This document shows, piece by piece, positions 1-64,000 of a DNA stretch of 64,000 nucleotides (positions within the stretch are counted from its first letter, which is position 1; the number at the start of each line of letters is the position of its first letter). The notes beneath the pieces are model-generated. The model searched no databases, was not told the DNA's origin, and saw only the letters and a list, made by a program, of their open reading frames with translations. Made by a program: the position numbers and the translations under genes. Source of the DNA: Clostridia bacterium (GTDB lineage Bacteria; Bacillota; Clostridia; RGIG6154); assembly GCA_017410375.1 (NCBI GenBank), contig JAFQQW010000053.1, forward strand, positions 62,001 through 126,000, given 5' to 3'.

Positions 1-2068
1 CCGATAACTTTCTTAAATTAATCATTGTACCGCGCTTGCCGGGATTAAAGGTTTTTACGCCCTGCGCAGAGCGGGTTGCCTTTTCGGGCACCTGTGCGGT
101 ATTAAATACCATTGCTTTTTCATTTGAACCATATGCAACCATATCGGTATCCTCAGGGATAAAGATGGCTTTTACAAGCGGTGCATGGTCAGAATATGCA
201 TTTGCCAGCATCTTACGGTTGTTCTTGGTTACATAAGCTTTAACCGGAACCTTGCAGGTTCTGCCGTCCGCATATCCAAAGAACATGAAACCGCTGTAAT
301 CGGATGTGGGTACAATAGAGATGATTTTTTCGTTGGGTTGCATAGCCAACAGGTTGGGTGTGTATTCACCCATAGAGCTTACCTTGCAGTCCGGAATATC
401 ATTGATTCTCATTTTGTAAACATTGCACTGGTCGCTGAACAATAATACTTCGTTTTTATTGGAGGTTTCCTCCACCTGCACAATGCGATCATTTTCTTTC
501 AACTTATGCTCACCGCTAGAACGAAGCGATACCAAAGATACCTTTTTCAGATACCCTTCCTCTGTCAGGAACAGCTTTAATGCATAATCTTCCACATAAA
601 CCTCGGTCTGGACATTAACAATCCCCTCTTCTTCCGGAATAACGCGAGAAATACGGCCTTTGCCGTACTTTTTGGCAATGTCCTCCAACTCTTTCGAAAT
701 GAGCTTTTTGATTCTGCGTTCGCTGGAAAGAGTTGTTTTCAAATCCTCAATCTCGCGCTCTAAATCCGCAACCGCTGCAATACTCTTTAAAATGTATTCT
801 TTATTGAGGTTTCTCAACTTGATTTCAGCCACGAATTCAGCCTGAATCTCATCGATGTTAAAGCCTTTCATCAAGCCGGGCACAACCATGTCCGCCTTTT
901 CGGTTTCACGAATGATACGAATGGCTTTATCAATATCCAATAAGATTTTTTCCAAACCGCGCAAAAGATGCAGACGGTCTTCTTTTTTCTTTAAATCGAA
1001 AGCTAAAATACGCTTTACACAGCCCACACGGAAGCGAATCCATTCCAGTAAAAGGCCGCGCACGCCAAGCACTTTGGGCATACCGTCAATCAGCACATTA
1101 AAGTTACAGCTGAATGTATCCAAAAGCGTGGTGTTTTTGTAAATCTGTGCCATCAACTTTTCCACATCCGCACTCTTTTTTACATCAATTGCAATCTTCA
1201 AGCCTTTTAAGTCGGTTTCGTCACGGATATCGGTAATTTCTCTGTATTTGCCTGCTTTAATACCTTCAACGACCTTTTCAATAATCACTTCCAGGTTGGT
1301 CGTGTATGGAATTTCGGTAATTTCAATAACGTTGTTTTTCTTATCATAATTATATGTGCCGCGGATTTTGAAAGAGCCTCTGCCTGTTTCGTAGATTTCA
1401 CGCATAGCTTCTTGATTATAAAGAATTTCACCGCCACCCGGAAAATCCGGTCCTTGAATAATCGGAAGCAGGTCCGCCTTTTCGTCCCGCATCAGAGCAA
1501 TAGTTGCTTCGCAAATCTCACGCAGGTTAAAGCTGCAGATTTTACTAGCCATACCAACCGCAATACCCTCATTGGGATTTACAAGGATATTCGGAAACTT
1601 AACAGGAATAAGCACCGGTTCTTTTAATGTGGCATCAAAGTTATCTACAAAATCAACTGCATCCTTATCAATGTCGCCAAAAACTTCTTTGCAAATGCTG
1701 TCAAGCTTTACTTCTGTATAACGGGCTGCAGCATATGCCATATCTCTGGAATATTGCTTACCGAAGTTACCCTTTGAATCCACGAATGGGTGCAAAAGCG
1801 CACCGTTACCGACTGTAAGTCTGACCATGGTTTCATAAATTGCCGCATCGCCGTGCGGATTCAACTGCATGGTACGTCCCACAACATTGGTAGACTTAGA
1901 ACGGTTACCCGTTAAAAGGTTCATTTTGTGCATGGTATACAGAAGCTTTCTGTGCGACGGTTTAAATCCGTCAATTTCGGGAATGGCACGGGACACAATA
2001 ACGCTCATGGCATAGGGCATGTAATTCTGTTCAAGCACATCGCCGATTTTTTGTTCAGTAAAATTCAT
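1..2068 (-). CDS. parC: DNA topoisomerase IV subunit A (ParC-like), 3' end outside window
   Basis: Type IIA topoisomerase cleavage subunit; with ParE it relaxes and decatenates DNA. The frame is open from ATG at 2068 to the window edge (about 689 residues), so the C-terminal end is missing. The N-terminus carries the winged-helix/5Y-CAP signatures SHRKLLYTM and NPHGDAAIYE, and the catalytic tyrosine is in AARYTE at about residue 117. A long coiled-coil region and the start of the beta-propeller C-terminal domain follow. AGGAGG overlaps the parE stop and precedes the ATG, so it is translated as the second gene of a parE-parC operon, 16 bases downstream of parE. GyrA is the alternative name; pairing with this ParE-type B subunit favours topoisomerase IV, but a genomic gyrA would have to be seen to be certain. 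Confidence 0.93.
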   Translation of the reverse strand, partial: MNFTEQKIGDVLEQNYMPYAMSVIVSRAIPEIDGFKPSHRKLLYTMHKMNLLTGNRSKSTNVVGRTMQLNPHGDAAIYETMVRLTVGNGALLHPFVDSKGNFGKQYSRDMAYAAARYTEVKLDSICKEVFGDIDKDAVDFVDNFDATLKEPVLIPVKFPNILVNPNEGIAVGMASKICSFNLREICEATIALMRDEKADLLPIIQGPDFPGGGEILYNQEAMREIYETGRGSFKIRGTYNYDKKNNVIEITEIPYTTNLEVIIEKVVEGIKAGKYREITDIRDETDLKGLKIAIDVKKSADVEKLMAQIYKNTTLLDTFSCNFNVLIDGMPKVLGVRGLLLEWIRFRVGCVKRILAFDLKKKEDRLHLLRGLEKILLDIDKAIRIIRETEKADMVVPGLMKGFNIDEIQAEFVAEIKLRNLNKEYILKSIAAVADLEREIEDLKTTLSSERRIKKLISKELEDIAKKYGKGRISRVIPEEEGIVNVQTEVYVEDYALKLFLTEEGYLKKVSLVSLRSSGEHKLKENDRIVQVEETSNKNEVLLFSDQCNVYKMRINDIPDCKVSSMGEYTPNLLAMQPNEKIISIVPTSDYSGFMFFGYADGRTCKVPVKAYVTKNNRKMLANAYSDHAPLVKAIFIPEDTDMVAYGSNEKAMVFNTAQVPEKATRSAQGVKTFNPGKRGTMINLRKLS

Positions 2069-2084
2069 TTCCCTTCTGCCTCCT

Positions 2085-4058
2085 TTACGAAATGTCTGCC
2101 ATTTCCAGATATTCTACGCCATGCAATGCAATATGGTCTTTTCTGCCCTGCAGATTGTCACCCAGTAACAAATCAAACATTTCTCTGGTTCTCTGTTCAT
2201 CCTCGGGCATAACTTTAATCAAACGTCTGGTTTCGGGGTTCATGGTGGTTTGCCACATCATCTCGGGTTGGTTTTCACCAAGACCTTTTGAACGCTGAAT
2301 GGTGTAGTTTTTACCTTCTAATTTTGCTAAGATTTCCTGCTTTTCACTTTCATCGTAAGCAAAATAGGTTTCATCCTTATGTGTAATTTCAAACAGTGGA
2401 GATTCCGCAATAAAAATCTTACCTTCACGGATAAGTGTAGGTACTAAGGTATAGAGCATGGTCAGAATCAGTGTTCGAATCTGGAAGCCGTCCACGTCGG
2501 CATCGGTACAGATTATAACTTTATTCCAACGCAGGTTATTTAAATCAAACAGATTCATATCCTTGGTATGCTTGGATTTAATCTCTACACCACAGCCTAA
2601 GACTTTCAAAAGGTCTGTAATGATTTCACTTGCAAAAACCTTATTGTAATCAGCTTTTAAACAGTTTAAAATCTTACCGCGCACCGGAATGATTGCCTGA
2701 AATTCTGCGTCTCTGCCCTGCTTACAGGAACCCATCGCAGAGTCACCTTCCACAATGTACACTTCACGACGTGAAACATCCTTTGTTCTGCAATCAATAA
2801 ATTTTTGTACACGGTCGGTTACACCGCTGTTGCCGGTAAGTTTCTTTTTCATGTTGACTCTTGTTTTTTCCGCATTCTCACGGGAACGTTTATTTACAAG
2901 AATCTGGTCGGCAATTTTGTCCGCCTCCACCTTATTTTCAATAAAATAAACCTGAAGCTCAGAACGCAAAAATTCCGTCATTGCTTCCTGGATAAATTTA
3001 TTGTTGATTGCCTTTTTGGTCTGGTTTTCGTAACTGGTCACCTGAGAAAGGGAGTTGGAGACCAGCACAAGGCTGTCCTCAATATCCTGAAACGTGATTT
3101 TCGCTTCGTTCCCCTTATATTTGCTCGACTGCTTTATATAGCGGTCAATCTCAGCGACAAACGCAGAGCGCACCGCTTTATCGGGCGCACCGCCGTATTC
3201 CAAAAAGCTTGAATTGTGGTAATATTCAATGGCGTTGACCATGTTATTAAAGCAAAATGCCACCGAAAGTTTTACTTCGTACTCGGGCTTGTCCGCACGG
3301 TCTCTCCCCTTGCGCTTTGCTTCCGCATAATGGATATCGGTAAATCCGCTTTCGCCCGAAAGTTCTTTTGCATAATCTACAATACCGTTCGGATAGCAAT
3401 ATTCAAAATTCTGGTTGGTTAAATGGTCATGGAATTTGAATTTAAGACCTTTGTTTACCGCAGCCTGCTTTTTAATAACCTCCTGAAAATGTTCGGAGGG
3501 AATCTGAATATCGGTAAACACCTCTAAATCGGGCTTCCAGGTGATTTCGGTTCCGGTATGCTTGTAATCGGATTCTACCTTTTTCAAACCTCCGATGTTT
3601 TCACCCTTTTCAAAGTGCAGGGAATACTCAAAGCCGTCACGGCGAACCGTTACGTCCATAAACTCGGAAGAATACTGGGTAGCGCAGGCACCAAGACCGT
3701 TTAAGCCCAGCGAAAACTCATAGTTACCGCCTTCGATATTATCATACTTACCACCGGCATACATTTCACAGTATACCAGTTCCCAGTTGTATCTGCCTTC
3801 TTTTTCGTTAAAATCCACAGGCACACCGCGCCCCTGATCCGCAACGCGGATAGAATGGTCCGGAAAGCGCTCAACCGTAATGAGTTTGCCGTAACCTTCT
3901 CTGGCTTCGTCAATAGAGTTGGCAAGAATTTCAAACATAGAATGCTGACAACCTTCCAACCCGTCCGAACCAAAGATAACGGCAGGTCTTTTTCTGACTC
4001 TGTCCGCACCCTTTAAGGAGGTTATACTTTCATTACCGTATTCCGGCTTTTTCGCCAT
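2085..4058 (-). CDS. parE: DNA topoisomerase IV subunit B (ParE-like ATPase)
   Basis: ATPase subunit of a type IIA topoisomerase, 657 residues. Visible motifs in order: the GHKL ATP-binding box NSIDEA (residues about 47-52), DQGRGVPVD, the glycine-rich lid GLNGLGACAT, the TOPRIM metal site EGDSAMG, PVRGKILN, the acidic DADVDG motif, and QRSKGLGE. The six codons before MAKKPEYG also form an open frame with an ATG at 4076, but an AAAGG box sits about 10 bases before the ATG at 4058, so I chose the latter. It is first in an operon with parC. Gyrase B is the alternative; the short length without the gyrase-specific insert and the linkage to parC favour ParE. Confidence 0.93.
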   Translation of the reverse strand: MAKKPEYGNESITSLKGADRVRKRPAVIFGSDGLEGCQHSMFEILANSIDEAREGYGKLITVERFPDHSIRVADQGRGVPVDFNEKEGRYNWELVYCEMYAGGKYDNIEGGNYEFSLGLNGLGACATQYSSEFMDVTVRRDGFEYSLHFEKGENIGGLKKVESDYKHTGTEITWKPDLEVFTDIQIPSEHFQEVIKKQAAVNKGLKFKFHDHLTNQNFEYCYPNGIVDYAKELSGESGFTDIHYAEAKRKGRDRADKPEYEVKLSVAFCFNNMVNAIEYYHNSSFLEYGGAPDKAVRSAFVAEIDRYIKQSSKYKGNEAKITFQDIEDSLVLVSNSLSQVTSYENQTKKAINNKFIQEAMTEFLRSELQVYFIENKVEADKIADQILVNKRSRENAEKTRVNMKKKLTGNSGVTDRVQKFIDCRTKDVSRREVYIVEGDSAMGSCKQGRDAEFQAIIPVRGKILNCLKADYNKVFASEIITDLLKVLGCGVEIKSKHTKDMNLFDLNNLRWNKVIICTDADVDGFQIRTLILTMLYTLVPTLIREGKIFIAESPLFEITHKDETYFAYDESEKQEILAKLEGKNYTIQRSKGLGENQPEMMWQTTMNPETRRLIKVMPEDEQRTREMFDLLLGDNLQGRKDHIALHGVEYLEMADIS

Positions 4059-4096
4059 CTTCTTCAATCCTTTCAAATTTCAAAATATACATCTAT

Positions 4097-4125
4097 ATTA
4101 TACTAAATATTGTGGATTTTGTCAA
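4097..4125 (-). promoter_or_regulatory. Sigma-A type promoter of parE-parC
   Basis: On the minus strand TTGACA (4125-4120), a 17-base spacer and TATAAT (4102-4097) match the consensus exactly. The predicted start is about 30 bases before the parE ATG. Confidence 0.85.
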
Positions 4126-4148
4126 ATATTTTTCTTCAAAAGCACAAT

Positions 4149-5783
4149 TTATGCGTTTTGAACCGATGCGGACAGCACTTTATCCACACTCCACTGGAAC
4201 ACATCTTCACCCAATTTTTCGGTAACCCCTGCGCGAATCAGCATAGATTTTACCCCTTCATTCATCCCACAGAACACAATTTTGCGGTTTTGTTCCAGGC
4301 AGGCTTCGCAAAGCTCCATGATATATTCCGTACCGGTAATATCAATGGCAGGTACGCCTCGCATAGAACAAATCAGTTCGTCGCACGAGTCGTCTAAAGA
4401 TTGTACCGCCTCGGAAAGCTTAGTTACATTCGCAAAGAAAATCGGGCCTGTGATGTACATAACCATGGTATTCTTATGGGCTTTTTCTACATTTTCGTCG
4501 CCCTTGAACTTCTTGTTTTCAACTTTAGAAAAGTCTACCTTCAGACCTGCGGCATTGAAAATAAACAAAATTGCCGAATAAGCGATACCGATTAAAATTG
4601 CAATAGTCAGATCAAACACGACGGTTGCAAGCATGGTAATTAAGAATTTGGAAATTGCCCGCTTAAAGCCTTTCCCGAAGAAATAACGGATGCTTTCCCA
4701 TTCGTTCATACGCCATGCAGTTACCATCAGCACGCCTGCCAGTGCAGAAAGAGGCAGTTTTGCCATAACAGGTCCCAAAAGAAACATAGAAAGCAATAAA
4801 CCTACTGCAGAGAATACCCCGCAAAGTCTGGTCTGGCAGCCGGATTTAATAGCAACACTGGTTCTGGCAATTGCCGCGGTTGCAGGCACACCACCGAAGA
4901 ACGGAATGAGCATGTTTCCCACGCCCTGTGCCAACAGCTCCTGGTCTGCAAAGAATTTTTCGTTTTTCATACGGGAAGCAGATGCACCGCAAAGTAAGCT
5001 TTCAATCATACCAAGCGCCGCGATACTGATTGCAGGTGATATATATTCTGCAAATTTTGCCCACTCGATATTCGCAAAGCTTAAACGTTCACTCAAAAAC
5101 AACGTTTTGGGAATTTCCCCTACGGTTGCAACATCCATACCAAACAAAATGCTGACGATAGTTGCCACAATAATGCCAACCAAAGATCCCGGAATTTTCG
5201 CGTTCCATTTTTTCGGCCAGATAATCATAAGCACTACAACCAAAAGACCAAGAAGTGTTGTTTCGATATCAGGTGTAAAACCAAGCTTCCCATAGGATAA
5301 AAGCTTTTCAATAGCACTCTCGCCTACGGAGGTTGTACCGAAGAAATTGTCAATCTGTCCCAAAGCAATAATAATAGCAATACCCGATGTAAAGCCTGTG
5401 ATTACGGGACGCGGAATCATTTCAACAAGCTTGCCGATTTTAAATATTGCACACAAAACCAGCAAAATACCTGCCAGGAAGCAAACGACAAACACACCGT
5501 TTAGTCCAAAGCTTCCCAAAATACCTACTAAAATTGCAGACATTGCACCGGTCGGACCGCTGATCTGGAAGGATGCGCCCGAAAGTATACCGATAATCAA
5601 TCCACCGATGATTGCGGTTACTAAGCCTGCTGCAGCAGATGCGCCACAGGACACACCAAACGCCAGTGCCAAAGGAAGCGCAACCGCTGTTACGGTCAGA
5701 CCTGCCATCACATCCTTGCCCAGCTTCTGTGCATTGTAGCCCGAAAATTCATTTCGAAGCATCTGAAAATACGATCGAATCAT
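4149..5783 (-). CDS. SulP family inorganic anion transporter with STAS domain
   Basis: Integral membrane SLC26/SulP transporter of 544 residues, moving sulfate, bicarbonate or a related anion. The N-terminal two thirds is a run of hydrophobic helices with the SulP signature near the first helix (AGLTVTAVALPLALAFG) and SGPTGAMS. The C-terminal about 110 residues form a cytoplasmic STAS domain (ITGPIFFANV, PAIDITGTEY). An upstream in-frame ATG exists at 5831, but GAGG lies nine bases before the ATG at 5783 and the predicted transcription start is near 5839, so 5783 is preferred. It is a single gene, divergent from the pot operon. The substrate cannot be read from sequence alone. Confidence 0.92.
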   Translation of the reverse strand: MIRSYFQMLRNEFSGYNAQKLGKDVMAGLTVTAVALPLALAFGVSCGASAAAGLVTAIIGGLIIGILSGASFQISGPTGAMSAILVGILGSFGLNGVFVVCFLAGILLVLCAIFKIGKLVEMIPRPVITGFTSGIAIIIALGQIDNFFGTTSVGESAIEKLLSYGKLGFTPDIETTLLGLLVVVLMIIWPKKWNAKIPGSLVGIIVATIVSILFGMDVATVGEIPKTLFLSERLSFANIEWAKFAEYISPAISIAALGMIESLLCGASASRMKNEKFFADQELLAQGVGNMLIPFFGGVPATAAIARTSVAIKSGCQTRLCGVFSAVGLLLSMFLLGPVMAKLPLSALAGVLMVTAWRMNEWESIRYFFGKGFKRAISKFLITMLATVVFDLTIAILIGIAYSAILFIFNAAGLKVDFSKVENKKFKGDENVEKAHKNTMVMYITGPIFFANVTKLSEAVQSLDDSCDELICSMRGVPAIDITGTEYIMELCEACLEQNRKIVFCGMNEGVKSMLIRAGVTEKLGEDVFQWSVDKVLSASVQNA

Positions 5784-5845
5784 GTAAAAAAACCTCACAT
5801 TTGTTTCAAAATTTTGTACGATAAAATCCATCGGACAACTTTATA

Positions 5846-5874
5846 AGTTTAACAAAATTTGAAAAATTTGTCAA
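5846..5874 (-). promoter_or_regulatory. Promoter of the SulP gene
   Basis: Minus strand TTGACA (5874-5869), 17-base spacer, TAAACT (5851-5846). Confidence 0.75.
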
Positions 5875-5931
5875 GAGTAATACTTTTTATATTAATTTAA
5901 ATAAAATATATGACATTTTTCGCAAATTCTC

Positions 5932-5960
5932 TTGACATTTCCGTTTAAAAAGATTATAGT
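5932..5960 (+). promoter_or_regulatory. Promoter of the potABCD operon
   Basis: TTGACA (5932-5937), 17-base spacer, TATAGT (5955-5960), then AAAGGGG eight bases before the potA ATG. It is divergent from the SulP promoter, 57 bases away. Confidence 0.85.
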
Positions 5961-6000
5961 TAGATATTAGCAGATACTTTATTTGAAAGGGGATTGATAA

Positions 6001-7065
6001 ATGAACAAGCAGGAAATCATACGCCTCGAGAACATTACAAAGGCGTTTGACACCGATACGAAAGTTCTAGACGAACTGAATTTAACAATCAGAAAAAATG
6101 AGTTTTTAACTCTGCTTGGTCCCTCCGGTTGCGGTAAAACCACCACTCTGCGAATTATCGGCGGTTTTGAAACACCGGACAGCGGTAAAGTCTTTTTTGA
6201 AGGTGCAGATATCACCGATCTCCCGCCTTATAAGCGCAGACTGAACACCGTTTTCCAGAAATACGCACTGTTTCCCCACATGAATGTGTACGAAAACATT
6301 GCGTTTGGTCTTCGGGTTAAGAAAACGGAGGAATCTGTGATTAAAAAGTCTGTTGCTGAGGTTTTGGAGATGGTTAACCTCTCCGGATACGAAAAACGTG
6401 CGGTTTCCGCTCTTAGCGGCGGTCAGCAGCAGCGAATCGCCATTGCCCGCGCCATTGTAAACAAGCCGGAGGTTTTGCTTCTGGACGAGCCTTTGGGCGC
6501 ACTGGACTTAAAGCTTCGCAAGGACATGCAGATTGAGCTTAAAAATATACAAAGAGATTTAGGCATTACCTTTGTATATGTTACCCATGACCAGGAAGAA
6601 GCACTGACCATGTCGGATACGGTTGTGGTTATGAACGGCGGTCTGATTCAGCAAATCGGCACACCCGTTGACATATACAATGAGCCCAAAAATGCTTTCG
6701 TAGCTGATTTTATCGGCGAAAGCATTATTGTGGACGGTATTATGCTTAAAGACGAGCTGGTTCATTTTTGCGGAAGAGATTTTGTCTGTGTAGACAAAGG
6801 GTTTGAGCAAAACGAACCCATTGAAGTAGTTATCCGTCCCGAGGACGTGGATCTGGTAAGCCCCGACAAGGGACAGCTTACCGGTACCGTTTCTTCGGTT
6901 ATCTTTAAGGGCGTTCACTATGAAATGATGGTAGAAACCCCCACCCTTACTTGGACAGTTCATTCTACAGACCTTGTAGAAAAGGGTTCTACAGTCGGCA
7001 TTTCGTTAGAGCCGGATGCCATCCATATTATGAAAAAGAGTGATGCACCGGAAAAGGAGGCATGA
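6001..7065 (+). CDS. potA: Spermidine/putrescine ABC transporter ATPase PotA
   Basis: ATP-hydrolysing subunit of a polyamine importer, 354 residues, acting as a dimer on the cytoplasmic face. It shows Walker [10 protein letters not shown] (about residues 40-48), the Q-loop, the signature LSGGQQQR, Walker [12 protein letters not shown] and the switch histidine in VTHDQEEA. The C-terminal about 110 residues form the TOBE/OB regulatory region typical of PotA and related ATPases. It starts at the ATG behind AAAGGGG and is first in a potA-potB-potCD operon with overlapping joins. Ferric or sulfate-type ATPases look similar, but the two permeases and the PotD-like domain downstream settle the assignment. 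Confidence 0.95.
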
Positions 7066-7070
7066 TTAAA

Positions 7071-7904
7071 ATGAAACGTCACGCCTCTGCTTATGCATAC
7101 CCTTATATTTTCTGGATGATTGTGTTTATCATCGTGCCGTTGCTTTTGGTTGCATGGTACGGCTTGTTTGACACAGAAGACGGAAAAATCCGTTTTACTC
7201 TTGAGTACATACAGCGTTTTTTCACAACGCCTGTGTACTGGCAGGTTTTCCTGCGTTCCATTTTACTTGCACTGATCAGTACCGTGATATGCCTTTTAAT
7301 CGGGTATCCGCTGGCATATATCTTATCTGGTCCGAATGTGCAGTACAAAAGTATTTTACTGATGCTGATTATGCTTCCTATGTGGATGAGCTTTCTGCTC
7401 AGAACCTATGCATGGCTGACCATTTTAGAAAAGAACGGTATTTTAAACCAGATACTCCATTTTTTCCACCTGCCCGAGCAGAACATTCTATATACCCCTG
7501 CCGCGGTGATCTTAGGTATGGTTTACAACTACCTGCCCTTTATGATTATTCCGATTTATAACGTTTTGGAAAAAATGGATCACCGCCTGATAGAAGCGGC
7601 ATCCGATTTAGGTGCAAGCAAAGGCAGAGTTTTTCGGAAAATTGTTTTTCCTTTAAGTCTGCCCGGTGTTGCCTCCGGCATCACCATGACCTTTATGCCA
7701 TCGGTTACTACCTTTATCATCTCTTCCCTTTTAGGCGGTGGTAAAATCAACGTAATCGGCAACGTCATTGAACAGCAATTCAGCAAATCCAATGACTGGA
7801 ACTTCGGTTCTGCTCTGTCTCTGATTTTAATCATCATTGTGCTTTTATCCATGCGATTTATGAACACAAAGGATGATGACGGCATTGGAGGTGGCATAAT
7901 TTGA
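7071..7904 (+). CDS. potB: Spermidine/putrescine ABC transporter permease PotB
   Basis: Membrane permease of the polyamine importer, 277 residues, about six transmembrane helices. The cytoplasmic EAA loop that docks on PotA reads EAASDLGASKGRVFRKIVFP. An ATG at 7062 overlaps the potA stop, but GGAGG at 7056-7060 lies only one base before it; the ATG at 7071 has 10 bases of spacing and is the likelier start. The stop codon overlaps the potCD start by four bases, so the two are translationally coupled. Confidence 0.93.
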   Translation: MKRHASAYAYPYIFWMIVFIIVPLLLVAWYGLFDTEDGKIRFTLEYIQRFFTTPVYWQVFLRSILLALISTVICLLIGYPLAYILSGPNVQYKSILLMLIMLPMWMSFLLRTYAWLTILEKNGILNQILHFFHLPEQNILYTPAAVILGMVYNYLPFMIIPIYNVLEKMDHRLIEAASDLGASKGRVFRKIVFPLSLPGVASGITMTFMPSVTTFIISSLLGGGKINVIGNVIEQQFSKSNDWNFGSALSLILIIIVLLSMRFMNTKDDDGIGGGII

Positions 7905-9757
7905 AGAAATTTTCAAAAAGGCTTTATACTTTTCTCGTATACTTCTTTTTGTATGCCCCCATCCTGGTTTTGATTGTCCAATCCTTTAACGGTTCGAAAT
8001 ATCGGACCGAATGGGGCGGATTTTCATTTAAATGGTATGTGGAAATGTTTCAGGACCGGGCAATTCTGCCGTCTTTACAAAACACACTGATTATTGCGCT
8101 TCTTTCTGCCGCTATTGCAACCGTAATCGGTACTTTTGCGGCAATCGGTATTCACAGAATGAAGCCGGTTCCGAAGGCAATTGCTATGAATGTAAACTAT
8201 CTGCCGATTTTAAATCCGGATATTGTAACCGGTATTTCGCTAATGCTTTTGTTTACATTCTTAAGCATTCCGCTGGGATTCACTTCCCTGCTTCTGGCAC
8301 ATATCACCTTTAACATTCCGTATGTGATTATGAATGTACTGCCAAAGCTGCGACAGATGAATCCGCATTTAAATGAAGCGGCACTGGATTTGGGCTCCAC
8401 GCCCTGGTATGCATTCAAAAAAGTCATTCTGCCCGAAATTCAACCGGGTATTGTAAGCGGTTTTTTGTTCGCATTAACCCTTTCCATTGATGACTTTATC
8501 ATCAGCTTTTTCACCACCGGAAACGGTGTATCTACCTTGTCCATCACAATCTACTCCATGACAAGGCGTGGCGTAACACCCGAGCTGACTGCACTTTCGG
8601 CTTTAATGTTTGTGGTGGTTATGATTCTGCTGCTTTTAGTAAACTACGGCGGCAAAAAAGAGGATAAGATTGTAAAAGAGACAAAGCCACACCGGGAAAA
8701 ATGGAAAACAGCTGTTGCCGTAACCTTGATTATCGGCATTTTCGCAGGTATTTTTGCTATCGACTATATCGAAGACCATACCGGCACCACCTTAAAAGTA
8801 TTTAACTGCGGCGACTACATTGACGAAGAGGTTTTGGATATTTTTGAAGAAGAAACCGGCATACGCGTCATCTATGAAACCTATGACACCAACGAAAATA
8901 TGTACAACAAGGTTAAGGCGTCCGGCTTAAACAGCTATGACATTTGTTTCCCCTCGGATTACATGACCGCACGTATGATTGATGAGGACATGCTTGCCGA
9001 AATCAACTTCGACAACATTCCCAACTACAAATACATCAGCGAAAAGTACACGGGTCAGCCCTTTGACCCCGAGGACAAGTATTCTGTTCCTTATATGTGG
9101 GGTACCGTAGGTCTTGCGGTAAACACCAACCTGATTAAAGAAGACATCACCAGCTGGGATGTTTTGTGGAATTCCAAATATAAAGGTCAGATTCTTGCCT
9201 TAGACAGTGAACGCGACGGCGTAAGCTTAACCCTTAAAGCCCTTGGTTATTCCTTAAACAGCGAAGATCCGAAAGAGCTTGAAGAGGCAAAAGAAGCTTT
9301 GCTTAAACAAAAAAGCAATGTACAGGCATACATCGGTGATCAGGTAAAAGAAAAAATGATTAACGAAGCGGCATCCATTGCGGTTTTATACTCCGGTGAC
9401 GGTATTGCGCTGACGCAGGAGAATCCCAAATTCAAATACATCATTCCTGAAGAAGGTACAAATTTCTGGATTGATTCCATGGTTATTTTAAAGGATGCAG
9501 AAAACAAAGAAGCTGCCGAACAGTTTATCAATTTTATGTGCAGACCCGATATTGCTCTTAAAAATGTGGAATACATCTGCTACTCTACCCCTAATACAGA
9601 AGCATACAAAAAGCTTCCTGAAAGTCTTAAGAACGACAAGGCATGCTACCCGGATGAAGAAATTTTATCCAAGTGTGAGGTATATACAAACCTTGCCAAA
9701 AAGAGCCATGTCATTCAGGCTTACTCACAAATCTGGACAGAGGTTCTGTCTGAATAA
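7901..9757 (+). CDS. potCD: PotC-PotD fusion: permease joined to polyamine-binding protein
   Basis: A single 618-residue protein. Residues about 1-255 are a PotC permease with about six helices and the EAA loop EAALDLGSTPWYAFKKVILP. A further hydrophobic helix (about 268-290) follows, and the rest is a PotD-type periplasmic-binding fold (VFNCGDYID, the region around IRVIYETYD, YMWGTVGLAVN, the WDVLWN region). In a Gram-positive cell the binding domain would be tethered outside by the extra helix instead of by a lipid. The start is TTG at 7901, with GGAGGTGG eight to fifteen bases before it, and it overlaps the potB stop. There is no stop or frame change at the junction. Related fusions exist in other Firmicutes as far as I recall; I could not check how common they are. 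Confidence 0.93.
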   Translation: MKKFSKRLYTFLVYFFLYAPILVLIVQSFNGSKYRTEWGGFSFKWYVEMFQDRAILPSLQNTLIIALLSAAIATVIGTFAAIGIHRMKPVPKAIAMNVNYLPILNPDIVTGISLMLLFTFLSIPLGFTSLLLAHITFNIPYVIMNVLPKLRQMNPHLNEAALDLGSTPWYAFKKVILPEIQPGIVSGFLFALTLSIDDFIISFFTTGNGVSTLSITIYSMTRRGVTPELTALSALMFVVVMILLLLVNYGGKKEDKIVKETKPHREKWKTAVAVTLIIGIFAGIFAIDYIEDHTGTTLKVFNCGDYIDEEVLDIFEEETGIRVIYETYDTNENMYNKVKASGLNSYDICFPSDYMTARMIDEDMLAEINFDNIPNYKYISEKYTGQPFDPEDKYSVPYMWGTVGLAVNTNLIKEDITSWDVLWNSKYKGQILALDSERDGVSLTLKALGYSLNSEDPKELEEAKEALLKQKSNVQAYIGDQVKEKMINEAASIAVLYSGDGIALTQENPKFKYIIPEEGTNFWIDSMVILKDAENKEAAEQFINFMCRPDIALKNVEYICYSTPNTEAYKKLPESLKNDKACYPDEEILSKCEVYTNLAKKSHVIQAYSQIWTEVLSE

Positions 9758-9759
9758 AA

Positions 9760-9797
9760 AAGAACTGCAAGCGCATAGCTTGCAGTTCTTTTTTTTA
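9760..9797. terminator. Bidirectional intrinsic terminator, potCD / beta-helix gene
   Basis: A 13-base perfect stem (9760-9772 with 9778-9790) with a five-base loop, followed by T7 on the plus strand and preceded by an A-run that serves the minus strand. It lies between the convergent ends of potCD and the secreted beta-helix gene. Confidence 0.92.
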
Positions 9798-11741
9798 TTT
9801 AATAATAATGTCTGCTTCAGAAACAAAGGTTTTATCCTTATGAACGGTTGACGGGTTGAATTTTATATCCTGCATTGTGATTTTCTCTGCTCCTGAACCA
9901 CCTGTATAAATGGTGCTTCCGTTTTGCACAATTACATTTTCAAGTGTAAGATTCCGTACCGCATGTTCTGCGTCGCAACCGCCTACCGTAATGGGTGGTT
10001 TGTTTCCGTTCCAGGGTGAATAAAGATTTTTAATTGTTACATTCTCAACAGACCCGTACGGACTTGGTAAGCCATTCGGCAAACCTCTCCCCTCATTTAA
10101 ACGGCTGGTACTGTCCTGCACACTTTCCGCTAAAATAACACCATTAAAGGTTCCTATGCTTTCTTCCACATAGAAGTTTTCGATCAGCACATCCGAAACC
10201 TTAGCCCAGTCATGCATGGTGATTGCAACCGCATACCCGGTCTTTGTTACAACATAAGTATCCTTGATGGTAATATCATACATACTTTCCTGCTCCGAGG
10301 ACGACCCGAAACGCACAGCATTGCCTTCTAAGTTATACATCATGTTGTTCTCCGCGTACACATCAAAGGTCGGTCTGCCAAAAGGATGCTCTTTGGTTGC
10401 AATTTTTTCATAATCTACACCATGCCAGCCAAAACAATCATCTGCCGCCATGATGAAGTTATCGGTAATCTTAAAGCCGTTCACTCCGTCTAAATCAATA
10501 CCGTCATTATTTAAAAGAATCGCCATGATATTCATATTGCGAATTTCAAAATCCGAGCAATTTAAATACAAGGTTTGCCACTCTCTTGCATTACGGCAAC
10601 CGATGCCATCAATCACAACATTATTGCAATTTTCGAAATAAATGCCTTTCTTAAATCCTGAATTGGTTGCGTTTCTGGACTCTAAAACACCTCTGCCATA
10701 CACCTTGATGCCATTTGGATTTTCGCTTACATCATACGTTTCGATTTTTGCATCCAGAACAGCCCCCGGTGCCAGATACACGCGCATACCGGGCTTGAAC
10801 TGAAGTGCCCCTACATTTTTATGAAAGCCTTCTTCAAAGTATACAATCTGATTATCTGAAAACGAAGGATTCACAGGACAATTTAAAACGCCATCGGCGT
10901 AATATGTAACGGATGGTGCGTATTTATACGGCACATCTGTTTCAAGGGGAGTGATTAAAAGAATTAAATCTTCATACCCCGTCCCGTCCTTTGTTGCCCA
11001 GTCTCTTACGAATAAGGTTTGAGGCGTGTTTAAATATATATATCCGACACCTTTAGATACAATACGCGGAATTTTCTTCTGTTGCGGTGAAACCATCCAT
11101 TTGTCGCTGATAACCGTACCGTTAATTCCCTTTAACTCAAGTATAATCTCGCTGTTTAAATCCATGCTGACCTTCGCTACATTGAAATAGAACGAATCTT
11201 TATCGCGCGAACCGCCCTCATGCATGCCTTGCATTTCTTCCCGCCGCACGGGCACATTTTTACCGTTTACCGTAAGTGTCACCGTTTTGGAAAGCGGTTC
11301 TATGATTTTACCCGGATCGGGCACAACCACATTTTCTTCGTATTGGAATACCGGTGCTTGGAAAACAACAGTACCTGCACGGTCCACGATTGTTGTTTCC
11401 AAAACACATTGCTTGTTCTCCACAGCAATATCCGTTGCAAGATAGAACACGCCCGTCTGCCCGGTTGGGAGCCATGCGCTTTCAGCTGTTTTTACAGTCT
11501 GACCGTTTAACACCGCTTTGGTAATAAGCTTTATATCTCCATTCTGAGGTTGCAGTACTTTTACGTCAGCATGTATCTTTATAGAGCCTTCTTTTAACGT
11601 ATAGATTTGCGTAGGAATTTCGGTTGCATTGTCATAATATGAAACAGTTGCCTGCACATAGCTTGTCTGCGCATTTACCGAAAGGCAAAACAAGCTGAGT
11701 AACAGCACCAAACCCAATAGTAACAAAACTGTTTTCTTCAT
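9795..11741 (-). CDS. Secreted right-handed beta-helix protein, GH28-like
   Basis: Exported protein of 648 residues: signal peptide (1-24, ending VNA), two beta-sandwich-like regions (about 25-300), then a parallel beta-helix (about 315-630). VYLAPGAVLDA leads into the helix, as in polygalacturonase and dextranase families. NNDGID (411-416) and ADDCF (433-437) match the GH28 acid motifs. Where GH28 enzymes have the GHG and RIK motifs, this protein has a GNAVRFGSS segment instead, so the usual histidine is not obvious. The role is probably hydrolysis of a pectin-like or other plant polysaccharide, but the substrate is unknown; GH49-like is an alternative. A good GGAGGG box precedes the ATG. 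It is the second gene of an operon, 12 bases after the modular protein upstream. Confidence 0.8.
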   Translation of the reverse strand: MKKTVLLLLGLVLLLSLFCLSVNAQTSYVQATVSYYDNATEIPTQIYTLKEGSIKIHADVKVLQPQNGDIKLITKAVLNGQTVKTAESAWLPTGQTGVFYLATDIAVENKQCVLETTIVDRAGTVVFQAPVFQYEENVVVPDPGKIIEPLSKTVTLTVNGKNVPVRREEMQGMHEGGSRDKDSFYFNVAKVSMDLNSEIILELKGINGTVISDKWMVSPQQKKIPRIVSKGVGYIYLNTPQTLFVRDWATKDGTGYEDLILLITPLETDVPYKYAPSVTYYADGVLNCPVNPSFSDNQIVYFEEGFHKNVGALQFKPGMRVYLAPGAVLDAKIETYDVSENPNGIKVYGRGVLESRNATNSGFKKGIYFENCNNVVIDGIGCRNAREWQTLYLNCSDFEIRNMNIMAILLNNDGIDLDGVNGFKITDNFIMAADDCFGWHGVDYEKIATKEHPFGRPTFDVYAENNMMYNLEGNAVRFGSSSEQESMYDITIKDTYVVTKTGYAVAITMHDWAKVSDVLIENFYVEESIGTFNGVILAESVQDSTSRLNEGRGLPNGLPSPYGSVENVTIKNLYSPWNGNKPPITVGGCDAEHAVRNLTLENVIVQNGSTIYTGGSGAEKITMQDIKFNPSTVHKDKTFVSEADIIIK

Positions 11742-11753
11742 TTTGTTTCCCTC

Positions 11754-14051
11754 CTATTCCAGTTCTGACAAAATTGTGCACTCAAATTGTATCTTGGAGT
11801 TTGCGTCCATATAAGATTGCGCTGTACCTAAAAGCGGATAAAAGGCAGTTGCTCTGAAATTGCCTGCAGGGCAACGCATACAAATCCCTGCCTGTTCTTT
11901 TGCGCGAACACCCTTAAGAACGCTCCAGGATGCGTTTTTTGCGCTGTATGCGCCATAATTCCCCAACGCTATAACACCGGGGTCATTCGGAACCTCTGTA
12001 CTTGCATGCAAAACATTGGTTGCAGGCAACGGATTTCCGGAAAACACACCGACAGAGTAATACCCATTCTGTTTAAAGATTGCCTGAATTTCTGCTTCAA
12101 TCTGACTTCCCACCGGACGGAGCACTACTGTTACATCTGCCTTTGCATCGGAGCAGTAAAGGGTTGCCGTGTTTTCGCTGACTGATACCGATTGCGGAAT
12201 TAAATACTGCATTTTTGCCGCATTATAAATATTGGCACCGTAGTATTGCTTTGCATCTCCGCTGTCATCTGCAAATGCAGTATTGAAAATCTGCTGATTT
12301 AAAAGCGGTTTTTCTAAGCTTGCACGTTCCGCCGAAAGAAGCAAAAATCCGAAATCTTCACTTTGCTCTTTGGTTACAATCCATGCACCGTCTTTTTGAT
12401 TTAAAATGCGGTTTTGTACAATCGGTCCGCCGGAGGTATTTACCACAAAGAATTCCATACGGATATTTTCATTTCCAATCGAGGTTTGTGAAACAATTTC
12501 ACCGTTCTCTTTCGCATATTCGGGGAAATCTACAGAGCTTTCCGCAAGTTGTTTTTCCACAACAACCGCATTTTTTGTCAGAACTCCAATATTAGATGCA
12601 GGCTCTGCGCTTAAATTTTTAGTTATAAGCACACCATCGCATCTGGCAAAGAAATCGGAGGTATCTAAAAGTTCCAGTAAATTAGACCCTATTTTTAAAG
12701 ATACAACACCGCCGTCTGCCCAGGCATACCCATCTTTACCATGCGTACCGAAGGTGGGCGCAAGTTGTTCTTGATTAACAGCTACATTAAAAAATCTCGT
12801 TCCGGGCTGATTGTTCGGAAGGTCTCTGGAGCGAACCCACACCTTATATTCGCCTGCCTCAGACACATTGAAATATGCTTTGGCAGGGGTCGCACTTCCG
12901 GGCGCCCCGTTTGTACCGCCTGTCAGAATACCTGTTTCAAGGCTACCGCCGCTTGCACTGCCAACTGTCCACGACCCTAAATTCGAAAAGCTTGAGGGCA
13001 GGAACAAATAGCCGTCTGTTTTGGTAATTTCAGGAATATCCGCAGAGATGATAACCGTTTGGGTTGCATCATCCCAGCCAACCGTTGCCCCCAATGCCTC
13101 TGCCACAAAACGAATCGGTACCATGACACGGTCGTTTCGCAACACTGCAGGTTGATCCAAATAAACGCTGTTTCCTGAAACATTTGCAAGCTGATTACCT
13201 ACCAGAAGTGAAATGTTGATGCTTCCTCTTGTACCGGTAGCCGTCTGCATCGGGTCGTTCCATTGCACTTCGCACCCTAATGCTTCAAACAATGCTCTGA
13301 AAGGCACAAGCGTTCTGCCGTTTTCCACAAAGGGTTTGGAATCATCCTGAAAAATCAGATATTTCTGATTCAACTGAATGGCAATCGTATCAGAAGGTCT
13401 GTCGCTCTGAACGGGAATATTTGCAGGAATATATGTATACACCTTCTCTTTTTCAGGTTCCGGCTCATCTGCCGTCGGTTGGTCAAACGAAACAATCTCC
13501 GCTAAAGGCTGAATACCATTTATTTTAAATGCAGATTCCATTGCCTCTTTGGTTTCAGGTCCGCTGAATTTTTCGTTTGTTGTAAGCACAACCGCCATCA
13601 CACGCCCGTAATTTCTGGAGCTGTCAACAATTTCCACCGTGCAGGGACCTTTTTTAAGTTCAAAGCTGCCCCCTGCTTCCCATGCCCATCCGTCAACATG
13701 GTGTGTTCCGAACGTGTGTTTGGATGTAACGCCGTTTACGCAAAGCGAAAACTTTCTGGAGCCTGCAGATTTTTCGTAGTCGCGGGTGTACGCAAAAAGA
13801 TAATATGTGCCGGCAGACGGCAGTTCAAACGAAACTTTAGCTGACTCCGCTACTGCAGGTTTAGGCGATTTCAAAAAAGGAAGAAATCCGCCACCCGATG
13901 TATCCTTTTCGCCGTCCGTCAAGGTCCAGCTTCCGAGATTTTTTTCAAAATCTGATGCTTTGATATACTGCACAGAATCTGTCGCATGTACAACCGGCAT
14001 CATACTTAAAAGTATACATAATACAGCAACTATGCCTATTATTTTTTTCAT
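11754..14051 (-). CDS. Secreted modular protein: two CBM-like modules around paired CuAO_N1 repeats
   Basis: Exported protein, 765 residues. Order: signal peptide (1-23); module 1 (about 28-165) with GSWTL, an aromatic strand, FGTHHVDGWAWE and a DSS..YGR segment; linker; two CuAO_N1 repeats (about 225-338) with GRTLVPFRALFEALG and DRVMVPIRFVAEALG; module 2 (about 347-485) with PGTRFF, FGTHGKDGYAW and TSDFFARCDG; and a C-terminal beta-rich region (about 500-765). The two modules resemble carbohydrate-binding beta-sandwiches (CBM35-like); that is inference. The C-terminal region matches residues about 670-960 of the 1748-residue protein at 49413-54659 but stops where that protein enters its helical domain, so this one may have no catalytic domain. 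CuAO_N1 repeats are non-catalytic. It is first in an operon with the beta-helix protein. Confidence 0.82.
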   Translation of the reverse strand: MKKIIGIVAVLCILLSMMPVVHATDSVQYIKASDFEKNLGSWTLTDGEKDTSGGGFLPFLKSPKPAVAESAKVSFELPSAGTYYLFAYTRDYEKSAGSRKFSLCVNGVTSKHTFGTHHVDGWAWEAGGSFELKKGPCTVEIVDSSRNYGRVMAVVLTTNEKFSGPETKEAMESAFKINGIQPLAEIVSFDQPTADEPEPEKEKVYTYIPANIPVQSDRPSDTIAIQLNQKYLIFQDDSKPFVENGRTLVPFRALFEALGCEVQWNDPMQTATGTRGSINISLLVGNQLANVSGNSVYLDQPAVLRNDRVMVPIRFVAEALGATVGWDDATQTVIISADIPEITKTDGYLFLPSSFSNLGSWTVGSASGGSLETGILTGGTNGAPGSATPAKAYFNVSEAGEYKVWVRSRDLPNNQPGTRFFNVAVNQEQLAPTFGTHGKDGYAWADGGVVSLKIGSNLLELLDTSDFFARCDGVLITKNLSAEPASNIGVLTKNAVVVEKQLAESSVDFPEYAKENGEIVSQTSIGNENIRMEFFVVNTSGGPIVQNRILNQKDGAWIVTKEQSEDFGFLLLSAERASLEKPLLNQQIFNTAFADDSGDAKQYYGANIYNAAKMQYLIPQSVSVSENTATLYCSDAKADVTVVLRPVGSQIEAEIQAIFKQNGYYSVGVFSGNPLPATNVLHASTEVPNDPGVIALGNYGAYSAKNASWSVLKGVRAKEQAGICMRCPAGNFRATAFYPLLGTAQSYMDANSKIQFECTILSELE

Positions 14052-14083
14052 ATTTTCCCCTCCACAACTTTAATTCTGCTTTA

Positions 14084-14112
14084 ATTATAATTTTTTATTG
14101 ACTTTTTGTCAA
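14084..14112 (-). promoter_or_regulatory. Promoter of the modular protein / beta-helix operon
   Basis: Minus strand TTGACA (14112-14107), 17-base spacer, TATAAT (14089-14084): a perfect consensus. A strong core promoter next to an AraC gene suggests repression or activator-tuned expression. Confidence 0.88.
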
Positions 14113-14120
14113 TCATACGA

Positions 14121-14138
14121 TATTCTAAATATAGAATA
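14121..14138. promoter_or_regulatory. Inverted repeat, candidate AraC operator
   Basis: TATTCTA-AATA-TAGAATA, two perfect 7-base arms. It lies between the -35 of the leftward promoter and a TATAAT at 14159-14164 that probably serves the rightward AraC gene. The position suits control of both genes; binding is inference. Confidence 0.5.
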
Positions 14139-14193
14139 ATATGAAACCGAAAAAACTTTATAATAAAAGGATTTTCACAGAAAGGAACAGTAA

Positions 14194-15000
14194 ATGAAAC
14201 AAGTAAAACCTCCGCTTATGACCAATATAAATGAATTGCCTGTCCATTTATTCATCATAGGCGGTACAGACAATCAAAAGCTTTGTAACCGACCTGCCGG
14301 CGCATGCCAATGGCACATTTTCTTTACTGCAAGCGGTGAAGGATCATTTTTTACCGCAAACAGCAAACATAAGCTTTCTACAAAAACGCTTATGCTTATC
14401 AAGCCCGGTGAAGCACACAAATATATGCCTCTTTCCCAAAAATGGGAAACCCGGTGGATACTGTTTTCCGGAAACAATATTGACAATCTCATGTCGGCAC
14501 TCGGCATAACCGAAACCACAGCCATTACCGTTGAAGATGAGGGGCTGTTAAGCAAAAGCTTTCACAGTATATTCAGCATCTGTAAGAACAGCTATGATGC
14601 CATTACTGTTTCTCATCTGCTGTATTCGTTGCTTTGTGAAATTTCCAAATGGCATGCAAAAGAAAAGGAAGTCGTTTTATGTGATGCTGTCCAACGCGCT
14701 ACCGATTATATGGCATGGAACTATAACAAAATTATAACATTAAACGAAATTGCAGATTTTTCACATGTTTCTCCCCAATATTTATGTCGGTTGTTTAAAA
14801 AACATTTTGATATGCGTCCATTTGAATATTTAAATAAAATCCGCGTTCAGCGCGCGCAGGAAATGCTGATGACTTCGAATAAAAAAATCAGCGAGATTGC
14901 GTCCCTTTGTTGCTTTGAGTCTCCTAGCTATTTTACAAAAACATTTAAAACGCATGCAGGCATTTCCCCGTCAGAATTTTCAAAATATTATAAAGAATAA
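14194..15000 (+). CDS. AraC family transcriptional regulator (1)
   Basis: DNA-binding regulator, 268 residues. The N-terminal about 150 residues look like a cupin sugar-sensing domain (SGEGSFFTA, IKPGEAHKY). The C-terminal about 100 residues hold two helix-turn-helix motifs: LNEIADFSHVSPQYLCRLFK and ISEIASLCCFESPSYFTKTF, then GISPSEF. GAAAGGAA precedes the ATG. It is divergent from the secreted modular/beta-helix operon and probably regulates it in response to an oligosaccharide, as is usual for such pairs. A terminator follows directly. Confidence 0.92.
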   Translation: MKQVKPPLMTNINELPVHLFIIGGTDNQKLCNRPAGACQWHIFFTASGEGSFFTANSKHKLSTKTLMLIKPGEAHKYMPLSQKWETRWILFSGNNIDNLMSALGITETTAITVEDEGLLSKSFHSIFSICKNSYDAITVSHLLYSLLCEISKWHAKEKEVVLCDAVQRATDYMAWNYNKIITLNEIADFSHVSPQYLCRLFKKHFDMRPFEYLNKIRVQRAQEMLMTSNKKISEIASLCCFESPSYFTKTFKTHAGISPSEFSKYYKE

Positions 15001-15028
15001 AAAAACGCGGATAAAAATCCGCGTTTTT
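15001..15028. terminator. Intrinsic terminator after AraC (1)
   Basis: A perfect 12-base stem (15001-15012 with 15017-15028), AAAA loop, ending in T5. It can also serve the convergent membrane-protein gene at 15041. Confidence 0.85.
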
Positions 15029-15040
15029 ATGTACACTTTT

Positions 15041-15865
15041 TTAGAAAAGAACTGCTTTAAACTGTTCACAGTACTTACCGAAATCTTTAGAGAATTCAGC
15101 AGGCATGTGGTCACCAAACGAAAGACCGGTAATTGCCATAAGCACAACACAAACCTCAATAAAGAGAACGAGGAACGGAACAATTTCCAGAAGCTTTGCA
15201 CTGCCTTTAAGGAAACCGATGTTGGAAAGCATACCGGAAAGGAGCCACAAAACAATACCTAATGCAATCAAGGTCAGAATAGTGAATACGTCAGATACAT
15301 GGGTCGGATAAAGCAACGCCTGGTCTTCTTCAATATTCAGCTGTTTTACATTCTGGCTGTTTGCACTACGGATAGCAGCTTCATCTTCCTTAAATTTTGC
15401 TGAAATATTAGATTCGCTGTTGAAAACAGGATCAATCTTGCCATCCATTGTTTTCTGAATAGTTGAAATTTTAGAATCATAACGCTTAGAAATATCAGCC
15501 TTTTCCTTTTCGCTGGTGACACCTTTCAGTGCTGCTGCTTTTTCTTTTTCAGCCTGTTCAATCATAGGCAGATATTCTTCAGGTACTTCAGGCATATTTT
15601 TTTCAATCCATGCCTGTCTGTCAGCGTTGAACTGCTTGGTCAGTTCCTGAATTTGTGCACTGCTGGAAGCATTGCTTTCTGCAATTTTCTGTGTATAGAA
15701 TTCTGTAACATTATCAATTGTAATTCCTGCTTTAATTGCTGCAACAAAACATACTACTGCCAAAATTGCCGCAATAACAATCAGTGTAATCCGAACTTTA
15801 GATGCACCTTTTACTGTTTTGGGCGCTTTAATTTGTGTTTTTTTTGTTTCGCTACTCTTTGCCAT
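15041..15865 (-). CDS. Uncharacterised membrane protein with extracytoplasmic coiled coil
   Basis: I do not recognise this 274-residue protein. A basic N-terminus (many K/T) is followed by one transmembrane helix (about 25-47), then a charged, largely helical stretch of about 140 residues rich in E, K, Q and A that looks like a coiled coil. Two more membrane helices (about 192-213 and 224-247) and a short tail end the protein. The ATG at 15865 follows AAAAGGAG; the frame is open upstream to 15943, but the predicted transcript starts near 15947, leaving an 80-base leader. It is monocistronic. The topology suggests the coiled coil faces outside if the N-terminus is inside. No function is claimed. 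Confidence 0.75.
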   Translation of the reverse strand: MAKSSETKKTQIKAPKTVKGASKVRITLIVIAAILAVVCFVAAIKAGITIDNVTEFYTQKIAESNASSSAQIQELTKQFNADRQAWIEKNMPEVPEEYLPMIEQAEKEKAAALKGVTSEKEKADISKRYDSKISTIQKTMDGKIDPVFNSESNISAKFKEDEAAIRSANSQNVKQLNIEEDQALLYPTHVSDVFTILTLIALGIVLWLLSGMLSNIGFLKGSAKLLEIVPFLVLFIEVCVVLMAITGLSFGDHMPAEFSKDFGKYCEQFKAVLF

Positions 15866-15953
15866 ATTTATTCTCCTTTTTGATTCATGCTGCGTGTTGC
15901 CTGATTCCGTCGCGGAAATTTGGGCAGACTTATAGCATAACACTTTTTTCTAT

Positions 15954-15982
15954 ATTATAGACCATTTAGAAAAAAAAGTCAA
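15954..15982 (-). promoter_or_regulatory. Promoter of the coiled-coil membrane protein
   Basis: Minus strand TTGACT (15982-15977), 17-base spacer, TATAAT (15959-15954). Confidence 0.8.
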
Positions 15983-16036
15983 TACTTTTATCTACATTTT
16001 TACACATATATTTTACATATTTTTCATTTTCGATCG

Positions 16037-17401
16037 TTATCTTTCGGATAGTGGCACATAAACACGCGGTTCCACAACAGATTTATATGCAGGACGGATA
16101 ATTTTGTTGCCGTTGACCAGTTCCTCTATACGATGCGCACTCCACCCCGCAATTCGCGCCACGGCAAATATCGGCGTATAAAGCTCGGGCGGTAAATCCA
16201 ACATGGAATACACAAAACCGCTGTAAAAATCAATGTTGGGGCTTACGCCCTTGTAAATCTTGCGTTTGGCACAGATGGCTTCTTTGGCAAGCCGTTCCAC
16301 ACGCATATACAGCGCGCATTCTTCTTCCTTCCCTTTTTCTTTGGAAAGAACGCCTACATATTTTTTCAAAGCGTTTGCACGGGGATCCGACAGCGAATAC
16401 ACCGCATGTCCCATTCCATAAATCAAACCGCTCTTATCAAAAGCTTCTTTATTTAACAGCGCGTCTAAGTAGCTTCGGATTTCCTCTTCATCCGCCCAGT
16501 CTTTAACGTGCTTTTTCATATCTGCAAACATTTCTGTTACCTTAATGTTTGCGCCGCCATGCTTAGGTCCTTTCAAAGAACAAAGAGATGCCGCCATAGA
16601 AGAATAGGTATCTGTCCCCGAAGATGTCACCACATGCGTTGTAAAGGTCGAGTTGTTACCACCGCCATGCTCGGCATGAAGCACCAGTGCTAAGTCTAAA
16701 AGCTTTGCTTCTAAAGGCGTGTATTTTCCGTCATGTCTTAAAAGACGCAAAACGTTTTCAGCCGTGGAAAGCTTAGGGTCCGGATGCCGGATTACAAGAC
16801 TTTTATGCCTTGTGTAATGATTATATGCCTGATACGCATAAACCGAAAGAATCGGAAAGTTTGAAATCAGCTGAATACATTGACGCAAAACATTCGGCAG
16901 ACTGGTATCGTTTGCATTTTTGTCATATCCGTAAAGGGTCAATACACTTCTTGCCATGGAATTCATCACATCCGCGCTGGTTGCCTTCATAATAACATCC
17001 CGCACGAAATTCGTGGGCAATTTTCTGTAATGCACCAAAAGCTTATCAAAATCTTCCAGTTGCTTTTTATTCGGCAACGCGCCAAACAGCAAAAGATATA
17101 CGGTTTCTTCAAAACCGAAACGGTCATCCTGCTCAAAGCCGTTTATAATATCATTGATGTTGATGCCACGATAAAAAAGCTCGCCTTCTATCGGCACCTG
17201 TTTTCCGTCAACAGTTTTAAATGCATTCACGGTCGATATTTCGGTAAGTCCTGTTACGACACCTTTGCCATCTAAATCACGAAGTCCTCGTTTCACCTGA
17301 TGTGTTGCGTAAAGTGCCGGGTCGATTGCTCCATTTGCTATACACTTATCCGCAAGTGCATAAATTTCCGGTGTGATTGCTGAGTAGCTCTGTGCAGACA
17401 A
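16037..17401 (-). CDS. Citrate/2-methylcitrate synthase
   Basis: Condenses acetyl-CoA with oxaloacetate (or a propionyl variant), 454 residues. Recognisable active-site segments are HAEHGGGNNSTFT, KGPKHGGAN, GMGHAVYSLSDPR with the catalytic histidine, and PNIDFYSGFV with the catalytic aspartate. The N-terminal extension of about 60 residues and the overall length fit the clostridial form. The start is TTG at 17401, seven bases behind AAGGAGAG, so a search for ATG alone would misplace it. It is monocistronic with its own promoter. With the malic enzyme at 34210 it suggests a partial TCA route for glutamate synthesis; that is inference. Confidence 0.93.
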   Translation of the reverse strand: MSAQSYSAITPEIYALADKCIANGAIDPALYATHQVKRGLRDLDGKGVVTGLTEISTVNAFKTVDGKQVPIEGELFYRGININDIINGFEQDDRFGFEETVYLLLFGALPNKKQLEDFDKLLVHYRKLPTNFVRDVIMKATSADVMNSMARSVLTLYGYDKNANDTSLPNVLRQCIQLISNFPILSVYAYQAYNHYTRHKSLVIRHPDPKLSTAENVLRLLRHDGKYTPLEAKLLDLALVLHAEHGGGNNSTFTTHVVTSSGTDTYSSMAASLCSLKGPKHGGANIKVTEMFADMKKHVKDWADEEEIRSYLDALLNKEAFDKSGLIYGMGHAVYSLSDPRANALKKYVGVLSKEKGKEEECALYMRVERLAKEAICAKRKIYKGVSPNIDFYSGFVYSMLDLPPELYTPIFAVARIAGWSAHRIEELVNGNKIIRPAYKSVVEPRVYVPLSER

Positions 17402-17440
17402 TTGTTTTTCTCTCCTTTTCCATAAATTTTTCTCATTTTT

Positions 17441-17469
17441 ATTATACTCGATTTCTACGAATAAATCAA
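17441..17469 (-). promoter_or_regulatory. Promoter of citrate synthase
   Basis: Minus strand TTGATT (17469-17464), 17-base spacer, TATAAT (17446-17441). Confidence 0.8.
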
Positions 17470-17470
17470 G

Positions 17471-17499
17471 TTGAATTTTTTCGCAGAATATGTTATAAT
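17471..17499 (+). promoter_or_regulatory. Promoter of the tcdA-like gene
   Basis: TTGAAT (17471-17476), 17-base spacer, TATAAT (17494-17499). Its -35 is one base away from the -35 of the divergent citrate synthase promoter. Confidence 0.8.
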
Positions 17500-17529
17500 A
17501 ATTGCAGTTCTACAAAGGGGGTTATAATT

Positions 17530-18234
17530 TTGGCAGAACGTTTTATGCGAACCGAAGCAATTTTCGGAAAAGAAAATATGGATAAATTGCAAAACGCCCA
17601 TGTTTTAGTATTCGGCATAGGCGGTGTGGGCGGTTACGCTGTAGAAGCACTTGTAAGAAGCGGTATCGGCACGATTGGCATTGTGGACAACGACAGAGTT
17701 GCAAAAAGTAATTTAAACCGCCAGATTATTGCAGACGAAACTACAATCGACATGTATAAAACCGATGTGGCAGAAGAACGTATTAAAAAAATCAATCCTA
17801 GGTGCAATGTGCACAAATACAATGTATTCTATATGCCGGATTGTAAGAACATCCCCTTTGAAAATTATGATTACGTTGTAGACGCCATTGATACGGTAAC
17901 TGCAAAAATTGACATCATCCAAAAATGTAAAGCTTTAAATATTCCTGTTATTTCCTCTATGGGTACCGGCAACAAAACAGACCCCACTAAATTGCAGGTC
18001 ACAGATATTCAAAAAACCTCTTTCTGTCCCCTTGCAAGAGTGATGCGCCATGAGCTAAAAAAGCGGAGCATTAAAAACGTCAAGGTAGTCTACTCCACAG
18101 AAGAGCCCATCTCTAAAACGGTTGAAGGTGAGCGTCAGGAAAGACATACGCCCGGAAGCTTTATGCCCGTTCCTGCAACTGCAGGCTTAATCATAGCCGC
18201 TGAAGTCATAAAAGATATCATTCATAAAACATAA
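17530..18234 (+). CDS. tcdA: tRNA threonylcarbamoyladenosine dehydratase (TcdA/CsdL family)
   Basis: ThiF/E1-like adenylating enzyme, 234 residues, that cyclises t6A37 in tRNA to ct6A using ATP. The nucleotide-binding loop GIGGVGGYAVEAL (about residues 27-39), VDNDRVAKSNLNRQ, DAIDTVTAK and SSMGTGNKTDPT are the family hallmarks. The frame runs upstream to 17377, across the promoter; AAAGGGGG at 17514-17521 and eight bases of spacing point to TTG at 17530 as the start. Monocistronic, with a strong terminator shared with the convergent symporter gene. Other ThiF members are possible, but the SSMGTG and Cys-Pro-Leu segments favour TcdA. Confidence 0.88.
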   Translation: MAERFMRTEAIFGKENMDKLQNAHVLVFGIGGVGGYAVEALVRSGIGTIGIVDNDRVAKSNLNRQIIADETTIDMYKTDVAEERIKKINPRCNVHKYNVFYMPDCKNIPFENYDYVVDAIDTVTAKIDIIQKCKALNIPVISSMGTGNKTDPTKLQVTDIQKTSFCPLARVMRHELKKRSIKNVKVVYSTEEPISKTVEGERQERHTPGSFMPVPATAGLIIAAEVIKDIIHKT

Positions 18235-18267
18235 AAGTAACCGCACCGAATCGGTGCGGTTACTTTT
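18233..18267. terminator. Bidirectional terminator, tcdA / symporter
   Basis: A perfect 16-base stem (18233-18248 with 18252-18267) starting with AAAA and ending with TTTT. It overlaps both stop codons. Confidence 0.9.
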
Positions 18268-19456
18268 ATGTTTTGTTTCGGGGAGACAGAAAAAGTGCAC
18301 AAGCACCGTCTCCCAACACATTCACTGCCGTTCTTCCCATATCCAGCACCCTGTCAATGCCCGCAACCAACGCCACACCCTCTATCGGAAGTCCGACACT
18401 TTCCAATGCCGCCGCAAGCATAATCATCCCTGCACCGGGTACACCTGCAGTCCCGATAGACATAACGGTAGCACTTACCGTTACAATCACACATTGGGCA
18501 ACCGTCAGTTCCAATCCGTAGCAGGCGGCAATAAAGCTGACACATACCCCTTGATAAATACCCGTGCCGTCCATATTTAAAGTCGCACCCAAGGGAATCA
18601 CAAAGTCGCGGACACTTTGCTTGGCACCGAGCTTTTCTGTGCACTTTAAATTCTGAGAGATTGCACTGACCGAAGAGGCGGACGAAAACGCAAGCATTGT
18701 TGCCGGTAACATTCCTTTCAGAAAGCGTAAGGGTGAAATTTTTTGTTTGCTGAATACAATAGGAATATACACCAGCAATACATGTAAGAGAAAAGACAGA
18801 TACACACATGCAATCAGCATCAAGAGGTTGCCGAGTATCTGTATTCCGGTCTGCACCACCATAAGTGCCACCAGCGAAAACACGCCGATTGGCGAAAGGG
18901 AAATAATCATTTCCATAACGCGTACAGATAATGTTTCTAATTTCTGCACGCCCGATAGCCCCGGATGACTCGGAACCGTTAACATGGCGACACCGAAAAA
19001 AACAGCTGCCACAATCACCTGTAACATATCTCCTGCTGCAAAGGCAGATACTAAATTTGACGGAAATGCGTTTATAAAGGTATCCGAAATATCCATAGAA
19101 ACATTCCCGTTCCAGGATATATTTTCCGTTTGAAGTCTGCCGAACAAAGGGTTAAAAAGCTGCGCAAGAATCAAGCCGATTATCACCGCAACCGCTGTAG
19201 TAAGCAGATAAAAAACCACCGTTCTTCCACCCAAAAGCTTTACCTCGCGCACGTCCTTCATGGATGTGATGCCCGAAATGATTGTCAGAAACACCAAAGG
19301 TGTTGCAATAAACCGAATGAGATTCAAAAACACTGTTCCTAACGGTTTTACATAAAGGTTTGCAAAATTTGGGTAGTTGGTAAGATAGGCACCTGCCAGA
19401 ACCCCTAAAAGCATGCTGAACAAAATTTTTATCGGAAAAGAAAACTTTAATTTCAT
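18266..19456 (-). CDS. Dicarboxylate/amino acid:cation symporter (DAACS, glutamate type)
   Basis: Sodium- or proton-coupled importer of glutamate, aspartate or C4-dicarboxylates, 396 residues, eight helices plus two re-entrant loops. It shows the serine-rich re-entrant loop SSASSVSAIS, the cation-site motif NMDGTGIYQG, the second loop GTAGVPGAG and the helix-8 segment DRVLDMGRTAVNVLGD, whose arginine is typical of acidic amino acid transporters. The frame extends to a GTG at 19465, but CGGGTGAT lies just before the ATG at 19456. No clear promoter was seen upstream, where the terminator of the GIY-YIG gene is found, so part of its expression may come by read-through. Confidence 0.92.
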   Translation of the reverse strand: MKLKFSFPIKILFSMLLGVLAGAYLTNYPNFANLYVKPLGTVFLNLIRFIATPLVFLTIISGITSMKDVREVKLLGGRTVVFYLLTTAVAVIIGLILAQLFNPLFGRLQTENISWNGNVSMDISDTFINAFPSNLVSAFAAGDMLQVIVAAVFFGVAMLTVPSHPGLSGVQKLETLSVRVMEMIISLSPIGVFSLVALMVVQTGIQILGNLLMLIACVYLSFLLHVLLVYIPIVFSKQKISPLRFLKGMLPATMLAFSSASSVSAISQNLKCTEKLGAKQSVRDFVIPLGATLNMDGTGIYQGVCVSFIAACYGLELTVAQCVIVTVSATVMSIGTAGVPGAGMIMLAAALESVGLPIEGVALVAGIDRVLDMGRTAVNVLGDGACALFLSPRNKT

Positions 19457-19504
19457 GTAAATCACCCGATACTCATTTTGTGAATTTTTTTACTTTTAAA
19501 ACTG

Positions 19505-19532
19505 AAAAAGATGCCCATCAAGACATCTTTTT
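19505..19532 (-). terminator. Terminator overlapping the end of the GIY-YIG gene
   Basis: AAAAAGATG (19505-19513) pairs with CATCTTTTT (19524-19532); the T5 belongs to the minus strand. The stop codon of the GIY-YIG gene falls in the loop. Confidence 0.7.
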
Positions 19533-19832
19533 CCCGTAATACACATACTTTTCCAATTCAATTTTTCCCTGTAACACAGACAAATCCGAATCTGAAATCA
19601 GTTTTTCCTTTTGTGCTTTAGTAAGCTTTTTGGTCCAATATTCAAGCTTGGAAGCAGACTGTCTGTCCTCAGTTTTAAAAATACACTCCATCCCAAGTGC
19701 AGTTTTCCCTCGGGTATATTTTGCACCTTTTCCGTTTTTTGAAATATGCTCGCGCAGTCTGCGTTCAACATCCGTGGTAATTCCCGTATACAAAGACCCA
19801 TCAGCGCAACGCAATATATAAATAAAATACAT
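19518..19832 (-). CDS. GIY-YIG nuclease superfamily protein (YhbQ/UPF0213 type)
   Basis: Small protein of 104 residues consisting of one GIY-YIG domain: FIYILRCADGSLYTGIT supplies the two motif halves, and the family arginine follows in VERRLREH. The conserved YTRGKTALG and KLEYWTKKLTK segments match the stand-alone YhbQ/YazA-like family, whose function is mostly unproven. AGGTGGG lies eight bases before the ATG at 19832; the longer frame upstream has no support. It is divergent from the DNA alkylation repair gene, so a role in DNA metabolism is possible but not shown. Confidence 0.88.
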   Translation of the reverse strand: MYFIYILRCADGSLYTGITTDVERRLREHISKNGKGAKYTRGKTALGMECIFKTEDRQSASKLEYWTKKLTKAQKEKLISDSDLSVLQGKIELEKYVYYGKKMS

Positions 19833-19884
19833 ATGCCGAACCCACCTTTTAATACAGTATAGCATAACTAAAACCAAATTGCAA

Positions 19885-19913
19885 TGGACAAGACAAGAAT
19901 TGTGTGGTATACT
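19885..19913 (+). promoter_or_regulatory. Promoter of the alkD-like gene
   Basis: TGGACA (19885-19890), 17-base spacer, TATACT (19908-19913). Confidence 0.65.
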
Positions 19914-19931
19914 TTTTCCGAGGTGAATATT

Positions 19932-20606
19932 ATGCTGAAAACGCAACTTTTTGCAATGCAGGATATAAAATACCGGGATTTTCACGCAAAGCTGATGCCG
20001 ACCGTTTCAAAGGACCGTGTCATTGGCATCCGTGTACCCGTGCTCCGGAAATTTTCAAAAGAATTTTTCAAAACAGAACGTGCAACGTCCTTTTTAGACA
20101 CCCTGCCCCACACCTACTTTGAAGAAGATAACGTGCATGCATTCTTAATTGAACAAATCAAAGATTTCAATTTGTGCATTCAAAAAACAGAGGCTTTTTT
20201 ACCGTTTATTGACAACTGGGCAACCTGTGACATGTTAAGACCTAAGGTTTTCAAAAAACACAAAAAGGAACTTTTGCCTTATGTCCTGCGCTGGTTAAAA
20301 AGCAATAAAACCTATACGGTACGCTTCGGCATTGGTATGCTTTTAAGCTTTTATCTGTCCGAAGATTTTGACCCGTCTTTCCTGAAAGAAGTAAGCAAAA
20401 TACAATCGGACGAGTATTATATAAACATGATGATTGCCTGGTATTTCGCAACAGCACTCGCCTTGCAGTATGAACATACAATTCCCTATCTTGCGGAGAA
20501 AAAGCTTCCTTTGTTTGTGCACAACAAAACCATTCAGAAAGCCATCGAAAGCTACCGCCTTTCAAAAGAAACAAAGGACTACTTAAGAACATTAAAAATA
20601 AAATAA
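19932..20606 (+). CDS. DNA alkylation repair protein (AlkD-like HEAT-repeat glycosylase)
   Basis: Probable DNA glycosylase for alkylated bases, 224 residues, all-helical HEAT-like fold. The segments GIRVPVLRKFSKEF, FIDNWATCDML and YTVRFGIGMLL match the conserved AlkD-like family core. CGAGGTGA sits six bases before the ATG at 19932; the frame is open upstream to 19884 but that part overlaps the promoter. It is followed 39 bases later by the M20 peptidase gene and is probably co-transcribed with it. Confidence 0.88.
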   Translation: MLKTQLFAMQDIKYRDFHAKLMPTVSKDRVIGIRVPVLRKFSKEFFKTERATSFLDTLPHTYFEEDNVHAFLIEQIKDFNLCIQKTEAFLPFIDNWATCDMLRPKVFKKHKKELLPYVLRWLKSNKTYTVRFGIGMLLSFYLSEDFDPSFLKEVSKIQSDEYYINMMIAWYFATALALQYEHTIPYLAEKKLPLFVHNKTIQKAIESYRLSKETKDYLRTLKIK

Positions 20607-20645
20607 GTGTTTTTGAGCAGACTACTCTGTAAAAGGAGTGGTCAT

Positions 20646-21806
20646 ATGGAATTTAAAGAAGCACTTACACTAAAAGCAGAATTAACCAAGCACCGCCGTC
20701 ATTTGCACGAAAATCCCGAAATCGGCTTTTCGTTAGACGAAACAAAAGCATACGTTTTAAACGTATTGAAAGAATATGGCTATGCGCCAACGCCTTGCGG
20801 AAAATGCGGTATAACCGCCACCGTCGGAAAAGGAGAAAAATGCATTTTACTGCGTGCGGATATGGACGCTCTGCCTATATCGGAGCAGACAAATCTACCA
20901 TATAAATCCAAAAAAGAAAACCAAATGCACGCCTGCGGGCACGATATGCACACCGCCATGCTTTTAGGCGCCGCAAAGTTGTTAAAAGCAAATGAAGATG
21001 TGCTTAAAGGCACGGTCAAGCTGATGTTTCAACCTGCTGAAGAAATACTGAGCGGTGCAAAGGACATGATCAAAAACGGCGTGCTGGAAAATCCAAAGCC
21101 AGATTGTGCACTTATGATTCATGTAAGCACAGGTTTGCCCCAAAAAGCAGGTACAATTATTATTTCTGCACCGGGAACTGTCGCCCCTTCTGCCGATCAT
21201 TTTGAAATCACCGTAACCGGAAAGGGATGCCACGGGTCAACACCTCAAAACGGAACCGACCCCATTTTGGCAGGCGCACATATTTTGTCGGCGGTCAGCG
21301 CATTGCAAACCCGCGAATTTTCAGGTACACCCATTACCCTGACCTTTGGAAGCTTTCGCGCAGGCAACTGCGCAAATGCAATTCCCGAAACCGCAACCTT
21401 AAGCGGAACACTGCGCATGTTTGATGAACCGGAAAGAGTGCAATTCAAAGCAAGACTTACAACTATGGTACAGGACTTAGCCAAAAGCTTTGGTACAACC
21501 GCATCCGTAAATTTCTTTGCAGGCTGTCCATCGCTGATTTGCGATGAAAAACTCGCAACACTTGGTCTTAAAATATTTCCAAACAGTATAAATGCCGGCA
21601 GTTTTCCGAAAAAAGCCAGCGGGTCAGAGGATTTTGCATATATCAGCCATCAAACACCGTCACTTTTAATCAACATTGCCGCCGGGGATAGCAGAAACGG
21701 TTTTTCCCATCCCCTGCACAACGCAAAAACTACATTTGACGAATCCGCTTTGCCTGTCGGGAGCTTTGTGTATGCAAAATTTGCCGAAAGTTATTTAAGA
21801 GAATAA
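20646..21806 (+). CDS. M20 family amidohydrolase/peptidase
   Basis: Zinc-dependent amidohydrolase of 386 residues, in the group of hippurate hydrolase, IAA-amino acid hydrolase and N-acetyl-diaminopimelate deacetylase. Motifs: RRHLHENPEIGF at the start, LRADMDALPI, the metal site ACGHDMHTAMLLGAA, and QPAEE with the general-base glutamate. A lid/dimerisation domain follows, then GSEDFAY with a late metal ligand. AAAGGAG precedes the ATG at 20646. The substrate is not clear from sequence. It ends at a bidirectional terminator. Confidence 0.92.
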   Translation: MEFKEALTLKAELTKHRRHLHENPEIGFSLDETKAYVLNVLKEYGYAPTPCGKCGITATVGKGEKCILLRADMDALPISEQTNLPYKSKKENQMHACGHDMHTAMLLGAAKLLKANEDVLKGTVKLMFQPAEEILSGAKDMIKNGVLENPKPDCALMIHVSTGLPQKAGTIIISAPGTVAPSADHFEITVTGKGCHGSTPQNGTDPILAGAHILSAVSALQTREFSGTPITLTFGSFRAGNCANAIPETATLSGTLRMFDEPERVQFKARLTTMVQDLAKSFGTTASVNFFAGCPSLICDEKLATLGLKIFPNSINAGSFPKKASGSEDFAYISHQTPSLLINIAAGDSRNGFSHPLHNAKTTFDESALPVGSFVYAKFAESYLRE

Positions 21807-21838
21807 AAAATCTGCTTGAAATTCAAGCAGATTTTTTT
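21805..21838. terminator. Bidirectional terminator, M20 peptidase / amidase
   Basis: A 14-16-base perfect stem around 21821 (AAAAAATCTGCTTGAA and its complement) with A-run and T-run on either side. Confidence 0.9.
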
Positions 21839-23336
21839 ATTGAACTTTTTGAATTACCTTCAACACGGCATCACAAATACCTTTAGCGGCAGAATTGATA
21901 AAATTATCATCAAGCTGTCGCGAAAGATCCTCCTGGCAGGACATAAAGGATATTTCTAAGATTAATGACGGCATCTCTGCCTGGTTGATTACAACGTAGC
22001 GATTGTTATCAATCACACCTGCACGGCGGAGTCCCGTCTCCTCGGTAATTTCATCGTAGAAAATGTTCGCAACCTCTTTATTTGTAATATTGGAATACTT
22101 CGGGGTCGAGTCCGAAAAATAAACCTGTGTTCCGCTGACAGACGGATTGCTTGATGCATTGTTATGCACACTTAAGAACAAATCGGCTCCAAGTCCGTTT
22201 GCTTCACGCGGGCGGTCATACAAACCGACATGTGCGTCTGTAGAACGGGAAATATAGGTTTTCACGCCGTTCGCTTCCAAATACTCCTTTGCCTTGAGCG
22301 CAATTTTAAGATTGGTTGTTTTTTCATAGATGGTTATTTTTTCGCCGTCATCGGGAGAGATATATTCCCCAACAGCACCAACATCGCTGCCACCGTGACC
22401 GGGATCCAAATACACCGCAAAGGTACCGGGATCCACATCTCCAATCACATCTCCCTGCGAAGGGTTGTCTGATGCAGAATAAGTCAACGTGATAACATAA
22501 TCATCGCCGTTCGTACTTTTGGAAACCGTGTAACCGGTTGCGGACGAAAGATCTAAAACCGCACGTGCAGTTGTGGGATCAAACTGTCCGAGGCGTACCG
22601 TTTTGAGCAGCCCTTTCCCGAGCGTTACTGTGCTTGAGGTCGCAGATATGCGTGTTTCATCAAAATCAAAAACCAGTCTTGTCGGGTTGGAAAGTGTCAT
22701 GGTTGAAGCCTTTGCTTTTCCCACCCCTTTTAAAGTAATAACCGACTTTTCTGCGCTGTCCTCCGACTGAACTGCGGTCAGATAATGGCTGTATTCGTAT
22801 GAAGGCGTTTCAGGCTCCGGTGTCGGTTCAGGTTCAGGTGTGGGTGTCGGCTCCGGTGCAGGCTCAGGCTCCGGTGTAGGAACCGGCGTCGGTAAAGGGT
22901 CGGGTGTCGTTGCAGGAGAAAGCAAATCTACAATATAATTCACAGCATCCCATTTAACCGTAAAGCCTAAGTTTTCCGCCACAAAGCGCACCGGAATAAA
23001 TGTTCTGTCCTCTACGATGGTTGCAGGCGCATCCAATGTTTTTTGCACGCCGTCTATTTTTGCAACGTTATTATCAATCTGTAATACAATTACATGACCG
23101 GCATAATCAATGGTAACCTGCCGTTCTGCATCGGACCAGGACACGTTTGCTCCTAAATCCTCAAACAGTGCGCGGACAGGAATCATTGTACGGTCATTTA
23201 TAATACGCGGTTCCACATCGGTGGGCACCGACTCAAAATCCAATCGTAAAATAACGCTTTTGGCTGATGCTGTTACACCACAAAAGCATGAAAAAAGCAT
23301 TACAATCGCGAGAATTGTCGCGATATACCGTCTCAT
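21837..23336 (-). CDS. N-acetylmuramoyl-L-alanine amidase with CuAO_N1 and AMIN domains
   Basis: Secreted cell-wall hydrolase, 499 residues, cutting the bond between MurNAc and the stem peptide. Order: signal peptide (1-25), two CuAO_N1 repeats (about 40-138; DRTMIPVRALFEDLG, DRTFIPVRFVAENLG), a Pro-Glu-Thr linker (142-178), an AMIN-like domain (about 185-288), and an Amidase_3 catalytic domain (about 305-499). Zinc and catalytic residues are visible: DPGHGG (His314), Glu338 in IYEKT, SVHNNA (His391) and Glu461 in LILEIS. The ATG lies behind AAAGGAGGCGAT. Monocistronic. Some clostridial amidases act in sporulation; nothing here decides that. Confidence 0.94.
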   Translation of the reverse strand: MRRYIATILAIVMLFSCFCGVTASAKSVILRLDFESVPTDVEPRIINDRTMIPVRALFEDLGANVSWSDAERQVTIDYAGHVIVLQIDNNVAKIDGVQKTLDAPATIVEDRTFIPVRFVAENLGFTVKWDAVNYIVDLLSPATTPDPLPTPVPTPEPEPAPEPTPTPEPEPTPEPETPSYEYSHYLTAVQSEDSAEKSVITLKGVGKAKASTMTLSNPTRLVFDFDETRISATSSTVTLGKGLLKTVRLGQFDPTTARAVLDLSSATGYTVSKSTNGDDYVITLTYSASDNPSQGDVIGDVDPGTFAVYLDPGHGGSDVGAVGEYISPDDGEKITIYEKTTNLKIALKAKEYLEANGVKTYISRSTDAHVGLYDRPREANGLGADLFLSVHNNASSNPSVSGTQVYFSDSTPKYSNITNKEVANIFYDEITEETGLRRAGVIDNNRYVVINQAEMPSLILEISFMSCQEDLSRQLDDNFINSAAKGICDAVLKVIQKVQ

Positions 23337-23371
23337 TGGAATCGCCTCCTTTTATTTGGGTTTATACATAT

Positions 23372-23400
23372 AGTATAACAGATTTTTCGAGAAATTTCAA
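23372..23400 (-). promoter_or_regulatory. Promoter of the amidase gene
   Basis: Minus strand TTGAAA (23400-23395), 17-base spacer, TATACT (23377-23372). Confidence 0.78.
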
Positions 23401-23420
23401 CACGTATTGTAAAAATAACA

Positions 23421-23449
23421 TTGCAAAATTATTAAAACTATGTTAAGAT
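23421..23449 (+). promoter_or_regulatory. Promoter of birA and the radical SAM gene
   Basis: TTGCAA (23421-23426), 17-base spacer, TAAGAT (23444-23449), about 24 bases before the birA start. Confidence 0.65.
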
Positions 23450-23472
23450 GTCATTAATGAAAGGAGTGTCTT

Positions 23473-24159
23473 ATGCAAAAGATTCACTTTGAAATCATAG
23501 ATTCGACCAATACTTATGGCAAAAGCATACTGCGAAGTGGCAATTTTCAATGCCCCACTCTGATTACGGCGACCAGGCAGACCGGTGGTCGTGGCAGAAA
23601 TAATCGTAGCTTTTTCTCAGAAGGGGGACTTTATATGTCCTTGCTGTTAGACAGCCACAACCCGACATTTCCAATCACCTGTGCCGCTGCCGTTGCTGTA
23701 AAACAATGCATTTTTGAAGTTTATGGCATAGACCTTTCCATAAAATGGGTCAACGATTTGTTCTATAACCATAAAAAAGTCTGCGGCATCTTAACCGAAG
23801 CGGTTACGGACGAAAACAGCATTCTCAAAGGTTTTGTTTGCGGTATCGGTTTAAACACCCAAAATACCGTACTCCCCGATCCTTTAAAAGAAATCGCGAC
23901 CACCCTGCCCGTTCCCAAAGAAGGTCTTGCAGAAAAAATTGCAGAAAAAATTCTTACATTTTATCGGTCGGACTACCCGGTTATGCCCCTTTACAAAGAG
24001 GGATTGTTACTAAATCTTAAAGTCAACGCCTATCAAAACGATGCATTTTTGTTTTCGGGCACTGCCGTTGACATCAACGAAAACGGAAACCTGCTTGTAG
24101 AGACAGAAGATGGACTTCAAACCCTTACCTCGGGAGAAATCAGCATTAAACTGTCATAA
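23473..24159 (+). CDS. birA: Biotin-[acetyl-CoA-carboxylase] ligase, single-domain form
   Basis: Attaches biotin to a lysine of carboxylase/decarboxylase carrier domains through biotinyl-AMP. The 228 residues cover only the catalytic and small C-terminal domains: DSTNTY at the N-terminus, the biotin loop GGRGRNNRSF, and KWVNDLFYNHKKVCGIL with the catalytic lysines. The N-terminal helix-turn-helix of E. coli BirA is missing, so it cannot be a DNA-binding repressor by itself. AAAGGAG precedes the ATG. It is followed 11 bases later by the radical SAM gene, in an apparent two-gene operon. Confidence 0.92.
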   Translation: MQKIHFEIIDSTNTYGKSILRSGNFQCPTLITATRQTGGRGRNNRSFFSEGGLYMSLLLDSHNPTFPITCAAAVAVKQCIFEVYGIDLSIKWVNDLFYNHKKVCGILTEAVTDENSILKGFVCGIGLNTQNTVLPDPLKEIATTLPVPKEGLAEKIAEKILTFYRSDYPVMPLYKEGLLLNLKVNAYQNDAFLFSGTAVDINENGNLLVETEDGLQTLTSGEISIKLS

Positions 24160-24170
24160 CGGAGAAAATC

Positions 24171-25736
24171 ATGAGAAATTTACTGTTAATCGGAATTAAT
24201 TCAAAATATACCCATTCCAATCTGGCAATCCGCTACATGCGCGCCTTTGCCAATGTGCCTATCGTCGAATACACAATAAACGACGATATATTTACAGTAT
24301 ACAGAAAAATGCTGGAATTTGACACAGAATTCTTTTGCTTTTCGGTGTATATCTGGAATGTTGATTTTGTAAAACGGCTTTGTGAAATGCTTTTTACCGC
24401 CAGGCCGGAAATTAAAATTATATTCGGCGGTCCGGAAGCCGGCTACGACAAGACGCATCTGTTTCAAAGCTGTCCTTGGCTGTTCGGCATCATCACAGGT
24501 GAAGGTGAGGAAGCCATAAAAGCATTAGCAGACGGCAAGCCTTTTTCTTTGATTCCGAACCTTTCCTATCGTAAAGAGAACGGCATTGAAGAAAATGCTT
24601 TGGAAAAATGTGATTTAAGCAAGCTTGTGTTCCCTTATACAAAGGAAGAACTTTCCACAACCTTAAAGAACAAAATCCTGTACTTTGAAACGGCACGCGG
24701 TTGTCTGTTCCGTTGTGCCTACTGTTTGTCCTCCGCCGAAGGGAAAACAAGGTTTTTCCCCATGGAATATGTAAAGCAGGGACTTATGTTTTTTATGGAA
24801 AACAAGGCACCGCTTGTTAAGTTTGTGGACCGGACCTTTAACGAGAATAATGAACGTGCTTTGGAAATCATCCAATTTATTTTAGAGCACAATCAATGCA
24901 CCCGCTTTCATTTTGAGGTTGCACCACAGCTTTTAACCGATGATTTTATCCGTCTTTGTGCAAGGTCACCCGAGACCTTTCAGTTCGAAATGGGCATCCA
25001 GACCACAAACAAAGAAACCATGCTTGCAATTCACCGCCCGTACGAACCTGAAAAGACAGCAGAAAAAATTAAAAAAATCCCTGCTTCTATTCATCAGCAT
25101 CTGGATTTAATTGCAGGATTGCCCCTCGAGACCTTAGAAAGCATTGCAGACGGCTTTAATTTTGTGTATGCTCTAAAACCCCACATGCTTCAGCTTGGCT
25201 TTTTAAAACTTTTAAAACACACAAAAATGTATGACATGGCAAAGGATTACAATATCCGTACCACTACATTTCCGCCCTTTGAGGTGCTTTCTACCGACAG
25301 CATGTCTGCTTCAGATATCATTTTACTAAAAAAGGTAGAAAATGCGGTCGACCGGATTTACAACTCGGGTGCATTCTCTGAAACAATTGCGCTGTTAAAT
25401 CCCGAAAATCCTTTTGTGTTTTACAAACAGCTTGGCGAAGATTTGTATCGGGAAGAATTTGAAGCACCCATGTCCCGAAACGATTTATATGTTTTTATGT
25501 ACAAGCATTTTCCGGAGCATAAAAAAAGCCTTGTAATTGATTTTTTGAAAAACAATTACAAAGCTAAATTGCCTGAAATATTTACAGACGAATATCCTGA
25601 TGCAAAGCAGTTGCACAAAAAACTCTCTAAGTCAGACACCTTCAAGGACATAAAATTCCGACTGGTGTTTGCCGCAGACAGTGTGTTTGCAATTTCTGAA
25701 AACTGCGTTACAGAGATTGATTTAAGTACGCTTTAG
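24171..25736 (+). CDS. B12-binding-domain radical SAM protein (DUF4080-type)
   Basis: Iron-sulfur enzyme of 521 residues. The N-terminal about 140 residues form a cobalamin-binding-like Rossmann domain (NSKYTHSNLAIRYM, GGPEAGYD, GEGEEA). The radical SAM core follows, with the cluster motif TARGCLFRCAYCLSS (CX3CX2C, near residue 180), and a C-terminal helical region of the DUF4080 type (FEAPMSRNDLY, the FLKNNYKAKLPE region). B12-type radical SAM enzymes often do methylations or other difficult alkyl transfers; the substrate of this family is not known to me. It is translated from ATG behind CGGAG. Its 3' end overlaps ribF by 29 bases on the other strand. Confidence 0.88.
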   Translation: MRNLLLIGINSKYTHSNLAIRYMRAFANVPIVEYTINDDIFTVYRKMLEFDTEFFCFSVYIWNVDFVKRLCEMLFTARPEIKIIFGGPEAGYDKTHLFQSCPWLFGIITGEGEEAIKALADGKPFSLIPNLSYRKENGIEENALEKCDLSKLVFPYTKEELSTTLKNKILYFETARGCLFRCAYCLSSAEGKTRFFPMEYVKQGLMFFMENKAPLVKFVDRTFNENNERALEIIQFILEHNQCTRFHFEVAPQLLTDDFIRLCARSPETFQFEMGIQTTNKETMLAIHRPYEPEKTAEKIKKIPASIHQHLDLIAGLPLETLESIADGFNFVYALKPHMLQLGFLKLLKHTKMYDMAKDYNIRTTTFPPFEVLSTDSMSASDIILLKKVENAVDRIYNSGAFSETIALLNPENPFVFYKQLGEDLYREEFEAPMSRNDLYVFMYKHFPEHKKSLVIDFLKNNYKAKLPEIFTDEYPDAKQLHKKLSKSDTFKDIKFRLVFAADSVFAISENCVTEIDLSTL

Positions 25737-26634
25737 CCTGCGCGCAGTCAAGAGCAATCTGCGCTTTCAGTTCATCTAAGCCTGAGAACCGTTTTTCGGT
25801 TCTCAGTTGTTTTTTTAACGAAACTTTTGCCTGCATGCCGTAAAAATTCTTGCACACACCAAACAGATGCGTTTCAATAAGCGGTCTGTCTGCACCAACT
25901 GTCGGTTTTAACCCAACATTGGAAACACCATGATACAAAACACCGTCAATTTCGGTAACCGATGCATATACACCGTAAACCGGCAGAATCTGTTCCGCGT
26001 TTACCGCAATATTGATGGTGGGAAATCCGATGGTGTCACCAATATGATTGCCGTGCACCACCTCACCCATTACAAAAAAGTCGTAGCCCAGCATACGGTT
26101 TGCCTGCTCCATGTTTCCTGCAGAAATATATTCCCGAATCTGCGTGCTGGACAGCAAAACGCCATCTTCGTACATAAGCGGTAAAACCATAACTTCGATG
26201 CCCTCTTTGGCACAAAGCGCTTTTAAAAGGTCGGTATTCCCTACGCCTTTAACACCAAAAGAGTAATGCGAGCCAACCACCACTAAGCTTGCTTTTAACA
26301 TCTCCTTTAAAATTTGTTTAACAAACACTTCGGGTGCTTTTGCTAAGAAAGCTTCGTCCGCATCCTGCAAAAGCAGATAATCCGGCTTTAATTTTTCCAA
26401 AAGCACTGCCTTTTTGGCTTCGGTATGGGTAATAACTTTACTTAAATCACCAAACACCGTTTTGTGATGCTTAGCAAAGGTATATACAGCACTTTTTACC
26501 CCTCTTTCTTGGGCCTGTTCTATACAGGTTGCAATGACCTTCTGATGGCCTTTATGTATGCCGTCAAAATTACCCAGTGCAATGCAACCGTTTTCAAAAG
26601 GTACCGATTCACTCGGCAACCGTATTGTTTTCAT
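25708..26634 (-). CDS. ribF: Bifunctional riboflavin kinase / FAD synthetase
   Basis: Makes FMN and FAD from riboflavin, 308 residues. The N-terminal adenylyltransferase domain has GNFDGIHKGHQ (about residues 22-32) and the SSTQIREY motif; the C-terminal kinase domain has GFPTINI and GVSNVGLKPTVG. GAGGAGA precedes the ATG. It is the last gene of the nusA operon and overlaps truB by 26 bases, which suggests translational coupling. No separate terminator is visible; its end overlaps the convergent radical SAM gene. Confidence 0.95.
   Translation of the reverse strand: MKTIRLPSESVPFENGCIALGNFDGIHKGHQKVIATCIEQAQERGVKSAVYTFAKHHKTVFGDLSKVITHTEAKKAVLLEKLKPDYLLLQDADEAFLAKAPEVFVKQILKEMLKASLVVVGSHYSFGVKGVGNTDLLKALCAKEGIEVMVLPLMYEDGVLLSSTQIREYISAGNMEQANRMLGYDFFVMGEVVHGNHIGDTIGFPTINIAVNAEQILPVYGVYASVTEIDGVLYHGVSNVGLKPTVGADRPLIETHLFGVCKNFYGMQAKVSLKKQLRTEKRFSGLDELKAQIALDCAQAKAYLNQSL
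25782..25816 (+). terminator. Terminator for the radical SAM gene, inside convergent ribF
   Basis: A perfect 10-base stem (25782-25791 with 25797-25806), TTTTT loop, then TTG and T7. It lies 46 bases after the radical SAM stop, in the antisense of the ribF coding region, and the T-run exists only in the plus-strand direction. Confidence 0.7.
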
Positions 26635-27352
26635 GTTGTATCTCCTCTAAAACGGTTTCGGGTGCAATCAATACACCCTCTAATGCATTCTGTTTATAAA
26701 GCTCTTCAAATTTTTCTAAAGTTACCGCGCTGTCCAGGGTGAACCGACCGCATTTATTACGCTCTAAAGCAGTCATATGCGCAAAGGTTCCCAAAGCTTT
26801 TCCGATATCCGAACAAAGGGTTCTGATATATGTGCCTTTGGAACAGTCCACCTGTAATTCCAGCTGACCTTTTTCCAAATCCATGTGTAAAAGTTCAATG
26901 TTGAATATGCAGATTTTACGCGGTTTGCGCTCTACTTCAATCCCTTTTCGGGCAAGATTATAAAGCTTCTGTCCATTAATTTTTATGGCAGAATACATGG
27001 GCGGAATCTGCTCCTGCTCTCCCAAAAAAGATTTTAAGACCGTAAGAACCGCCTCTTTGGTCACATGGTCAAAGGGCTTTTGTTCCAAAACTTCGCCCTC
27101 GCTGTCCTGGGTGTTGGTTTCCGCACCCAACTGAACCGTTGCTCTATACCCCTTGTTACCATCCATAATCATCTGGGAAAGCTTTGTTGCCTCTCTGCCG
27201 ATACAAATGGGCAAAACACCCGTAGCAAGCGGATCCAAAGTCCCTGTATGCCCTACTTTTTTAATGCCTGTAATTCTGCGAATCACCGCAACGGCAAAGT
27301 GTGAGCTTCTGCCCTGCGGTTTATTTATGTTTACAATTCCTGTCAAATCCAT
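26609..27352 (-). CDS. truB: tRNA pseudouridine(55) synthase
   Basis: Forms pseudouridine 55 in the T-arm of tRNAs, about 247 residues. NINKPQGRSSH at the N-terminus, the catalytic motif GHTGTLDPLATGVLP with its aspartate, and the SKGTYIRTL region are diagnostic. The start is uncertain: GGAGG is only one base from the ATG at 27352 but seven bases from a TTG at 27346, which may be the true start (245 residues). The frame is open to 27481 inside nrnA, but that part reads unlike any TruB. It overlaps nrnA and ribF. Confidence 0.94.
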   Translation of the reverse strand: MDLTGIVNINKPQGRSSHFAVAVIRRITGIKKVGHTGTLDPLATGVLPICIGREATKLSQMIMDGNKGYRATVQLGAETNTQDSEGEVLEQKPFDHVTKEAVLTVLKSFLGEQEQIPPMYSAIKINGQKLYNLARKGIEVERKPRKICIFNIELLHMDLEKGQLELQVDCSKGTYIRTLCSDIGKALGTFAHMTALERNKCGRFTLDSAVTLEKFEELYKQNALEGVLIAPETVLEEIQHENNTVAE

Positions 27353-28299
27353 TCCTCCAATGCTTTCAGCACGGTGTTTTTTGTATCCTCCATAGACGTA
27401 TGGAAGGTACAGCCGGCAGCTCTTGTGTGACCGCCACCGCCAAATGCGCCCAAAAGCTTTGCCGCATCCACATAAGAACATGTGCGCATGCTAACCTTGA
27501 CACTATCCTCATAGGTTTTCAGCAAAAACGCCACCTCTGTACCGTCTACCGAGCGCAACACATCAATTAATCCTTCTGTATCCTCTTTGGTTGCACCAAT
27601 TTCAGAAAGTGCCGCATCGTCAATTAACGCATAGGTCACTTTCCCGTCAAATGCCTGTTGCATAACGTCAATAATATATGCGCGTGCCTTTAAAGCAGAT
27701 TTGCTTTCGGTTTGAAACAATTTGCGGTTGAAAAAGCCGTAATCTGCACCGTATTCCATAAGGCGTGCCGCATACCGATGGGTATCGGGCGACGTATTGG
27801 TATGACAAAAACAGCCTGTATCCGAGGCAATAGAGCCATAAATCAGAGAAGCCGAAATCTTATCCCATTCAAAGCCCATCTCCTCACAGAGCAAATAAAG
27901 AATCTCGCCTGTTGAAGAAGCTTTAGGCAGAATCAAATTATAAGTTGCAAAAGCAGGATTACTCACATGGTGGTCAATGTTAAATGTAGTGTCAGCCTTT
28001 TCATAAAGCGCCTGATATCTGCCCAGACGATGCAGCTCTGCGCAATCTAAAGACAGACACACCGCATGCGTTGTATCCTCAGCCGGCACATCTGTATAAA
28101 AGACATCCCCATAAAGGTCCGCCATAAACTGCAGACGTTTCGGAACATTCCCTGCCACATAAACAGTAACACTTTTTCCCATTTTCTTCAAAATATGGGC
28201 AAAACCGAACAGAGAGCCTAAAGCATCTCCGTCCGGTACAATATGTGCAAATAGAGCAATGTTTTGCTGTGCCTTTAAGGCATCAATCATCTTGTTCAT
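27343..28299 (-). CDS. nrnA: Bifunctional oligoribonuclease / PAP phosphatase (DHH-DHHA1)
   Basis: Degrades very short RNAs and dephosphorylates pAp, 318 residues, with manganese. The DHH domain shows HIVPDGDALGS, SLDCAELHRLG and NIDHHVSN; the DHHA1 domain ends with GGGHTRAAG. The ATG at 28299 lies within the last codons of rbfA. A second ATG at 28293 has a better-spaced AAAGGA box, so the start could be two codons later. It sits in the usual place between rbfA and truB. Confidence 0.93.
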   Translation of the reverse strand: MNKMIDALKAQQNIALFAHIVPDGDALGSLFGFAHILKKMGKSVTVYVAGNVPKRLQFMADLYGDVFYTDVPAEDTTHAVCLSLDCAELHRLGRYQALYEKADTTFNIDHHVSNPAFATYNLILPKASSTGEILYLLCEEMGFEWDKISASLIYGSIASDTGCFCHTNTSPDTHRYAARLMEYGADYGFFNRKLFQTESKSALKARAYIIDVMQQAFDGKVTYALIDDAALSEIGATKEDTEGLIDVLRSVDGTEVAFLLKTYEDSVKVSMRTCSYVDAAKLLGAFGGGGHTRAAGCTFHTSMEDTKNTVLKALEEWI

Positions 28300-28651
28300 C
28301 CTTTGCCCCCGTATTCAAATTTTCAAGCACTTTATTGATGTGTGCACCATAAGCAATAGAACTGTCATGCACAAAGGTAAATTGCGGTGTGTAGCGCAAA
28401 TTCAATCGCGCACCAACTTCACGGCGCACAAAGGATGCCGCACCGTTTAAAGCCTTCATAGCATCAGTTGCCTTGCTTTCGTCCCCTAAAATAGAGATAT
28501 GTGCTTTTGCAAAACGCAGGTCACGGGTTACCTCTACCATAACCACAGATAACATTAAACCATCCAGTCTTGGGTCTTTCAAAGCAGAAATAATCGCAGA
28601 AAGCTCCCGCTTCATTTCTTCATCAATTTTTTGCTGTCTGAATTTAGCCAA
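28283..28651 (-). CDS. rbfA: Ribosome-binding factor A
   Basis: KH-fold factor of 122 residues that helps mature the 5' end of 16S rRNA in the 30S subunit. The segments RQQKIDEEMKRELS, KDPRLDGLMLSVVMVEVTRD and RREVGARLNLRYTPQ are typical. It follows infB by 12 bases and overlaps nrnA by 17. Confidence 0.93.
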   Translation of the reverse strand: MAKFRQQKIDEEMKRELSAIISALKDPRLDGLMLSVVMVEVTRDLRFAKAHISILGDESKATDAMKALNGAASFVRREVGARLNLRYTPQFTFVHDSSIAYGAHINKVLENLNTGAKDEQDD

Positions 28652-28663
28652 TTTTATTTCTCC

Positions 28664-31021
28664 TTATTGTTTAACTTCTTCCATAATAAAGCTTTCAATT
28701 ACGTCGCCTTCCTTGATATCGTTATAGTTTTCGATACCTAAACCGCATTCGTAACCGCTCATAACCTCTTTCACGTCATCTTTGAAGCGCTTTAAGGAAT
28801 TCAGAACGCCTTCATGAATAACAATACTGTCGCGAACAATACGAACCTGCGAGTTTCTGGAAATTTTACCGTCGGTTACATAAGAACCACCGATGGTACC
28901 AACACCCGAAACCTTAAAGGTCTGACGAATTTCTGCATGACCGAGTACAACTTCCTTGAACTTAGGATCAAGCATACCCTTCATAGCCGCTTCAATTTCT
29001 TCAATCGCATCATAAATAATGCGGTACAGTCTGATTTCTACTTCTGCACGTTCTGCGGATGCTATTGCATTGGCATCGGGGCGAACGTTAAAGCCTACAA
29101 TAATTGCGTTGGATGCAGAAGCCAGCATAATATCCGATTCGTTTACGCCGCCTACACCACCATGAATAACGCGAACGCGTACTTCTTCGTTGGAGATTTT
29201 TTCCAGCGACTGTTTTACCGCTTCCACAGAGCCCTGAACGTCTGCCTTAACAATGATGTTAAGTTCCTTCATCTTACCTTCTTCAATCTGGCTGAACAAG
29301 GAATCAAGAGAAGCCTTCTGTGCGGAAGCCAAAGCTTCTGCCTTTGCTTTGTTCACACGTTCTTCTGCAACTTCACGTGCTTTCTTTTCGTCTTCCACTA
29401 CATAGAACGGGTCACCGCCATCCGGAACGGAGGACATACCCAAAATTTCAACCGGAACAGAAGGACCTGCTTCATCTACACGCTTGCCCTTATCATCAAT
29501 CATGGCACGAACGCGACCAACGCTTGTGCCGGCAACCAAAACGTCGCCCACGCGAAGTGTACCGTTCTGTACCAAAACGGTTGCAACTGCACCACGGCCT
29601 TTATCCAGCTTGGATTCGATAACCGTACCGCGAGCCTGACGGTTCGGGTTTGCTTTAAGCTCGCCCATATCTGCCACCAGCAGAACCGTTTCTAACAACT
29701 CATCTACATTGGTACCGTGCTTTGCAGATACATTTACGCAGATGGTGTCACCACCCCATTCTTCAGGGATAATGCCGTGTTCGGTCAATTCCTGACGTAC
29801 GCGCTCGGGATTTGCTCCTTCTTTATCAATCTTATTAATTGCTACAATCACACTGATATTCGCCGCTTTTGCATGGTTGATTGCTTCAATAGTCTGGGGC
29901 ATAATACCATCGTCTGCGGCAACAACCAAGATGGCAATATCGGTTACCTGTGCACCACGGGCACGCATTGCAGTAAACGCTTCATGACCGGGAGTATCCA
30001 GGAAAGTAATATCTCTGCCTTTTAAATGTACTCTGTACGCACCGATATGCTGGGTAATACCACCGGCTTCCCCTGCAGTTACGTTTGCATGACGGATATA
30101 GTCCAAAAGACTGGTTTTACCGTGGTCAACGTGACCCATAACCACAACAACGGGAGAACGGGGCAAGAGATCCTCTTCTCTGTCCTCTAAGTCCATCATG
30201 ATGGATTCTTCTGCGGTAATAATAACTTCCTTCTTAACGGTAACGTCAAATTCTTCCGCAACGATACAAGCGGTATCGAAATCAATCATGTCGCTGACTG
30301 CTGCCATCATTCCAAGGCTCATCAGCTTTTTGATTACATCTACAGCGGTTTTCTTCATGCGGGAAGCCAACTCGCCTACAGAAATTTCGTCCGGAACCTC
30401 GATTTCCAGTTTAACCTGGGGCATTTCTTTCTTCACATGCTGCTGCATCTTATTGAATTTATCTTTTTTGCCCTGGAATTTGTTACTGTTGCCTTTTTTG
30501 ATTTTCTGCTTATTCTGCATATTATCCTTAAAGCGACCTGCAACCATTTCTTCTTCAATTCTGTCGCGTTTTTCGATACGATTCACGTCAACCGCTTCGG
30601 AACGGGTGTTTACCACAACTGCAACACGTTCCTGCTTCGGCTTATCGGATTTCTGCTTCGGCTGTTTTTCTCTTTTCTGGAAAGGCTGCGGATTGGAAGG
30701 CTTCTTTTCCTTCTTTTCTGCAGGCTTTTCTTCCGCCTTTGCTTCCGGCTGCTTTGCCGGCTCTGCCTTAACCTCCGGAGCAGGTTCTTCTTTTTTGGGT
30801 TCTGCCGGCTTTTCGGTTACCGGTTTTTCAGGGATGCTGAATGCATCACCGGTATCCTTTGCCTGGGTCAGCACTTCAAAAATCATATCCAACTGTCTTT
30901 CCTCCAGTACGGTTGCATGACTCTTAATCTGGATATCAAATTTTGCCAGTGCTTCAATAATATTTTTACTGCTGATGTCTAAATTTTTTGCAAGTTCATT
31001 TACTTTGATTTTTTCGAGCAT
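28664..31021 (-). CDS. infB: Translation initiation factor IF-2
   Basis: GTPase that places initiator tRNA on the 30S subunit and promotes subunit joining, 785 residues. A small N-terminal IF2_N helix domain ([12 protein letters not shown]) is followed by a Lys/Glu/Pro-rich linker (about 70-190) and a second IF2_N domain. The G domain has [19 protein letters not shown] and NKID. Domains II-IV end the protein. The ATG directly follows the ylxQ stop. The low-complexity linker explains the long open frames on the opposite strand here. Confidence 0.96.
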
Positions 31022-31315
31022 TTATACTTCCTCACTTTCCTGTATAGCCTTTGCAAGGCCTGCATCACAAACAACGCAAACGCTCCGATATTCTTTGCCG
31101 GTAAACTTTCCTAACGTTTCTTTATCCTGAACGTAGAGCACCGGCAGATTATAGGCACAAAACTGCTTTTTTGTGCTGTCCGCCGCATCCTCTGCCAGGA
31201 TAATCAGCTTTGCTTTATTCCGGCGGATGGCTTTTTCGCACAAGTCAAGACCGGTAATCACTTTTCCTGCACGTGCGGCAAGCCCAAGCATTCTTAATTT
31301 TTTGTTTTGCTCCAT
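31022..31315 (-). CDS. L7Ae-family RNA-binding protein YlxQ
   Basis: A 97-residue protein of the L7Ae/L30e/Gadd45 fold, usually found between ylxR and infB and thought to bind kink-turn-like RNA. The N-terminus (LGLAARAGKVITGLDLCEKAIR) and LIILAEDAAD are characteristic. It overlaps ylxR by 22 bases and abuts infB. Confidence 0.9.
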   Translation of the reverse strand: MEQNKKLRMLGLAARAGKVITGLDLCEKAIRRNKAKLIILAEDAADSTKKQFCAYNLPVLYVQDKETLGKFTGKEYRSVCVVCDAGLAKAIQESEEV

Positions 31316-31566
31316 AGCGCAAGCTCCTCATAAAGCTTATTGAATTCATCTTCCGAAAGTGCACGGCGAAATGCTTTGTTTAAAGCCTTTCCCTTTACGC
31401 TTTTTCGCAAACATTCTTCGCTACATACATAAGCGCCTCTGCCACCTGCTTTCCCCGTAAAATCCGTCTGTATTACATCTTCTTTTAAACAAATGCGTAA
31501 AAGAGCGGATTTATGCAACATACTGCGGCAGCCTGTGCACATTCTGAAATGGACTTTGTCGTTCAT
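31294..31566 (-). CDS. YlxR/RnpM family protein
   Basis: A 90-residue DUF448 protein. RMCTGCRSM and GGRGAYVC are the family signatures. The B. subtilis relative was reported to bind and modulate RNase P and is called RnpM; applying that here is inference. It sits between nusA and ylxQ as usual. Confidence 0.9.
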   Translation of the reverse strand: MNDKVHFRMCTGCRSMLHKSALLRICLKEDVIQTDFTGKAGGRGAYVCSEECLRKSVKGKALNKAFRRALSEDEFNKLYEELALWSKTKN

Positions 31567-31577
31567 ATATACCTTCC

Positions 31578-32633
31578 TTAAAATTCAAGGCTGATGTTTT
31601 CTTCGGGTTTAATGTCAATTTTAAAGCCTGTAAGCTTTGCTGCAAGTCTTGCATTCTGTCCCTGCTTACCAATCGCCAAAGACAGCTGGAAAGACGGAAC
31701 CATTACCCGATATGCATTTTCTTCCACTTCATCAATGGAAAGCACCTGTGCAGGGCTTAAAGCCGCTGCAATAAATTCTTTCGGATCTTCGCTCCAGCGA
31801 ACGATATCGATTTTTTCACCGCCCAAGGCGTCTACAACCACCTGAACACGCGCACCCTTCTGACCAACACATGCACCTACCGGATCCACATTGGGATTTT
31901 CAGCATATACTGCAATTTTGGTTCTGGAACCGGGTTCACGGGAAATGGATTTGATTTCCACCGTACCGTCTGCAATTTCAGGCACTTCGTTTTCAAAAAG
32001 CTTACCTACAATACCTGAATTGGTTCTGGAAAGAACAATATCTGCTCCGTAATTGGTTTTATTAACCTTTGCAACATACAGTTTAACCTTGTCGCCAACC
32101 TTTAATTCTTCGCCTTCAATCTGTTCGTTTGCGGGCAGAATTGCTTTGGATGTACCAATATCTAAAATAATGTTCTTGCGTTCACCCTGATCAATCTGAA
32201 TAACAGTACCGGTTACAACAGAGTTTTCCTTTTTTCTGTACTCGTTAAACATTTTTCCGCTTTCCGCTTCACGGATTTTCTGCAGAACAACCTGCTTTGC
32301 AGTCTGTGCCGCAATACGGCTGAAGGGTTTGGGGTCAATCGGTTCCATAACCACGTCACCGATTTCGTATTCGGGATTGATTTCCTTTGCTTCGTCTAAA
32401 TCATATTCCCCTTCCTGACCAAAACCGTTGTCCACAACTGCAGAAAGCTTGAAAACTTTGATACTGCCGTCATTTCTGTCCATGTCTACACGGATATCTG
32501 CACCGTGCAGAGCTAAGTTTTTCTTATACGCGATTGCAAGCGCACCTTCGATTGCCTGAATCATGTATTCTTTTTCAATACCCTTTTCCTTTTCCAACTG
32601 TGCCAGAGCACCCATAAGTTCTAATTGATCCAT
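31578..32633 (-). CDS. nusA: Transcription termination/antitermination factor NusA
   Basis: RNA polymerase-associated factor of 351 residues: N-terminal polymerase-binding domain (about 1-125), S1 domain (about 135-200) and two KH domains (about 200-345), with VGACVGQKGARVQ as the first GXXG loop and AIGKQGQNARLA as the second. The acidic repeats of E. coli NusA are missing, as in other Firmicutes. It follows rimP by 20 bases. NusA can act on the hairpin in the leader of its own operon (33163-33191); that link is inference. Confidence 0.95.
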   Translation of the reverse strand: MDQLELMGALAQLEKEKGIEKEYMIQAIEGALAIAYKKNLALHGADIRVDMDRNDGSIKVFKLSAVVDNGFGQEGEYDLDEAKEINPEYEIGDVVMEPIDPKPFSRIAAQTAKQVVLQKIREAESGKMFNEYRKKENSVVTGTVIQIDQGERKNIILDIGTSKAILPANEQIEGEELKVGDKVKLYVAKVNKTNYGADIVLSRTNSGIVGKLFENEVPEIADGTVEIKSISREPGSRTKIAVYAENPNVDPVGACVGQKGARVQVVVDALGGEKIDIVRWSEDPKEFIAAALSPAQVLSIDEVEENAYRVMVPSFQLSLAIGKQGQNARLAAKLTGFKIDIKPEENISLEF

Positions 32634-32653
32634 TTTTCTTAATATCCTCCTTT

Positions 32654-33118
32654 TTAGAAATCAACCGAAAGTCTGACGGTTGTTATATTCTTGTTTTCAA
32701 TTTCAATTTCTTTACCGTCCTCGGTTTCGAGAACCAGTTTTTCAGCATCGCGATTTTTAAGCAAACCGATAAGCTGTTTGGTACCTTCCACCGCTTTAAA
32801 AAGCTTTACCGAGATTTTTTCGCCCCGGAAACGGTCGAAATCCTCTTGTCTTTTCAGTTGTCGCTCCACACCCGGAGAGGAAACCTCTAAATAGTAGCCC
32901 TCCGAAATAGGGTCCGCTTCATCCAAAGCATCACTCAATGCCCTGGAAACCGCTTCGCAGTCGTCGATGTAGATACCATCTTCCAAACGGTCAATGTACA
33001 CACGCAGATAGTAATCGGGACCTTCTTTTTTGAATTCCACATCATACACAAAAACACCTGCCGCCTGCGCAATCGGTTCTGCGATTTTCCAAACAATTTC
33101 TTCAACCTTGCTTGCCAA
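32654..33118 (-). CDS. rimP: Ribosome maturation factor RimP
   Basis: A 154-residue two-domain protein needed for 30S maturation. VYDVEFKKEGPDYYLRVYID, DDCEAVSRAL and YYLEVSSPGVERQL are typical. The start is TTG at 33118, with AAAGG about 12 bases before it, a weak initiation region at the head of a large essential operon. It is the first full gene after the structured leader. Confidence 0.93.
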   Translation of the reverse strand: MASKVEEIVWKIAEPIAQAAGVFVYDVEFKKEGPDYYLRVYIDRLEDGIYIDDCEAVSRALSDALDEADPISEGYYLEVSSPGVERQLKRQEDFDRFRGEKISVKLFKAVEGTKQLIGLLKNRDAEKLVLETEDGKEIEIENKNITTVRLSVDF

Positions 33119-33150
33119 AATACCGCCGCCTTTCTTTGTCTTAAAACTCG

Positions 33151-33186
33151 TTAAACAAAATCAAAAGAGCGGGTTTTTGAACCCAC
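33151..33186 (-). CDS. Possible 11-codon leader ORF of the nusA operon
   Basis: On the minus strand GTG at 33186 opens a frame for MGSKTRSFDFV and stops at TAA (33153-33151). AAGGAG lies about 10 bases before the GTG. The frame runs across the leader hairpin, as a leader peptide that senses translation would. There is no further evidence that it is translated; a chance ORF is quite possible. Confidence 0.25.
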   Translation of the reverse strand: MGSKTRSFDFV

Positions 33187-33191
33187 TCTTT
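33163..33191 (-). promoter_or_regulatory. Leader hairpin of the nusA-infB operon, possible attenuator
   Basis: In the minus-strand RNA a 12-pair stem (33191-33180 with 33175-33164), four-base loop, is followed by U-rich sequence interrupted by GA. One pair is G-U in this RNA but would be an A-C mismatch on the other strand, so the structure suits the leftward transcript. It sits between promoter and rimP. Confidence 0.6.
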
Positions 33192-33215
33192 AGCCTCTCC
33201 TTATAACGATAGCTT

Positions 33216-33244
33216 ATTTTACCACACATTTTCAAAAAAATCAA
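33216..33244 (-). promoter_or_regulatory. Promoter of the nusA-infB operon
   Basis: Minus strand TTGATT (33244-33239), 17-base spacer ending TGTGG, TAAAAT (33221-33216). The leader to rimP is about 90 bases. Confidence 0.75.
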
Positions 33245-33296
33245 GTGTTTTTCTGTATTTTAATGAACTTTTTCGAAATTTCACCATTTTTAACCG

Positions 33297-34088
33297 TCAG
33301 TTCAGCATCAGATTGATGTATCCGTCCGGCAAAGTGATTCCCTCGCAAAGGTATTTTACCACCGCAAAAGGTGTATCGTTTTTTGTGCCGGGCAGTGTGT
33401 ATATCAGTTTTTTACCTTTTTGATGTGCAATGGCTTTTGCAACGGCAAATCCGTCAAAGGACTGCTCTGAAAGATACACCGCTTCTTCATCTTCGGGAAG
33501 CACCATATAGCCATTTTCAAAGAGCAACACAGATTCATAGCAGGCATAGATGTATTCCCAGTCCTTTTCGGTGCGCAGAGGCTTAAAGGGCAACTGCATT
33601 TCATCATAAAATTGTCGCAGAGCAGTGATGTCTTTCTCGGTTTTAAAAGGCGGAATCACACCTTCTTCGCCATAAAACTCCCCTTTTTTCATATAAGCTC
33701 TACACTCCATACCAAACCGTTTGTAAAAATCAAAAAGCGGTAAATTTGCAGGAATCAGATAACAAACCTTTGCATCCTTTTCCTTTGCAAGTGCAAATGC
33801 CGATTCTATCAGTTTTCCGGCAAGCCCCTGTCCCCGGTATGCAGGCCGGGTTGCGATACCACACAGATAAAACGCCGGAATTTGTTCTCCCTCTCCTGTT
33901 ACAAGCGGTGCGTCTACCATATATAACATAGCCGCAATTTCATTTTCCGCTCTTACAATCAAAGTAAGCTCCGGCTCCATTTTGCTACCGAAAAACAAGT
34001 CCAGATATGCATCGGTATCCTTAAAAATTTCTTGCCACATAGCCTTAAGCTCAGGGATATCTGTTTTTTTTGCAGTGGATAAAATCAT
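33297..34088 (-). CDS. GNAT family N-acetyltransferase
   Basis: Acetyl-CoA-dependent transferase, 263 residues. The acetyl-CoA loop reads RPAYRGQGLAGKLI (near residues 82-95), followed by LIPANLPLFDFYKRFGME. The C-terminal about 110 residues are a second, less conserved half, as in two-domain (Eis-like) GNATs. GGAGGT is seven bases before the ATG at 34088; a GTG two codons earlier is less likely. The substrate is unknown. Confidence 0.85.
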   Translation of the reverse strand: MILSTAKKTDIPELKAMWQEIFKDTDAYLDLFFGSKMEPELTLIVRAENEIAAMLYMVDAPLVTGEGEQIPAFYLCGIATRPAYRGQGLAGKLIESAFALAKEKDAKVCYLIPANLPLFDFYKRFGMECRAYMKKGEFYGEEGVIPPFKTEKDITALRQFYDEMQLPFKPLRTEKDWEYIYACYESVLLFENGYMVLPEDEEAVYLSEQSFDGFAVAKAIAHQKGKKLIYTLPGTKNDTPFAVVKYLCEGITLPDGYINLMLN

Positions 34089-34106
34089 AGACACACCTCC
34101 ATTAAA

Positions 34107-34135
34107 AGTATACCTCTTTTTTCCAAAAAAAGCAA
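34107..34135 (-). promoter_or_regulatory. Promoter of the GNAT gene
   Basis: Minus strand TTGCTT (34135-34130), 17-base spacer, TATACT (34112-34107). Confidence 0.6.
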
Positions 34136-34144
34136 GTGTAGCGG

Positions 34145-34173
34145 TTGACGAATTTTAAAAAAAGTTATATAAT
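34145..34173 (+). promoter_or_regulatory. Promoter of the malic enzyme gene
   Basis: TTGACG (34145-34150), 17-base spacer, TATAAT (34168-34173); divergent from the GNAT promoter nine bases away. Confidence 0.82.
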
Positions 34174-34209
34174 AATCAGAAAGAATAAATTATTTAAGCA
34201 GGTGACAAA

Positions 34210-35382
34210 ATGAACATACGCGAAGAATCTTTAAAAAAGCATTACGAATGGAAGGGCAAAATTGAGGTTTGTGCCCGGGCAAAAGTACAAGACAAAGAAG
34301 CTCTTTCGCTGGCGTACACTCCCGGTGTTGCAGAGCCTTGTCTTGAAATACAGAAAGATTATAATAAATCTTTTGAACTGACACGCCGTTGGAATATGGT
34401 TGCAGTCATCACCGACGGCTCTGCTGTTCTTGGCTTGGGTGACATTGGACCCGAGGCAGGCATGCCGGTTATGGAAGGAAAATGTGTACTGTTTAAGGAA
34501 TTTGCAGATGTGGATGCGTTTCCCCTTTGTATCCGTACCCAGGACGTGGACGAGCTGGTCCGTACCATTTATCTGCTTTCCGGAAGCTTTGGCGGTATCA
34601 ATTTAGAAGATATTGCCGCTCCCCGTTGCTTTGAAATCGAACGCAGATTAAAAGAAATCTGTGATATTCCCGTTTTCCATGATGACCAACACGGTACTGC
34701 TATCGTGGTCGGTGCTGCACTTTTGAACACATTAAAACTCGTTAAAAAAGACATAACAAGTATTAAATGTGTGATCAACGGCGCAGGCTCGGCAGGTATC
34801 GCCATTGCCAAGCATTTGATGAAGCTCGGTGTAAAAAAACTGATTCTTTGCGACCGTTTCGGCATTATTTATGAAGGGCAGGAAGGTTTAAACGCCGTGC
34901 ATACCGAAATAAGCAAATGCACAAATCCTGAAAAAATCCGTGGCACTTTAGCAGATGCCATGAAAGATGCTGACGTATTTATCGGTGTATCCGCACCCAA
35001 TGTGGTATCCAAAGAAATGGTTTCTTCTATGGCAAAAGATGCTGTTGTATTTCCTATGGCAAACCCAAATCCGGAAATCACCAGAGATGATGCCCTTTCT
35101 GCAGGCGCGCGCGTGGTAGGAACAGGACGCTCGGATTACCCGAATCAGATTAATAACGTTCTGGCATTTCCCGGTATTTTCCGCGGTGCTTTGGATGTTC
35201 GCGCATCCGACATCAATGACGAAATGAAAATGGCAACTTCTTATGCCATTGCATCCCTCGTTTCGGATGAAGAACTCTCCGAAGACTATATTATCCCGAA
35301 AGCTTTTGACGAACGCGTTGGACAAACCGTTGCCAAGGCGGTTGCAGATGCCGCAAAAAAAAGCGGTGTCGCAAGAATTTGA
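34210..35382 (+). CDS. NAD(P)-dependent malic enzyme
   Basis: Oxidative decarboxylation of malate to pyruvate, 390 residues, the short bacterial form without a phosphotransacetylase domain. Landmarks: YTPGVAEPC with the catalytic tyrosine, LGLGDIGPEAGMPVMEGK, the metal site FHDDQHGTAIV, the dinucleotide loop GAGSAGIAIA and NPNPEI. AGGTGA is before the ATG. The DUF2156 gene follows 14 bases later and is probably co-transcribed. Confidence 0.94.
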   Translation: MNIREESLKKHYEWKGKIEVCARAKVQDKEALSLAYTPGVAEPCLEIQKDYNKSFELTRRWNMVAVITDGSAVLGLGDIGPEAGMPVMEGKCVLFKEFADVDAFPLCIRTQDVDELVRTIYLLSGSFGGINLEDIAAPRCFEIERRLKEICDIPVFHDDQHGTAIVVGAALLNTLKLVKKDITSIKCVINGAGSAGIAIAKHLMKLGVKKLILCDRFGIIYEGQEGLNAVHTEISKCTNPEKIRGTLADAMKDADVFIGVSAPNVVSKEMVSSMAKDAVVFPMANPNPEITRDDALSAGARVVGTGRSDYPNQINNVLAFPGIFRGALDVRASDINDEMKMATSYAIASLVSDEELSEDYIIPKAFDERVGQTVAKAVADAAKKSGVARI

Positions 35383-35396
35383 AAAGAGGTTTTACT

Positions 35397-36260
35397 TTGT
35401 TAGAATTCACACCTATTTCAGCAGACAACTTTCAGCCGGTTTTACCACTTATACAGCAGGAAAAACAAAATGAATGCGGATTTTCCACCGCACCGCTCTA
35501 TGGTCCCTATTCCGAGGGCAGATTTGCAATTTTCAATAACATATGCGTATTTTTATACACCGAAGAGGGCGAAACCCATTGCAACCTGTTAGGCAAACCG
35601 GAAAAACAAACTTATAAACAAATCACAGACGAATTGCTCAAAACCTATCCGCACATTCAGTTTCATTATTTTTCCGAAGAGAAGGCGAAAATTTTAGCCG
35701 AACTGTATCCAAGTGTAACAGTTGTAGATGAAACAGATTTGTATGATTACGTGTACCGTATCGATGACTTTTTACGGCTTGAGGGCAAGGACAATCAGAA
35801 AAAACGCTCCCAGTACAATCAGTTTATGAATGGTAATACAGTGCATTTTGAGCCAATCACCCAAGAAAATCTTAAGGATTGCAAAATCGTGACCTTAAAC
35901 TGGTGCTCACGAAAAGACTGTCTGGATTGCAAATACACCTGTGAGCAAAAAATCATTTTTGATTTGCTGGACAACTGGGACAAATACCCCTGCAAGGGAG
36001 GCATTCTTTATACCGATGATGAGCCGGTAGCGTTTTTAATTTGCGAGGTGGTTGGCGATACGGTATTCGGATACCACCAGAAAACCTGTTCGGCAGAAAA
36101 AGGATTAGGCTACGCGGTATACCTTACTACGCTTTCCGAGGTATTTTCGGATTATACCTATTTTAATTTCGGTCCGGATTTGGGACTCCCGGGCTTGAGA
36201 CAGTTCAAGCGCTCATTCAAGCCTTATATGCTCGAACCGAAATTTACGGTGAAATTCTAA
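35397..36260 (+). CDS. DUF2156 protein (lysyl-phosphatidylglycerol synthase C-domain-like)
   Basis: A 287-residue soluble protein with the two tandem GNAT-like halves of the DUF2156 family; this domain transfers amino acids from tRNA to lipids in MprF, but stand-alone members are uncharacterised. GYHQKTCSAEKGLGYAVYLT and FNFGPDLGLPGLRQFKRSFKP match the family's C-terminal half. A cysteine cluster (CSRKDCLDCKYTC) lies mid-protein. The frame runs back to 35379, but AAAGAGG is seven bases before TTG at 35397, which I take as the start. Confidence 0.85.
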   Translation: MLEFTPISADNFQPVLPLIQQEKQNECGFSTAPLYGPYSEGRFAIFNNICVFLYTEEGETHCNLLGKPEKQTYKQITDELLKTYPHIQFHYFSEEKAKILAELYPSVTVVDETDLYDYVYRIDDFLRLEGKDNQKKRSQYNQFMNGNTVHFEPITQENLKDCKIVTLNWCSRKDCLDCKYTCEQKIIFDLLDNWDKYPCKGGILYTDDEPVAFLICEVVGDTVFGYHQKTCSAEKGLGYAVYLTTLSEVFSDYTYFNFGPDLGLPGLRQFKRSFKPYMLEPKFTVKF

Positions 36261-36267
36261 AAAAGGG

Positions 36268-36296
36268 TTGATTCTCATTCCAAATTATGGTACAAT
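36268..36296 (+). promoter_or_regulatory. Promoter of the sugar isomerase gene
   Basis: TTGATT (36268-36273), 17-base spacer, TACAAT (36291-36296). Confidence 0.75.
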
Positions 36297-36328
36297 GAAA
36301 TCAACAAAAAAATGGAGGTTGAAAAAAC

Positions 36329-37294
36329 ATGAAATTAGGTGTATTAACAGTTGCAGTACAGAATATGTCCTTGGAAGAAGCGGTAAAATATCTTTCTGCA
36401 CAAGGCGTACAGACATTAGAAATCGGCACAGGCGGTTACACCAACAAGTGCCACTTAGATCCCGACGTATACTTAAACGACGACAAGAAACTGCAGGAAG
36501 TAAAGGATTTGCTCAAAGCACATAACATGACCATTTGCGCACTCTCCTGCCACGGCAATGCCGTGCATCCCGATAAGGAAATTGCAAAAGGTTTCCATGA
36601 AGCTTTTGAAAAGACCGTTCTCCTGGCAGAAAAGATGGACATTGACACCATCGTAACCTTCTCCGGCTGCCCCGGCGGTTTGAAAGAAGACAAAACGCCC
36701 AACTGGGTTACCTGCCCCTGGCCGGACGATTTCTTAAGCGTTCTGGATTATCAGTGGAACGAAGTACTTATCCCTTACTGGAAAGATGCTGCTGCATTTG
36801 CAAACGCACACGGCGTAAAGAAAATTGCATTTGAAATGCATCCGGGCTTTTGCGTATACAACCCCTACACCCTGCTCAAGCTTCGTGCAGCGGTTGGCGA
36901 AACCATCGGTGCAAACTTTGACCCCAGCCACCTGGTATGGCAGGGCATGAATCCGGTAGAAGCCATTAAAGAATTAAAGGGTGCTATCTACCACTTCCAC
37001 GCAAAAGATACCCGTATCGACGATGCAAACACCGACAAAAACGGTGTTCTGGATACCAGACATTACGGTGAAATCTTAGACAGAAGCTGGGTATTCCGTA
37101 CCATCGGCTACGGTCACGATTACAAATACTGGAAGGATATGATTTCTACCCTTAAGGTTTGTGGCTATGACGGTGCAATCAGCATTGAGCACGAGGATGC
37201 TCTGATGTCTCCCACCGAAGGTCTTGAAAAAGCTATTGCTTTCTTAAAAGATGTTTTAATCTTTGAAGAAGCAGGCGAAATGTGGTGGGCATAA
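36329..37294 (+). CDS. Sugar phosphate isomerase/epimerase (xylose isomerase-like TIM barrel)
   Basis: Metal-dependent TIM-barrel enzyme of 321 residues in the AP endonuclease-2/xylose isomerase superfamily. Metal ligands are expected in IAFEMHPGF, GANFDPSHL, HFHAKD and ISIEHED, all present. GGAGG precedes the ATG. Codon use favours the high-expression C-ending codons (for example ACC, GGC), more than its neighbours, which suggests a well-expressed gene. The substrate is unknown; it stands alone with its own promoter and terminator. Confidence 0.87.
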   Translation: MKLGVLTVAVQNMSLEEAVKYLSAQGVQTLEIGTGGYTNKCHLDPDVYLNDDKKLQEVKDLLKAHNMTICALSCHGNAVHPDKEIAKGFHEAFEKTVLLAEKMDIDTIVTFSGCPGGLKEDKTPNWVTCPWPDDFLSVLDYQWNEVLIPYWKDAAAFANAHGVKKIAFEMHPGFCVYNPYTLLKLRAAVGETIGANFDPSHLVWQGMNPVEAIKELKGAIYHFHAKDTRIDDANTDKNGVLDTRHYGEILDRSWVFRTIGYGHDYKYWKDMISTLKVCGYDGAISIEHEDALMSPTEGLEKAIAFLKDVLIFEEAGEMWWA

Positions 37295-37307
37295 TCTAAA
37301 AATCTTA

Positions 37308-37338
37308 AAAGATGCGGTCAACACCGCATCTTTTTCTT
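37308..37338 (+). terminator. Terminator after the sugar isomerase
   Basis: An 11-base perfect stem (37308-37318 with 37323-37333), CAAC loop, ending in a T-rich run. Confidence 0.85.
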
Positions 37339-37365
37339 TACAAATTATATTTTTTCGTGTAAAAT
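37337..37365 (+). promoter_or_regulatory. Promoter of radA
   Basis: TTTACA (37337-37342), 17-base spacer, TAAAAT (37360-37365), directly after the preceding terminator. Confidence 0.65.
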
Positions 37366-37395
37366 GGTAAGTAGAAAAAGTGAGGCGAATTTTGG

Positions 37396-38748
37396 ATGAA
37401 AGCAAAAATCATATATACATGCAAATGCTGTGGCTGTCAAAGTCCACGCTGGATGGGAAAATGTCCTGACTGCGGTGAATGGGACTCTTTCTACGAAGAA
37501 ATAGACGAAAACCCCATTGAAAAAGCAACTGCTAAGCAAGCCGTACCCGCTTCCGGCATCAAACCGGTTGCCTTAAACGATGTGAAAACCGAAAACGAAA
37601 TCCGCTTTACCAGCGGAATGCAGGAATTAGACAGGGTTTTGGGTGGAGGTATCGTTGAGGGTAGCCTTGTGCTTGTCGGCGGTGAGCCGGGTATTGGCAA
37701 ATCCACACTGTTACTTCAAATCTGCAACTATCTCCCGGGCGAAGTTTTGTATGTTTCGGGTGAAGAATCCGCCGCACAGATTAAAATGCGCGCAAAACGT
37801 CTGGGTGTGGACAAAGATGAGCTTCTTCTTTTGTGCAACACCAATTTAAGCGAAATTGTTGCAGAAATTGAAAAGACAAGTCCAAAGGTTGCTATTATCG
37901 ACTCGGTACAAACCATTGCCAATCCGCAGATGAATTCCGCCCCCGGAACAGTCAGCCAGATAAAAGAAGTTTCTTCCGTGCTGATGCGTCTTGCAAAAAA
38001 CTCAGGCATCACCGTTTTCATTGTCGGCCATGTTACCAAAGAAGGTGCAATTGCAGGTCCGAGAGTTTTAGAGCATATGGTGGACTGTGTTTTATATTTC
38101 GAAGGCGACAACAACCACATTTTCCGACTGCTTCGTGCCGTGAAAAACCGCTTCGGCTCCACCAATGAAGTGGGTGTATTCCAAATGGAAGAGCACGGAC
38201 TGGAAGAGGTTACAAATCCGTCTATGGCACTTTTTGAACACAAAGACACATTAGCCTCAGGCAACTGCATCACCTGTACCATTGAAGGCTCCAGACCTTT
38301 TTTAACTGAAATCCAGGCATTGGTTACCCCTACCTTCTTCCCTGTTCCCCGAAGAACCGCTTCGGGTGTAGACTATAACCGCATGATCCTTTTGATGGCA
38401 GTACTTGAAAAACGTCTGAAGTTAAACCTTTCTAATTATGATGCATATGTAAATATTGCCGGTGGCATGCGTATTACCGAGCCCGCGGCAGATTTAGGCA
38501 TTGCTATGGCAATTTATTCCAACCACAAAGATATTGTCTTGCCTCCCGACTGTGCGTTTTTAGGTGAGATTGGTCTTTCGGGTGAAATCCGACCCGTTTC
38601 TTTGATTGACACACGCATCAAGGAAGCGAAAAAGCTTGGAATGAAGAAAATTGTTATTCCTGCCGCAAACTTAAAAAAATGCTCCGACACCGAAGGCGTA
38701 ATCGGCGTCAAAAGCATTTTTGAAGCGGTAAAGACTATTTCAAATTAA
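37396..38748 (+). CDS. radA: DNA repair protein RadA
   Basis: RecA-like ATPase for branch migration and recombination repair, 450 residues. An N-terminal four-cysteine zinc finger (CKCCGC and CPDCGEW), Walker A GGEPGIGKSTLL (about residues 95-106), the RadA-specific motif KNRFGSTNEVGVF, and a C-terminal Lon-protease-like domain ending with GEIGLSGEIRPV are all present. The start ATG follows GTGAGG. Its last 14 bases overlap a convergent small gene. Confidence 0.95.
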   Translation: MKAKIIYTCKCCGCQSPRWMGKCPDCGEWDSFYEEIDENPIEKATAKQAVPASGIKPVALNDVKTENEIRFTSGMQELDRVLGGGIVEGSLVLVGGEPGIGKSTLLLQICNYLPGEVLYVSGEESAAQIKMRAKRLGVDKDELLLLCNTNLSEIVAEIEKTSPKVAIIDSVQTIANPQMNSAPGTVSQIKEVSSVLMRLAKNSGITVFIVGHVTKEGAIAGPRVLEHMVDCVLYFEGDNNHIFRLLRAVKNRFGSTNEVGVFQMEEHGLEEVTNPSMALFEHKDTLASGNCITCTIEGSRPFLTEIQALVTPTFFPVPRRTASGVDYNRMILLMAVLEKRLKLNLSNYDAYVNIAGGMRITEPAADLGIAMAIYSNHKDIVLPPDCAFLGEIGLSGEIRPVSLIDTRIKEAKKLGMKKIVIPAANLKKCSDTEGVIGVKSIFEAVKTISN

Positions 38749-39106
38749 ATTTACCAAGCCAGTCAAGCTGACGAATCTGATTTTCCAATAAATTTTCCAT
38801 GCTTGTTCCCGTAAGCACCGCCAGACAAACCAGATAAAAAAGTGCATCTCCCATATTTTGTTCTGTCTTTTCCCGGCAATCGGCACAAAGACTTCCTTTT
38901 AGCATACTCTCAGCCTCCCCGTTAAAGTCGGGAGACTGTTTTTTTGTAAAGATTTCAACACATCCACACTGGGTTGCTGCCCGTATTATGTTCCGCTCTG
39001 TTTTGGCAACCGAAATCTGTAATTTACTCATTGTATCCAGTATCCCTTTATTTCTACGGTAATATTTCTGAATTGACCTTTGTAAGTGCTCTAAATTCTG
39101 TCCCAT
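38735..39106 (-). CDS. Conserved clostridial small helical protein (MazG-like appearance)
   Basis: A 123-residue protein, mostly helical. It matches my memory of a conserved Clostridia family with an ILDTMSKLQ helix, a CGC motif (here TQCGCVEI), a CADCRE motif and a C-terminal DALFYLVCLA helix ending in LGKFNLK. The paired-helix layout resembles MazG/nucleotide pyrophosphohydrolases, but the acidic metal motif is not clear and I claim no activity. GGAGGG precedes the ATG. It converges on radA with a 14-base overlap. Confidence 0.75.
   Translation of the reverse strand: MGQNLEHLQRSIQKYYRRNKGILDTMSKLQISVAKTERNIIRAATQCGCVEIFTKKQSPDFNGEAESMLKGSLCADCREKTEQNMGDALFYLVCLAVLTGTSMENLLENQIRQLDWLGKFNLK
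38911..38945 (+). terminator. Possible terminator for radA inside the convergent gene
   Basis: CAGCCTCCC (38911-38919) pairs with GGGAGACTG (38930-38938) with one C-A mismatch, followed by T7. It lies about 160 bases after radA in the antisense of the next gene's coding sequence. Confidence 0.35.
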
Positions 39107-39192
39107 ACAATTCCCTCCGACTTAATGTTTTGTACACAAATTCAGCATACCATATTTCTTTAGAAAATTTTGTCAAATTTTCAAATAAGCCT

Positions 39193-39221
39193 TTGACTTT
39201 TTCAAAAATTAGTGTTATAAT
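39193..39221 (+). promoter_or_regulatory. Promoter of the carD-ispD-ispF-proS operon
   Basis: TTGACT (39193-39198), 17-base spacer, TATAAT (39216-39221). Confidence 0.85.
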
Positions 39222-39281
39222 ATATTTTAGGTATTCATGTGTTTGAATTAAACATTTAGAATATCAAGGAGGCTTTTGTAA

Positions 39282-39761
39282 ATGTACCAAATAGGCGAAA
39301 AAATTGTTTACCCGATGCATGGTGCAGGCGTTGTTCAGGCAATTGAAGAAAAGGAAATCTTAGGTGAAAAGCAGAAATACTATGTACTGAAAGTTCCGTC
39401 CACCGAAATCAAACTGATGGTTCCCGTCAATACTGCCGAAAGTATTGGTGTCAGACCGGTTATCTCTCCTGCTGATTTGCCCGGCATTTTTGATGCTGTC
39501 AAGGGCGAAATTGAGGAGCCTTGCCCGAACTGGAACAAACGCTATCGGGAAAATCTTTCCAAAATCAAAACAGGTGATATTGTAGAGGTTGCAAAAGTTG
39601 TAAAAAGCCTTACACACAGAGAGCTGGAAAAACCGCTTTCTACCTGTGAGAAGAAATTGCTGACTAATGCGCGACATATTTTAGTCAGCGAGCTTGTCAT
39701 GGCGACCAATGACGAAATCGACAAGGTTGAAAAAGAAGTCGATGCTTTAATTGCGCTTTAA
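39282..39761 (+). CDS. CarD family transcriptional regulator
   Basis: RNA polymerase-binding regulator, 159 residues, that stabilises open promoter complexes (often at rRNA genes). The N-terminal Tudor-like polymerase-interaction domain reads IGEKIVYPMHGAGVVQAIEE; the C-terminal helical domain contains SLTHRELEKPLSTCEKKLL. AAGGAGG precedes the ATG. CarD next to ispD is a frequent clostridial arrangement, and the ispD start is 34 bases downstream. Confidence 0.92.
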   Translation: MYQIGEKIVYPMHGAGVVQAIEEKEILGEKQKYYVLKVPSTEIKLMVPVNTAESIGVRPVISPADLPGIFDAVKGEIEEPCPNWNKRYRENLSKIKTGDIVEVAKVVKSLTHRELEKPLSTCEKKLLTNARHILVSELVMATNDEIDKVEKEVDALIAL

Positions 39762-39795
39762 TTTGTCGGTTACACTTAATAATCGTGGAGGCAAA

Positions 39796-40542
39796 ATGGG
39801 GAAAATAATTCAAGGCAATTTTAACCGTACTGCACCCGGAAACAAGACCACTGCTATTATTGCCGCAGGCGGCAAAGGCAGTCGGATGGGACTTGACTTT
39901 AACAAAATTTTTCTGGATGTGGACGAAAAACCGATTTTAGCCTACACACTAGACGTTTTCGAATTTGCTGATTGCATCGACAACGTCATTTTGGTGTGTA
40001 GTGATAATGATAAACCGCTTTGTGAAGAAATTGTAAGCGAGTTCGGCTATACAAAAGTAACCCGAATCGTAAAAGGCGGAGAAACCCGTCAGGAAAGTGT
40101 CCGCAACGGTCTTGCCGCTGTTCCCGACACAACCGACATTGTTCTGGTACATGATGCGGCACGTCCTTTAGTTACAAAAGAAATGCTGAAAGCTTCTATT
40201 GATGCTGCAAGCAAAAACGGTGCTGCAGCGGTGGGCATCCTGCCTGTTGATACCGTAAAACGTGTTCAGGGCACAACTGTTTTTGAAACCATTGACCGAA
40301 ACAGCCTTGTGCTGATTCAGACACCCCAGACCTTTCGCAAGGATTTACTGGTTCAGGCACACGAAACCGCACACCAAAATCATCAGCTGGTAACAGATGA
40401 CTGTGCATTACTTGAACTTATGGGACATACGGTTACCGTCGTGCCCGGTGCCAAATTCAATATAAAACTCACTACGCCGGAGGATTATGCCATGATTTCT
40501 GCATATCTTACCTGCTACAGAAAAGAGGATGAAGATGATTAG
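39796..40542 (+). CDS. ispD: 2-C-methyl-D-erythritol 4-phosphate cytidylyltransferase
   Basis: Third step of the MEP isoprenoid pathway, 248 residues. The CTP-binding loop [32 protein letters not shown] and TDDCALLE are diagnostic. The frame extends to 39751, but GGAGG directly precedes the ATG at 39796. About 20 extra residues precede the usual family start. The stop overlaps ispF by eight bases. Confidence 0.95.
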
Positions 40543-41011
40543 AATCGGAACCGGCTATGACGTACATGCATTTGCAGAAAACCGCGATTTGATTTTAGGC
40601 GGTGTAAAAATCCCGTATGAAAAAGGACTTTTAGGTCATTCGGATGCAGACGTTCTACTGCATGCCATCTCTGATGCGCTGCTCGGTGCATGTGCTTTGG
40701 GCGATATCGGAAAGCATTTTCCGGATACCGACCCGAAATACAAGGGTGCGGACAGTTTAATGCTTTTAAAAGAAGTGAACAGAATCATAAAACCTTATAA
40801 GGTTTCAAATGTGGACGCAACCATTGTTGCTCAGGCACCAAAGCTTGCGCCCCATATAGAGCAGATGCGTCAAAACATCGCAGATGCACTGGAGGTAGAA
40901 CTTTCTGCAATCAGCGTGAAAGCAACTACCACCGAAAACTTAGGTTTTTGCGGCCGTAAAGAAGGCATAGAAGCCCAGGCCGTTTGCATACTTACAAAAT
41001 TGGAGGATTAA
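40535..41011 (+). CDS. ispF: 2-C-methyl-D-erythritol 2,4-cyclodiphosphate synthase
   Basis: Fifth step of the MEP pathway, 158 residues, a zinc trimer. GTGYDVHAF and [15 protein letters not shown] carry the metal histidines and aspartate; KHFPDTDP and [12 protein letters not shown] complete the active site. Of two ATGs (40529 and 40535) the second has six bases of spacing to GAGG. It is coupled to ispD. Confidence 0.95.
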
Positions 41012-41015
41012 GATT

Positions 41016-42452
41016 ATGGCTCAACAGAAAAAGTTTGTAGAAGAAATCACATCTATGGATGTGGATTTCGCGAAATGGTATACCGATATCGTTAAAAAAG
41101 CGGATCTGGTAGACTATGCGCAGGTACGCGGATGCATGGTTATCCGTCCCTACGGTTATGCAATCTGGGAAAATATCCAGGCGAACTTAGACAGAATGTT
41201 TAAGGAAACCGGACACGAAAATGTTTACATGCCTATGTTCATCCCTGAAAGCTTATTGCAAAAGGAAAAGGATCATGTTGAAGGCTTTGCACCCGAGGTT
41301 GCCTGGGTAACCCATGGCGGCTCGGAGAAGCTTACCGAACGTCTTTGTGTTCGTCCTACATCCGAAACCTTGTTCTGCGACCATTATAAAGATATCATTC
41401 ACTCCTACAGAGATCTGCCCAAGCTGTACAATCAGTGGTGTTCTGTAGTTCGTTGGGAAAAAACCACCCGCCCGTTCTTGCGTTCCTGCGAATTCTTGTG
41501 GCAGGAAGGTCATACAGCCCATGCGACTGCTGAGGAAGCACAGGAAGAAACCATCAGAATGTTAAACATCTACGCTTCTTTCCTGGAAGAATACCTTGCA
41601 ATCCCGGTTGTAAAGGGTCAGAAAACCGATAAAGAAAAATTTGCCGGTGCAAAAGCAACCTACACCATCGAAGCTTTGATGCACAGCGGTTATGCTCTGC
41701 AGTCAGGTACTTCTCATAACTTCGGTGACGGCTTTGCGAAAGCATTTGGCATTCAGTATACCGATAAAGACAACCAGTTAAAGAACGTACACCAGACCTC
41801 CTGGGGTATGACCACCCGACTGATTGGCGCCATCATTATGGTACACGGTGACGACAGCGGTCTTTGCCTGCCGCCTAAAATCGCACCTACACAGCTGATG
41901 ATTATTCCGATTGCACAGCACAAGGAAGGCGTATTAGAAAAAGCAGGCGAGCTTTTAGAGCGTCTAAAAGGCTCTGTACGCGTGAAAATGGATGACAGCG
42001 ACAAGAGTCCCGGATTCAAATTCTCCGAACAGGAAATGCGTGGTATTCCGCTCAGAATTGAAATCGGTCCCAAGGACATCGAAAACAACCAGTGTATCTT
42101 AGCGCGTCGTGACAACGGTGAAAAGATGACCGTTTCCTTAGATGAACTGGAAACAGTTGTGCCTGCACTGTTGGATGAAATCCAGAAAAACATGTTTGAA
42201 AAGGCAAAGGCACACAGAGATGCGCGTACCTTCAATGCAACAGATATGGAAACCTTCGCAAGCCAGTTAGAAGCTGTACCCGGCTTTATCAAAGCAATGT
42301 GGTGCGGTGACGAAGCCTGCGAACTGGAAATTAAAGAAAAAACCGGTGCAACCTCCCGTTGTATCCCCTTCGAACAGGAAAAACTTTCGGATGTTTGCGT
42401 TTGCTGTGGCAAGAAAGCCAGCAAAACGGTTTACTGGGGCAAAGCTTATTAA
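41016..42452 (+). CDS. proS: Prolyl-tRNA synthetase, ProS type 3 (archaeal/eukaryotic-like)
   Basis: Charges tRNA-Pro, 478 residues. It belongs to the form without the bacterial editing insertion and with a C-terminal zinc-binding domain (CVCCGKKA, ending in KAY). Class II motifs appear around [33 protein letters not shown] and [15 protein letters not shown]. It is read four bases after ispF with a weak upstream GGAGG and ends the operon at a strong terminator. Confidence 0.95.
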
Positions 42453-42463
42453 TCCCAAAAGAC

Positions 42464-42497
42464 AATCCCGTCTCTTAAACAGAGACGGGATTTTTTT
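42464..42497. terminator. Bidirectional terminator, proS / oxidoreductase
   Basis: An 11-base stem (42464-42474 with 42482-42492), seven-base loop, T7 on the plus side. Confidence 0.88.
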
Positions 42498-43476
42498 AAT
42501 TTTCACATACTTTTAAAACAACCTTGCCGATGTTTTCGTTTCTCTCTAATATCGCGTGTGCCTCTTCTGCCTGCTCTATAGGCAAAATTTTGTAGATGGA
42601 AGGTGTTATTTCACCGCTTTCAATTTTCGGCCACACATTTTCCACCAGTTCGGATAAAATGAATGCCTTGAATTCGGGCGTTCTGTTCCGAAGCATACTG
42701 CCTACCAGGTGCAACCCCTTTGTAAGGAGCGGACGAAGCTGAACGGTTGTTTCAACCCCTGCAAGCGTTGAAATCACAACCCAGTAACCGCCTCTTGCCA
42801 TAAAGGGCAGGCTTTTTCCTAACGTTTCACCGCTTAAGCAGTCCATGGAAACATTTACTGCTGTTCCGTTTTCTTCTTCAGCTTTCAGAACATCTTCCAC
42901 CCTTTGCGTAGTGGAATTGATAATAACATCTGCACCCAAGTCTTTGATTTTGACCGCAATTTCATCCGACAAAACCGATGTAATGACTCTTGCACCAAAG
43001 GCTTTTGCCATGGGAATTGCCACCGATGCCAATCCGGATGCACCTGCAGGGATAAATGCAGTCTGCCCTTTTTCTAAATGTCCTTCCAAAAACAAATTCA
43101 GGTAGGATGTGGCATATGCTTCGGGAAGTGCGGAGGCTTCTTCTAACGTAAGACCTTGTGGGACAGGCATCAGCATATCGTATTTAACAGCCACATATTC
43201 TGCATATCCGCCACCGCCCAAAAGGGCGCAAACCTTATCGCCAACTTCCCATTTTTCCACAGAGCTGCCCTTTTCCGCAATAACGCCTGCAATTTCCAGA
43301 CCCATCCACTCAGGACATCCCGGAGGTGACGGATATTTTCCCTGCCGCTGCAGAAGATCGGCACGGTTTAGTGCTGCCGCGCAGATTTTAACCAACACCT
43401 CGTCTGCTTTAATAACAGGCTTTTTCACCTCACTCCAAACAAGATTTTTATTTTCATCCACAAGCATTGCTTTCAT
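42496..43476 (-). CDS. NAD(P)H:quinone oxidoreductase, medium-chain dehydrogenase family
   Basis: Zinc-free medium-chain dehydrogenase of 326 residues, closest in look to quinone oxidoreductase/PIG3. NRADLLQRQGKYPSPPG and GLEIAGVI are at the N-terminus; the cofactor loop is AGASGLASVAIPMAKAFG. No catalytic zinc cysteine is present. GAGGTGG precedes the ATG. It is the last gene of the six-gene operon read leftward from 48402, 13 bases after the epimerase-like gene. Its role there, reducing or oxidising a pathway intermediate, is inference. Confidence 0.88.
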   Translation of the reverse strand: MKAMLVDENKNLVWSEVKKPVIKADEVLVKICAAALNRADLLQRQGKYPSPPGCPEWMGLEIAGVIAEKGSSVEKWEVGDKVCALLGGGGYAEYVAVKYDMLMPVPQGLTLEEASALPEAYATSYLNLFLEGHLEKGQTAFIPAGASGLASVAIPMAKAFGARVITSVLSDEIAVKIKDLGADVIINSTTQRVEDVLKAEEENGTAVNVSMDCLSGETLGKSLPFMARGGYWVVISTLAGVETTVQLRPLLTKGLHLVGSMLRNRTPEFKAFILSELVENVWPKIESGEITPSIYKILPIEQAEEAHAILERNENIGKVVLKVCEN

Positions 43477-43489
43477 AAAACCACCTCAC

Positions 43490-44497
43490 TCAGTTCAGAT
43501 TATTATCTTTTATATATTCGTCCATGCGCTTACTCAAATCGGTATCGGGAAATTCGTAGCCCTCAGGCACTGCTTCAATCATCATTTTAAGTGCATCATA
43601 AAGAGGTGTCAATTCCTCCTGCTTCATGCCTGTTACCTCTAAAACCTTGGAATTATCGGTGATTCTGTCAAACATTCTTGCGTATTCCAACTGCCAGCGG
43701 GTATTTAATCCCATATCGGGATTTAAAATTTTCAAATAATCTTCTTTATCCACCCAAACCGCTTCAAGGCCTGCAATTTCTTTATAATAGCCGGCAATCT
43801 CCTCCCAGGTTCTGTGTTCGGACGAACATACATTATACACTTCTTTTTTTGCCTTTTCATTAAACAAAAGCTTTGCAATCATCATGGACACATCTCCTGC
43901 CCAACACAGTGTTGCAGGTTTGTCCTTTGCCTGCAAAGGCAAAACCACTTTTTTACCCTTTACCGCACGGCCGACCGTGTCATGTGCCTCTAATGTTACC
44001 AGCTGATACCGCATTTTTGAAAAGGTTGTGGCAGGGCGAACAATTGTCCAGTTATCATAGCCGGATAAAAACAAGAGATTTTCTGCTTTGGCTTTGTGTA
44101 TGCAATAATCATTAGATGCCAGAAGCTTTTCGTCGGTTGAAACATCCAAAAGTCTTGGAGATGTTTCTTTTACGGGAATTTCTTCGTTTGCATATACACG
44201 GCAGGAAGACAAGAAAATATAGTGCTTTGTATTTTCCAAAAACAGCTTGTAGTAGTGAATGAAATCCCGCTTGTGATAAATCATAAAGTCAACAACACCG
44301 TCAAAATTCTGAGAGAGTAAACCCTTCAAAAATTCCATATCCTTGGCGTTGCCTTTAATGCAGGTCACCTGCTCGTTATAAGGTACTTCATCGTCCAGTG
44401 ACACAGCTGTTACCTGATACCCCATGTCTGCCAAATACGGCACGATATACTGTCCCATCGCACCCGTAGATCCTAAAACCAATACTTTTCTTTTCAC
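43490..44497 (-). CDS. NAD-dependent epimerase/dehydratase-like protein (extended SDR)
   Basis: Extended short-chain dehydrogenase/reductase, 335 residues. The Rossmann loop GSTGAMGQYI is at residues about 8-17. The second motif is present as ...SSCRVYAN, but the usual YxxxK catalytic pair appears as YCIHKAKAE, so Tyr and Lys are kept. VRPATTF follows. The start is GTG at 44497, behind AGGAGAGG. It may act on a nucleotide sugar or a free sugar derivative; isoflavone-reductase-like atypical SDRs are an alternative. Mid-operon position. Confidence 0.85.
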   Translation of the reverse strand: MKRKVLVLGSTGAMGQYIVPYLADMGYQVTAVSLDDEVPYNEQVTCIKGNAKDMEFLKGLLSQNFDGVVDFMIYHKRDFIHYYKLFLENTKHYIFLSSCRVYANEEIPVKETSPRLLDVSTDEKLLASNDYCIHKAKAENLLFLSGYDNWTIVRPATTFSKMRYQLVTLEAHDTVGRAVKGKKVVLPLQAKDKPATLCWAGDVSMMIAKLLFNEKAKKEVYNVCSSEHRTWEEIAGYYKEIAGLEAVWVDKEDYLKILNPDMGLNTRWQLEYARMFDRITDNSKVLEVTGMKQEELTPLYDALKMMIEAVPEGYEFPDTDLSKRMDEYIKDNNLN

Positions 44498-44515
44498 AAA
44501 AACCTCTCCTTTTTC

Positions 44516-45583
44516 TTACCGCTTATATACCACTTCTCCGTTAACAATTGTCAGAACACAACTGTATCCTTTATCACATGTAATACGGCAACCCGCTTTA
44601 TCCGTCAGATCAAAACCGTCGTTTGTATGGTCAAGAACGACAATATCTGCGTTTCTTCCGACCTCTAAATAACCCCATTCCTGTTCTTTACCCAGCGCTT
44701 TTGCAGGCGTGGAAGTAACCGCACGCAATATGTCTTCTTCACACATTCCAAGATGCTTTGCAATACTCATACATAAAGTCATGCCGTATCTGCCGCCTCT
44801 TACGTAGGCGCTGAGTCTTGTAATATCGGTACTGATGATATCAGGCAACGCACCGTTTGAAATGGCTTCTTTAAAGATTTTAAAATCAGTATGTACATGT
44901 CCTGCCAAACCGGCGTCAATGAAAACGCCTCTTTTTTTAGCATTTTCAATGCACAAAAAACCGTCTTCAAGGACATTGTTTTTGCCGCCATGATACGAGT
45001 GGGTCAGGATATCCCCTTTTCTTAAGCATTCTAAAAGATCTGACATGGGAACGGGAGAATTTGATGAATGAACCATAACCTTAAGCTTCTTGCTTTGTGC
45101 ATACTCTACCGCCTCACACAAAGGTTTTATATCTTTTATATCAGAAATTAGTGTGTCGAAATACACCTTAACACCTATCGCCTTGTCGCCATACTTTTCG
45201 AGTAATTGCTCCGTATGGTCAAAACACGCTTTATTTTCCCGAAAGCTGACACCGACAAAGACAGTATTTTTCAACAAAAAGGATTCAAGCATTTCCTTAT
45301 CCCCTTTTCCGCCACCTGCATCTGCCGCCGCAGTTACACCAAAAGGAATTGTGCTAAGCTCCGGATGTACACCAAACTTATCACAGGAAATTCCACGCAT
45401 GTGCACATGTGCATCCACAAGCCCGGCAGAGACGATTTTTCCCCTTGCATCATACATAAATTCAGCTTTTTCGTCTATGGATTCTGCAATTCGATTCACC
45501 TTGCCATTCTTAGTTAAAACATCCGCAAACCAAAAGTGTTTGCCATCCCAAACCTTTCCGTTTTTTATTAAAATTTCAGTCAT
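44516..45583 (-). CDS. Amidohydrolase/deacetylase family metallohydrolase
   Basis: TIM-barrel metal hydrolase of 355 residues. The N-terminal metal site is GLVDAHVHMRG; GVKVYFD contains the lysine expected to be carboxylated; THSYHG and AGHVHTDF provide histidines, and STDITR the catalytic aspartate. This matches the EF0837/Atu3266-like deacetylase group, which often sits in sugar-acid or amino-sugar catabolic clusters. An AGGTG box fits the ATG at 45583. One base separates it from the Gfo/Idh stop. Removal of an N- or O-acyl group in the pathway is inference. Confidence 0.88.
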   Translation of the reverse strand: MTEILIKNGKVWDGKHFWFADVLTKNGKVNRIAESIDEKAEFMYDARGKIVSAGLVDAHVHMRGISCDKFGVHPELSTIPFGVTAAADAGGGKGDKEMLESFLLKNTVFVGVSFRENKACFDHTEQLLEKYGDKAIGVKVYFDTLISDIKDIKPLCEAVEYAQSKKLKVMVHSSNSPVPMSDLLECLRKGDILTHSYHGGKNNVLEDGFLCIENAKKRGVFIDAGLAGHVHTDFKIFKEAISNGALPDIISTDITRLSAYVRGGRYGMTLCMSIAKHLGMCEEDILRAVTSTPAKALGKEQEWGYLEVGRNADIVVLDHTNDGFDLTDKAGCRITCDKGYSCVLTIVNGEVVYKR

Positions 45584-45584
45584 A

Positions 45585-46574
45585 TCAACGTTCACCTACC
45601 ACTCTTAAAAGTGTTTTCTGTACTACAAATTCATGCGCATACGAATACGGATTTTCTTTTTCACCCATTACCGACAGGTAAAAATCTTTCATCATTTCGT
45701 CATATCTCGAAAGGGTCGGCACATCCTGCACATTCACTGTTTCCTGCATATTTCTGTAGGCGTTTTGCGCAATATCCGTTGTGGATTTTGTCATTTTTAC
45801 ATCAAGTTCAATCGGTTTGATTTCAACTGTTCCCTTACTTCCCATAACCGCAAAACGACGCATCCCCCAACCATTTACTTCCACCGAAAGATTGGTAATT
45901 CTTGCAATTGCCTTTTCGTATTCTAAAACCGCAAAGCAATTGTCATCTGTATGCACATCTTCAAATCCTGTTTGCTTGATAAAAGGGTACACCTTTTCCG
46001 GCTCGCCTAAAATGCTGACCACCAAATCAATCAGGTGCGACCCGAAAATATACATAGACCCGCCCTTAAACTGTTGAAGCCACTCTCTGTATGCTTTGGA
46101 ATGGTAGGTACTCATTTCCGCATCAATCTGATAAATTTCGCCTAAATCTCCGTTTTTTATCATTTGCATCAGCTTCTGTACTGCGAAATTATAGCGATAC
46201 ATATATCCCATCTGCACCGTAAGTTTTTTGTCTTTCGCTGCATTTAAAAGATTTTCGAATTCAGCAAGTGTACCGCTTGCAGGCTTGTCAATATGCACAT
46301 GCTTGCCTGCATTCACGCATTTTTGTGCAACCTTGGTTAAATTCCACACGTCACACTCCACCAAAATCGCACCACACTTTTTAATTAGCTCGTCCACCGA
46401 AAGACGTGGCAAGTCCTTATAGCAATCAAGATTTCCGCGTTTTTCAATCCATTCTTCGTTTTCCTCCGCATATCCAACCACTTCAAACAGCTCAGGGAAT
46501 TTACGCACCGCAAGCATTTTACCTTCCCCGTGGTTATGCCCGATACCAATCTGACCGATTTTGATTTTCTGCAT
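45585..46574 (-). CDS. Gfo/Idh/MocA family oxidoreductase
   Basis: NAD(P)-dependent dehydrogenase of sugars or cyclitols, 329 residues. The cofactor loop is GQIGIGHNHGEGK at the N-terminus, and the family EKP motif is HIDKPASG. The C-terminal alpha/beta domain starts near MGYMYRYN. The ATG overlaps the stop of the upstream dehydrogenase (TAATG), a classic coupled junction, with GGAGAG before it. The family includes inositol and glucose dehydrogenases and unsaturated-uronate processing enzymes; the substrate is unknown. Confidence 0.92.
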   Translation of the reverse strand: MQKIKIGQIGIGHNHGEGKMLAVRKFPELFEVVGYAEENEEWIEKRGNLDCYKDLPRLSVDELIKKCGAILVECDVWNLTKVAQKCVNAGKHVHIDKPASGTLAEFENLLNAAKDKKLTVQMGYMYRYNFAVQKLMQMIKNGDLGEIYQIDAEMSTYHSKAYREWLQQFKGGSMYIFGSHLIDLVVSILGEPEKVYPFIKQTGFEDVHTDDNCFAVLEYEKAIARITNLSVEVNGWGMRRFAVMGSKGTVEIKPIELDVKMTKSTTDIAQNAYRNMQETVNVQDVPTLSRYDEMMKDFYLSVMGEKENPYSYAHEFVVQKTLLRVVGER

Positions 46575-47578
46575 TACACATCTCTCCAATCAAACACCGT
46601 ACCTAAAGGAAATTCCGGATTATCACAAAGCTCGTTGAAAATCTCGGGAGCATTTTTGGGGTGTACAACTCTGGAGATAATCGGCTCAACCTGAATCCGT
46701 TTTGCGGAAATTAAGTCTAAAATTGCTTTACAATCATCCTGATGCGTCCAATGGTGCGGATAGGATTCAACCTTCGGACGCACAAAATTGTGTGCACCGA
46801 TAAGCTTTACACCCGGGCGATGCACCTGCTGATAGTAATCCACATCGTTATCCGAAACTCTGGTACATCCCAAAAGTGAAATTCTGCCCATCCAGGATGC
46901 GCATTCTAATGCCTGATGCATCGCTTTGGAAACACCCGTAACCTCTACACAACCGTTTATACCCTTGCCTTTGGTCAGTTCTTTTACCTTTTGCACAAAG
47001 CTTTCATCCGAAGGATCTAAAGCATAGTCAGCATCAAGCTTTAAGGCAAGATCCCGACGTGCAGGATTTAAATCCGCTACAATCAAAGGATTTACACCCG
47101 AAATCCTTAAAAACTGCGTGGCAAAAATGCCAAGCAACCCAAGTCCCATGACCATTGCCGACTCACCGATTTCCATTTCAAGCTTACGCACACCGCCAAG
47201 CCCCATGGATGCAATAATGACAAAAGCCGCCTCTAAAGAGGAAACAGAATCATCCTCGACTTTTGTAATGTCTGCCTCGGGACGGATATTGTATTTCCCG
47301 TGATTACCATGGTATACCAGTACTCTGTCGCCTACGGCGACAGACTTTACATCTTCTCCGATTGCCTCTACATAGCCGACTCCACAATATCCAAGGCTTT
47401 TCGGAAATCCTGCGCCGGTATTTGGCATTGCTAAAATATTTGCCCGTTCTGTACCGCCACTGACTACAGTGTATTCCATACGAACCAACACATCTTTTGG
47501 GTCTAATGTGTCCTTAAGGTCGGTCTGTAAAAATTCGGCCTTATGCACATCTGTAAATAAAATCTGTTTGTTTTGCAT
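46574..47578 (-). CDS. Medium-chain dehydrogenase (threonine/sorbitol dehydrogenase-like)
   Basis: Dehydrogenase of 334 residues with a GroES-like N-terminus and a Rossmann domain (GLGLLGIFATQFLRISG). The place where zinc enzymes have GICGTD reads VVSGGTERAN, so the catalytic cysteine is missing and this may be a zinc-independent or unusual member. LGYCGVGYVEAIG is the second landmark. It follows the dehydroquinase-like gene by nine bases and is coupled to the Gfo/Idh gene, so the two probably act in sequence on one substrate. Confidence 0.87.
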   Translation of the reverse strand: MQNKQILFTDVHKAEFLQTDLKDTLDPKDVLVRMEYTVVSGGTERANILAMPNTGAGFPKSLGYCGVGYVEAIGEDVKSVAVGDRVLVYHGNHGKYNIRPEADITKVEDDSVSSLEAAFVIIASMGLGGVRKLEMEIGESAMVMGLGLLGIFATQFLRISGVNPLIVADLNPARRDLALKLDADYALDPSDESFVQKVKELTKGKGINGCVEVTGVSKAMHQALECASWMGRISLLGCTRVSDNDVDYYQQVHRPGVKLIGAHNFVRPKVESYPHHWTHQDDCKAILDLISAKRIQVEPIISRVVHPKNAPEIFNELCDNPEFPLGTVFDWRDV

Positions 47579-47587
47579 AAAAATCCC

Positions 47588-48402
47588 TCACATAAATTTT
47601 TTCATGTTATCTATAATCGTCTTGGCAGTCTTTAAATCGAGTTGCTCCATGGTACTGCTCTCCGAATAGCGGTCAACACAAAAAGCAATCTGTCCACCCA
47701 AAATGGGATTCAAGATTCTGGACAAAACACCCGTTTTACCGCACACATGATAGCTTATAGGTGTTTTGACTTCTTTTTTAAGCACCGTCATCGTTTTTAC
47801 GCATTCCCAAAGGTCTTCTTCCGATTCGGAAAGAGTTACTATCTTAAGGATATCCGGCTTTCGCTGTTCTAAAACAGCGCCAAATCTACCACCTGGTCAC
47901 AATTCATACGAACAAAGGGATGACAGGATAAAAGAACTTCCGCGCCCTTTTGATGCACCTTTTCAATCAACTCGCATTGCTTTTCTATAATTGCTTCGTC
48001 GGTTACCACTTCTCTTGGACTATCCTTTGTAAAGGAATATTTATTTTCTCCATAAAATCCGGTTTTGGATTTTGCATCAAAGGTGTACCCTTGCATATCA
48101 ATGCCTGCAACACCTGCATCCACTGCACGCAAAAATAAATCTTCTCTTTCTTCTTCCGAATAACCCGATTCTTCCCAATTATAGCCTTTGTTGTAGTTTA
48201 AAGCTAAAATCGGAAGCTTTGAACCGTTTACAATCGCTTTTAAAGTATCAAGGTCTGTATTTTCCAGGCACGACAGATGCAAGTCCACCATGTCTGCACC
48301 ATCAAACAAGCAGTTTTTGATTTCAGCAATTGCTGCCTTTGCACTTTTCTCACGCACAACGCCTGCAAGTGCAGGTGCCGCGATTTCAGATAATTTTTTC
48401 AT
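47588..48402 (-). pseudogene. Type I 3-dehydroquinate dehydratase-like protein, frameshifted
   Basis: The first gene of the operon is split in two frames. From ATG at 48402 (behind AAGGAGG) 177 residues run to a TAG at 47871-47869; a second frame continues from about 47886 to 47588. Together they give a TIM-barrel protein like type I dehydroquinases: GADMVDLHL at the first strand, LSCHPF with the conserved histidine, PDILKIVTLSES with the candidate Schiff-base lysine (only in the second frame), and an end near GGQIAFCVDRYSE. The first active-site glutamate strand reads GIDMQG, so it is divergent. The two frames are both open only over about 15 bases. It is either a real mutation or a sequence error; programmed shifting is unlikely since no slippery heptamer is seen. 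Confidence 0.8.
47862..47879. repeat. Perfect inverted repeat at the frameshift site
   Basis: CGCTGTT-CTAA-AACAGCG: two perfect 7-base arms and a 4-base loop. The premature stop lies in the loop (47869-47871), and the repeat sits inside the only interval where the frame can change. Confidence 0.85.
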
Positions 48403-48421
48403 AAAATCCCTCCTTACCGCC

Positions 48422-48450
48422 ATTTTATCAAAACAGAAAACCGAAAACAA
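48422..48450 (-). promoter_or_regulatory. Weak promoter of the six-gene catabolic operon
   Basis: Minus strand TTGTTT (48450-48445), 17-base spacer, TAAAAT (48427-48422). The poor -35 and the inverted repeat directly upstream suggest activator dependence. Confidence 0.45.
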
Positions 48451-48482
48451 TATCAAATATGATGTTTTTATCATTTTTGATA
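48451..48482. promoter_or_regulatory. Long inverted repeat, candidate operator for AraC (2)
   Basis: TATCAAATATGAT (48451-48463) and ATCATTTTTGATA (48470-48482) are inverted copies matching at 12 of 13 positions, six bases apart. The repeat lies immediately upstream of both divergent promoters. Confidence 0.6.
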
Positions 48483-48490
48483 CTCTATTA

Positions 48491-48518
48491 TTGACAAATT
48501 TAAATTTTTAGATATAAT
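48491..48518 (+). promoter_or_regulatory. Promoter of AraC (2)
   Basis: TTGACA (48491-48496), 16-base spacer, TATAAT (48513-48518); only eight bases from the inverted repeat. Confidence 0.8.
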
Positions 48519-48540
48519 TAAACTTAAAGGAAGTGATTAT

Positions 48541-49323
48541 TTGCAATTAGATATTTTATCAAATTTGGTCATCCAAAAGGTATACTCCACTACAACACTC
48601 TATAGCGAAGAAAATCGAAAAGCCAAAAGAGTGAACCGCGAGAAATGGGCGGTCATTATAAAATATGAGGGTGAAACCGTATACACATCAAGAGGCAGCA
48701 CTTATATATCAAACGCAAATAATCTTATAATTCTGCCAAAAGGTTGTTCGTATGAATGGAGCTGCAAACGCTCGGGACATTTTTCGGTTATTGAGTTCGA
48801 GAGTGAAGCAACGTGTGATACTATTTTTTGTTTCCCTGTTCAAAACAGTGACAAAATTCTAAAGCTATTTAAGGAGCTTGAATACAAAAGAACCTTAAAA
48901 AAGCCCTTGTTTGAGGCAGAAAGCATCCGGGATACCTACTCTATTATCCTTTTACTCACACAAGCTCTGCAAAGGAAATACTTACCCACAAAAAAAGCGG
49001 ATAAGCTGACCCCTGCCCTGGACTATATGGCTAAAAACTATAATTTACCCATTACAAATGACAAACTTTCCTCCCTCACCGGCCTTTCTACCGTATACTT
49101 CAGAAAATTATTTACTGAAGTTTATGGCATATCTCCTATTACATATGTACATAAGCTTCGGATAAAGAAAGCCAAAGAAATGCTTGGAAGCGATTACGGC
49201 AGTATAACCAATATCGCTGAGGCATTGGGTTATTTAAACATTTATGATTTTTCAAGGGCTTTTAAAAAACATGTAGGCGTTTCGCCTTTAAAATACGAAA
49301 AAAACATGCACAAAGTGCGATAA
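48541..49323 (+). CDS. AraC family transcriptional regulator (2)
   Basis: Regulator of 260 residues: N-terminal cupin-like sensing domain (NNLIILPKGCSYEW), C-terminal double helix-turn-helix (ITNDKLSSLTGLSTVYFRKL and ITNIAEALGYLNIYDFSRAF, then VGVSPLKYE). The start is TTG at 48541 behind AAAGGAAG. It is divergent from the dehydroquinase-like/dehydrogenase operon and is its likely regulator. It ends at a terminator shared with the convergent giant secreted protein gene. Confidence 0.92.
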   Translation: MQLDILSNLVIQKVYSTTTLYSEENRKAKRVNREKWAVIIKYEGETVYTSRGSTYISNANNLIILPKGCSYEWSCKRSGHFSVIEFESEATCDTIFCFPVQNSDKILKLFKELEYKRTLKKPLFEAESIRDTYSIILLLTQALQRKYLPTKKADKLTPALDYMAKNYNLPITNDKLSSLTGLSTVYFRKLFTEVYGISPITYVHKLRIKKAKEMLGSDYGSITNIAEALGYLNIYDFSRAFKKHVGVSPLKYEKNMHKVR

Positions 49324-49362
49324 AAAAAAGAAACAACAACGCTTGCGTTGTTGTTTCTTTTT
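49323..49362. terminator. Bidirectional terminator after AraC (2)
   Basis: A nearly 18-base perfect stem centred at the CTTG near 49343, A-run on the left and T-run on the right. The 50 bases to the next stop codon hold nothing else that I can see. Confidence 0.88.
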
Positions 49363-49412
49363 TTATGCTATGGAGTTTTATATTTTCTGCATTTAAAGTG
49401 GTTCGGACTTAA

Positions 49413-52400
49413 TTACTGTTCTTCCGGATACAATGTCAGCTCAAACTTATGTGTTTGTGCTTTGTCGTTGTCGTAATCCTTTAGTGGTGCATTTTCTGTC
49501 GGAAGCACAAGCAAGGTGATATTGCCGTCTGCTCGCATTTCGTTTCCGGCAACCGTAGATTCAAAGGGAATGTCAGCATTTCCGTTTACGCCTTTAAGCT
49601 TACCCTTTACAGTTAAACCTTTCAAAATGCTTTCCTTCACATCAAAGGGGAATTTGTCAGTCGAGATAATTAATCGGAAGTAACCGCCACCTAATCCTTG
49701 ATAGGTACATGTCATTTCGAAGGGGTCAAATTTTAAAGGCTGTTTGATATTGGTTAAAGTAATTTCGGGTGCCGTGCCTGTTTGTTTTAAAGTCTTAAGC
49801 GTTCCGCCACCTGTTTTTTTAACTTCACCGTCTGCCGTTGTTACGGTAACGGTATAAGAAATGGGCTTTGTTACATCTTCAACCTTAATAATGGTTTCAA
49901 AAGGCCATCTGTCCACAACTACATTTTCTTTTTTGCCGTCTACGGTGTATTCAAAGGTAACGGATTTTGTATTTTCTGCTTTTTCATCAGTATATACATA
50001 TGCATAGTATGCATCGTCATTAAACTGCAGAATGTATCCCTTGCCGTTATCATGCTCGGAAACGGTTTCACCAAGCGCGTTGGAATAGGTGTAATCGGTT
50101 GCCCAGGAAGGTTTCTTTACAGACGGAATATCAAGTACAACCGTCTGAATGCTACGCACCGGAACAGAAACCGTAAACGCACCGTTTACCACATCAATTT
50201 CGGTTTTGTTGCCCGAAGCATCGTACAATGTTGCTTTACCGCTGTAGCCTGCACCACCCTCAATTTTTTCACCAAGGGTAACGGTTTCGGTTAAGTTTTC
50301 CTGCGCTTCATTCATCAGTGCGATGGCAAGCTTGCCGTCTTTTCTGCCACAGATGTAGTCAAGATTTACATTGCCGTTTGTATCAATGATTCCGCGGTCA
50401 ACCCAAAGATAGAAGCCGTCTTCATCATAGAACCTGCCGGGCTTGTGACCATAACAATAGTTGCTGAAATACGCATATCCGGACTGGAAAGTGCTTTCAA
50501 AATCAATTTTACCGTTTGAACGCTCCCAGGCAGAGTTTACAATATAGTCCTGAAGCATGCCTAAGAACACCGGGATATGATGCCAGTAAATAGAGGTATA
50601 GTCAGGTCCCTCATACGGGTATTCCGGCTTCATCTGATGTGTGATATATCGGTCGATATAGTAACCCGGATACGTACCGAATCTGCCAATCATGGCGTTG
50701 TGTGCCATCGTTTTGAAATAATCTTCACCGGTATATTCCGCAAGTCTTAAAAGCGCACCCGTCCAGTTGTTCATGGTAATGACACTCCCCATACCCGGGG
50801 TACGGGCATGCTCTGTACCAAACCCTGCTCTTGCAGGAAGCCACCCGGGAACGGTTTCAGATTCAGGTTTTGCCATTTCACGGGAGCTTGTATATTCTCC
50901 TAACTTATTGCCGGGACGCCATTGGTGGTCGCCGTGCCAGAAAAATCCAGCACCGTCAGCGGGAAGAGGTCTGCCATAGGCTTTCTCGGATTCAATTTCA
51001 TATTCAGCAGTCGCATAATCATTCTGATAGCCGGTAGTCCATGTGCCGGTTGCAAGTAAGTACGCAGCTTCCTTTGCATGGTCAAGGTATTTTTGCTCAC
51101 CTGTAAACTCGTATGCATTTAAAAATGTGTCTACCATAATGATATAATCCACATACACAAACACATTCACAAAATGCTTGTCACGTTTTTCACCCGTGTT
51201 GGGGTTATCCAGAATATATGCTTCTGCCTGTTTGATAACCGCTTGTTTATACACATCATTTTCACTGTATTTATAGCGAGCAATGTTGCTGTCCAAATCG
51301 TCCGATGCGCTTTCGTTTAACGCATACTGCATTAAGTACGGAATTCTGCCCTGGCTCATTTCATACAGACCGCCATAAACGTTTGCGCCAAAGCCTGCAT
51401 TAACTGTACCGAGTGTGCCGGATTTATACATAGCATCGCCTTCGCCCTGCACAGTCATGTGATAGCTTCCGCGTGTTAGACTGAATGCAATAGCAGGAAT
51501 AAGTCTTGTTTCCAAGAATTCTTCATCGTCCGTCCAGAGATACACCTGCCCAAATGCCTGGGGATTGGAAACGGATACAAGATTTTTGCGCTCCATATTG
51601 TAATTGCCCATACCCTTGGCATCCCAGCCACCGTAATAATCGTCTTTAAGCAGGTCGATTGTGTTATAAAGTGCATCATTTAACGAAGTGTAGTAGTTGG
51701 TACGCAAATCCGAGAAGTTGTACATATCTTCTGCGATATGCATATACGTTTCTTCCCAGTCATTGAAATCGTTCACCAGACGATATGCGAACCTATAAGT
51801 CTCGCCTGCTTTGCGGTTTGCACCTTCTGTTCCAAAAAGCGGTGCCATAATCTGAGGACGAACCAACTCATCTACCGTGCGGAAAGTAATGCCATAGGTA
51901 GAGGTTGATGGATACACAAAATCCTGTCCTACCATTTCAGGCTCGATTACAAAGCCGGAGGTCAGCATTTTACCCGGTGTTTTCACATTATTGTCAGCTG
52001 TATAATGGAAGGTCGTCATAGGCGTAAACATGTTGGTTTCGGCAAAGAGAATATCCTTTTTAGGCACAGCATGTTTTACAAACATCAGGGGTGCTGTAAC
52101 CGTATCAAACTGCTCTTCGGTTACGCCATCGCCACTATAAATCAGGAAAGAATACGCACCATCCTGCTTAAAGGTAGCAGAAAGCTCTGCTTTGGGATAG
52201 GATACAAAATCGTCAAACCCATAGGTTGTGGTAGCCGTTGTATACGGATTATCATAAGCTAATACAATTTTGCCGTCCTCTGTTTTTTGGAAATCGGAAG
52301 CAAGCAGATAGCTTGAAACACCTGCTTTATAAAACGTGTTTAAGTTAACCGCCATTTCCTGACCGTCTTTTAAGATGGTCTGGGTAAAAAGATGTGAATT

Positions 52401-54659
52401 GAAATTGGAATCGAAATCGTTACCTGCATAAGAGGATTTATGAGCCGATACAAGCATGTAGCCCGTTTCCTCTGTTCTGTCCTTGATTTTAACCCACTGT
52501 CCATTGTGCTTTGCGTAAATTTCATCCTGCACAAAGGTGCCTTTCGGCCCGTTTACCTGATAAAAGGAAAGCTTGTAGCTGTCGTTTTCAATGGATTCGG
52601 ATTTTATAACCTCGCCCGCTTCTTTTGCCCAGGACGGATAACTCTCGGGATAGAATTCCGCAAAGGGATCATAACCGGAAGCGACTTTTAACATTTCATT
52701 CTTGTCATCCGAGGGAACATAATCCAGGTCATCTGTAATAAACACACCACCGCAACGGGCATAGAATGCAGAGGTGTCAATCATGGACACTTTATGTGCA
52801 CCCGCTTTAAATTCATAAGTACCTGCCTTTTGCCAGGAAAAACCTTCTTTGCCATGGGCACCGAATTTTACATCCGAACGCACGCCATCCACTTCCGCAT
52901 GGAAGAAACGGGTACCGGGCTGATTGGTTGCATAGTCTTTGGAATTAATCCATACATTATAGGTGCCGTCTTTCGGGATACTGAAGGATGCGGTTGCAGG
53001 TTTTAAATCCAAAGTACTTACATCTGCGGATTCGCCCAATGTGTTGCCGCGAATGTAATCTGCTTCGTACACCCATGTACCCAAATCCGAGAAATTCTGC
53101 GGTAAAAGTAAAATTGCCTGCGGAACAGAATCTGCTACAATAGAAACTGTCTGGGTCGCATCGTCCCAGGTTACGGTTGCACCATATGCTTCCGAAACAA
53201 AACGGAGCGGAACAAGTGTTCTGTCGTTGATAAGCACGGCTGACTGGTCAATTTCCACCTGCTCACCGTTGATTCTTGCGATATTACTGCCAATGCTGAC
53301 CGATACAACACGGCTGTTACGGTTACCGGTTGCGGTTTGTGTTTCGTCATTCCAGCTCACCGTCGCACCAAGTGCTTCAAAAATTGCGCGCAAAGGTACC
53401 ATGGTTCTGTCGTTAATCAACACAGGGTCTACGTCAAACTGCATGTATTCCCCATTAAAACGGACCGCAATTTCGCTGTCCGGTCTTTGTTGTTCGGAAG
53501 ATGTATCAATGACAACCTTGGAAGCATCGTAACGGTTGTTTTTCAGCCAGTCTGCTAAAATTGCATTTTCCCAGGGCGGCGTGAAATCGTTGTCATCGGT
53601 TACAAGTAACATATCCAATCTGCCATACGCGCCGGTATGCTTAACAGACAAATTGTGCTCCCCTGCCGTAAGCTCGATTTTACCTGCCTTTTCCCATTCC
53701 CAGCCATCTTTGCCATGTACGCCCACAAGACTCGGAAGCGTTGTGCCGTCAACCGAAACAGTAAAATGGCGACTGCCGGAATTGGAGGGTACATCCTTTG
53801 TTCTTGCCCAAACGGTATATATGCCTGTTTTGGGGACAGTAAGTGTCATGATACCTTCCTGATCCTTTTTACCACCACCGTGAAAATAAGGACCTGCAAG
53901 CTGCGAAAGTGTATCCGTTACTAAAAATGTATCAATATTCTCTAAATTTTCAGGTGAAATATTAAAGTAGTTTTTATCTGCCTTTAGTGTGTATGCACTC
54001 GGCGTACGTTCCGGGTCATCAGGTGCAACCGTAATTTCTTCCGGTTTCACCTCAGCCTTTACTTCTTCCACCTTGATTTCGGTTAACTCCACATCTAAAG
54101 CGGATGCAGGGGTTTTAACAATCTTTGCGCGCTTGTCCTTTAACCCTTTTTTAATTTCGTTCGGGTCTTCGGGTGGCACAAAGCCTTCTTCGGAAGAAAT
54201 TGCAAACGCTTCTGCACGGGCATAGTATTTTGTAACATCCGAAACATAAAGAGAATGTGTTCCCTTTTCTAAAGAAACCGTTCCTGCTTTTTCCCATGCC
54301 CAGCCGTTTTTGCCGTTTTTACCCAGCATGGTAGAAAACAGTTTTCCGTCAAAGCCTGCTTTGAAATTACGTGTTCCACCAGTAGTATCACTGGAGCGAA
54401 CCCACAATGTAAAAGCGCCATCTTCCTTAACAGTAAACGAAGCAACAGCAGGCGCTGTTTCTCCGTTTGCAGTTAAGCCCCGAAGCACATTGAAGGTAGA
54501 ATTCAGTTGCGGTTCAACCACAACCCAGCTTCCGGGATTGTCCGAAAAATCGTCTGCGCTGAAATAGTATGTTTCCCCTGTTTTCGCATACACCGAAAGC
54601 GGTAATACGAAATTAAAAAGCATACTGACAGCAAGGAATAAACCTAAGATTTTTTTCAT
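49413..54659 (-). CDS. Giant secreted modular protein, probable polysaccharide-degrading enzyme
   Basis: Exported protein of 1748 residues. Order: signal peptide (1-25); module 1 (about 30-163); a Lys/Glu linker; module 2 (about 228-362); two CuAO_N1 repeats (about 398-510; NDRTMVPLRAIFEALG, NDRTLVPLRFVSEAYG); module 3 (about 516-650); a beta-rich region (about 670-960) shared with the 765-residue protein at 11754; a long aromatic-rich helical region (about 965-1400) that looks like an alpha/alpha toroid of glycoside hydrolases or polysaccharide lyases; and C-terminal beta domains. Each module carries GSW/GTW, GxRxF and HGKDGWxWE-like motifs. I recognise no named catalytic family, so the enzyme activity is inference. 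AAAGGA fits the ATG at 54659. It is divergent from AraC (3). Confidence 0.82.
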   Translation of the reverse strand: MKKILGLFLAVSMLFNFVLPLSVYAKTGETYYFSADDFSDNPGSWVVVEPQLNSTFNVLRGLTANGETAPAVASFTVKEDGAFTLWVRSSDTTGGTRNFKAGFDGKLFSTMLGKNGKNGWAWEKAGTVSLEKGTHSLYVSDVTKYYARAEAFAISSEEGFVPPEDPNEIKKGLKDKRAKIVKTPASALDVELTEIKVEEVKAEVKPEEITVAPDDPERTPSAYTLKADKNYFNISPENLENIDTFLVTDTLSQLAGPYFHGGGKKDQEGIMTLTVPKTGIYTVWARTKDVPSNSGSRHFTVSVDGTTLPSLVGVHGKDGWEWEKAGKIELTAGEHNLSVKHTGAYGRLDMLLVTDDNDFTPPWENAILADWLKNNRYDASKVVIDTSSEQQRPDSEIAVRFNGEYMQFDVDPVLINDRTMVPLRAIFEALGATVSWNDETQTATGNRNSRVVSVSIGSNIARINGEQVEIDQSAVLINDRTLVPLRFVSEAYGATVTWDDATQTVSIVADSVPQAILLLPQNFSDLGTWVYEADYIRGNTLGESADVSTLDLKPATASFSIPKDGTYNVWINSKDYATNQPGTRFFHAEVDGVRSDVKFGAHGKEGFSWQKAGTYEFKAGAHKVSMIDTSAFYARCGGVFITDDLDYVPSDDKNEMLKVASGYDPFAEFYPESYPSWAKEAGEVIKSESIENDSYKLSFYQVNGPKGTFVQDEIYAKHNGQWVKIKDRTEETGYMLVSAHKSSYAGNDFDSNFNSHLFTQTILKDGQEMAVNLNTFYKAGVSSYLLASDFQKTEDGKIVLAYDNPYTTATTTYGFDDFVSYPKAELSATFKQDGAYSFLIYSGDGVTEEQFDTVTAPLMFVKHAVPKKDILFAETNMFTPMTTFHYTADNNVKTPGKMLTSGFVIEPEMVGQDFVYPSTSTYGITFRTVDELVRPQIMAPLFGTEGANRKAGETYRFAYRLVNDFNDWEETYMHIAEDMYNFSDLRTNYYTSLNDALYNTIDLLKDDYYGGWDAKGMGNYNMERKNLVSVSNPQAFGQVYLWTDDEEFLETRLIPAIAFSLTRGSYHMTVQGEGDAMYKSGTLGTVNAGFGANVYGGLYEMSQGRIPYLMQYALNESASDDLDSNIARYKYSENDVYKQAVIKQAEAYILDNPNTGEKRDKHFVNVFVYVDYIIMVDTFLNAYEFTGEQKYLDHAKEAAYLLATGTWTTGYQNDYATAEYEIESEKAYGRPLPADGAGFFWHGDHQWRPGNKLGEYTSSREMAKPESETVPGWLPARAGFGTEHARTPGMGSVITMNNWTGALLRLAEYTGEDYFKTMAHNAMIGRFGTYPGYYIDRYITHQMKPEYPYEGPDYTSIYWHHIPVFLGMLQDYIVNSAWERSNGKIDFESTFQSGYAYFSNYCYGHKPGRFYDEDGFYLWVDRGIIDTNGNVNLDYICGRKDGKLAIALMNEAQENLTETVTLGEKIEGGAGYSGKATLYDASGNKTEIDVVNGAFTVSVPVRSIQTVVLDIPSVKKPSWATDYTYSNALGETVSEHDNGKGYILQFNDDAYYAYVYTDEKAENTKSVTFEYTVDGKKENVVVDRWPFETIIKVEDVTKPISYTVTVTTADGEVKKTGGGTLKTLKQTGTAPEITLTNIKQPLKFDPFEMTCTYQGLGGGYFRLIISTDKFPFDVKESILKGLTVKGKLKGVNGNADIPFESTVAGNEMRADGNITLLVLPTENAPLKDYDNDKAQTHKFELTLYPEEQ

Positions 54660-54685
54660 GTCCATCCATCCTTTCTTTGTTTTTA

Positions 54686-54703
54686 TTTTAACACATGTTA
54701 AAA
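54686..54703. promoter_or_regulatory. Palindrome overlapping the giant gene's -10 region
   Basis: TTTTAACA-CA-TGTTAAAA, two perfect 8-base arms. On the minus strand a TAAAAT (54690-54685) overlaps the left arm, so a bound regulator would block or alter transcription of the giant gene. No good -35 was found for that gene. Confidence 0.5.
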
Positions 54704-54754
54704 ATCGAATATACAAAAAAATAGTTATCAAATATAAAAAAATAGCGATTTGTG

Positions 54755-54783
54755 TTGACGAGGAATTTTGGATATGCTAAAAT
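54755..54783 (+). promoter_or_regulatory. Promoter of AraC (3)
   Basis: TTGACG (54755-54760), 17-base spacer, TAAAAT (54778-54783). Confidence 0.72.
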
Positions 54784-54806
54784 AAATGCAAAGAGGTGGT
54801 TTGAAA

Positions 54807-55694
54807 ATGGCAAGCTCTGTAAGATATGGTCCGAAAAACAGTTTAAAGGTCCATAAACTAGAATGCACATACCTTCATTTTGATACTATTGGTGATACGT
54901 TCGTCACTGAAAGTGGCAGAAACACTGTTGATATTTTGTTTGGCGCAGAAGGAACGGTAACCTTAGAACATGGCGGTGTTACCGATATTTTAACACCCGA
55001 AAGTATGCTTATTTTACCCATTCGAGAGAATTGTACCCTACGTGCCCGGACAGAAAAAGCAACCGTACAGAGAATTTGTGTTCTACCCAATGTGCTGTAC
55101 AACATTTTTCAGAACGTGTTTGAAACCAAATACATTCTCCCCTTTACCGCGGTAAGTAGACCACATCAGATTTTTTTTGACGACGAAACACTAAAGGATA
55201 CGTCGATTCCCGAAACCATACAACGTATTTTTGCAGAATTTCGTTCACAGGATTGTTGCTTTGAAGTTTCTATGAAAATCGACATATATTCCATTTTTCT
55301 GTGGATTGCAAGATTCTGGCATAAGCAAGGCGAGATGAGCGACCAAATCAATGACATCAGTCGCGGTGCTTTAAACAAGTTGGATTTTGTGTTGGAATAT
55401 ATTGAACAGAACTACAATACACGTCTTGACATTGCAAAGCTTGCTTACTCTGTCGGGTTTAGTTACAGCTATTTTGCAAAAACTTTCAAAGCCGGTACCG
55501 GGTACAAATTTACAGAGTATGTAAACAATCTGCGACTGCGACGTGCTGAGCAGATGCTGTTTGAAAAGCCGGATGCACCGATTACGTATATCGCCATGGA
55601 ATGCGGTTTTAATTCTACCAGCTATTTTATTCAGCTTTTTAAAGAAAGAAATGGTGTTACGCCGAACGAATTCAAAAGACGCCAGGGTGTATAA
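54807..55694 (+). CDS. AraC family transcriptional regulator (3)
   Basis: Regulator of 295 residues. The N-terminal about 190 residues contain a cupin-like domain (LTPESMLILPIRENC). The C-terminus has the double helix-turn-helix: LDIAKLAYSVGFSYSYFAKTF and ITYIAMECGFNSTSYFIQLF, then NGVTPNEF. The frame reaches an ATG at 54786, but AAGAGGTGG is placed for the ATG at 54807. Divergent from the giant secreted protein, its probable target. Confidence 0.92.
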   Translation: MASSVRYGPKNSLKVHKLECTYLHFDTIGDTFVTESGRNTVDILFGAEGTVTLEHGGVTDILTPESMLILPIRENCTLRARTEKATVQRICVLPNVLYNIFQNVFETKYILPFTAVSRPHQIFFDDETLKDTSIPETIQRIFAEFRSQDCCFEVSMKIDIYSIFLWIARFWHKQGEMSDQINDISRGALNKLDFVLEYIEQNYNTRLDIAKLAYSVGFSYSYFAKTFKAGTGYKFTEYVNNLRLRRAEQMLFEKPDAPITYIAMECGFNSTSYFIQLFKERNGVTPNEFKRRQGV

Positions 55695-55707
55695 CCCACG
55701 GCGTCTT
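55678..55707. terminator. Imperfect bidirectional terminator after AraC (3)
   Basis: GACGCC (55678-55683) pairs with GGCGTC (55700-55705) and GGGT with ACCC inside; short T-run on the plus side, TTTT on the minus side. Confidence 0.55.
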
Positions 55708-55713
55708 TATGTA

Positions 55714-55977
55714 TTAAAACAGATATTCCGATAAAAAGACAGCGGCTAAGATTCCGATGGTTATGTAATCTTTTTCCTCTTCCATCAGAAGTACTGCAAT
55801 CAGCGCGAGCAGTATCAGGTCGTCTGCTTTTAAAGAAATATTGTTGTTTTTTACATGCGAAGTTGCGGAAACCTCCGGAAGATGCTCTTTTTCGCATGCT
55901 TTGTTATTCTCTGCAGGTTGCGGAAAGGTTTGATCGTGTGGGTCAAAGCGTCTGTAATATTTTCGTTCTACCAGCAT
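55714..55977 (-). CDS. Small protein with C-terminal membrane segments
   Basis: An 87-residue protein I do not recognise by name. The N-terminal about 45 residues are polar; residues about 50-87 form two short hydrophobic stretches (DDLILLALIAVLLMEE and DYITIGILAAVFLSEYLF) joined by an acidic turn. Similar acidic/leucine-rich tails occur in many clostridial hypothetical proteins. AGGAGG precedes the ATG. Last gene of a small-protein cluster. Confidence 0.65.
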   Translation of the reverse strand: MLVERKYYRRFDPHDQTFPQPAENNKACEKEHLPEVSATSHVKNNNISLKADDLILLALIAVLLMEEEKDYITIGILAAVFLSEYLF

Positions 55978-55989
55978 TTATAGTCCTCC

Positions 55990-56271
55990 TTATTTTTTCT
56001 GCATTCCACCGAGCATTTTCCCGATTTGCATTGCCTGCAGCATTTGCGGAATGCGCTGACGGCGTCTGCTGCTTAAAAAAGGCTCTAAAGCGTGCAAAAG
56101 TCTTGTACTGCTGTCTTCCTCAGCATTCCCAAAAGACGGGAGCGATAAATTCGGAGGCGGAAGTTCTTCTTTTTCTTCTGCTTTGTTTCCAAACAGTGCA
56201 CCCATTTTTCCTAACGCTTCAGGATTTGCCAGAACCTGTGACAACATATCAAAGGGATTATTTTCCGCCAT
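55990..56271 (-). CDS. Small protein of unknown function (93 aa)
   Basis: A 93-residue protein with an N-terminal helix (PFDMLSQVLANPEALGKMG), a Pro/Ser-rich middle and a basic C-terminal helix (RRRQRIPQMLQAMQIGKML). The basic helix ending suggests binding to an acidic partner or a membrane surface. GGAGG eight bases upstream selects the ATG at 56271; it overlaps the preceding gene by 14 bases, so translation is coupled. Confidence 0.65.
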   Translation of the reverse strand: MAENNPFDMLSQVLANPEALGKMGALFGNKAEEKEELPPPNLSLPSFGNAEEDSSTRLLHALEPFLSSRRRQRIPQMLQAMQIGKMLGGMQKK

Positions 56272-56509
56272 TTGATGCACCTCCGTTTAAATTCCTTAAA
56301 ATAGCCTGCACATCTGCATTTTGCAGGGCGCGGTTTAGTTGTTCAAAATCAATTTTTTGCATATCCACATTTTTCATTGCGTTCATAAGCTGTGCTTTAT
56401 CTGCATTATTCAGCTGCTCGACAAATCTTTTTCCTTCGGGTGTATTTAACTTTTCTTTCAGGGTTTGTACCGTTTTATCATTGAGGTTTCGCTTTAAGTA
56501 TTCAAACAT
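56258..56509 (-). CDS. Small helical protein of unknown function (83 aa)
   Basis: An 83-residue, charged, all-helical protein (YLKRNLNDKTVQTLKEKL, QLNNADKAQLMNAM) ending in a Gly/Asn/Ser tail. AAGGAGGAG is well placed for the ATG at 56509; the longer frame upstream covers the hairpin and the small peptide gene and is not coding. It is first of three overlapping or closely spaced small genes. Confidence 0.65.
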   Translation of the reverse strand: MFEYLKRNLNDKTVQTLKEKLNTPEGKRFVEQLNNADKAQLMNAMKNVDMQKIDFEQLNRALQNADVQAILRNLNGGASNGGK

Positions 56510-56529
56510 ACAACTCCTCCTTTTTAAAA

Positions 56530-56564
56530 CACAAAGTACCATACTTATTGTATGGCACTTTGTG
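56530..56564 (-). terminator. Intercistronic hairpin after the 26-residue peptide gene
   Basis: A 15-pair stem (56564-56550 with 56544-56530) and five-base loop; one pair is G-U in the minus-strand RNA and A-C on the other strand. A TTTT follows, directly before the next gene's AAGGAGG. It may be a partial terminator or an RNA-stabilising structure. Confidence 0.55.
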
Positions 56565-56576
56565 CTAAAATATGTT

Positions 56577-56657
56577 TTAACGATAGAATAAAATAAGGAA
56601 AACAAGAATAAAGAACAACACATTCGAATCCATTTTTCCGCAATCACAATTCATCAT
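56577..56657 (-). CDS. 26-residue hydrophobic peptide
   Basis: A very short gene: ATG ATG at 56657, TAA at 56579-56577. The product starts MMNCDCGKMD and ends with a single membrane segment SNVLFFILVFLILFYR. GGAGGGG lies five bases before the start, one of the best ribosome sites here. Small peptides with a Cys-rich head and one Phe/Leu-rich helix occur in spore-forming clostridia, which makes a sporulation or membrane role possible but unproven. Confidence 0.6.
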   Translation of the reverse strand: MMNCDCGKMDSNVLFFILVFLILFYR

Positions 56658-56734
56658 ATTTTCCCCTCCTTCAATTTTAGTATATGCAAAACCGAAAAAA
56701 TGTGCTATACTATAAGCAAGGAGTTGATTTTTAC

Positions 56735-57199
56735 ATGAAAAGAATCTTGGTTTTATCCGATACCCACGGGCAAATTGCTCGTGCTGAGCGCATTATTGAA
56801 GCGATAAAGCCCGATGCGGTGATACATTTGGGCGACCTGGTGCGCGATGCACAGGATTTATCCTTTATATATGATATGCCCATATACATGGTCCGCGGAA
56901 ACAACGATTTTTCCATGATGGACGCGGAGCATGTATATGAAATCTTCGGCTTGCGATTTTTCTGCGCACACGGGCACACACTATCAAAAGAACGAGGTAT
57001 TGCACGTGCTAAAGAGGAAAACTGCATCGCTTACCTTTGCGGACACACACACCAAAGCTGTTTTTATGAGCAGGACGGCGTTACCGTTATGAATCCCGGA
57101 AGTGTATCGCGTCCAAGAGACGGTGTTGCATCTTTTGGCATATTTGAAATTGAAAACGGCAATTTATCGGGGTGTATTTGTCCTGCCGAAGGTTATTGA
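56735..57199 (+). CDS. YfcE/MJ0936 family metallophosphoesterase
   Basis: Small phosphodiesterase of 154 residues with two-metal catalysis: LSDTHG, HLGDLVRD, RGNND, FCAHGHT and CGHTHQS give all five family motifs. The substrate in the cell is uncertain. AAGGAG is about 11 bases before the ATG at 56735. An extended -10, TGCTATACT, lies at 56703-56711. RNase J follows after 123 bases with its own promoter. Confidence 0.92.
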   Translation: MKRILVLSDTHGQIARAERIIEAIKPDAVIHLGDLVRDAQDLSFIYDMPIYMVRGNNDFSMMDAEHVYEIFGLRFFCAHGHTLSKERGIARAKEENCIAYLCGHTHQSCFYEQDGVTVMNPGSVSRPRDGVASFGIFEIENGNLSGCICPAEGY

Positions 57200-57248
57200 T
57201 TTATTACGGAAATTTATTGGGAAAATTTCTCATTTATTAATATTTTTG

Positions 57249-57277
57249 TTGCAAACAGGATATATTTATGTTATAAT
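57249..57277 (+). promoter_or_regulatory. Promoter of the ribonuclease J gene
   Basis: TTGCAA (57249-57254), 17-base spacer, TATAAT (57272-57277). Confidence 0.8.
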
Positions 57278-57322
57278 ATCTTTGAGTGATTTGTTCGGAA
57301 ATATTAAAATAGGAGGTTTATT

Positions 57323-58987
57323 GTGGCAAAAAAAAGTAAATTAAAAATTATTCCGCTGGGTGGTTTGGAGGAGATCGGAAAGAACCTCACAGTGTTCGAA
57401 TACAAGGAGGACATTATCGTCTTGGATTGCGGTGTTGCATTCCCGGACGAAGAAATGTTCGGTATTGACCTTGTTATCCCGGACATGACCTATCTGTACA
57501 AAAACAGAGACCGCGTACGCGCAATGGTCTTAACCCACGGTCATGAAGACCACATTGGCGGTATTCCTTATTTCTTAAAGGAAATCAATGTTCCGATTTA
57601 CGGTACGGCTCTGACACTTGGAATTTTATCAAAAAAATTAAAGGAACATGGCCTTTTGAAGCAGGCAAAACTGATGACAGTACATCCCGGTGACACGGTT
57701 CGGATTGGTGAATTCAAGGCTGAATTCATTCGTGTCAACCATTCCATCGCGGACGCAGTTGCCATTGCTTTACACACACCGGCAGGGGTTGTTGTACACA
57801 CCGGTGACTTTAAAATCGACTCTACCCCTATTGACGGAGATATCATCGACCTTGCACGCTTCGGTGAGCTTGGAAGACGCGGTGTTTTAGCACTTTTATC
57901 CGAAAGCACAAACGTTGAACGCGGTGGGTATTCCATGTCGGAACAAAAGGTTGGCGAAACCTTTGAAGAGTATTTTAACGGCTGTACAAAACGAATCATT
58001 GTGGCAACCTTTGCTTCGAATGTACACAGAGTGCAACAGATTATTGACTGTGCAATCCGGTACGGCAGAAAGGTTGCAGTTTCCGGCAGAAGCATGGAAA
58101 GTGTTGTATCTGCAGCCGTAGAGCTTGGATACATCAAAAATACCAAAGGCACTTTGATTGATTTAAACGAAATCAACAAATTCCCGCCTGAAAGACTGGT
58201 TATCATTACCACGGGCAGTCAGGGCGAACCGCTTTCTGCACTCACCCGTATGGCAAACTGTGACCACAAGAGTGTGGAAATCACTCGCGGTGACCTGGTT
58301 ATCATTTCCGCAAGCCCCATTCCCGGTAACGAAAAATATGTAGCGCGTGTAATTGACGAACTCTTTAAGCGCGGTGCCGAGGTTATTTATAAAGCTTTAG
58401 CCGATGTGCACGTTTCGGGACACGCTTGTCAGGAAGAATTAAAAATCATGCTTTCTATGGTAAAGCCGAAGTATTTTATTCCGGTGCATGGTGAATACCG
58501 CCATCTGATGCAACATGCTCAGCTGGCACAGAAAATCGGTGTTGAGGAAGACAATACATTCATCTTAAAGCTCGGTCAGGTACTGGAAATGGACGACAGA
58601 AATGCAAAAGTTACCACCACCGTTCCTGCCGGCAAGGTGTTTGTGGACGGCTTAGGTGTCGGTGACGTCGGAAACATTGTTATCCGCGACCGTAAGCACC
58701 TTTCGGAGGACGGCCTGATTGTGGTTGTGGTATGTATTGATTCTGCAACCAAAGAAATTGTATCGGGACCCGATGTTATATCCCGAGGCTTTGTGTATGT
58801 GCGCGAAGCTGAACCCTTGATGGAAAATATTAAAGACATTGCATACGATGCTATCGAAGAATGCAATGCAAGAAAGAACAACGACTGGACAGCACTCAAA
58901 AATGCCATCAAGAACAAGCTCAGCCAATACCTCTACGAGGAAACCAAGCGAAGCCCCATGATTTTACCCGTAATAATGGATATTTAA
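57323..58987 (+). CDS. rnj: Ribonuclease J
   Basis: Dual 5'-3' exo- and endoribonuclease for mRNA decay, 554 residues. The metallo-beta-lactamase site is LTHGHEDHIGG; beta-CASP motifs include SESTNVERGG, the region near VSGRSME and VSGHACQEE, and FIPVHGEYRHL. The C-terminal domain is present. The start is GTG at 57323 behind AGGAGG. Whether it is J1 or J2 cannot be told without the other copy. Confidence 0.95.
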   Translation: MAKKSKLKIIPLGGLEEIGKNLTVFEYKEDIIVLDCGVAFPDEEMFGIDLVIPDMTYLYKNRDRVRAMVLTHGHEDHIGGIPYFLKEINVPIYGTALTLGILSKKLKEHGLLKQAKLMTVHPGDTVRIGEFKAEFIRVNHSIADAVAIALHTPAGVVVHTGDFKIDSTPIDGDIIDLARFGELGRRGVLALLSESTNVERGGYSMSEQKVGETFEEYFNGCTKRIIVATFASNVHRVQQIIDCAIRYGRKVAVSGRSMESVVSAAVELGYIKNTKGTLIDLNEINKFPPERLVIITTGSQGEPLSALTRMANCDHKSVEITRGDLVIISASPIPGNEKYVARVIDELFKRGAEVIYKALADVHVSGHACQEELKIMLSMVKPKYFIPVHGEYRHLMQHAQLAQKIGVEEDNTFILKLGQVLEMDDRNAKVTTTVPAGKVFVDGLGVGDVGNIVIRDRKHLSEDGLIVVVVCIDSATKEIVSGPDVISRGFVYVREAEPLMENIKDIAYDAIEECNARKNNDWTALKNAIKNKLSQYLYEETKRSPMILPVIMDI

Positions 58988-58992
58988 GAAAT

Positions 58993-59030
58993 AAAACAGC
59001 TGTAAATGCGATGACATTTACAGCTGTTTT
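58993..59030. terminator. Bidirectional terminator, RNase J / LRR protein
   Basis: A perfect 16-base stem (58993-59008 with 59015-59030), six-base loop, AAAA left and TTTTT right. Confidence 0.9.
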
Positions 59031-60349
59031 TAATATTCTTCAATTCTGAATCCCTTATTCGTTTCATCCGAAGCGCACTGTCTGAAGCAACATATAAATG
59101 GACATCTGGGAGCTTTAACCCCATAGACTGTGGTTGTTTTCGGCACGGAAAGCCCAAAGCTTTGCCATTTTTCTTTTGTGCCAAGAAAAAAAACTGCTTT
59201 TAAACCGTCGCATTTCAAAAAGGCTCCCGATCGAATTTTTGTAACGTTTGCAGGCAAAATAATCTCTGTAAGATTGTGACAGTCATAGAATGCAAAGTTT
59301 TCTATGGTTGCAACATTTTTAGGAATTGTAATATCCACAAGATTATTACACTCACAAAATGCTTCTTCGCCAATAAATGTAAGGTAATCCGGTAGTTTAA
59401 CCTTTTTAAGATTTCCGCACCCTCTAAACGTTTTGTGCCCTAAAGTCGTTACCCCGTTAGGAATTGTAACCGTTTCAAGACTATTACAATTCATGAATGC
59501 ATGACTGCCGATATAGCTCAACCCTTTACCTAACTCAACACTTTTAACACCGCTACATCCAAAAAAAGCATAATCACCAATAAAAGAAACACCATCCGAA
59601 AGAGTAATGCTTTCAAGAGAAGTGTAACCATAAAATGCACTCCCGGCAACGGAGGTTATTTCGCTCGGGATAACCAAATCAGTCAACAGGACATTATCCA
59701 AATACAAATTCTTCGCGTAACTCAACGGATTCGAATTCATGTTAAAATCAATCCTGCACCACGACGAAAGGTTTGCAATGTATACATTTTCCAAAGCGGT
59801 ACATCCGGCAAATGCGTGATCCCCTATCGTGGTGATACTGTCCGGAAACGTTATATTTTTAAGTGCACTACAATATTGAAATGCATATGCACCTATGCTC
59901 GTTACACCATCCGGAAACGTTATATCTTCTAAGCTTTTACAATAACAGAATGCACGGTCTCCTATTTTAGATATATTGTTGGGAATAGTAACATTTTTGA
60001 GGCTTGTGCAAAATTGAAACGCCTGGTTTCCTATTGACATTACGCTGCTCGGAATGTTAACACTTTCAAGATTATTACAATCAAAAAAAGAAGCCTTCCC
60101 AATTGTAGTTATGCCTTCTTCCACAACAACACTTTTTATGCTATCTCTGTTGTCATACCAAGGAGTCTGTGTAGAATCAGAAAAAGCTATATCGCCTGCA
60201 CCACTGATAGTAAGTGTACCGGAATCATCCAATACCCATGTAACATTTTCACCGCATGTACCGGATGTTTCTGCATTCGATACAATCGGAATCACTATCA
60301 GAAAAGCACATACAAACATAAAAAGAATCATCTTTTGGATTTTTTTCAT
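59030..60349 (-). CDS. Secreted leucine-rich-repeat protein (BspA/LRR_5 type)
   Basis: Exported protein of 439 residues: signal peptide (about 1-26), a short domain with GTCGENVTWVLDDSGTLTIS and GAGDI, then about ten LRR_5 repeats of the pattern TSIGxxAFxxCxxLxxVxIP. Such BspA-like proteins are surface or secreted adhesin-like scaffolds. No membrane or cell-wall anchor is present. The last 25 residues (RCPFICCFRQCASDETNK region) are Cys-rich and unlike the repeats, so the gene may have lost its original C-terminus. AAAGGAGG precedes the ATG. Confidence 0.9.
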   Translation of the reverse strand: MKKIQKMILFMFVCAFLIVIPIVSNAETSGTCGENVTWVLDDSGTLTISGAGDIAFSDSTQTPWYDNRDSIKSVVVEEGITTIGKASFFDCNNLESVNIPSSVMSIGNQAFQFCTSLKNVTIPNNISKIGDRAFCYCKSLEDITFPDGVTSIGAYAFQYCSALKNITFPDSITTIGDHAFAGCTALENVYIANLSSWCRIDFNMNSNPLSYAKNLYLDNVLLTDLVIPSEITSVAGSAFYGYTSLESITLSDGVSFIGDYAFFGCSGVKSVELGKGLSYIGSHAFMNCNSLETVTIPNGVTTLGHKTFRGCGNLKKVKLPDYLTFIGEEAFCECNNLVDITIPKNVATIENFAFYDCHNLTEIILPANVTKIRSGAFLKCDGLKAVFFLGTKEKWQSFGLSVPKTTTVYGVKAPRCPFICCFRQCASDETNKGFRIEEY

Positions 60350-60378
60350 GTAAAAGCCTCCTTTCGGCTGACATCATC

Positions 60379-60407
60379 AGTATAATACATTTTTTATAAT
60401 TTGTAAA
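60379..60407 (-). promoter_or_regulatory. Promoter of the LRR protein gene
   Basis: Minus strand TTTACA (60407-60402), 17-base spacer, TATACT (60384-60379). Confidence 0.75.
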
Positions 60408-60424
60408 GTTTTTCTTTAAAATCT

Positions 60425-60459
60425 AAAAAGCAGTAAGTGCGATGCACTTACTGCTTTTT
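60425..60459 (-). terminator. Terminator of the DEAD-box helicase gene
   Basis: A perfect 16-base stem (60425-60440 with 60444-60459), GAT in the loop, T5 on the minus strand. Confidence 0.9.
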
Positions 60460-60460
60460 A

Positions 60461-62014
60461 TCAGGTTTCGTCAACTGTTACGGTTACGCGTTTGCCGCGT
60501 ATGCGGAGGTTTTCGAGCTTGGGCAGGACATCTGCCACAAAGAGGGTTGGGATGTCGGCTTTGATTTCCTTTTCCGCCACGCGGATTTTGCCCACAACTT
60601 CTCCGGGAAGACCGCCGTTTCGGGCAATTGCCGCCACAATGTGTCCGGCATTGATTTCCATTTCAGAACCGATATTAAATACAAGAGTGGTCATTTTATT
60701 TGCACCGCTCTTCTTCTTTTTCTTGCCCATTTGCGGTAAAATCAGACGTTCTGCCAGAGCTGCCGCAATTTCGTCGTACGCAAAGCCTTCTTCTTTCAAA
60801 TCGTCCACCAAATCATAAAAGCGGTCACGGGCGCCGTTCTTTAAGATTTCACGAACCTCTTCTACTGTTCGTTCCATGGTGGCAAGCGCTAAGGTTTCTT
60901 CATCCGGCATTTCCAGACGGTTAATACGGGCATGAATAAACTTTTCAATGTCACGGATTTTATACATATCTTCTCTGCCTTCGGCAAAGGTATAGGAATA
61001 GCCTGTTTTGCCTGCTCTGCCCGTTCTGCCGATGCGGTGCACATAAAATTCCAAATCCTGCGGAATATCGTAGTTAATAACAACGTCTACCCCATCTACG
61101 TCAATACCGCGTGCTGCAACGTCTGTTGCAACCAGGATGCGGATTTTACCCGTTTTAAAGGCAGTTAAGACATAGCTTCGCTCCGCCTGCTTCATATCAC
61201 CGTGAATGCCCTCTGCATGCACGCCATAGTCTTTTAATGTGTCTGTTAAATCATCCACCTGCTTTTTGGTGTTACAGAAAATAATAACAAGCCCCTCCGA
61301 CCATTCCTTTAAAACCATGTACAAAACATCATTTTTACGGTTTCGGGGTACAGGATAGCAAATCTGGGTAATCTCATTAACGGTTTTTTCTTTGGTAGCT
61401 ATCTGAATATGTTGTGGATCGTTCTGATACCGCTTTGTAAGACGCAGAATATCGGGTGACATGGTGGCAGAAAAGAGCAATGTCTGCCTTTCACGCGGTG
61501 TTTTGCGTAAGATTTTTTCCATATCTTCTCTGAAGCCCATGTTGAGCATTTCGTCCGCTTCATCCAAAATAACCATTTTAACCGAATCCAAATTTAATGT
61601 TTTACGGGTTAAATGGTCGATAATTCTGCCCGGTGTACCGATGACAAACTGTGCACCGCGCTCTAATGCAGCAATCTGACGGTCAATCGACTGCCCACCG
61701 TAAATGGCAACCGTTCTGAAACCTCTTATAAATCTTGAAAATTTACGGATTTCTTCGCAAACCTGCATGGCAAGCTCACGGGTTGGGCACATTACAAGCA
61801 CCTGCACATCCGGCTTTGAAACATCTACCTTTTCAATAGCAGGCAAACCGAACGCTGCCGTTTTACCGGTTCCCGTTTTAGAATGACCGATTACATCAAT
61901 CCCCTCCTGAATCAAGGGAATGGTTTGTGCCTGGACGTCAGTCGGCTCGGAAAATCCGATTTCCTCCAGACCTCTTAAAATTTCTCTGCTTAAGTTAAGT
62001 TCGCTAAAATTCAT
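60461..62014 (-). CDS. DEAD-box ATP-dependent RNA helicase with DbpA-type RNA-binding domain
   Basis: RNA helicase of 517 residues of the CshA/DeaD type. Motifs in order: SKTGTGKTAAF, PTRELA, TPGRI, DEAD, SAT, RGIDV, HRIGRTGR. The C-terminal about 75 residues form a DbpA RNA-binding domain (LVFNIGSEMEINAGHIVAAI). An ATG at 62038 is in frame but has no ribosome site; AAAGG inside that stretch supports the ATG at 62014. Roles could be ribosome assembly, cold adaptation or mRNA decay with RNase J. Confidence 0.93.
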   Translation of the reverse strand: MNFSELNLSREILRGLEEIGFSEPTDVQAQTIPLIQEGIDVIGHSKTGTGKTAAFGLPAIEKVDVSKPDVQVLVMCPTRELAMQVCEEIRKFSRFIRGFRTVAIYGGQSIDRQIAALERGAQFVIGTPGRIIDHLTRKTLNLDSVKMVILDEADEMLNMGFREDMEKILRKTPRERQTLLFSATMSPDILRLTKRYQNDPQHIQIATKEKTVNEITQICYPVPRNRKNDVLYMVLKEWSEGLVIIFCNTKKQVDDLTDTLKDYGVHAEGIHGDMKQAERSYVLTAFKTGKIRILVATDVAARGIDVDGVDVVINYDIPQDLEFYVHRIGRTGRAGKTGYSYTFAEGREDMYKIRDIEKFIHARINRLEMPDEETLALATMERTVEEVREILKNGARDRFYDLVDDLKEEGFAYDEIAAALAERLILPQMGKKKKKSGANKMTTLVFNIGSEMEINAGHIVAAIARNGGLPGEVVGKIRVAEKEIKADIPTLFVADVLPKLENLRIRGKRVTVTVDET

Positions 62015-62042
62015 GTTTTGTAAAATCCTTTCTGTCATGGAA

Positions 62043-62074
62043 AATCAGGATTTCCGTAAAAAGAAACCCTGATT
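62043..62074 (-). terminator. Terminator hairpin between the VanW gene and the helicase
   Basis: A 12-pair stem (62074-62063 with 62054-62043) containing one G-U pair in the minus-strand RNA, then TTTT. Confidence 0.6.
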
Positions 62075-62077
62075 ATG

Positions 62078-63733
62078 TTATTCTTGTGTTACCGGTTGCT
62101 CCGTTTCGGGCATTGTCTGCCCGTCCGAAGGCACATCTGTAGTCTGTTCAGGTGCTTCCGGTGCTTTTGTACCCCGCGTTATTTTTTCGGAAAGGGTTCT
62201 GTAGGTACTGCTGGGCATTCTTTCGCTGGTGGTTTTGCCGTCTATGGTCACCTTGCGGTAGGTTTCAACAACATATCCTGTAATACCGCTACGTTCCACA
62301 ACCTCTTTGCCCTGCTCCATTTCCGGATCATCTTTATAAATTGTATCATAAGGTACAGTTTCGAGCAGGATGTTTTCAATTTCAACAGAGAACGGCTTTT
62401 CTTTTTTTCCGCAAATCTGAATCACGCAATATCCGCCACCTGCACTGCTCTTGATTAAAATAGGATGCTTTGTGTTGTTTTTAAACTTAAAGTCAATCTG
62501 CCCCATTACAACCGTTGCATCCTGACCTTTTTCCGCATATGCAACAGGGTAAGCGTGGCTGGTACGGTACACAATTTCAAGATTCGCATAAAGTGCCGCA
62601 TTATAAAGGGTTGTGGACACTTGACAAACACCGCCTCCGATATCATCTGCCACGCCCTCGGATGTGTAAACGGCGGCATTTCGGAAGCCTGCTTCGGCAG
62701 TACGGTCACCCACAATCGCATTATAGGAAATCACATCTCCCGGCTCTGCAATGTAGCCGTTAAGCTTAGAGGTTGCAAGTTCAACATTGTGGCTACGGTC
62801 AATCTGTCCTGCGTTATATCTGGTCGAATAGGTACTTAAGGTGTCTCCAAACATCTCTTTTTCCAGTTCTTCCAATGTAACCTTTGGCTTGACAGAGCGT
62901 GCCGAAATGTGATATTCACTGTCCGATACAGCATTTTCCAGAACTGCCTGCACATCTTCAATCTCGAGCTTATAACCGTAAACATGCGGAATAAGCTTTC
63001 TGGCTTCGGCATCATAATACGCATCCTGCGGCTCGGATTTGAAATCCTTCATAAATTCCTCCGCAGTGGGAACCGAAAATTCTTTTTCGGAAAGAACGGC
63101 ATCGATGTGTGCATCTTCATACGCGTACAACTTTTTCTTTATAGATTTACAAATAGCCGGAATATCCATGGCATTTCCGCCGTGTCCGGTTGTAATTAAA
63201 ATCTCATCCTCTTTTGCTTCGTAGGTCGTTTCCTTATAGCTGTCCGGAACCGATTCCTGCATCTGAAGCAAGCCCAGTTCAAGTTTTTCTTCGTCTAAAA
63301 TAATGTAGACCGGAACATTTCGCTTTACAAACGGTGTCAGATAGGTAAATATACGTTCAACCAAATTACCCTTTCCTTTTTGGAACGCAAGCTTTGCGGT
63401 TTTTTTCAAATCGCAGGTTGCTATATCATCAAAAAGAAATTCCTGCGTCTGCTCCCCCACTGTAACCGAGATTTCAGGAACATAAGTGAATTTTCGGGTT
63501 AAAAGAGCTTCAATTTCCGCCTGCGTTTTTCCATGAACCGGAATTCCTGCTACAGTTACACCGCGGAATGCGGTTGAGTTACCGGCCGAAAGGCAAAAAA
63601 CAAGCAGTACACATATAACAGCAACACAAATAAGCGCAATTTTTTTGCGCTTTTTCCGTTTCAGTATTTTTTCTTCTTTACGAAGTCTGTATTTTTCTGT
63701 TAAAGATACGACTGTGTTTTCCTGTTCTGCCAT
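62078..63733 (-). CDS. VanW family protein with PG-binding-4-like repeats
   Basis: Membrane-anchored extracellular protein of 551 residues. A basic cytoplasmic N-terminus (KRKKRKK), one membrane helix (about 33-52), two PG_binding_4-like repeats (about 55-290), a VanW domain (about 310-455) with RYNAGQIDRSHNVELA, PGDVISYN and GGGVCQVSTTLYNAAL, and a Pro/Thr/Glu-rich C-terminal tail. The family is common in clostridia, probably acts at peptidoglycan, and despite the name does not by itself give vancomycin resistance. AGGAG precedes the ATG. Confidence 0.93.
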   Translation of the reverse strand: MAEQENTVVSLTEKYRLRKEEKILKRKKRKKIALICVAVICVLLVFCLSAGNSTAFRGVTVAGIPVHGKTQAEIEALLTRKFTYVPEISVTVGEQTQEFLFDDIATCDLKKTAKLAFQKGKGNLVERIFTYLTPFVKRNVPVYIILDEEKLELGLLQMQESVPDSYKETTYEAKEDEILITTGHGGNAMDIPAICKSIKKKLYAYEDAHIDAVLSEKEFSVPTAEEFMKDFKSEPQDAYYDAEARKLIPHVYGYKLEIEDVQAVLENAVSDSEYHISARSVKPKVTLEELEKEMFGDTLSTYSTRYNAGQIDRSHNVELATSKLNGYIAEPGDVISYNAIVGDRTAEAGFRNAAVYTSEGVADDIGGGVCQVSTTLYNAALYANLEIVYRTSHAYPVAYAEKGQDATVVMGQIDFKFKNNTKHPILIKSSAGGGYCVIQICGKKEKPFSVEIENILLETVPYDTIYKDDPEMEQGKEVVERSGITGYVVETYRKVTIDGKTTSERMPSSTYRTLSEKITRGTKAPEAPEQTTDVPSDGQTMPETEQPVTQE

Positions 63734-63752
63734 ATTTCACGCTCCTGCCTAT

Positions 63753-63781
63753 ATTATAGCAATTCTATTTTTACAATTCAA
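63753..63781 (-). promoter_or_regulatory. Promoter of the VanW gene
   Basis: Minus strand TTGAAT (63781-63776), 17-base spacer, TATAAT (63758-63753). Confidence 0.8.
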
Positions 63782-63815
63782 GGGGAACTTTATAACAATT
63801 ATATTTCAAAGATGC

Positions 63816-64000
63816 TTAAAAGCCCAGCGGTTCATCCACTAAAATCACGGTTATTCTGCCCGGCTTTCGCTGATATGCCATAACGGTATAATCACAGCAA
63901 ATGCGCCCCGCACCGCCACAGCCTTCTGTCATGTGAGCCGCATCGGAATTTTGAGCGACACAAACGCCTTTCTTTTCACAGTATGTATCGCAAGAAAGTC
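63816..64000 (-). CDS. Partial Cys-rich protein, C-terminal end only
   Basis: A frame open from the window edge to TAA at 63818-63816 gives the last 61 residues of a protein. It holds six cysteines (in SCDTYCEKKGVC, GCGGAG and ICCDY) and ends ITVILVDEPLGF. The pattern suggests a metal or iron-sulfur site or disulfides, but I do not recognise the family. The start and most of the gene are outside the window. Confidence 0.6.
   Translation of the reverse strand, partial: LSCDTYCEKKGVCVAQNSDAAHMTEGCGGAGRICCDYTVMAYQRKPGRITVILVDEPLGF

Follow-up and report, generated by a model that had tools for sequence, protein, structure and literature searches.

A conserved AraC-linked operon of Clostridia that may break down a small ring compound by oxidation and Schiff-base elimination

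We found that six minus-strand genes in the window (the whole 64,000-nucleotide stretch of Clostridia DNA analysed) form an operon, with a divergent AraC gene alongside, that is real and conserved in 30 relatives, many of which are ruminant hindgut Clostridia. Its conservation, its single common operator, and the fold and retained catalytic residues of its dehydroquinase-like protein make up the established part of our account. For the reading that we build on it, in which a ring is oxidised and then undergoes elimination, we infer all reactions, their order and the substrate, and we judge it about as likely to be right as wrong. The features of the locus are listed below.

48541..49323, plus strand: AraC-family regulator (PF12833/PF00165 above cut-off), divergent from the operon; same position in 25 of 30 relatives
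48449..48483, minus strand: predicted operator within the divergent promoter region, a tandem pair of TATCA...TGATA-like sites, from upstream alignment
47588..48402, minus strand: type I dehydroquinase-like protein, FRAMESHIFTED at about 47,870-47,880; PF01487 in both parts
46574..47578, minus strand: MDR-family dehydrogenase (PF00107/PF08240); orthologues in 30 loci, 56-77% identity
45585..46574, minus strand: Gfo/Idh/MocA oxidoreductase (PF22725/PF02894/PF01408); 25 of 30 relatives
44516..45595, minus strand: amidohydrolase-superfamily metallohydrolase (PF07969/PF01979); 20 of 30 relatives
43490..44497, minus strand: extended SDR, epimerase-like (PF01370, Epimerase/NmrA SDR); 15 of 30 relatives
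42496..43476, minus strand: NAD(P)H quinone oxidoreductase, PIG3 subfamily (TIGR02824 match); 22 of 30 relatives

From 5' to 3' along the operon, the junctions are a 9-base gap, a 1-base overlap, an 11-base overlap, 18 bases and 13 bases, which bears out the tight packing described in the initial annotation; the 11-base overlap, between the Gfo/Idh and amidohydrolase genes, becomes a 1-base gap if the next start is used. Pfam likewise agreed with the families assigned there (MDR, Gfo/Idh/MocA, amidohydrolase, Epimerase/NmrA SDR and quinone oxidoreductase). The six-gene AraC-linked operon proposed at that point holds for the AraC gene and five intact minus-strand open reading frames, but the first, dehydroquinase-like gene is split over two frames, a frameshift that had been overlooked. 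The statement that no transporter is present is true within the window, whereas an EamA-type permease ends the operon in 9 of the 30 relatives; no other neighbour family outside the operon occurs in more than 9 loci.

The lead MDR dehydrogenase served as the search key for relatives, and its presence in 30 of 30 loci therefore follows from selection. The search found 32 loci, of which two from Staphylococcus (L040 and L041) were left out, as they match just a portion of the MDR protein at 27% identity. All six genes were present in 11 of the 30 and at least four in 23, a co-occurrence that exceeds chance. Gene by gene, AraC and Gfo/Idh were each found in 25 relatives, an intact dehydroquinase-like gene in 24, the quinone oxidoreductase in 22, the amidohydrolase in 20 and the SDR in 15. 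Contig ends are part of the reason why the SDR is absent from half and the amidohydrolase from a third of the loci. Two loci (L020 and L033) are without Gfo/Idh on contigs that run on, and these absences weigh against the oxidation-elimination reading. Absence of the gene set from all relatives had been named beforehand as the refuting outcome, but the set proved to be conserved together with its regulator and a common operator. Gene-to-gene distances were also correlated, with at most 21 of 999 permutations reaching the observed value in 19 of 21 gene pairs and weak correlations for Gfo/Idh with the dehydroquinase-like gene (58 of 999) and quinone oxidoreductase with SDR (49 of 999); all of these correlations could equally stem from shared ancestry. 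The quinone oxidoreductase is the most conserved operon gene (mean pairwise identity 0.81).

In 26 of 30 loci the two-part predicted operator, which is new in this analysis, sits immediately ahead of the first gene, one per locus. A whole-genome pattern search found it exactly once in the 2.77-Mb genome from which the window derives, and a related operator expression had no match in 3x shuffles. Since the site is single genome-wide and recurs in 26 of 30 loci, the AraC regulator appears, from these sequence patterns, to be dedicated to this operon. In L015 and L035, which are without the dehydroquinase-like gene, the operator is retained ahead of the next gene, and L067, which has a dehydroquinase-like gene, carries the same operator. 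A wider AraC regulon in this genome was considered and rejected, as the pattern search returned the operon's own site alone.

For the dehydroquinase-like protein, we modelled an intact orthologue (L010; pLDDT 94.4). The best PDB matches of the model were dehydroquinases (E about 1e-14), giving it a type I dehydroquinase fold. In alignments with E. coli AroD, Lys170, His143, Arg213 and Gln236 are retained in all 11 aligned operon members and paralogues, and Lys170 and His143 are present in 15 of 15 homologues. Lys170 is the Schiff-base lysine of this enzyme type, with His143 alongside. The modelled fold and the retained lysine and histidine thus lend support to the 'Schiff-base-type dehydratase' that had been predicted. 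Despite this likeness in fold and in four residues, the protein differs from AroD in several respects. The AroD residues E46, R48 and R82 are kept in 0 of 8 canonical-type homologues (L010, L016, L021, L029, L033, L034, L037 and L039), with a Glu at the E46 column in two distant paralogues; operon members and bacterial paralogues are 15-20% identical to E. coli AroD; the operon context is different; and the NCBIfam aroD score is 36.1 bits (36.4 for the C-terminal part in the window) against a cut-off of 139.3. Given the missed cut-off and a separate type II dehydroquinase in the same genome (contig C22), a housekeeping AroD identity was rejected. A conserved Gln (Q104 of L010) was also considered as a stand-in for AroD Glu86 and rejected, as the AroD alignment places it elsewhere and the Glu86 loop is unalignable.

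Among the other core enzymes, the quinone oxidoreductase alone passes a curated NCBIfam cut-off (TIGR02824, 355.9 bits against 296.8). No usual zinc ligands were seen by eye in the MDR dehydrogenase, which scores 64.5 bits against the scyllo-inosose 3-dehydrogenase model (cut-off 450). The Gfo/Idh protein, with an invariant Lys and His in the alignment of relatives, scores 58.0 bits against inositol 2-dehydrogenase IolG (TIGR04380; cut-off 355) and has below-cut-off similarity to the glycoside 3-dehydrogenase, UDP-GlcNAc 3-dehydrogenase and levoglucosan dehydrogenase models. The amidohydrolase falls short of the PRK09237-type model (207.1 bits against 371), and its HxH, K, H, H and D, the metal ligands of that type, are invariant in a 22-row alignment. 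In the SDR, Y131 and K135 are invariant in 16 sequences; its fold is nearest to epimerase-type SDRs, and a PDB sequence search with it gave no match.

We propose a dedicated catabolic operon with one local AraC regulator in charge. The MDR dehydrogenase, the Gfo/Idh oxidoreductase or both would convert one hydroxyl on a small polyhydroxylated ring, by oxidation, into a ketone, with which the dehydroquinase-like enzyme would form a Schiff base before eliminating water or an O-linked group from the beta position. Reduction or other turnover of the enone so formed would fall to the PIG3-type oxidoreductase, while the SDR may reduce or epimerise a neighbouring position and the amidohydrolase may take off an acyl group, or open a cyclic amide or ester. 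The compound broken down is probably a small plant- or glycan-derived ring, attacked in gut bacteria of grazing animals with an enzyme recruited from aromatic amino-acid biosynthesis; the 'sugar or cyclitol' substrate and 'new pathway' suggested initially are plausible. Literature searches found no paper that covered this gene set in full, the matches listed for quinate use by gut bacteria had nothing on it, and a search on the amidohydrolase Atu3266 found no paper.

The proposed scheme is that of known oxidation-elimination glycoside operons, whose barrels are unrelated to the dehydroquinase-like protein. By analogy, the operon resembles the compact levoglucosan operon lgdA-lgdB1-lgdB2-lgdC of Bacillus smithii, in which a dehydrogenase forms a ketone, the next enzyme carries out the beta-elimination and a further one is a reductase (PMC7676230). 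LgdB1 and LgdB2 are annotated as sugar phosphate isomerases/epimerases (PMC7676230), unlike the candidate eliminase here with its type I dehydroquinase fold and Schiff-base lysine, and the amidohydrolase, SDR and PIG3 oxidoreductase are further differences. Pfam detected no sugar phosphate isomerase/epimerase-type barrel in the six operon proteins. The Agrobacterium O-glycoside and gut PUE C-glycoside operons appear analogous in their oxidation-elimination logic, TIM-barrel eliminase and Gfo oxidoreductase, but their active site is described as Mn-dependent, unlike the Schiff-base site predicted here, and the words Schiff and dehydroquin are absent from the main text of that source (PMC10628242). 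The Thermotoga maritima inositol operon TM0411-TM0416 offers an analogy in the successive oxidation of a polyol ring through 2-keto-myo-inositol and diketo-inositol (PMC5931981). The MDR protein matches a portion of proteins annotated in PLSDB as bi-domain oxidoreductases (28-33% identity), whereas here MDR and Gfo/Idh are encoded separately. We know of no dehydroquinase-like gene in TM0411-TM0416.

Distant homologues of the dehydroquinase-like gene also have dehydrogenase neighbours, which favours the reading: SDR genes flank the homologue on both sides at L072 of this genome and at L073 of G003, an SDR is annotated next to it in Halobellus, and its annotated neighbours in Mesorhizobium are SDRs plus a quinone oxidoreductase. 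A large secreted protein family adjoins both MDR-Gfo modules of this genome; a PDB sequence search with a 1772-residue neighbour gave no match.

These data bear on several narrower readings. It is unlikely, in our view, that the Gfo/Idh enzyme makes a 3-keto glycoside from which the dehydroquinase-like protein, as a metal-free lyase, removes the aglycone at C1, as in the levoglucosan and C-/O-glycoside operons. The published scheme of oxidation, elimination, hydration and reduction uses Gfo-type enzymes, and the sub-threshold likenesses of Gfo/Idh to sugar 3-dehydrogenases and levoglucosan dehydrogenase, the secreted protein family, and GH20-family genes near L019 and near a paralogous pair in L045 agree with it. 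However, the six genes have neither a sugar-phosphate-isomerase-type barrel nor a hydratase candidate, and the link to glycosidases was set aside as weak, no such neighbour recurring across loci. We also doubt a cyclitol route in which an inositol, quercitol or quinate-like ring, once oxidised, would lose water through the dehydroquinase-like enzyme, standing in for IolE, with the metallohydrolase then opening the ring. Dehydroquinase acts on a cyclohexane ring, and the sub-threshold inositol- and inosose-dehydrogenase similarities and the keto and diketo intermediates of the Thermotoga operon (PMC5931981) fit this route, yet E46, R48 and R82 are absent, no IolB/D/J-type gene is among the six and inositol-family cut-offs are far from reached. 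A non-phosphorylating pathway in which keto-deoxy sugar acids or deoxyuronates are the substrates of the dehydroquinase-like enzyme seems very unlikely. L067, with the same operator, has a KduI/IolB-family gene and SDRs near its dehydroquinase-like gene, and the distant homologues on Halobellus and Mesorhizobium plasmids have in their vicinity galactonate dehydratase, a fumarylacetoacetate-hydrolase-family gene and glycerate or D-lactate dehydrogenase. Against this, KduI occurs in one locus only, set off by gaps, the archaeal and rhizobial homologues are just 23-30% identical to L010, and the operon is without kinase and aldolase genes.

The frameshift raises the question of decay. The N-terminal (48402-47872) and C-terminal (about 47875-47588) parts lie in different frames, each matching PF01487 (22.9 and 44.9 bits; cut-off 22.2), and 27 of 27 homologues read through the break point, in a sample chosen as open frames that broken copies would escape. 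The gene is truncated to ~60 residues in L013, and tblastn found none in L015, L035 or L027. Several members have thus lost the elimination gene or carry a truncated or broken copy, so it is not indispensable. A decaying operon, with a genuine frameshift and other genes that have ceased to work as a pathway, would be consistent with these losses, but we regard it as quite unlikely: the other five genes, regulator and operator are all intact, L015 and L035 keep the operator before the next gene, and an indel is possible in this 69-contig assembly. In this genome, either the frameshift is an assembly error, or the elimination step has gone, or the distant paralogue that contig C59 carries performs it.

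Within the oxidation-elimination reading, we put forward tentatively, as an idea with the chances against it, a second, metal-free way of breaking rings after oxidation, in which an offshoot of type I dehydroquinase eliminates via a Schiff base beta to the ring ketone of a sugar or cyclitol. Herbivore-gut Clostridia would have an operon dedicated to it, and haloarchaea and rhizobia carry distant homologues next to dehydrogenases. The conserved single operator offers a direct handle, as the molecule sensed by the AraC regulator would name the substrate. If the idea is true, a Schiff-base form of oxidation with beta-elimination would have evolved independently of the sugar-phosphate-isomerase-type barrels described so far (Mn-dependent where studied), and '3-dehydroquinate dehydratase' would be a misnomer for proteins that now bear this label in some gut, archaeal and rhizobial genomes.

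The window lies on contig C53 of its own genome (2.77 Mb, 69 contigs). The initial annotation had described a tightly packed six-gene operon with a divergent AraC-family gene, and this layout held, with gene junctions ranging from an 11-base overlap to an 18-base gap, except that the first gene proved to be split over two frames.

48402 to 42496, minus strand: operon genes, encoding a dehydroquinase-like protein, an MDR dehydrogenase, a Gfo/Idh oxidoreductase, an amidohydrolase, an extended SDR and a quinone oxidoreductase
48449-48483, minus strand: conserved element upstream of the first gene, GTATCAAAAATGATAAAAACATCATATTTGATATT
48541-49323: AraC-family gene, divergent from the operon
49413-54731, minus strand: 1772-residue protein, apparently secreted; copper-amine-oxidase N-terminal-type domain, otherwise no clear match

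The halves of the dehydroquinase-like gene meet at a break at about 47,870-47,880, and each matches PF01487 (22.9 and 44.9 bits; cut-off 22.2). Relatives have intact copies, and the frame is open at this position in 27/27 homologues, which had been chosen as open frames. The frameshift may be a genuine mutation or may stem from the assembly.

Scanning genome contigs with the MDR protein yielded 32 loci, of which two from Staphylococcus (partial 27% matches) were dropped; in the remaining 30, MDR identity was 56-77% over the best segment. The record titles place 16 of them in the hindgut of sheep, goat, deer or water buffalo; one bears the name 'Lapin', and 13 carry no animal name. Several loci (e.g. 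L011, L022, L030 and L036) stop within the operon, so the following counts are lower bounds: MDR 30/30 (by selection), AraC 25, Gfo/Idh 25, dehydroquinase-like 24, quinone oxidoreductase 22, amidohydrolase 20, extended SDR 15, classical SDR 14 (either SDR 22) and EamA permease 9, with all six window families in 11 loci and at least four in 23. The usual order is AraC, dehydroquinase-like, (classical SDR), MDR, Gfo/Idh, amidohydrolase, SDR, quinone oxidoreductase, (EamA); in L015, L018, L020 and L032 the position ahead of the oxidoreductase is occupied by a classical SDR. No flanking genes were shared among the relatives' loci. In a class-wide sample, the dehydroquinase-like profile at 1e-40 matched 12 of 391 genomes, from seven families. 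Pairwise gene distances were correlated, r ranging from 0.29 to 0.77 across 21 gene pairs, with Gfo/Idh and dehydroquinase-like the weakest (58 of 999 permutations); shared ancestry alone could explain this. The MDR gene of L015 (10001-11005) is split into two open frames, another broken copy within this operon family. L027, titled Verrucomicrobia, encodes an MDR 71% identical to that of the window beside a classical SDR, possibly through a binning error or transfer.

Aligning the relatives' upstream DNA revealed the strikingly conserved element, composed of two similar sites in tandem. Scored against a two-spacing consensus with up to 6 mismatches allowed, it occurs in 26/30 loci, one copy each, ahead of the first gene; it was not found in L027 or L034, and L030 and L036 begin within the operon. 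The weakest site (L018) has 6 mismatches and the best scores in ten shuffled loci were 7, 8 or worse, although low mismatch numbers are partly circular because the consensus was derived from the same sequences. Uniqueness and position are free of this circularity. The window's genome holds a single site, and in L015 and L035, where the dehydroquinase-like gene is absent, the site stays ahead of the MDR gene. We infer that the element is a putative local, dedicated operator for the AraC protein.

A structure model of the dehydroquinase-like protein, built from 22 intact sequences of the 27 available, was confident (pLDDT 94.4), and its best PDB matches were type I dehydroquinases. With E. coli AroD as yardstick, Lys170, His143 and Arg213 are present in 15/15 aligned homologues and Gln236 in 14/15. 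AroD residues E46, R48 and R82 have roles in dehydroquinate binding, and these are not kept in the 8 canonical-type members. The protein misses the aroD cut-off, and a separate type II dehydroquinase is encoded on another contig (C22; 182.4 bits). We therefore rejected assignment as AroD; the enzyme probably works like a Schiff-base dehydratase. A distant paralogue in the same genome (L072 10515-11282, contig C59; 27% identity to L010) has a classical SDR gene on either side and an AraC gene alongside, an arrangement also seen in L073. On a Halobellus limi plasmid (L076 7240-9870), two dehydroquinase-like genes, annotated 3-dehydroquinate dehydratase and one lacking Gln236, flank an SDR; genes for galactonate dehydratase and of MaoC type lie nearby.

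The Gfo/Idh, MDR, SDR and amidohydrolase proteins match broad families and reach no curated NCBIfam cut-off; the quinone oxidoreductase scores above the cut-off of the PIG3 model. The amidohydrolase metal ligands and the SDR Tyr/Lys are conserved. The route that best fits these parts, to which we give an even chance, would oxidise a hydroxyl to a ketone, eliminate beta to it via a Schiff base and reduce the resulting enone, with one hydrolytic step. In place of the amidohydrolase, which they lack, paralogous modules carry a gene of the metallo-beta-lactamase fold in L042 and L070 and a GDSL-type hydrolase in L070, which suggests that hydrolysis belongs to the recipe. Against the route, the elimination gene is frameshifted in the window, is cut short in L013 and went undetected in L015, L035 and L027, and L020 and L033 have no Gfo/Idh gene; if the route is correct, it would have to be modular or redundant. 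Separately, second, paralogous MDR-Gfo pairs without a dehydroquinase-like gene occur in L046 (contig C21 of the same genome) and in L045, where three GH20-family genes follow; a homologue of the 1772-residue protein (34% identity, 660 bits) adjoins the C21 pair.

Levoglucosan and O-/C-glycosides are opened in published operons (PMC7676230, PMC10628242) through oxidation, elimination, hydration and reduction. The proposed route resembles these, but they use sugar-phosphate-isomerase-type barrels, Mn-dependent in one case (PMC10628242). The operon is real and conserved, appears to be specifically regulated, and would be a new version of the oxidation-elimination type; its substrate could be a glycoside, a cyclitol or a sugar acid, and there is a modest chance that it includes a new enzyme class.

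Follow-up and report, generated by a model that had tools for sequence, protein, structure and literature searches.

A forty-copy family of secreted-looking proteins with a predicted alpha-toroid core and a possible role in glycan cleavage

Our analysis of a 64,000-nucleotide stretch of a Clostridia genome (here, the window) identified a 1748-residue secreted-looking protein whose core represents a family without a name in Pfam, NCBIfam, or the PDB, which are the libraries that "unnamed" covers throughout. The genome holds 40 family members, all intact and 1233 to 2317 codons in length, which together make up 68,794 codons, or 7.46% of its 2.766 Mb. Literature searches found no published description of the family. 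Our preferred explanation, to which we give a probability of about 0.45, is that the protein is secreted and multimodular and cleaves glycans, probably by hydrolysis, and that its copies have become specialized.

Architecture and copy number

The open reading frame was confirmed as 1748 codons plus a stop, with an ATG start at position 54659 preceded by AGGATGG. Its N-terminus is signal-peptide-like, and the N-termini of the paralogues are comparable. The features of the protein are as follows.

49413..54659, minus strand: 1748-residue multidomain protein, secreted-looking (ORF translation)
54585..54659, minus strand: putative signal peptide, residues about 1-25, MKKILGLFLAVSMLFNFVLPLSVYA (inferred from sequence)
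54162..54575, minus strand: CBM-like beta-sandwich module 1, residues 29-166 (profile E 4.4e-37)
53574..53960, minus strand: CBM-like module 2, residues 234-362 (profile E 3.9e-36)
53139..53459, minus strand: Cu_amine_oxidN1 (PF07833) domain, residues 401-507 (Pfam E 2.5e-39)
52698..53123, minus strand: CBM-like module 3, residues 513-654, weak Golvesin_C (profile plus weak Pfam match)
51768..52613, minus strand: predicted N-terminal beta domain of the core, residues about 683-964 (AlphaFold2 model)
50520..51758, minus strand: predicted (alpha/alpha)6-like toroid, residues about 968-1380 (two AlphaFold2 models)
50130..50495, minus strand: predicted C-terminal beta-sandwich, GH30C-like, residues about 1389-1510 (AlphaFold2 models, Foldseek to GH30 beta domains, weak PF17189)
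49422..49742, minus strand: C-terminal beta module, residues about 1640-1746 (short genome matches to query positions 887-993)
50811..50813, minus strand: Glu1283 codon
50661..50663, minus strand: Tyr1333 codon
50577..50579, minus strand: His1361 codon

The three CBM-like modules of the initial annotation are indeed related to one another (35 to 41% pairwise identity, E 8e-22 to 2e-23), and a profile built from module 3 recovers all three with E values of 4e-36 to 4e-59. They resemble Golvesin_C weakly, scoring under the Pfam cut-off. Where two CuAO_N1 repeats had been proposed, Pfam finds a single Cu_amine_oxidN1 domain. A copper amine oxidase label was rejected because the N1 domain alone matches, with NCBIfam PRK14696, whose cut-off is 1278, reaching 26 bits. 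The C-terminal beta module has additional copies at other places in the genome, and a search of the window with Rfam found no RNA.

The Cu_amine_oxidN1 and Golvesin_C-like modules also occur beyond the 40-copy family. In the window, positions 9795-14051 (minus strand) encode two adjoining secreted-looking proteins, one of 765 residues that carries these two modules and a GH28/beta-helix protein of 648 residues. Cu_amine_oxidN1 has 69 matches across the 2.77-Mb genome versus 10 in a related 1.5-Mb genome (G003). A further secreted-looking protein of 439 residues (59030-60349, minus strand) carries BspA-type leucine-rich repeats (LRR_5, E 2.7e-87).

Family members were counted from the open reading frames around genome matches to the C-terminal 995 residues of the protein, which fall in dozens of places; an independent profile search also returned 40. 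All 40 paralogues, like the rows of a 44-sequence alignment spanning six phyla, match the toroid profile and retain Glu1283, Tyr1333, and His1361, the combination by which we define the core family. With this many intact paralogues in the same genome, the reading frame at 49413-54659 is not a chance occurrence. Because the members are mostly 25 to 50% identical in the core, their expansion is not recent; the most divergent paralogue (L033, G000:C2:38562-43487) shows 20% identity.

Predicted fold of the core and its closest matches

No catalytic family scored over threshold in Pfam or NCBIfam for the core (residues about 683-1510), and no PDB sequence matched it. AlphaFold2 modeled residues 655-1530 from a 39-sequence alignment with a pLDDT of 91.6 and a pTM of 0.91, and residues 955-1520 from a 59-sequence alignment with values of 93.7 and 0.94. 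The modeled order is a beta domain, about twelve toroid helices, and a beta-sandwich, with domain borders set from predicted secondary structure. These two confident models bear out the order of beta-sandwich, alpha toroid, and beta domain that had been proposed from the sequence. The accompanying statement that no known family could be matched also stands for Pfam, NCBIfam, and the PDB, by sequence and by fold: we found no confident match to a characterized family, and the model contains a toroid.

A PDB sequence search with the single 1748-residue protein gave no match; the family profiles matched a short helix-pair motif in PDB sequences, which we did not count as family membership. By structure, no whole-domain Foldseek match to the core in the PDB exceeded a TM of 0.5. 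The toroid by itself has generic matches in the PDB to GH127/GH146 and GlcNAc-2-epimerases, and the last domain matches GH30 beta domains. Matches of the toroid in a viral structure library were weak (best E 8.7e-4 at a TM of 0.15), and the SSV19 tail protein, a further PDB match, had a TM of 0.37 or less.

At the level of profiles, the helical region has local similarity to GH127, GH76, GH88, and C5-epimerase. Like the core, the GH127/GH146 beta-L-arabinofuranosidases contain a helical toroid, and their profile PF07944 scores a local motif, YExTGxxKYLDAA, in 26 of the 40 cores (best 4.4e-7). The match, however, spans part of the toroid, the TM is at most about 0.3, and whole-protein assignment fails: PF07944 does not match the window protein, and matches in the others are partial and, where shown, under the cut-off. 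GH76, GH88, and GlcNAc-2-epimerase-type (alpha/alpha)6 proteins share the generic helix-pair motif and barrel, but their matches are short and local, the invariant Glu/Tyr/His set does not transfer to them, and their TM to the query is below 0.35. The GH30 C-terminal beta domain (PF17189) superposes on the C-terminal beta-sandwich at an rmsd of about 3 A over about 95 residues, whereas the GH30 catalytic barrel is missing from the window protein, leaving the GH30C-like part as an accessory domain only.

For the full core, the top Foldseek match is BACCELL_00875 (PDB 5NOK/5NO8), the PL27 L-rhamnose-alpha-1,4-D-glucuronate lyase (E 1.6e-8, probability 1.00). At 11% identity to the core, the PL27 enzyme likewise places a beta domain before its barrel, having an N-terminal beta-sandwich plus an (alpha/alpha)6 barrel (PMC8377490). 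The window protein differs in carrying the additional GH30C-like domain. The PL27 match nevertheless has a TM of only 0.30/0.37 and an rmsd of 12.7 A, falls outside the top 50 when the toroid is searched alone, and has no counterpart by sequence, as two family profiles run against PDB sequences did not recover 5nok/5no8 up to E 10.

Candidate active site, neighborhood, and mode of action

No substitution of Glu1283, Tyr1333, or His1361 occurs in the 44 sequences of the cross-phylum alignment or in the 40 paralogues. Across that alignment, position 1326 (Arg in the window protein) varies between R and K, and position 1371 between D and E. Also fixed in every paralogue are Arg986, Asn999, Arg1052, Arg1063, Tyr1099, Tyr1183, Tyr1395, and Asn1450. 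In the models, loops hold Glu1283 and Tyr1333, and His1361 lies at or near a helix start; residue 1371 lies mid-helix and may be structural rather than catalytic. This pattern of conservation and loop positions speaks for active copies rather than decoys.

If the protein is secreted and cleaves glycans, its beta modules would bind glycan or wall, and the mouth of the toroid would hold an active site formed from Glu1283, Tyr1333, His1361, and Arg1326. Cleavage would most likely be hydrolytic: Glu1283 would act as the acid, and the base would be the D/E at 1371 or some other group. The products would be taken up and then processed by neighboring oxidoreductases and hydrolases. The enzyme would have been multiplied within the genus, reaching 40 copies that often lie beside an AraC-type regulator, and different copies would probably serve different linkages or glycans. 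Consistent with an enzyme are the confident toroid-plus-beta models, the local similarities of the helical region, the GH30C-like character of the C-terminal domain, the invariance of the three residues, and the sugar-active neighbors described below; against it stands the absence, in the libraries searched, of statistically strong homology to a characterized family.

A second possibility, unlikely though to be taken seriously, is that the protein is a polysaccharide lyase, in which Tyr1333 and His1361 would take the C5 proton of a uronate and arginines would neutralize the carboxylate, with beta-elimination leaving an unsaturated sugar. The combination of Tyr, His, and Arg with a single Glu also suits a lyase, and the invariant Tyr and His, the near-invariant Arg, and the best full-core fold match, to PL27, speak for one. 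In addition, the neighborhood of one Paenibacillaceae relative (L055) includes a KDPG aldolase, a DHDPS-family aldolase, and an MR/MLE-type enzyme of the enolase superfamily. KDPG aldolase, which the Clostridia genome also encodes, is not specific to lyase pathways. In this genome (96% complete), GH88/GH105 (PF07470) gave sub-threshold matches only, to about 70 positions, and KduI was absent, while controls were detected in both searches. The lack of GH88/GH105 over the cut-off and of KduI disfavors a uronate-lyase pathway and, together with family neighbors in this genome that include GH2, GH20, GH27, GH95, GH106-like, and BNR proteins, slightly favors a hydrolase over a lyase.

It is improbable that the protein lacks catalytic activity and, with a retained toroid fold, serves at the surface in glycan binding or as a structural component. 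The many non-catalytic modules and a paralogue expansion like that of surface-protein families would fit such a role, but polar Glu, Tyr, and His residues fixed in every copy and across phyla, mostly at loop positions, would not.

The surroundings of the gene in the window are as follows.

54786..55694, plus strand: AraC-type regulator, divergent from the candidate enzyme gene (HTH_18, 1.9e-21)
48541..49323, plus strand: second AraC-type regulator, downstream flank (Pfam)
42496..48474, minus strand: downstream gene set of DHquinase_I-like, Zn-ADH, Gfo/Idh/MocA, amidohydrolase, NAD epimerase, and Zn-binding dehydrogenase genes (domain matches)

The downstream set, on the same strand, possibly consists of co-expressed catabolic genes; a comparable ADH and Gfo/Idh pair adjoins another paralogue (L046). 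An AraC-family gene, from a set defined by sequence clustering of the open reading frames neighboring paralogues, lies within 1 kb of 16 of the 40 copies versus 4.4 expected (binomial P 2e-6). This expectation derives from the 115 HTH_18 matches in the 2.77-Mb genome, compared with 10 in the related 1.5-Mb genome. Co-duplication of regulators with enzymes was not supported, as their distances are uncorrelated (Mantel r 0.03, p 0.33). Outside this genome, a Paenibacillus family member has a GH97 neighbor. Least probable is cleavage of pre-oxidized sugars (keto-glycosides) together with neighboring FAD or Gfo/Idh/MocA oxidoreductases: FAD_oxidored genes do lie near family members in Pedobacter and one Paenibacillus and adjoin one paralogue here, and two paralogues, including one in the window, have a Gfo/Idh/MocA and ADH pair as neighbors, but these partners seem to be cytosolic and the family members secreted, and most of the 40 copies have no such partner.

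Distribution and significance of the family

The initial annotation had suggested a founding member of a new CAZyme family; the protein instead belongs to a set of 40 paralogues within this one genome, and diverged relatives span at least six phyla. Profile searches of same-genus genomes returned 19 matches in one (80% complete) and 4 in another, and found no members in three other genera of the same taxonomic family. Only 2 of 397 other sampled genomes of the phylum carry the family, one copy each, and an earlier search of 99 relatives is consistent with this rarity. In wider genome contigs, an alignment-based profile was needed to identify 42 loci, a scan with the window protein alone having found nothing. 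Relatives in Paenibacillaceae are 46 to 48% identical, whereas those at 23 to 30% come mostly from Pedobacter, Algoriphagus, Chitinophagaceae, Planctomycetota, Opitutales, Acidobacteriota, and Armatimonadota, some of them in tandem sets. An uncultured Opitutales contig (L080, 2106-19204) carries five family members in tandem. The homologue in Paenibacillus agaridevorans T-3040 (L064, 9455-14228) is split over two overlapping frames, reflecting a frameshift or a sequencing error.

In a quick tree, in which 22 forks are weakly supported and branches are long, the Paenibacillus sequences are nested among the paralogues of the genus, and L033 groups with a Bacteroidota/Planctomycetota/Acidobacteriota clade and not with its 39 sisters. 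This pattern is compatible with horizontal transfer.

More tentatively still than for the enzyme itself, we suggest that these proteins form a CAZyme family missing from CAZy and occurring at low frequency in several phyla, and that one genus has expanded it into 40 substrate-specialized secreted enzymes, many beside an AraC-type regulator. If so, a repertoire drawn from one family would represent an alternative to large loci of many different enzyme families. A single unnamed family occupying 7.5% of the genome is a large annotation gap in a bacterium seemingly specialized in complex glycans. Should the core prove active on glycans, it would constitute an unassigned family with 40 natural variants in one genome, and would offer a direct route to learning how a single toroid scaffold can be adapted to different linkages.
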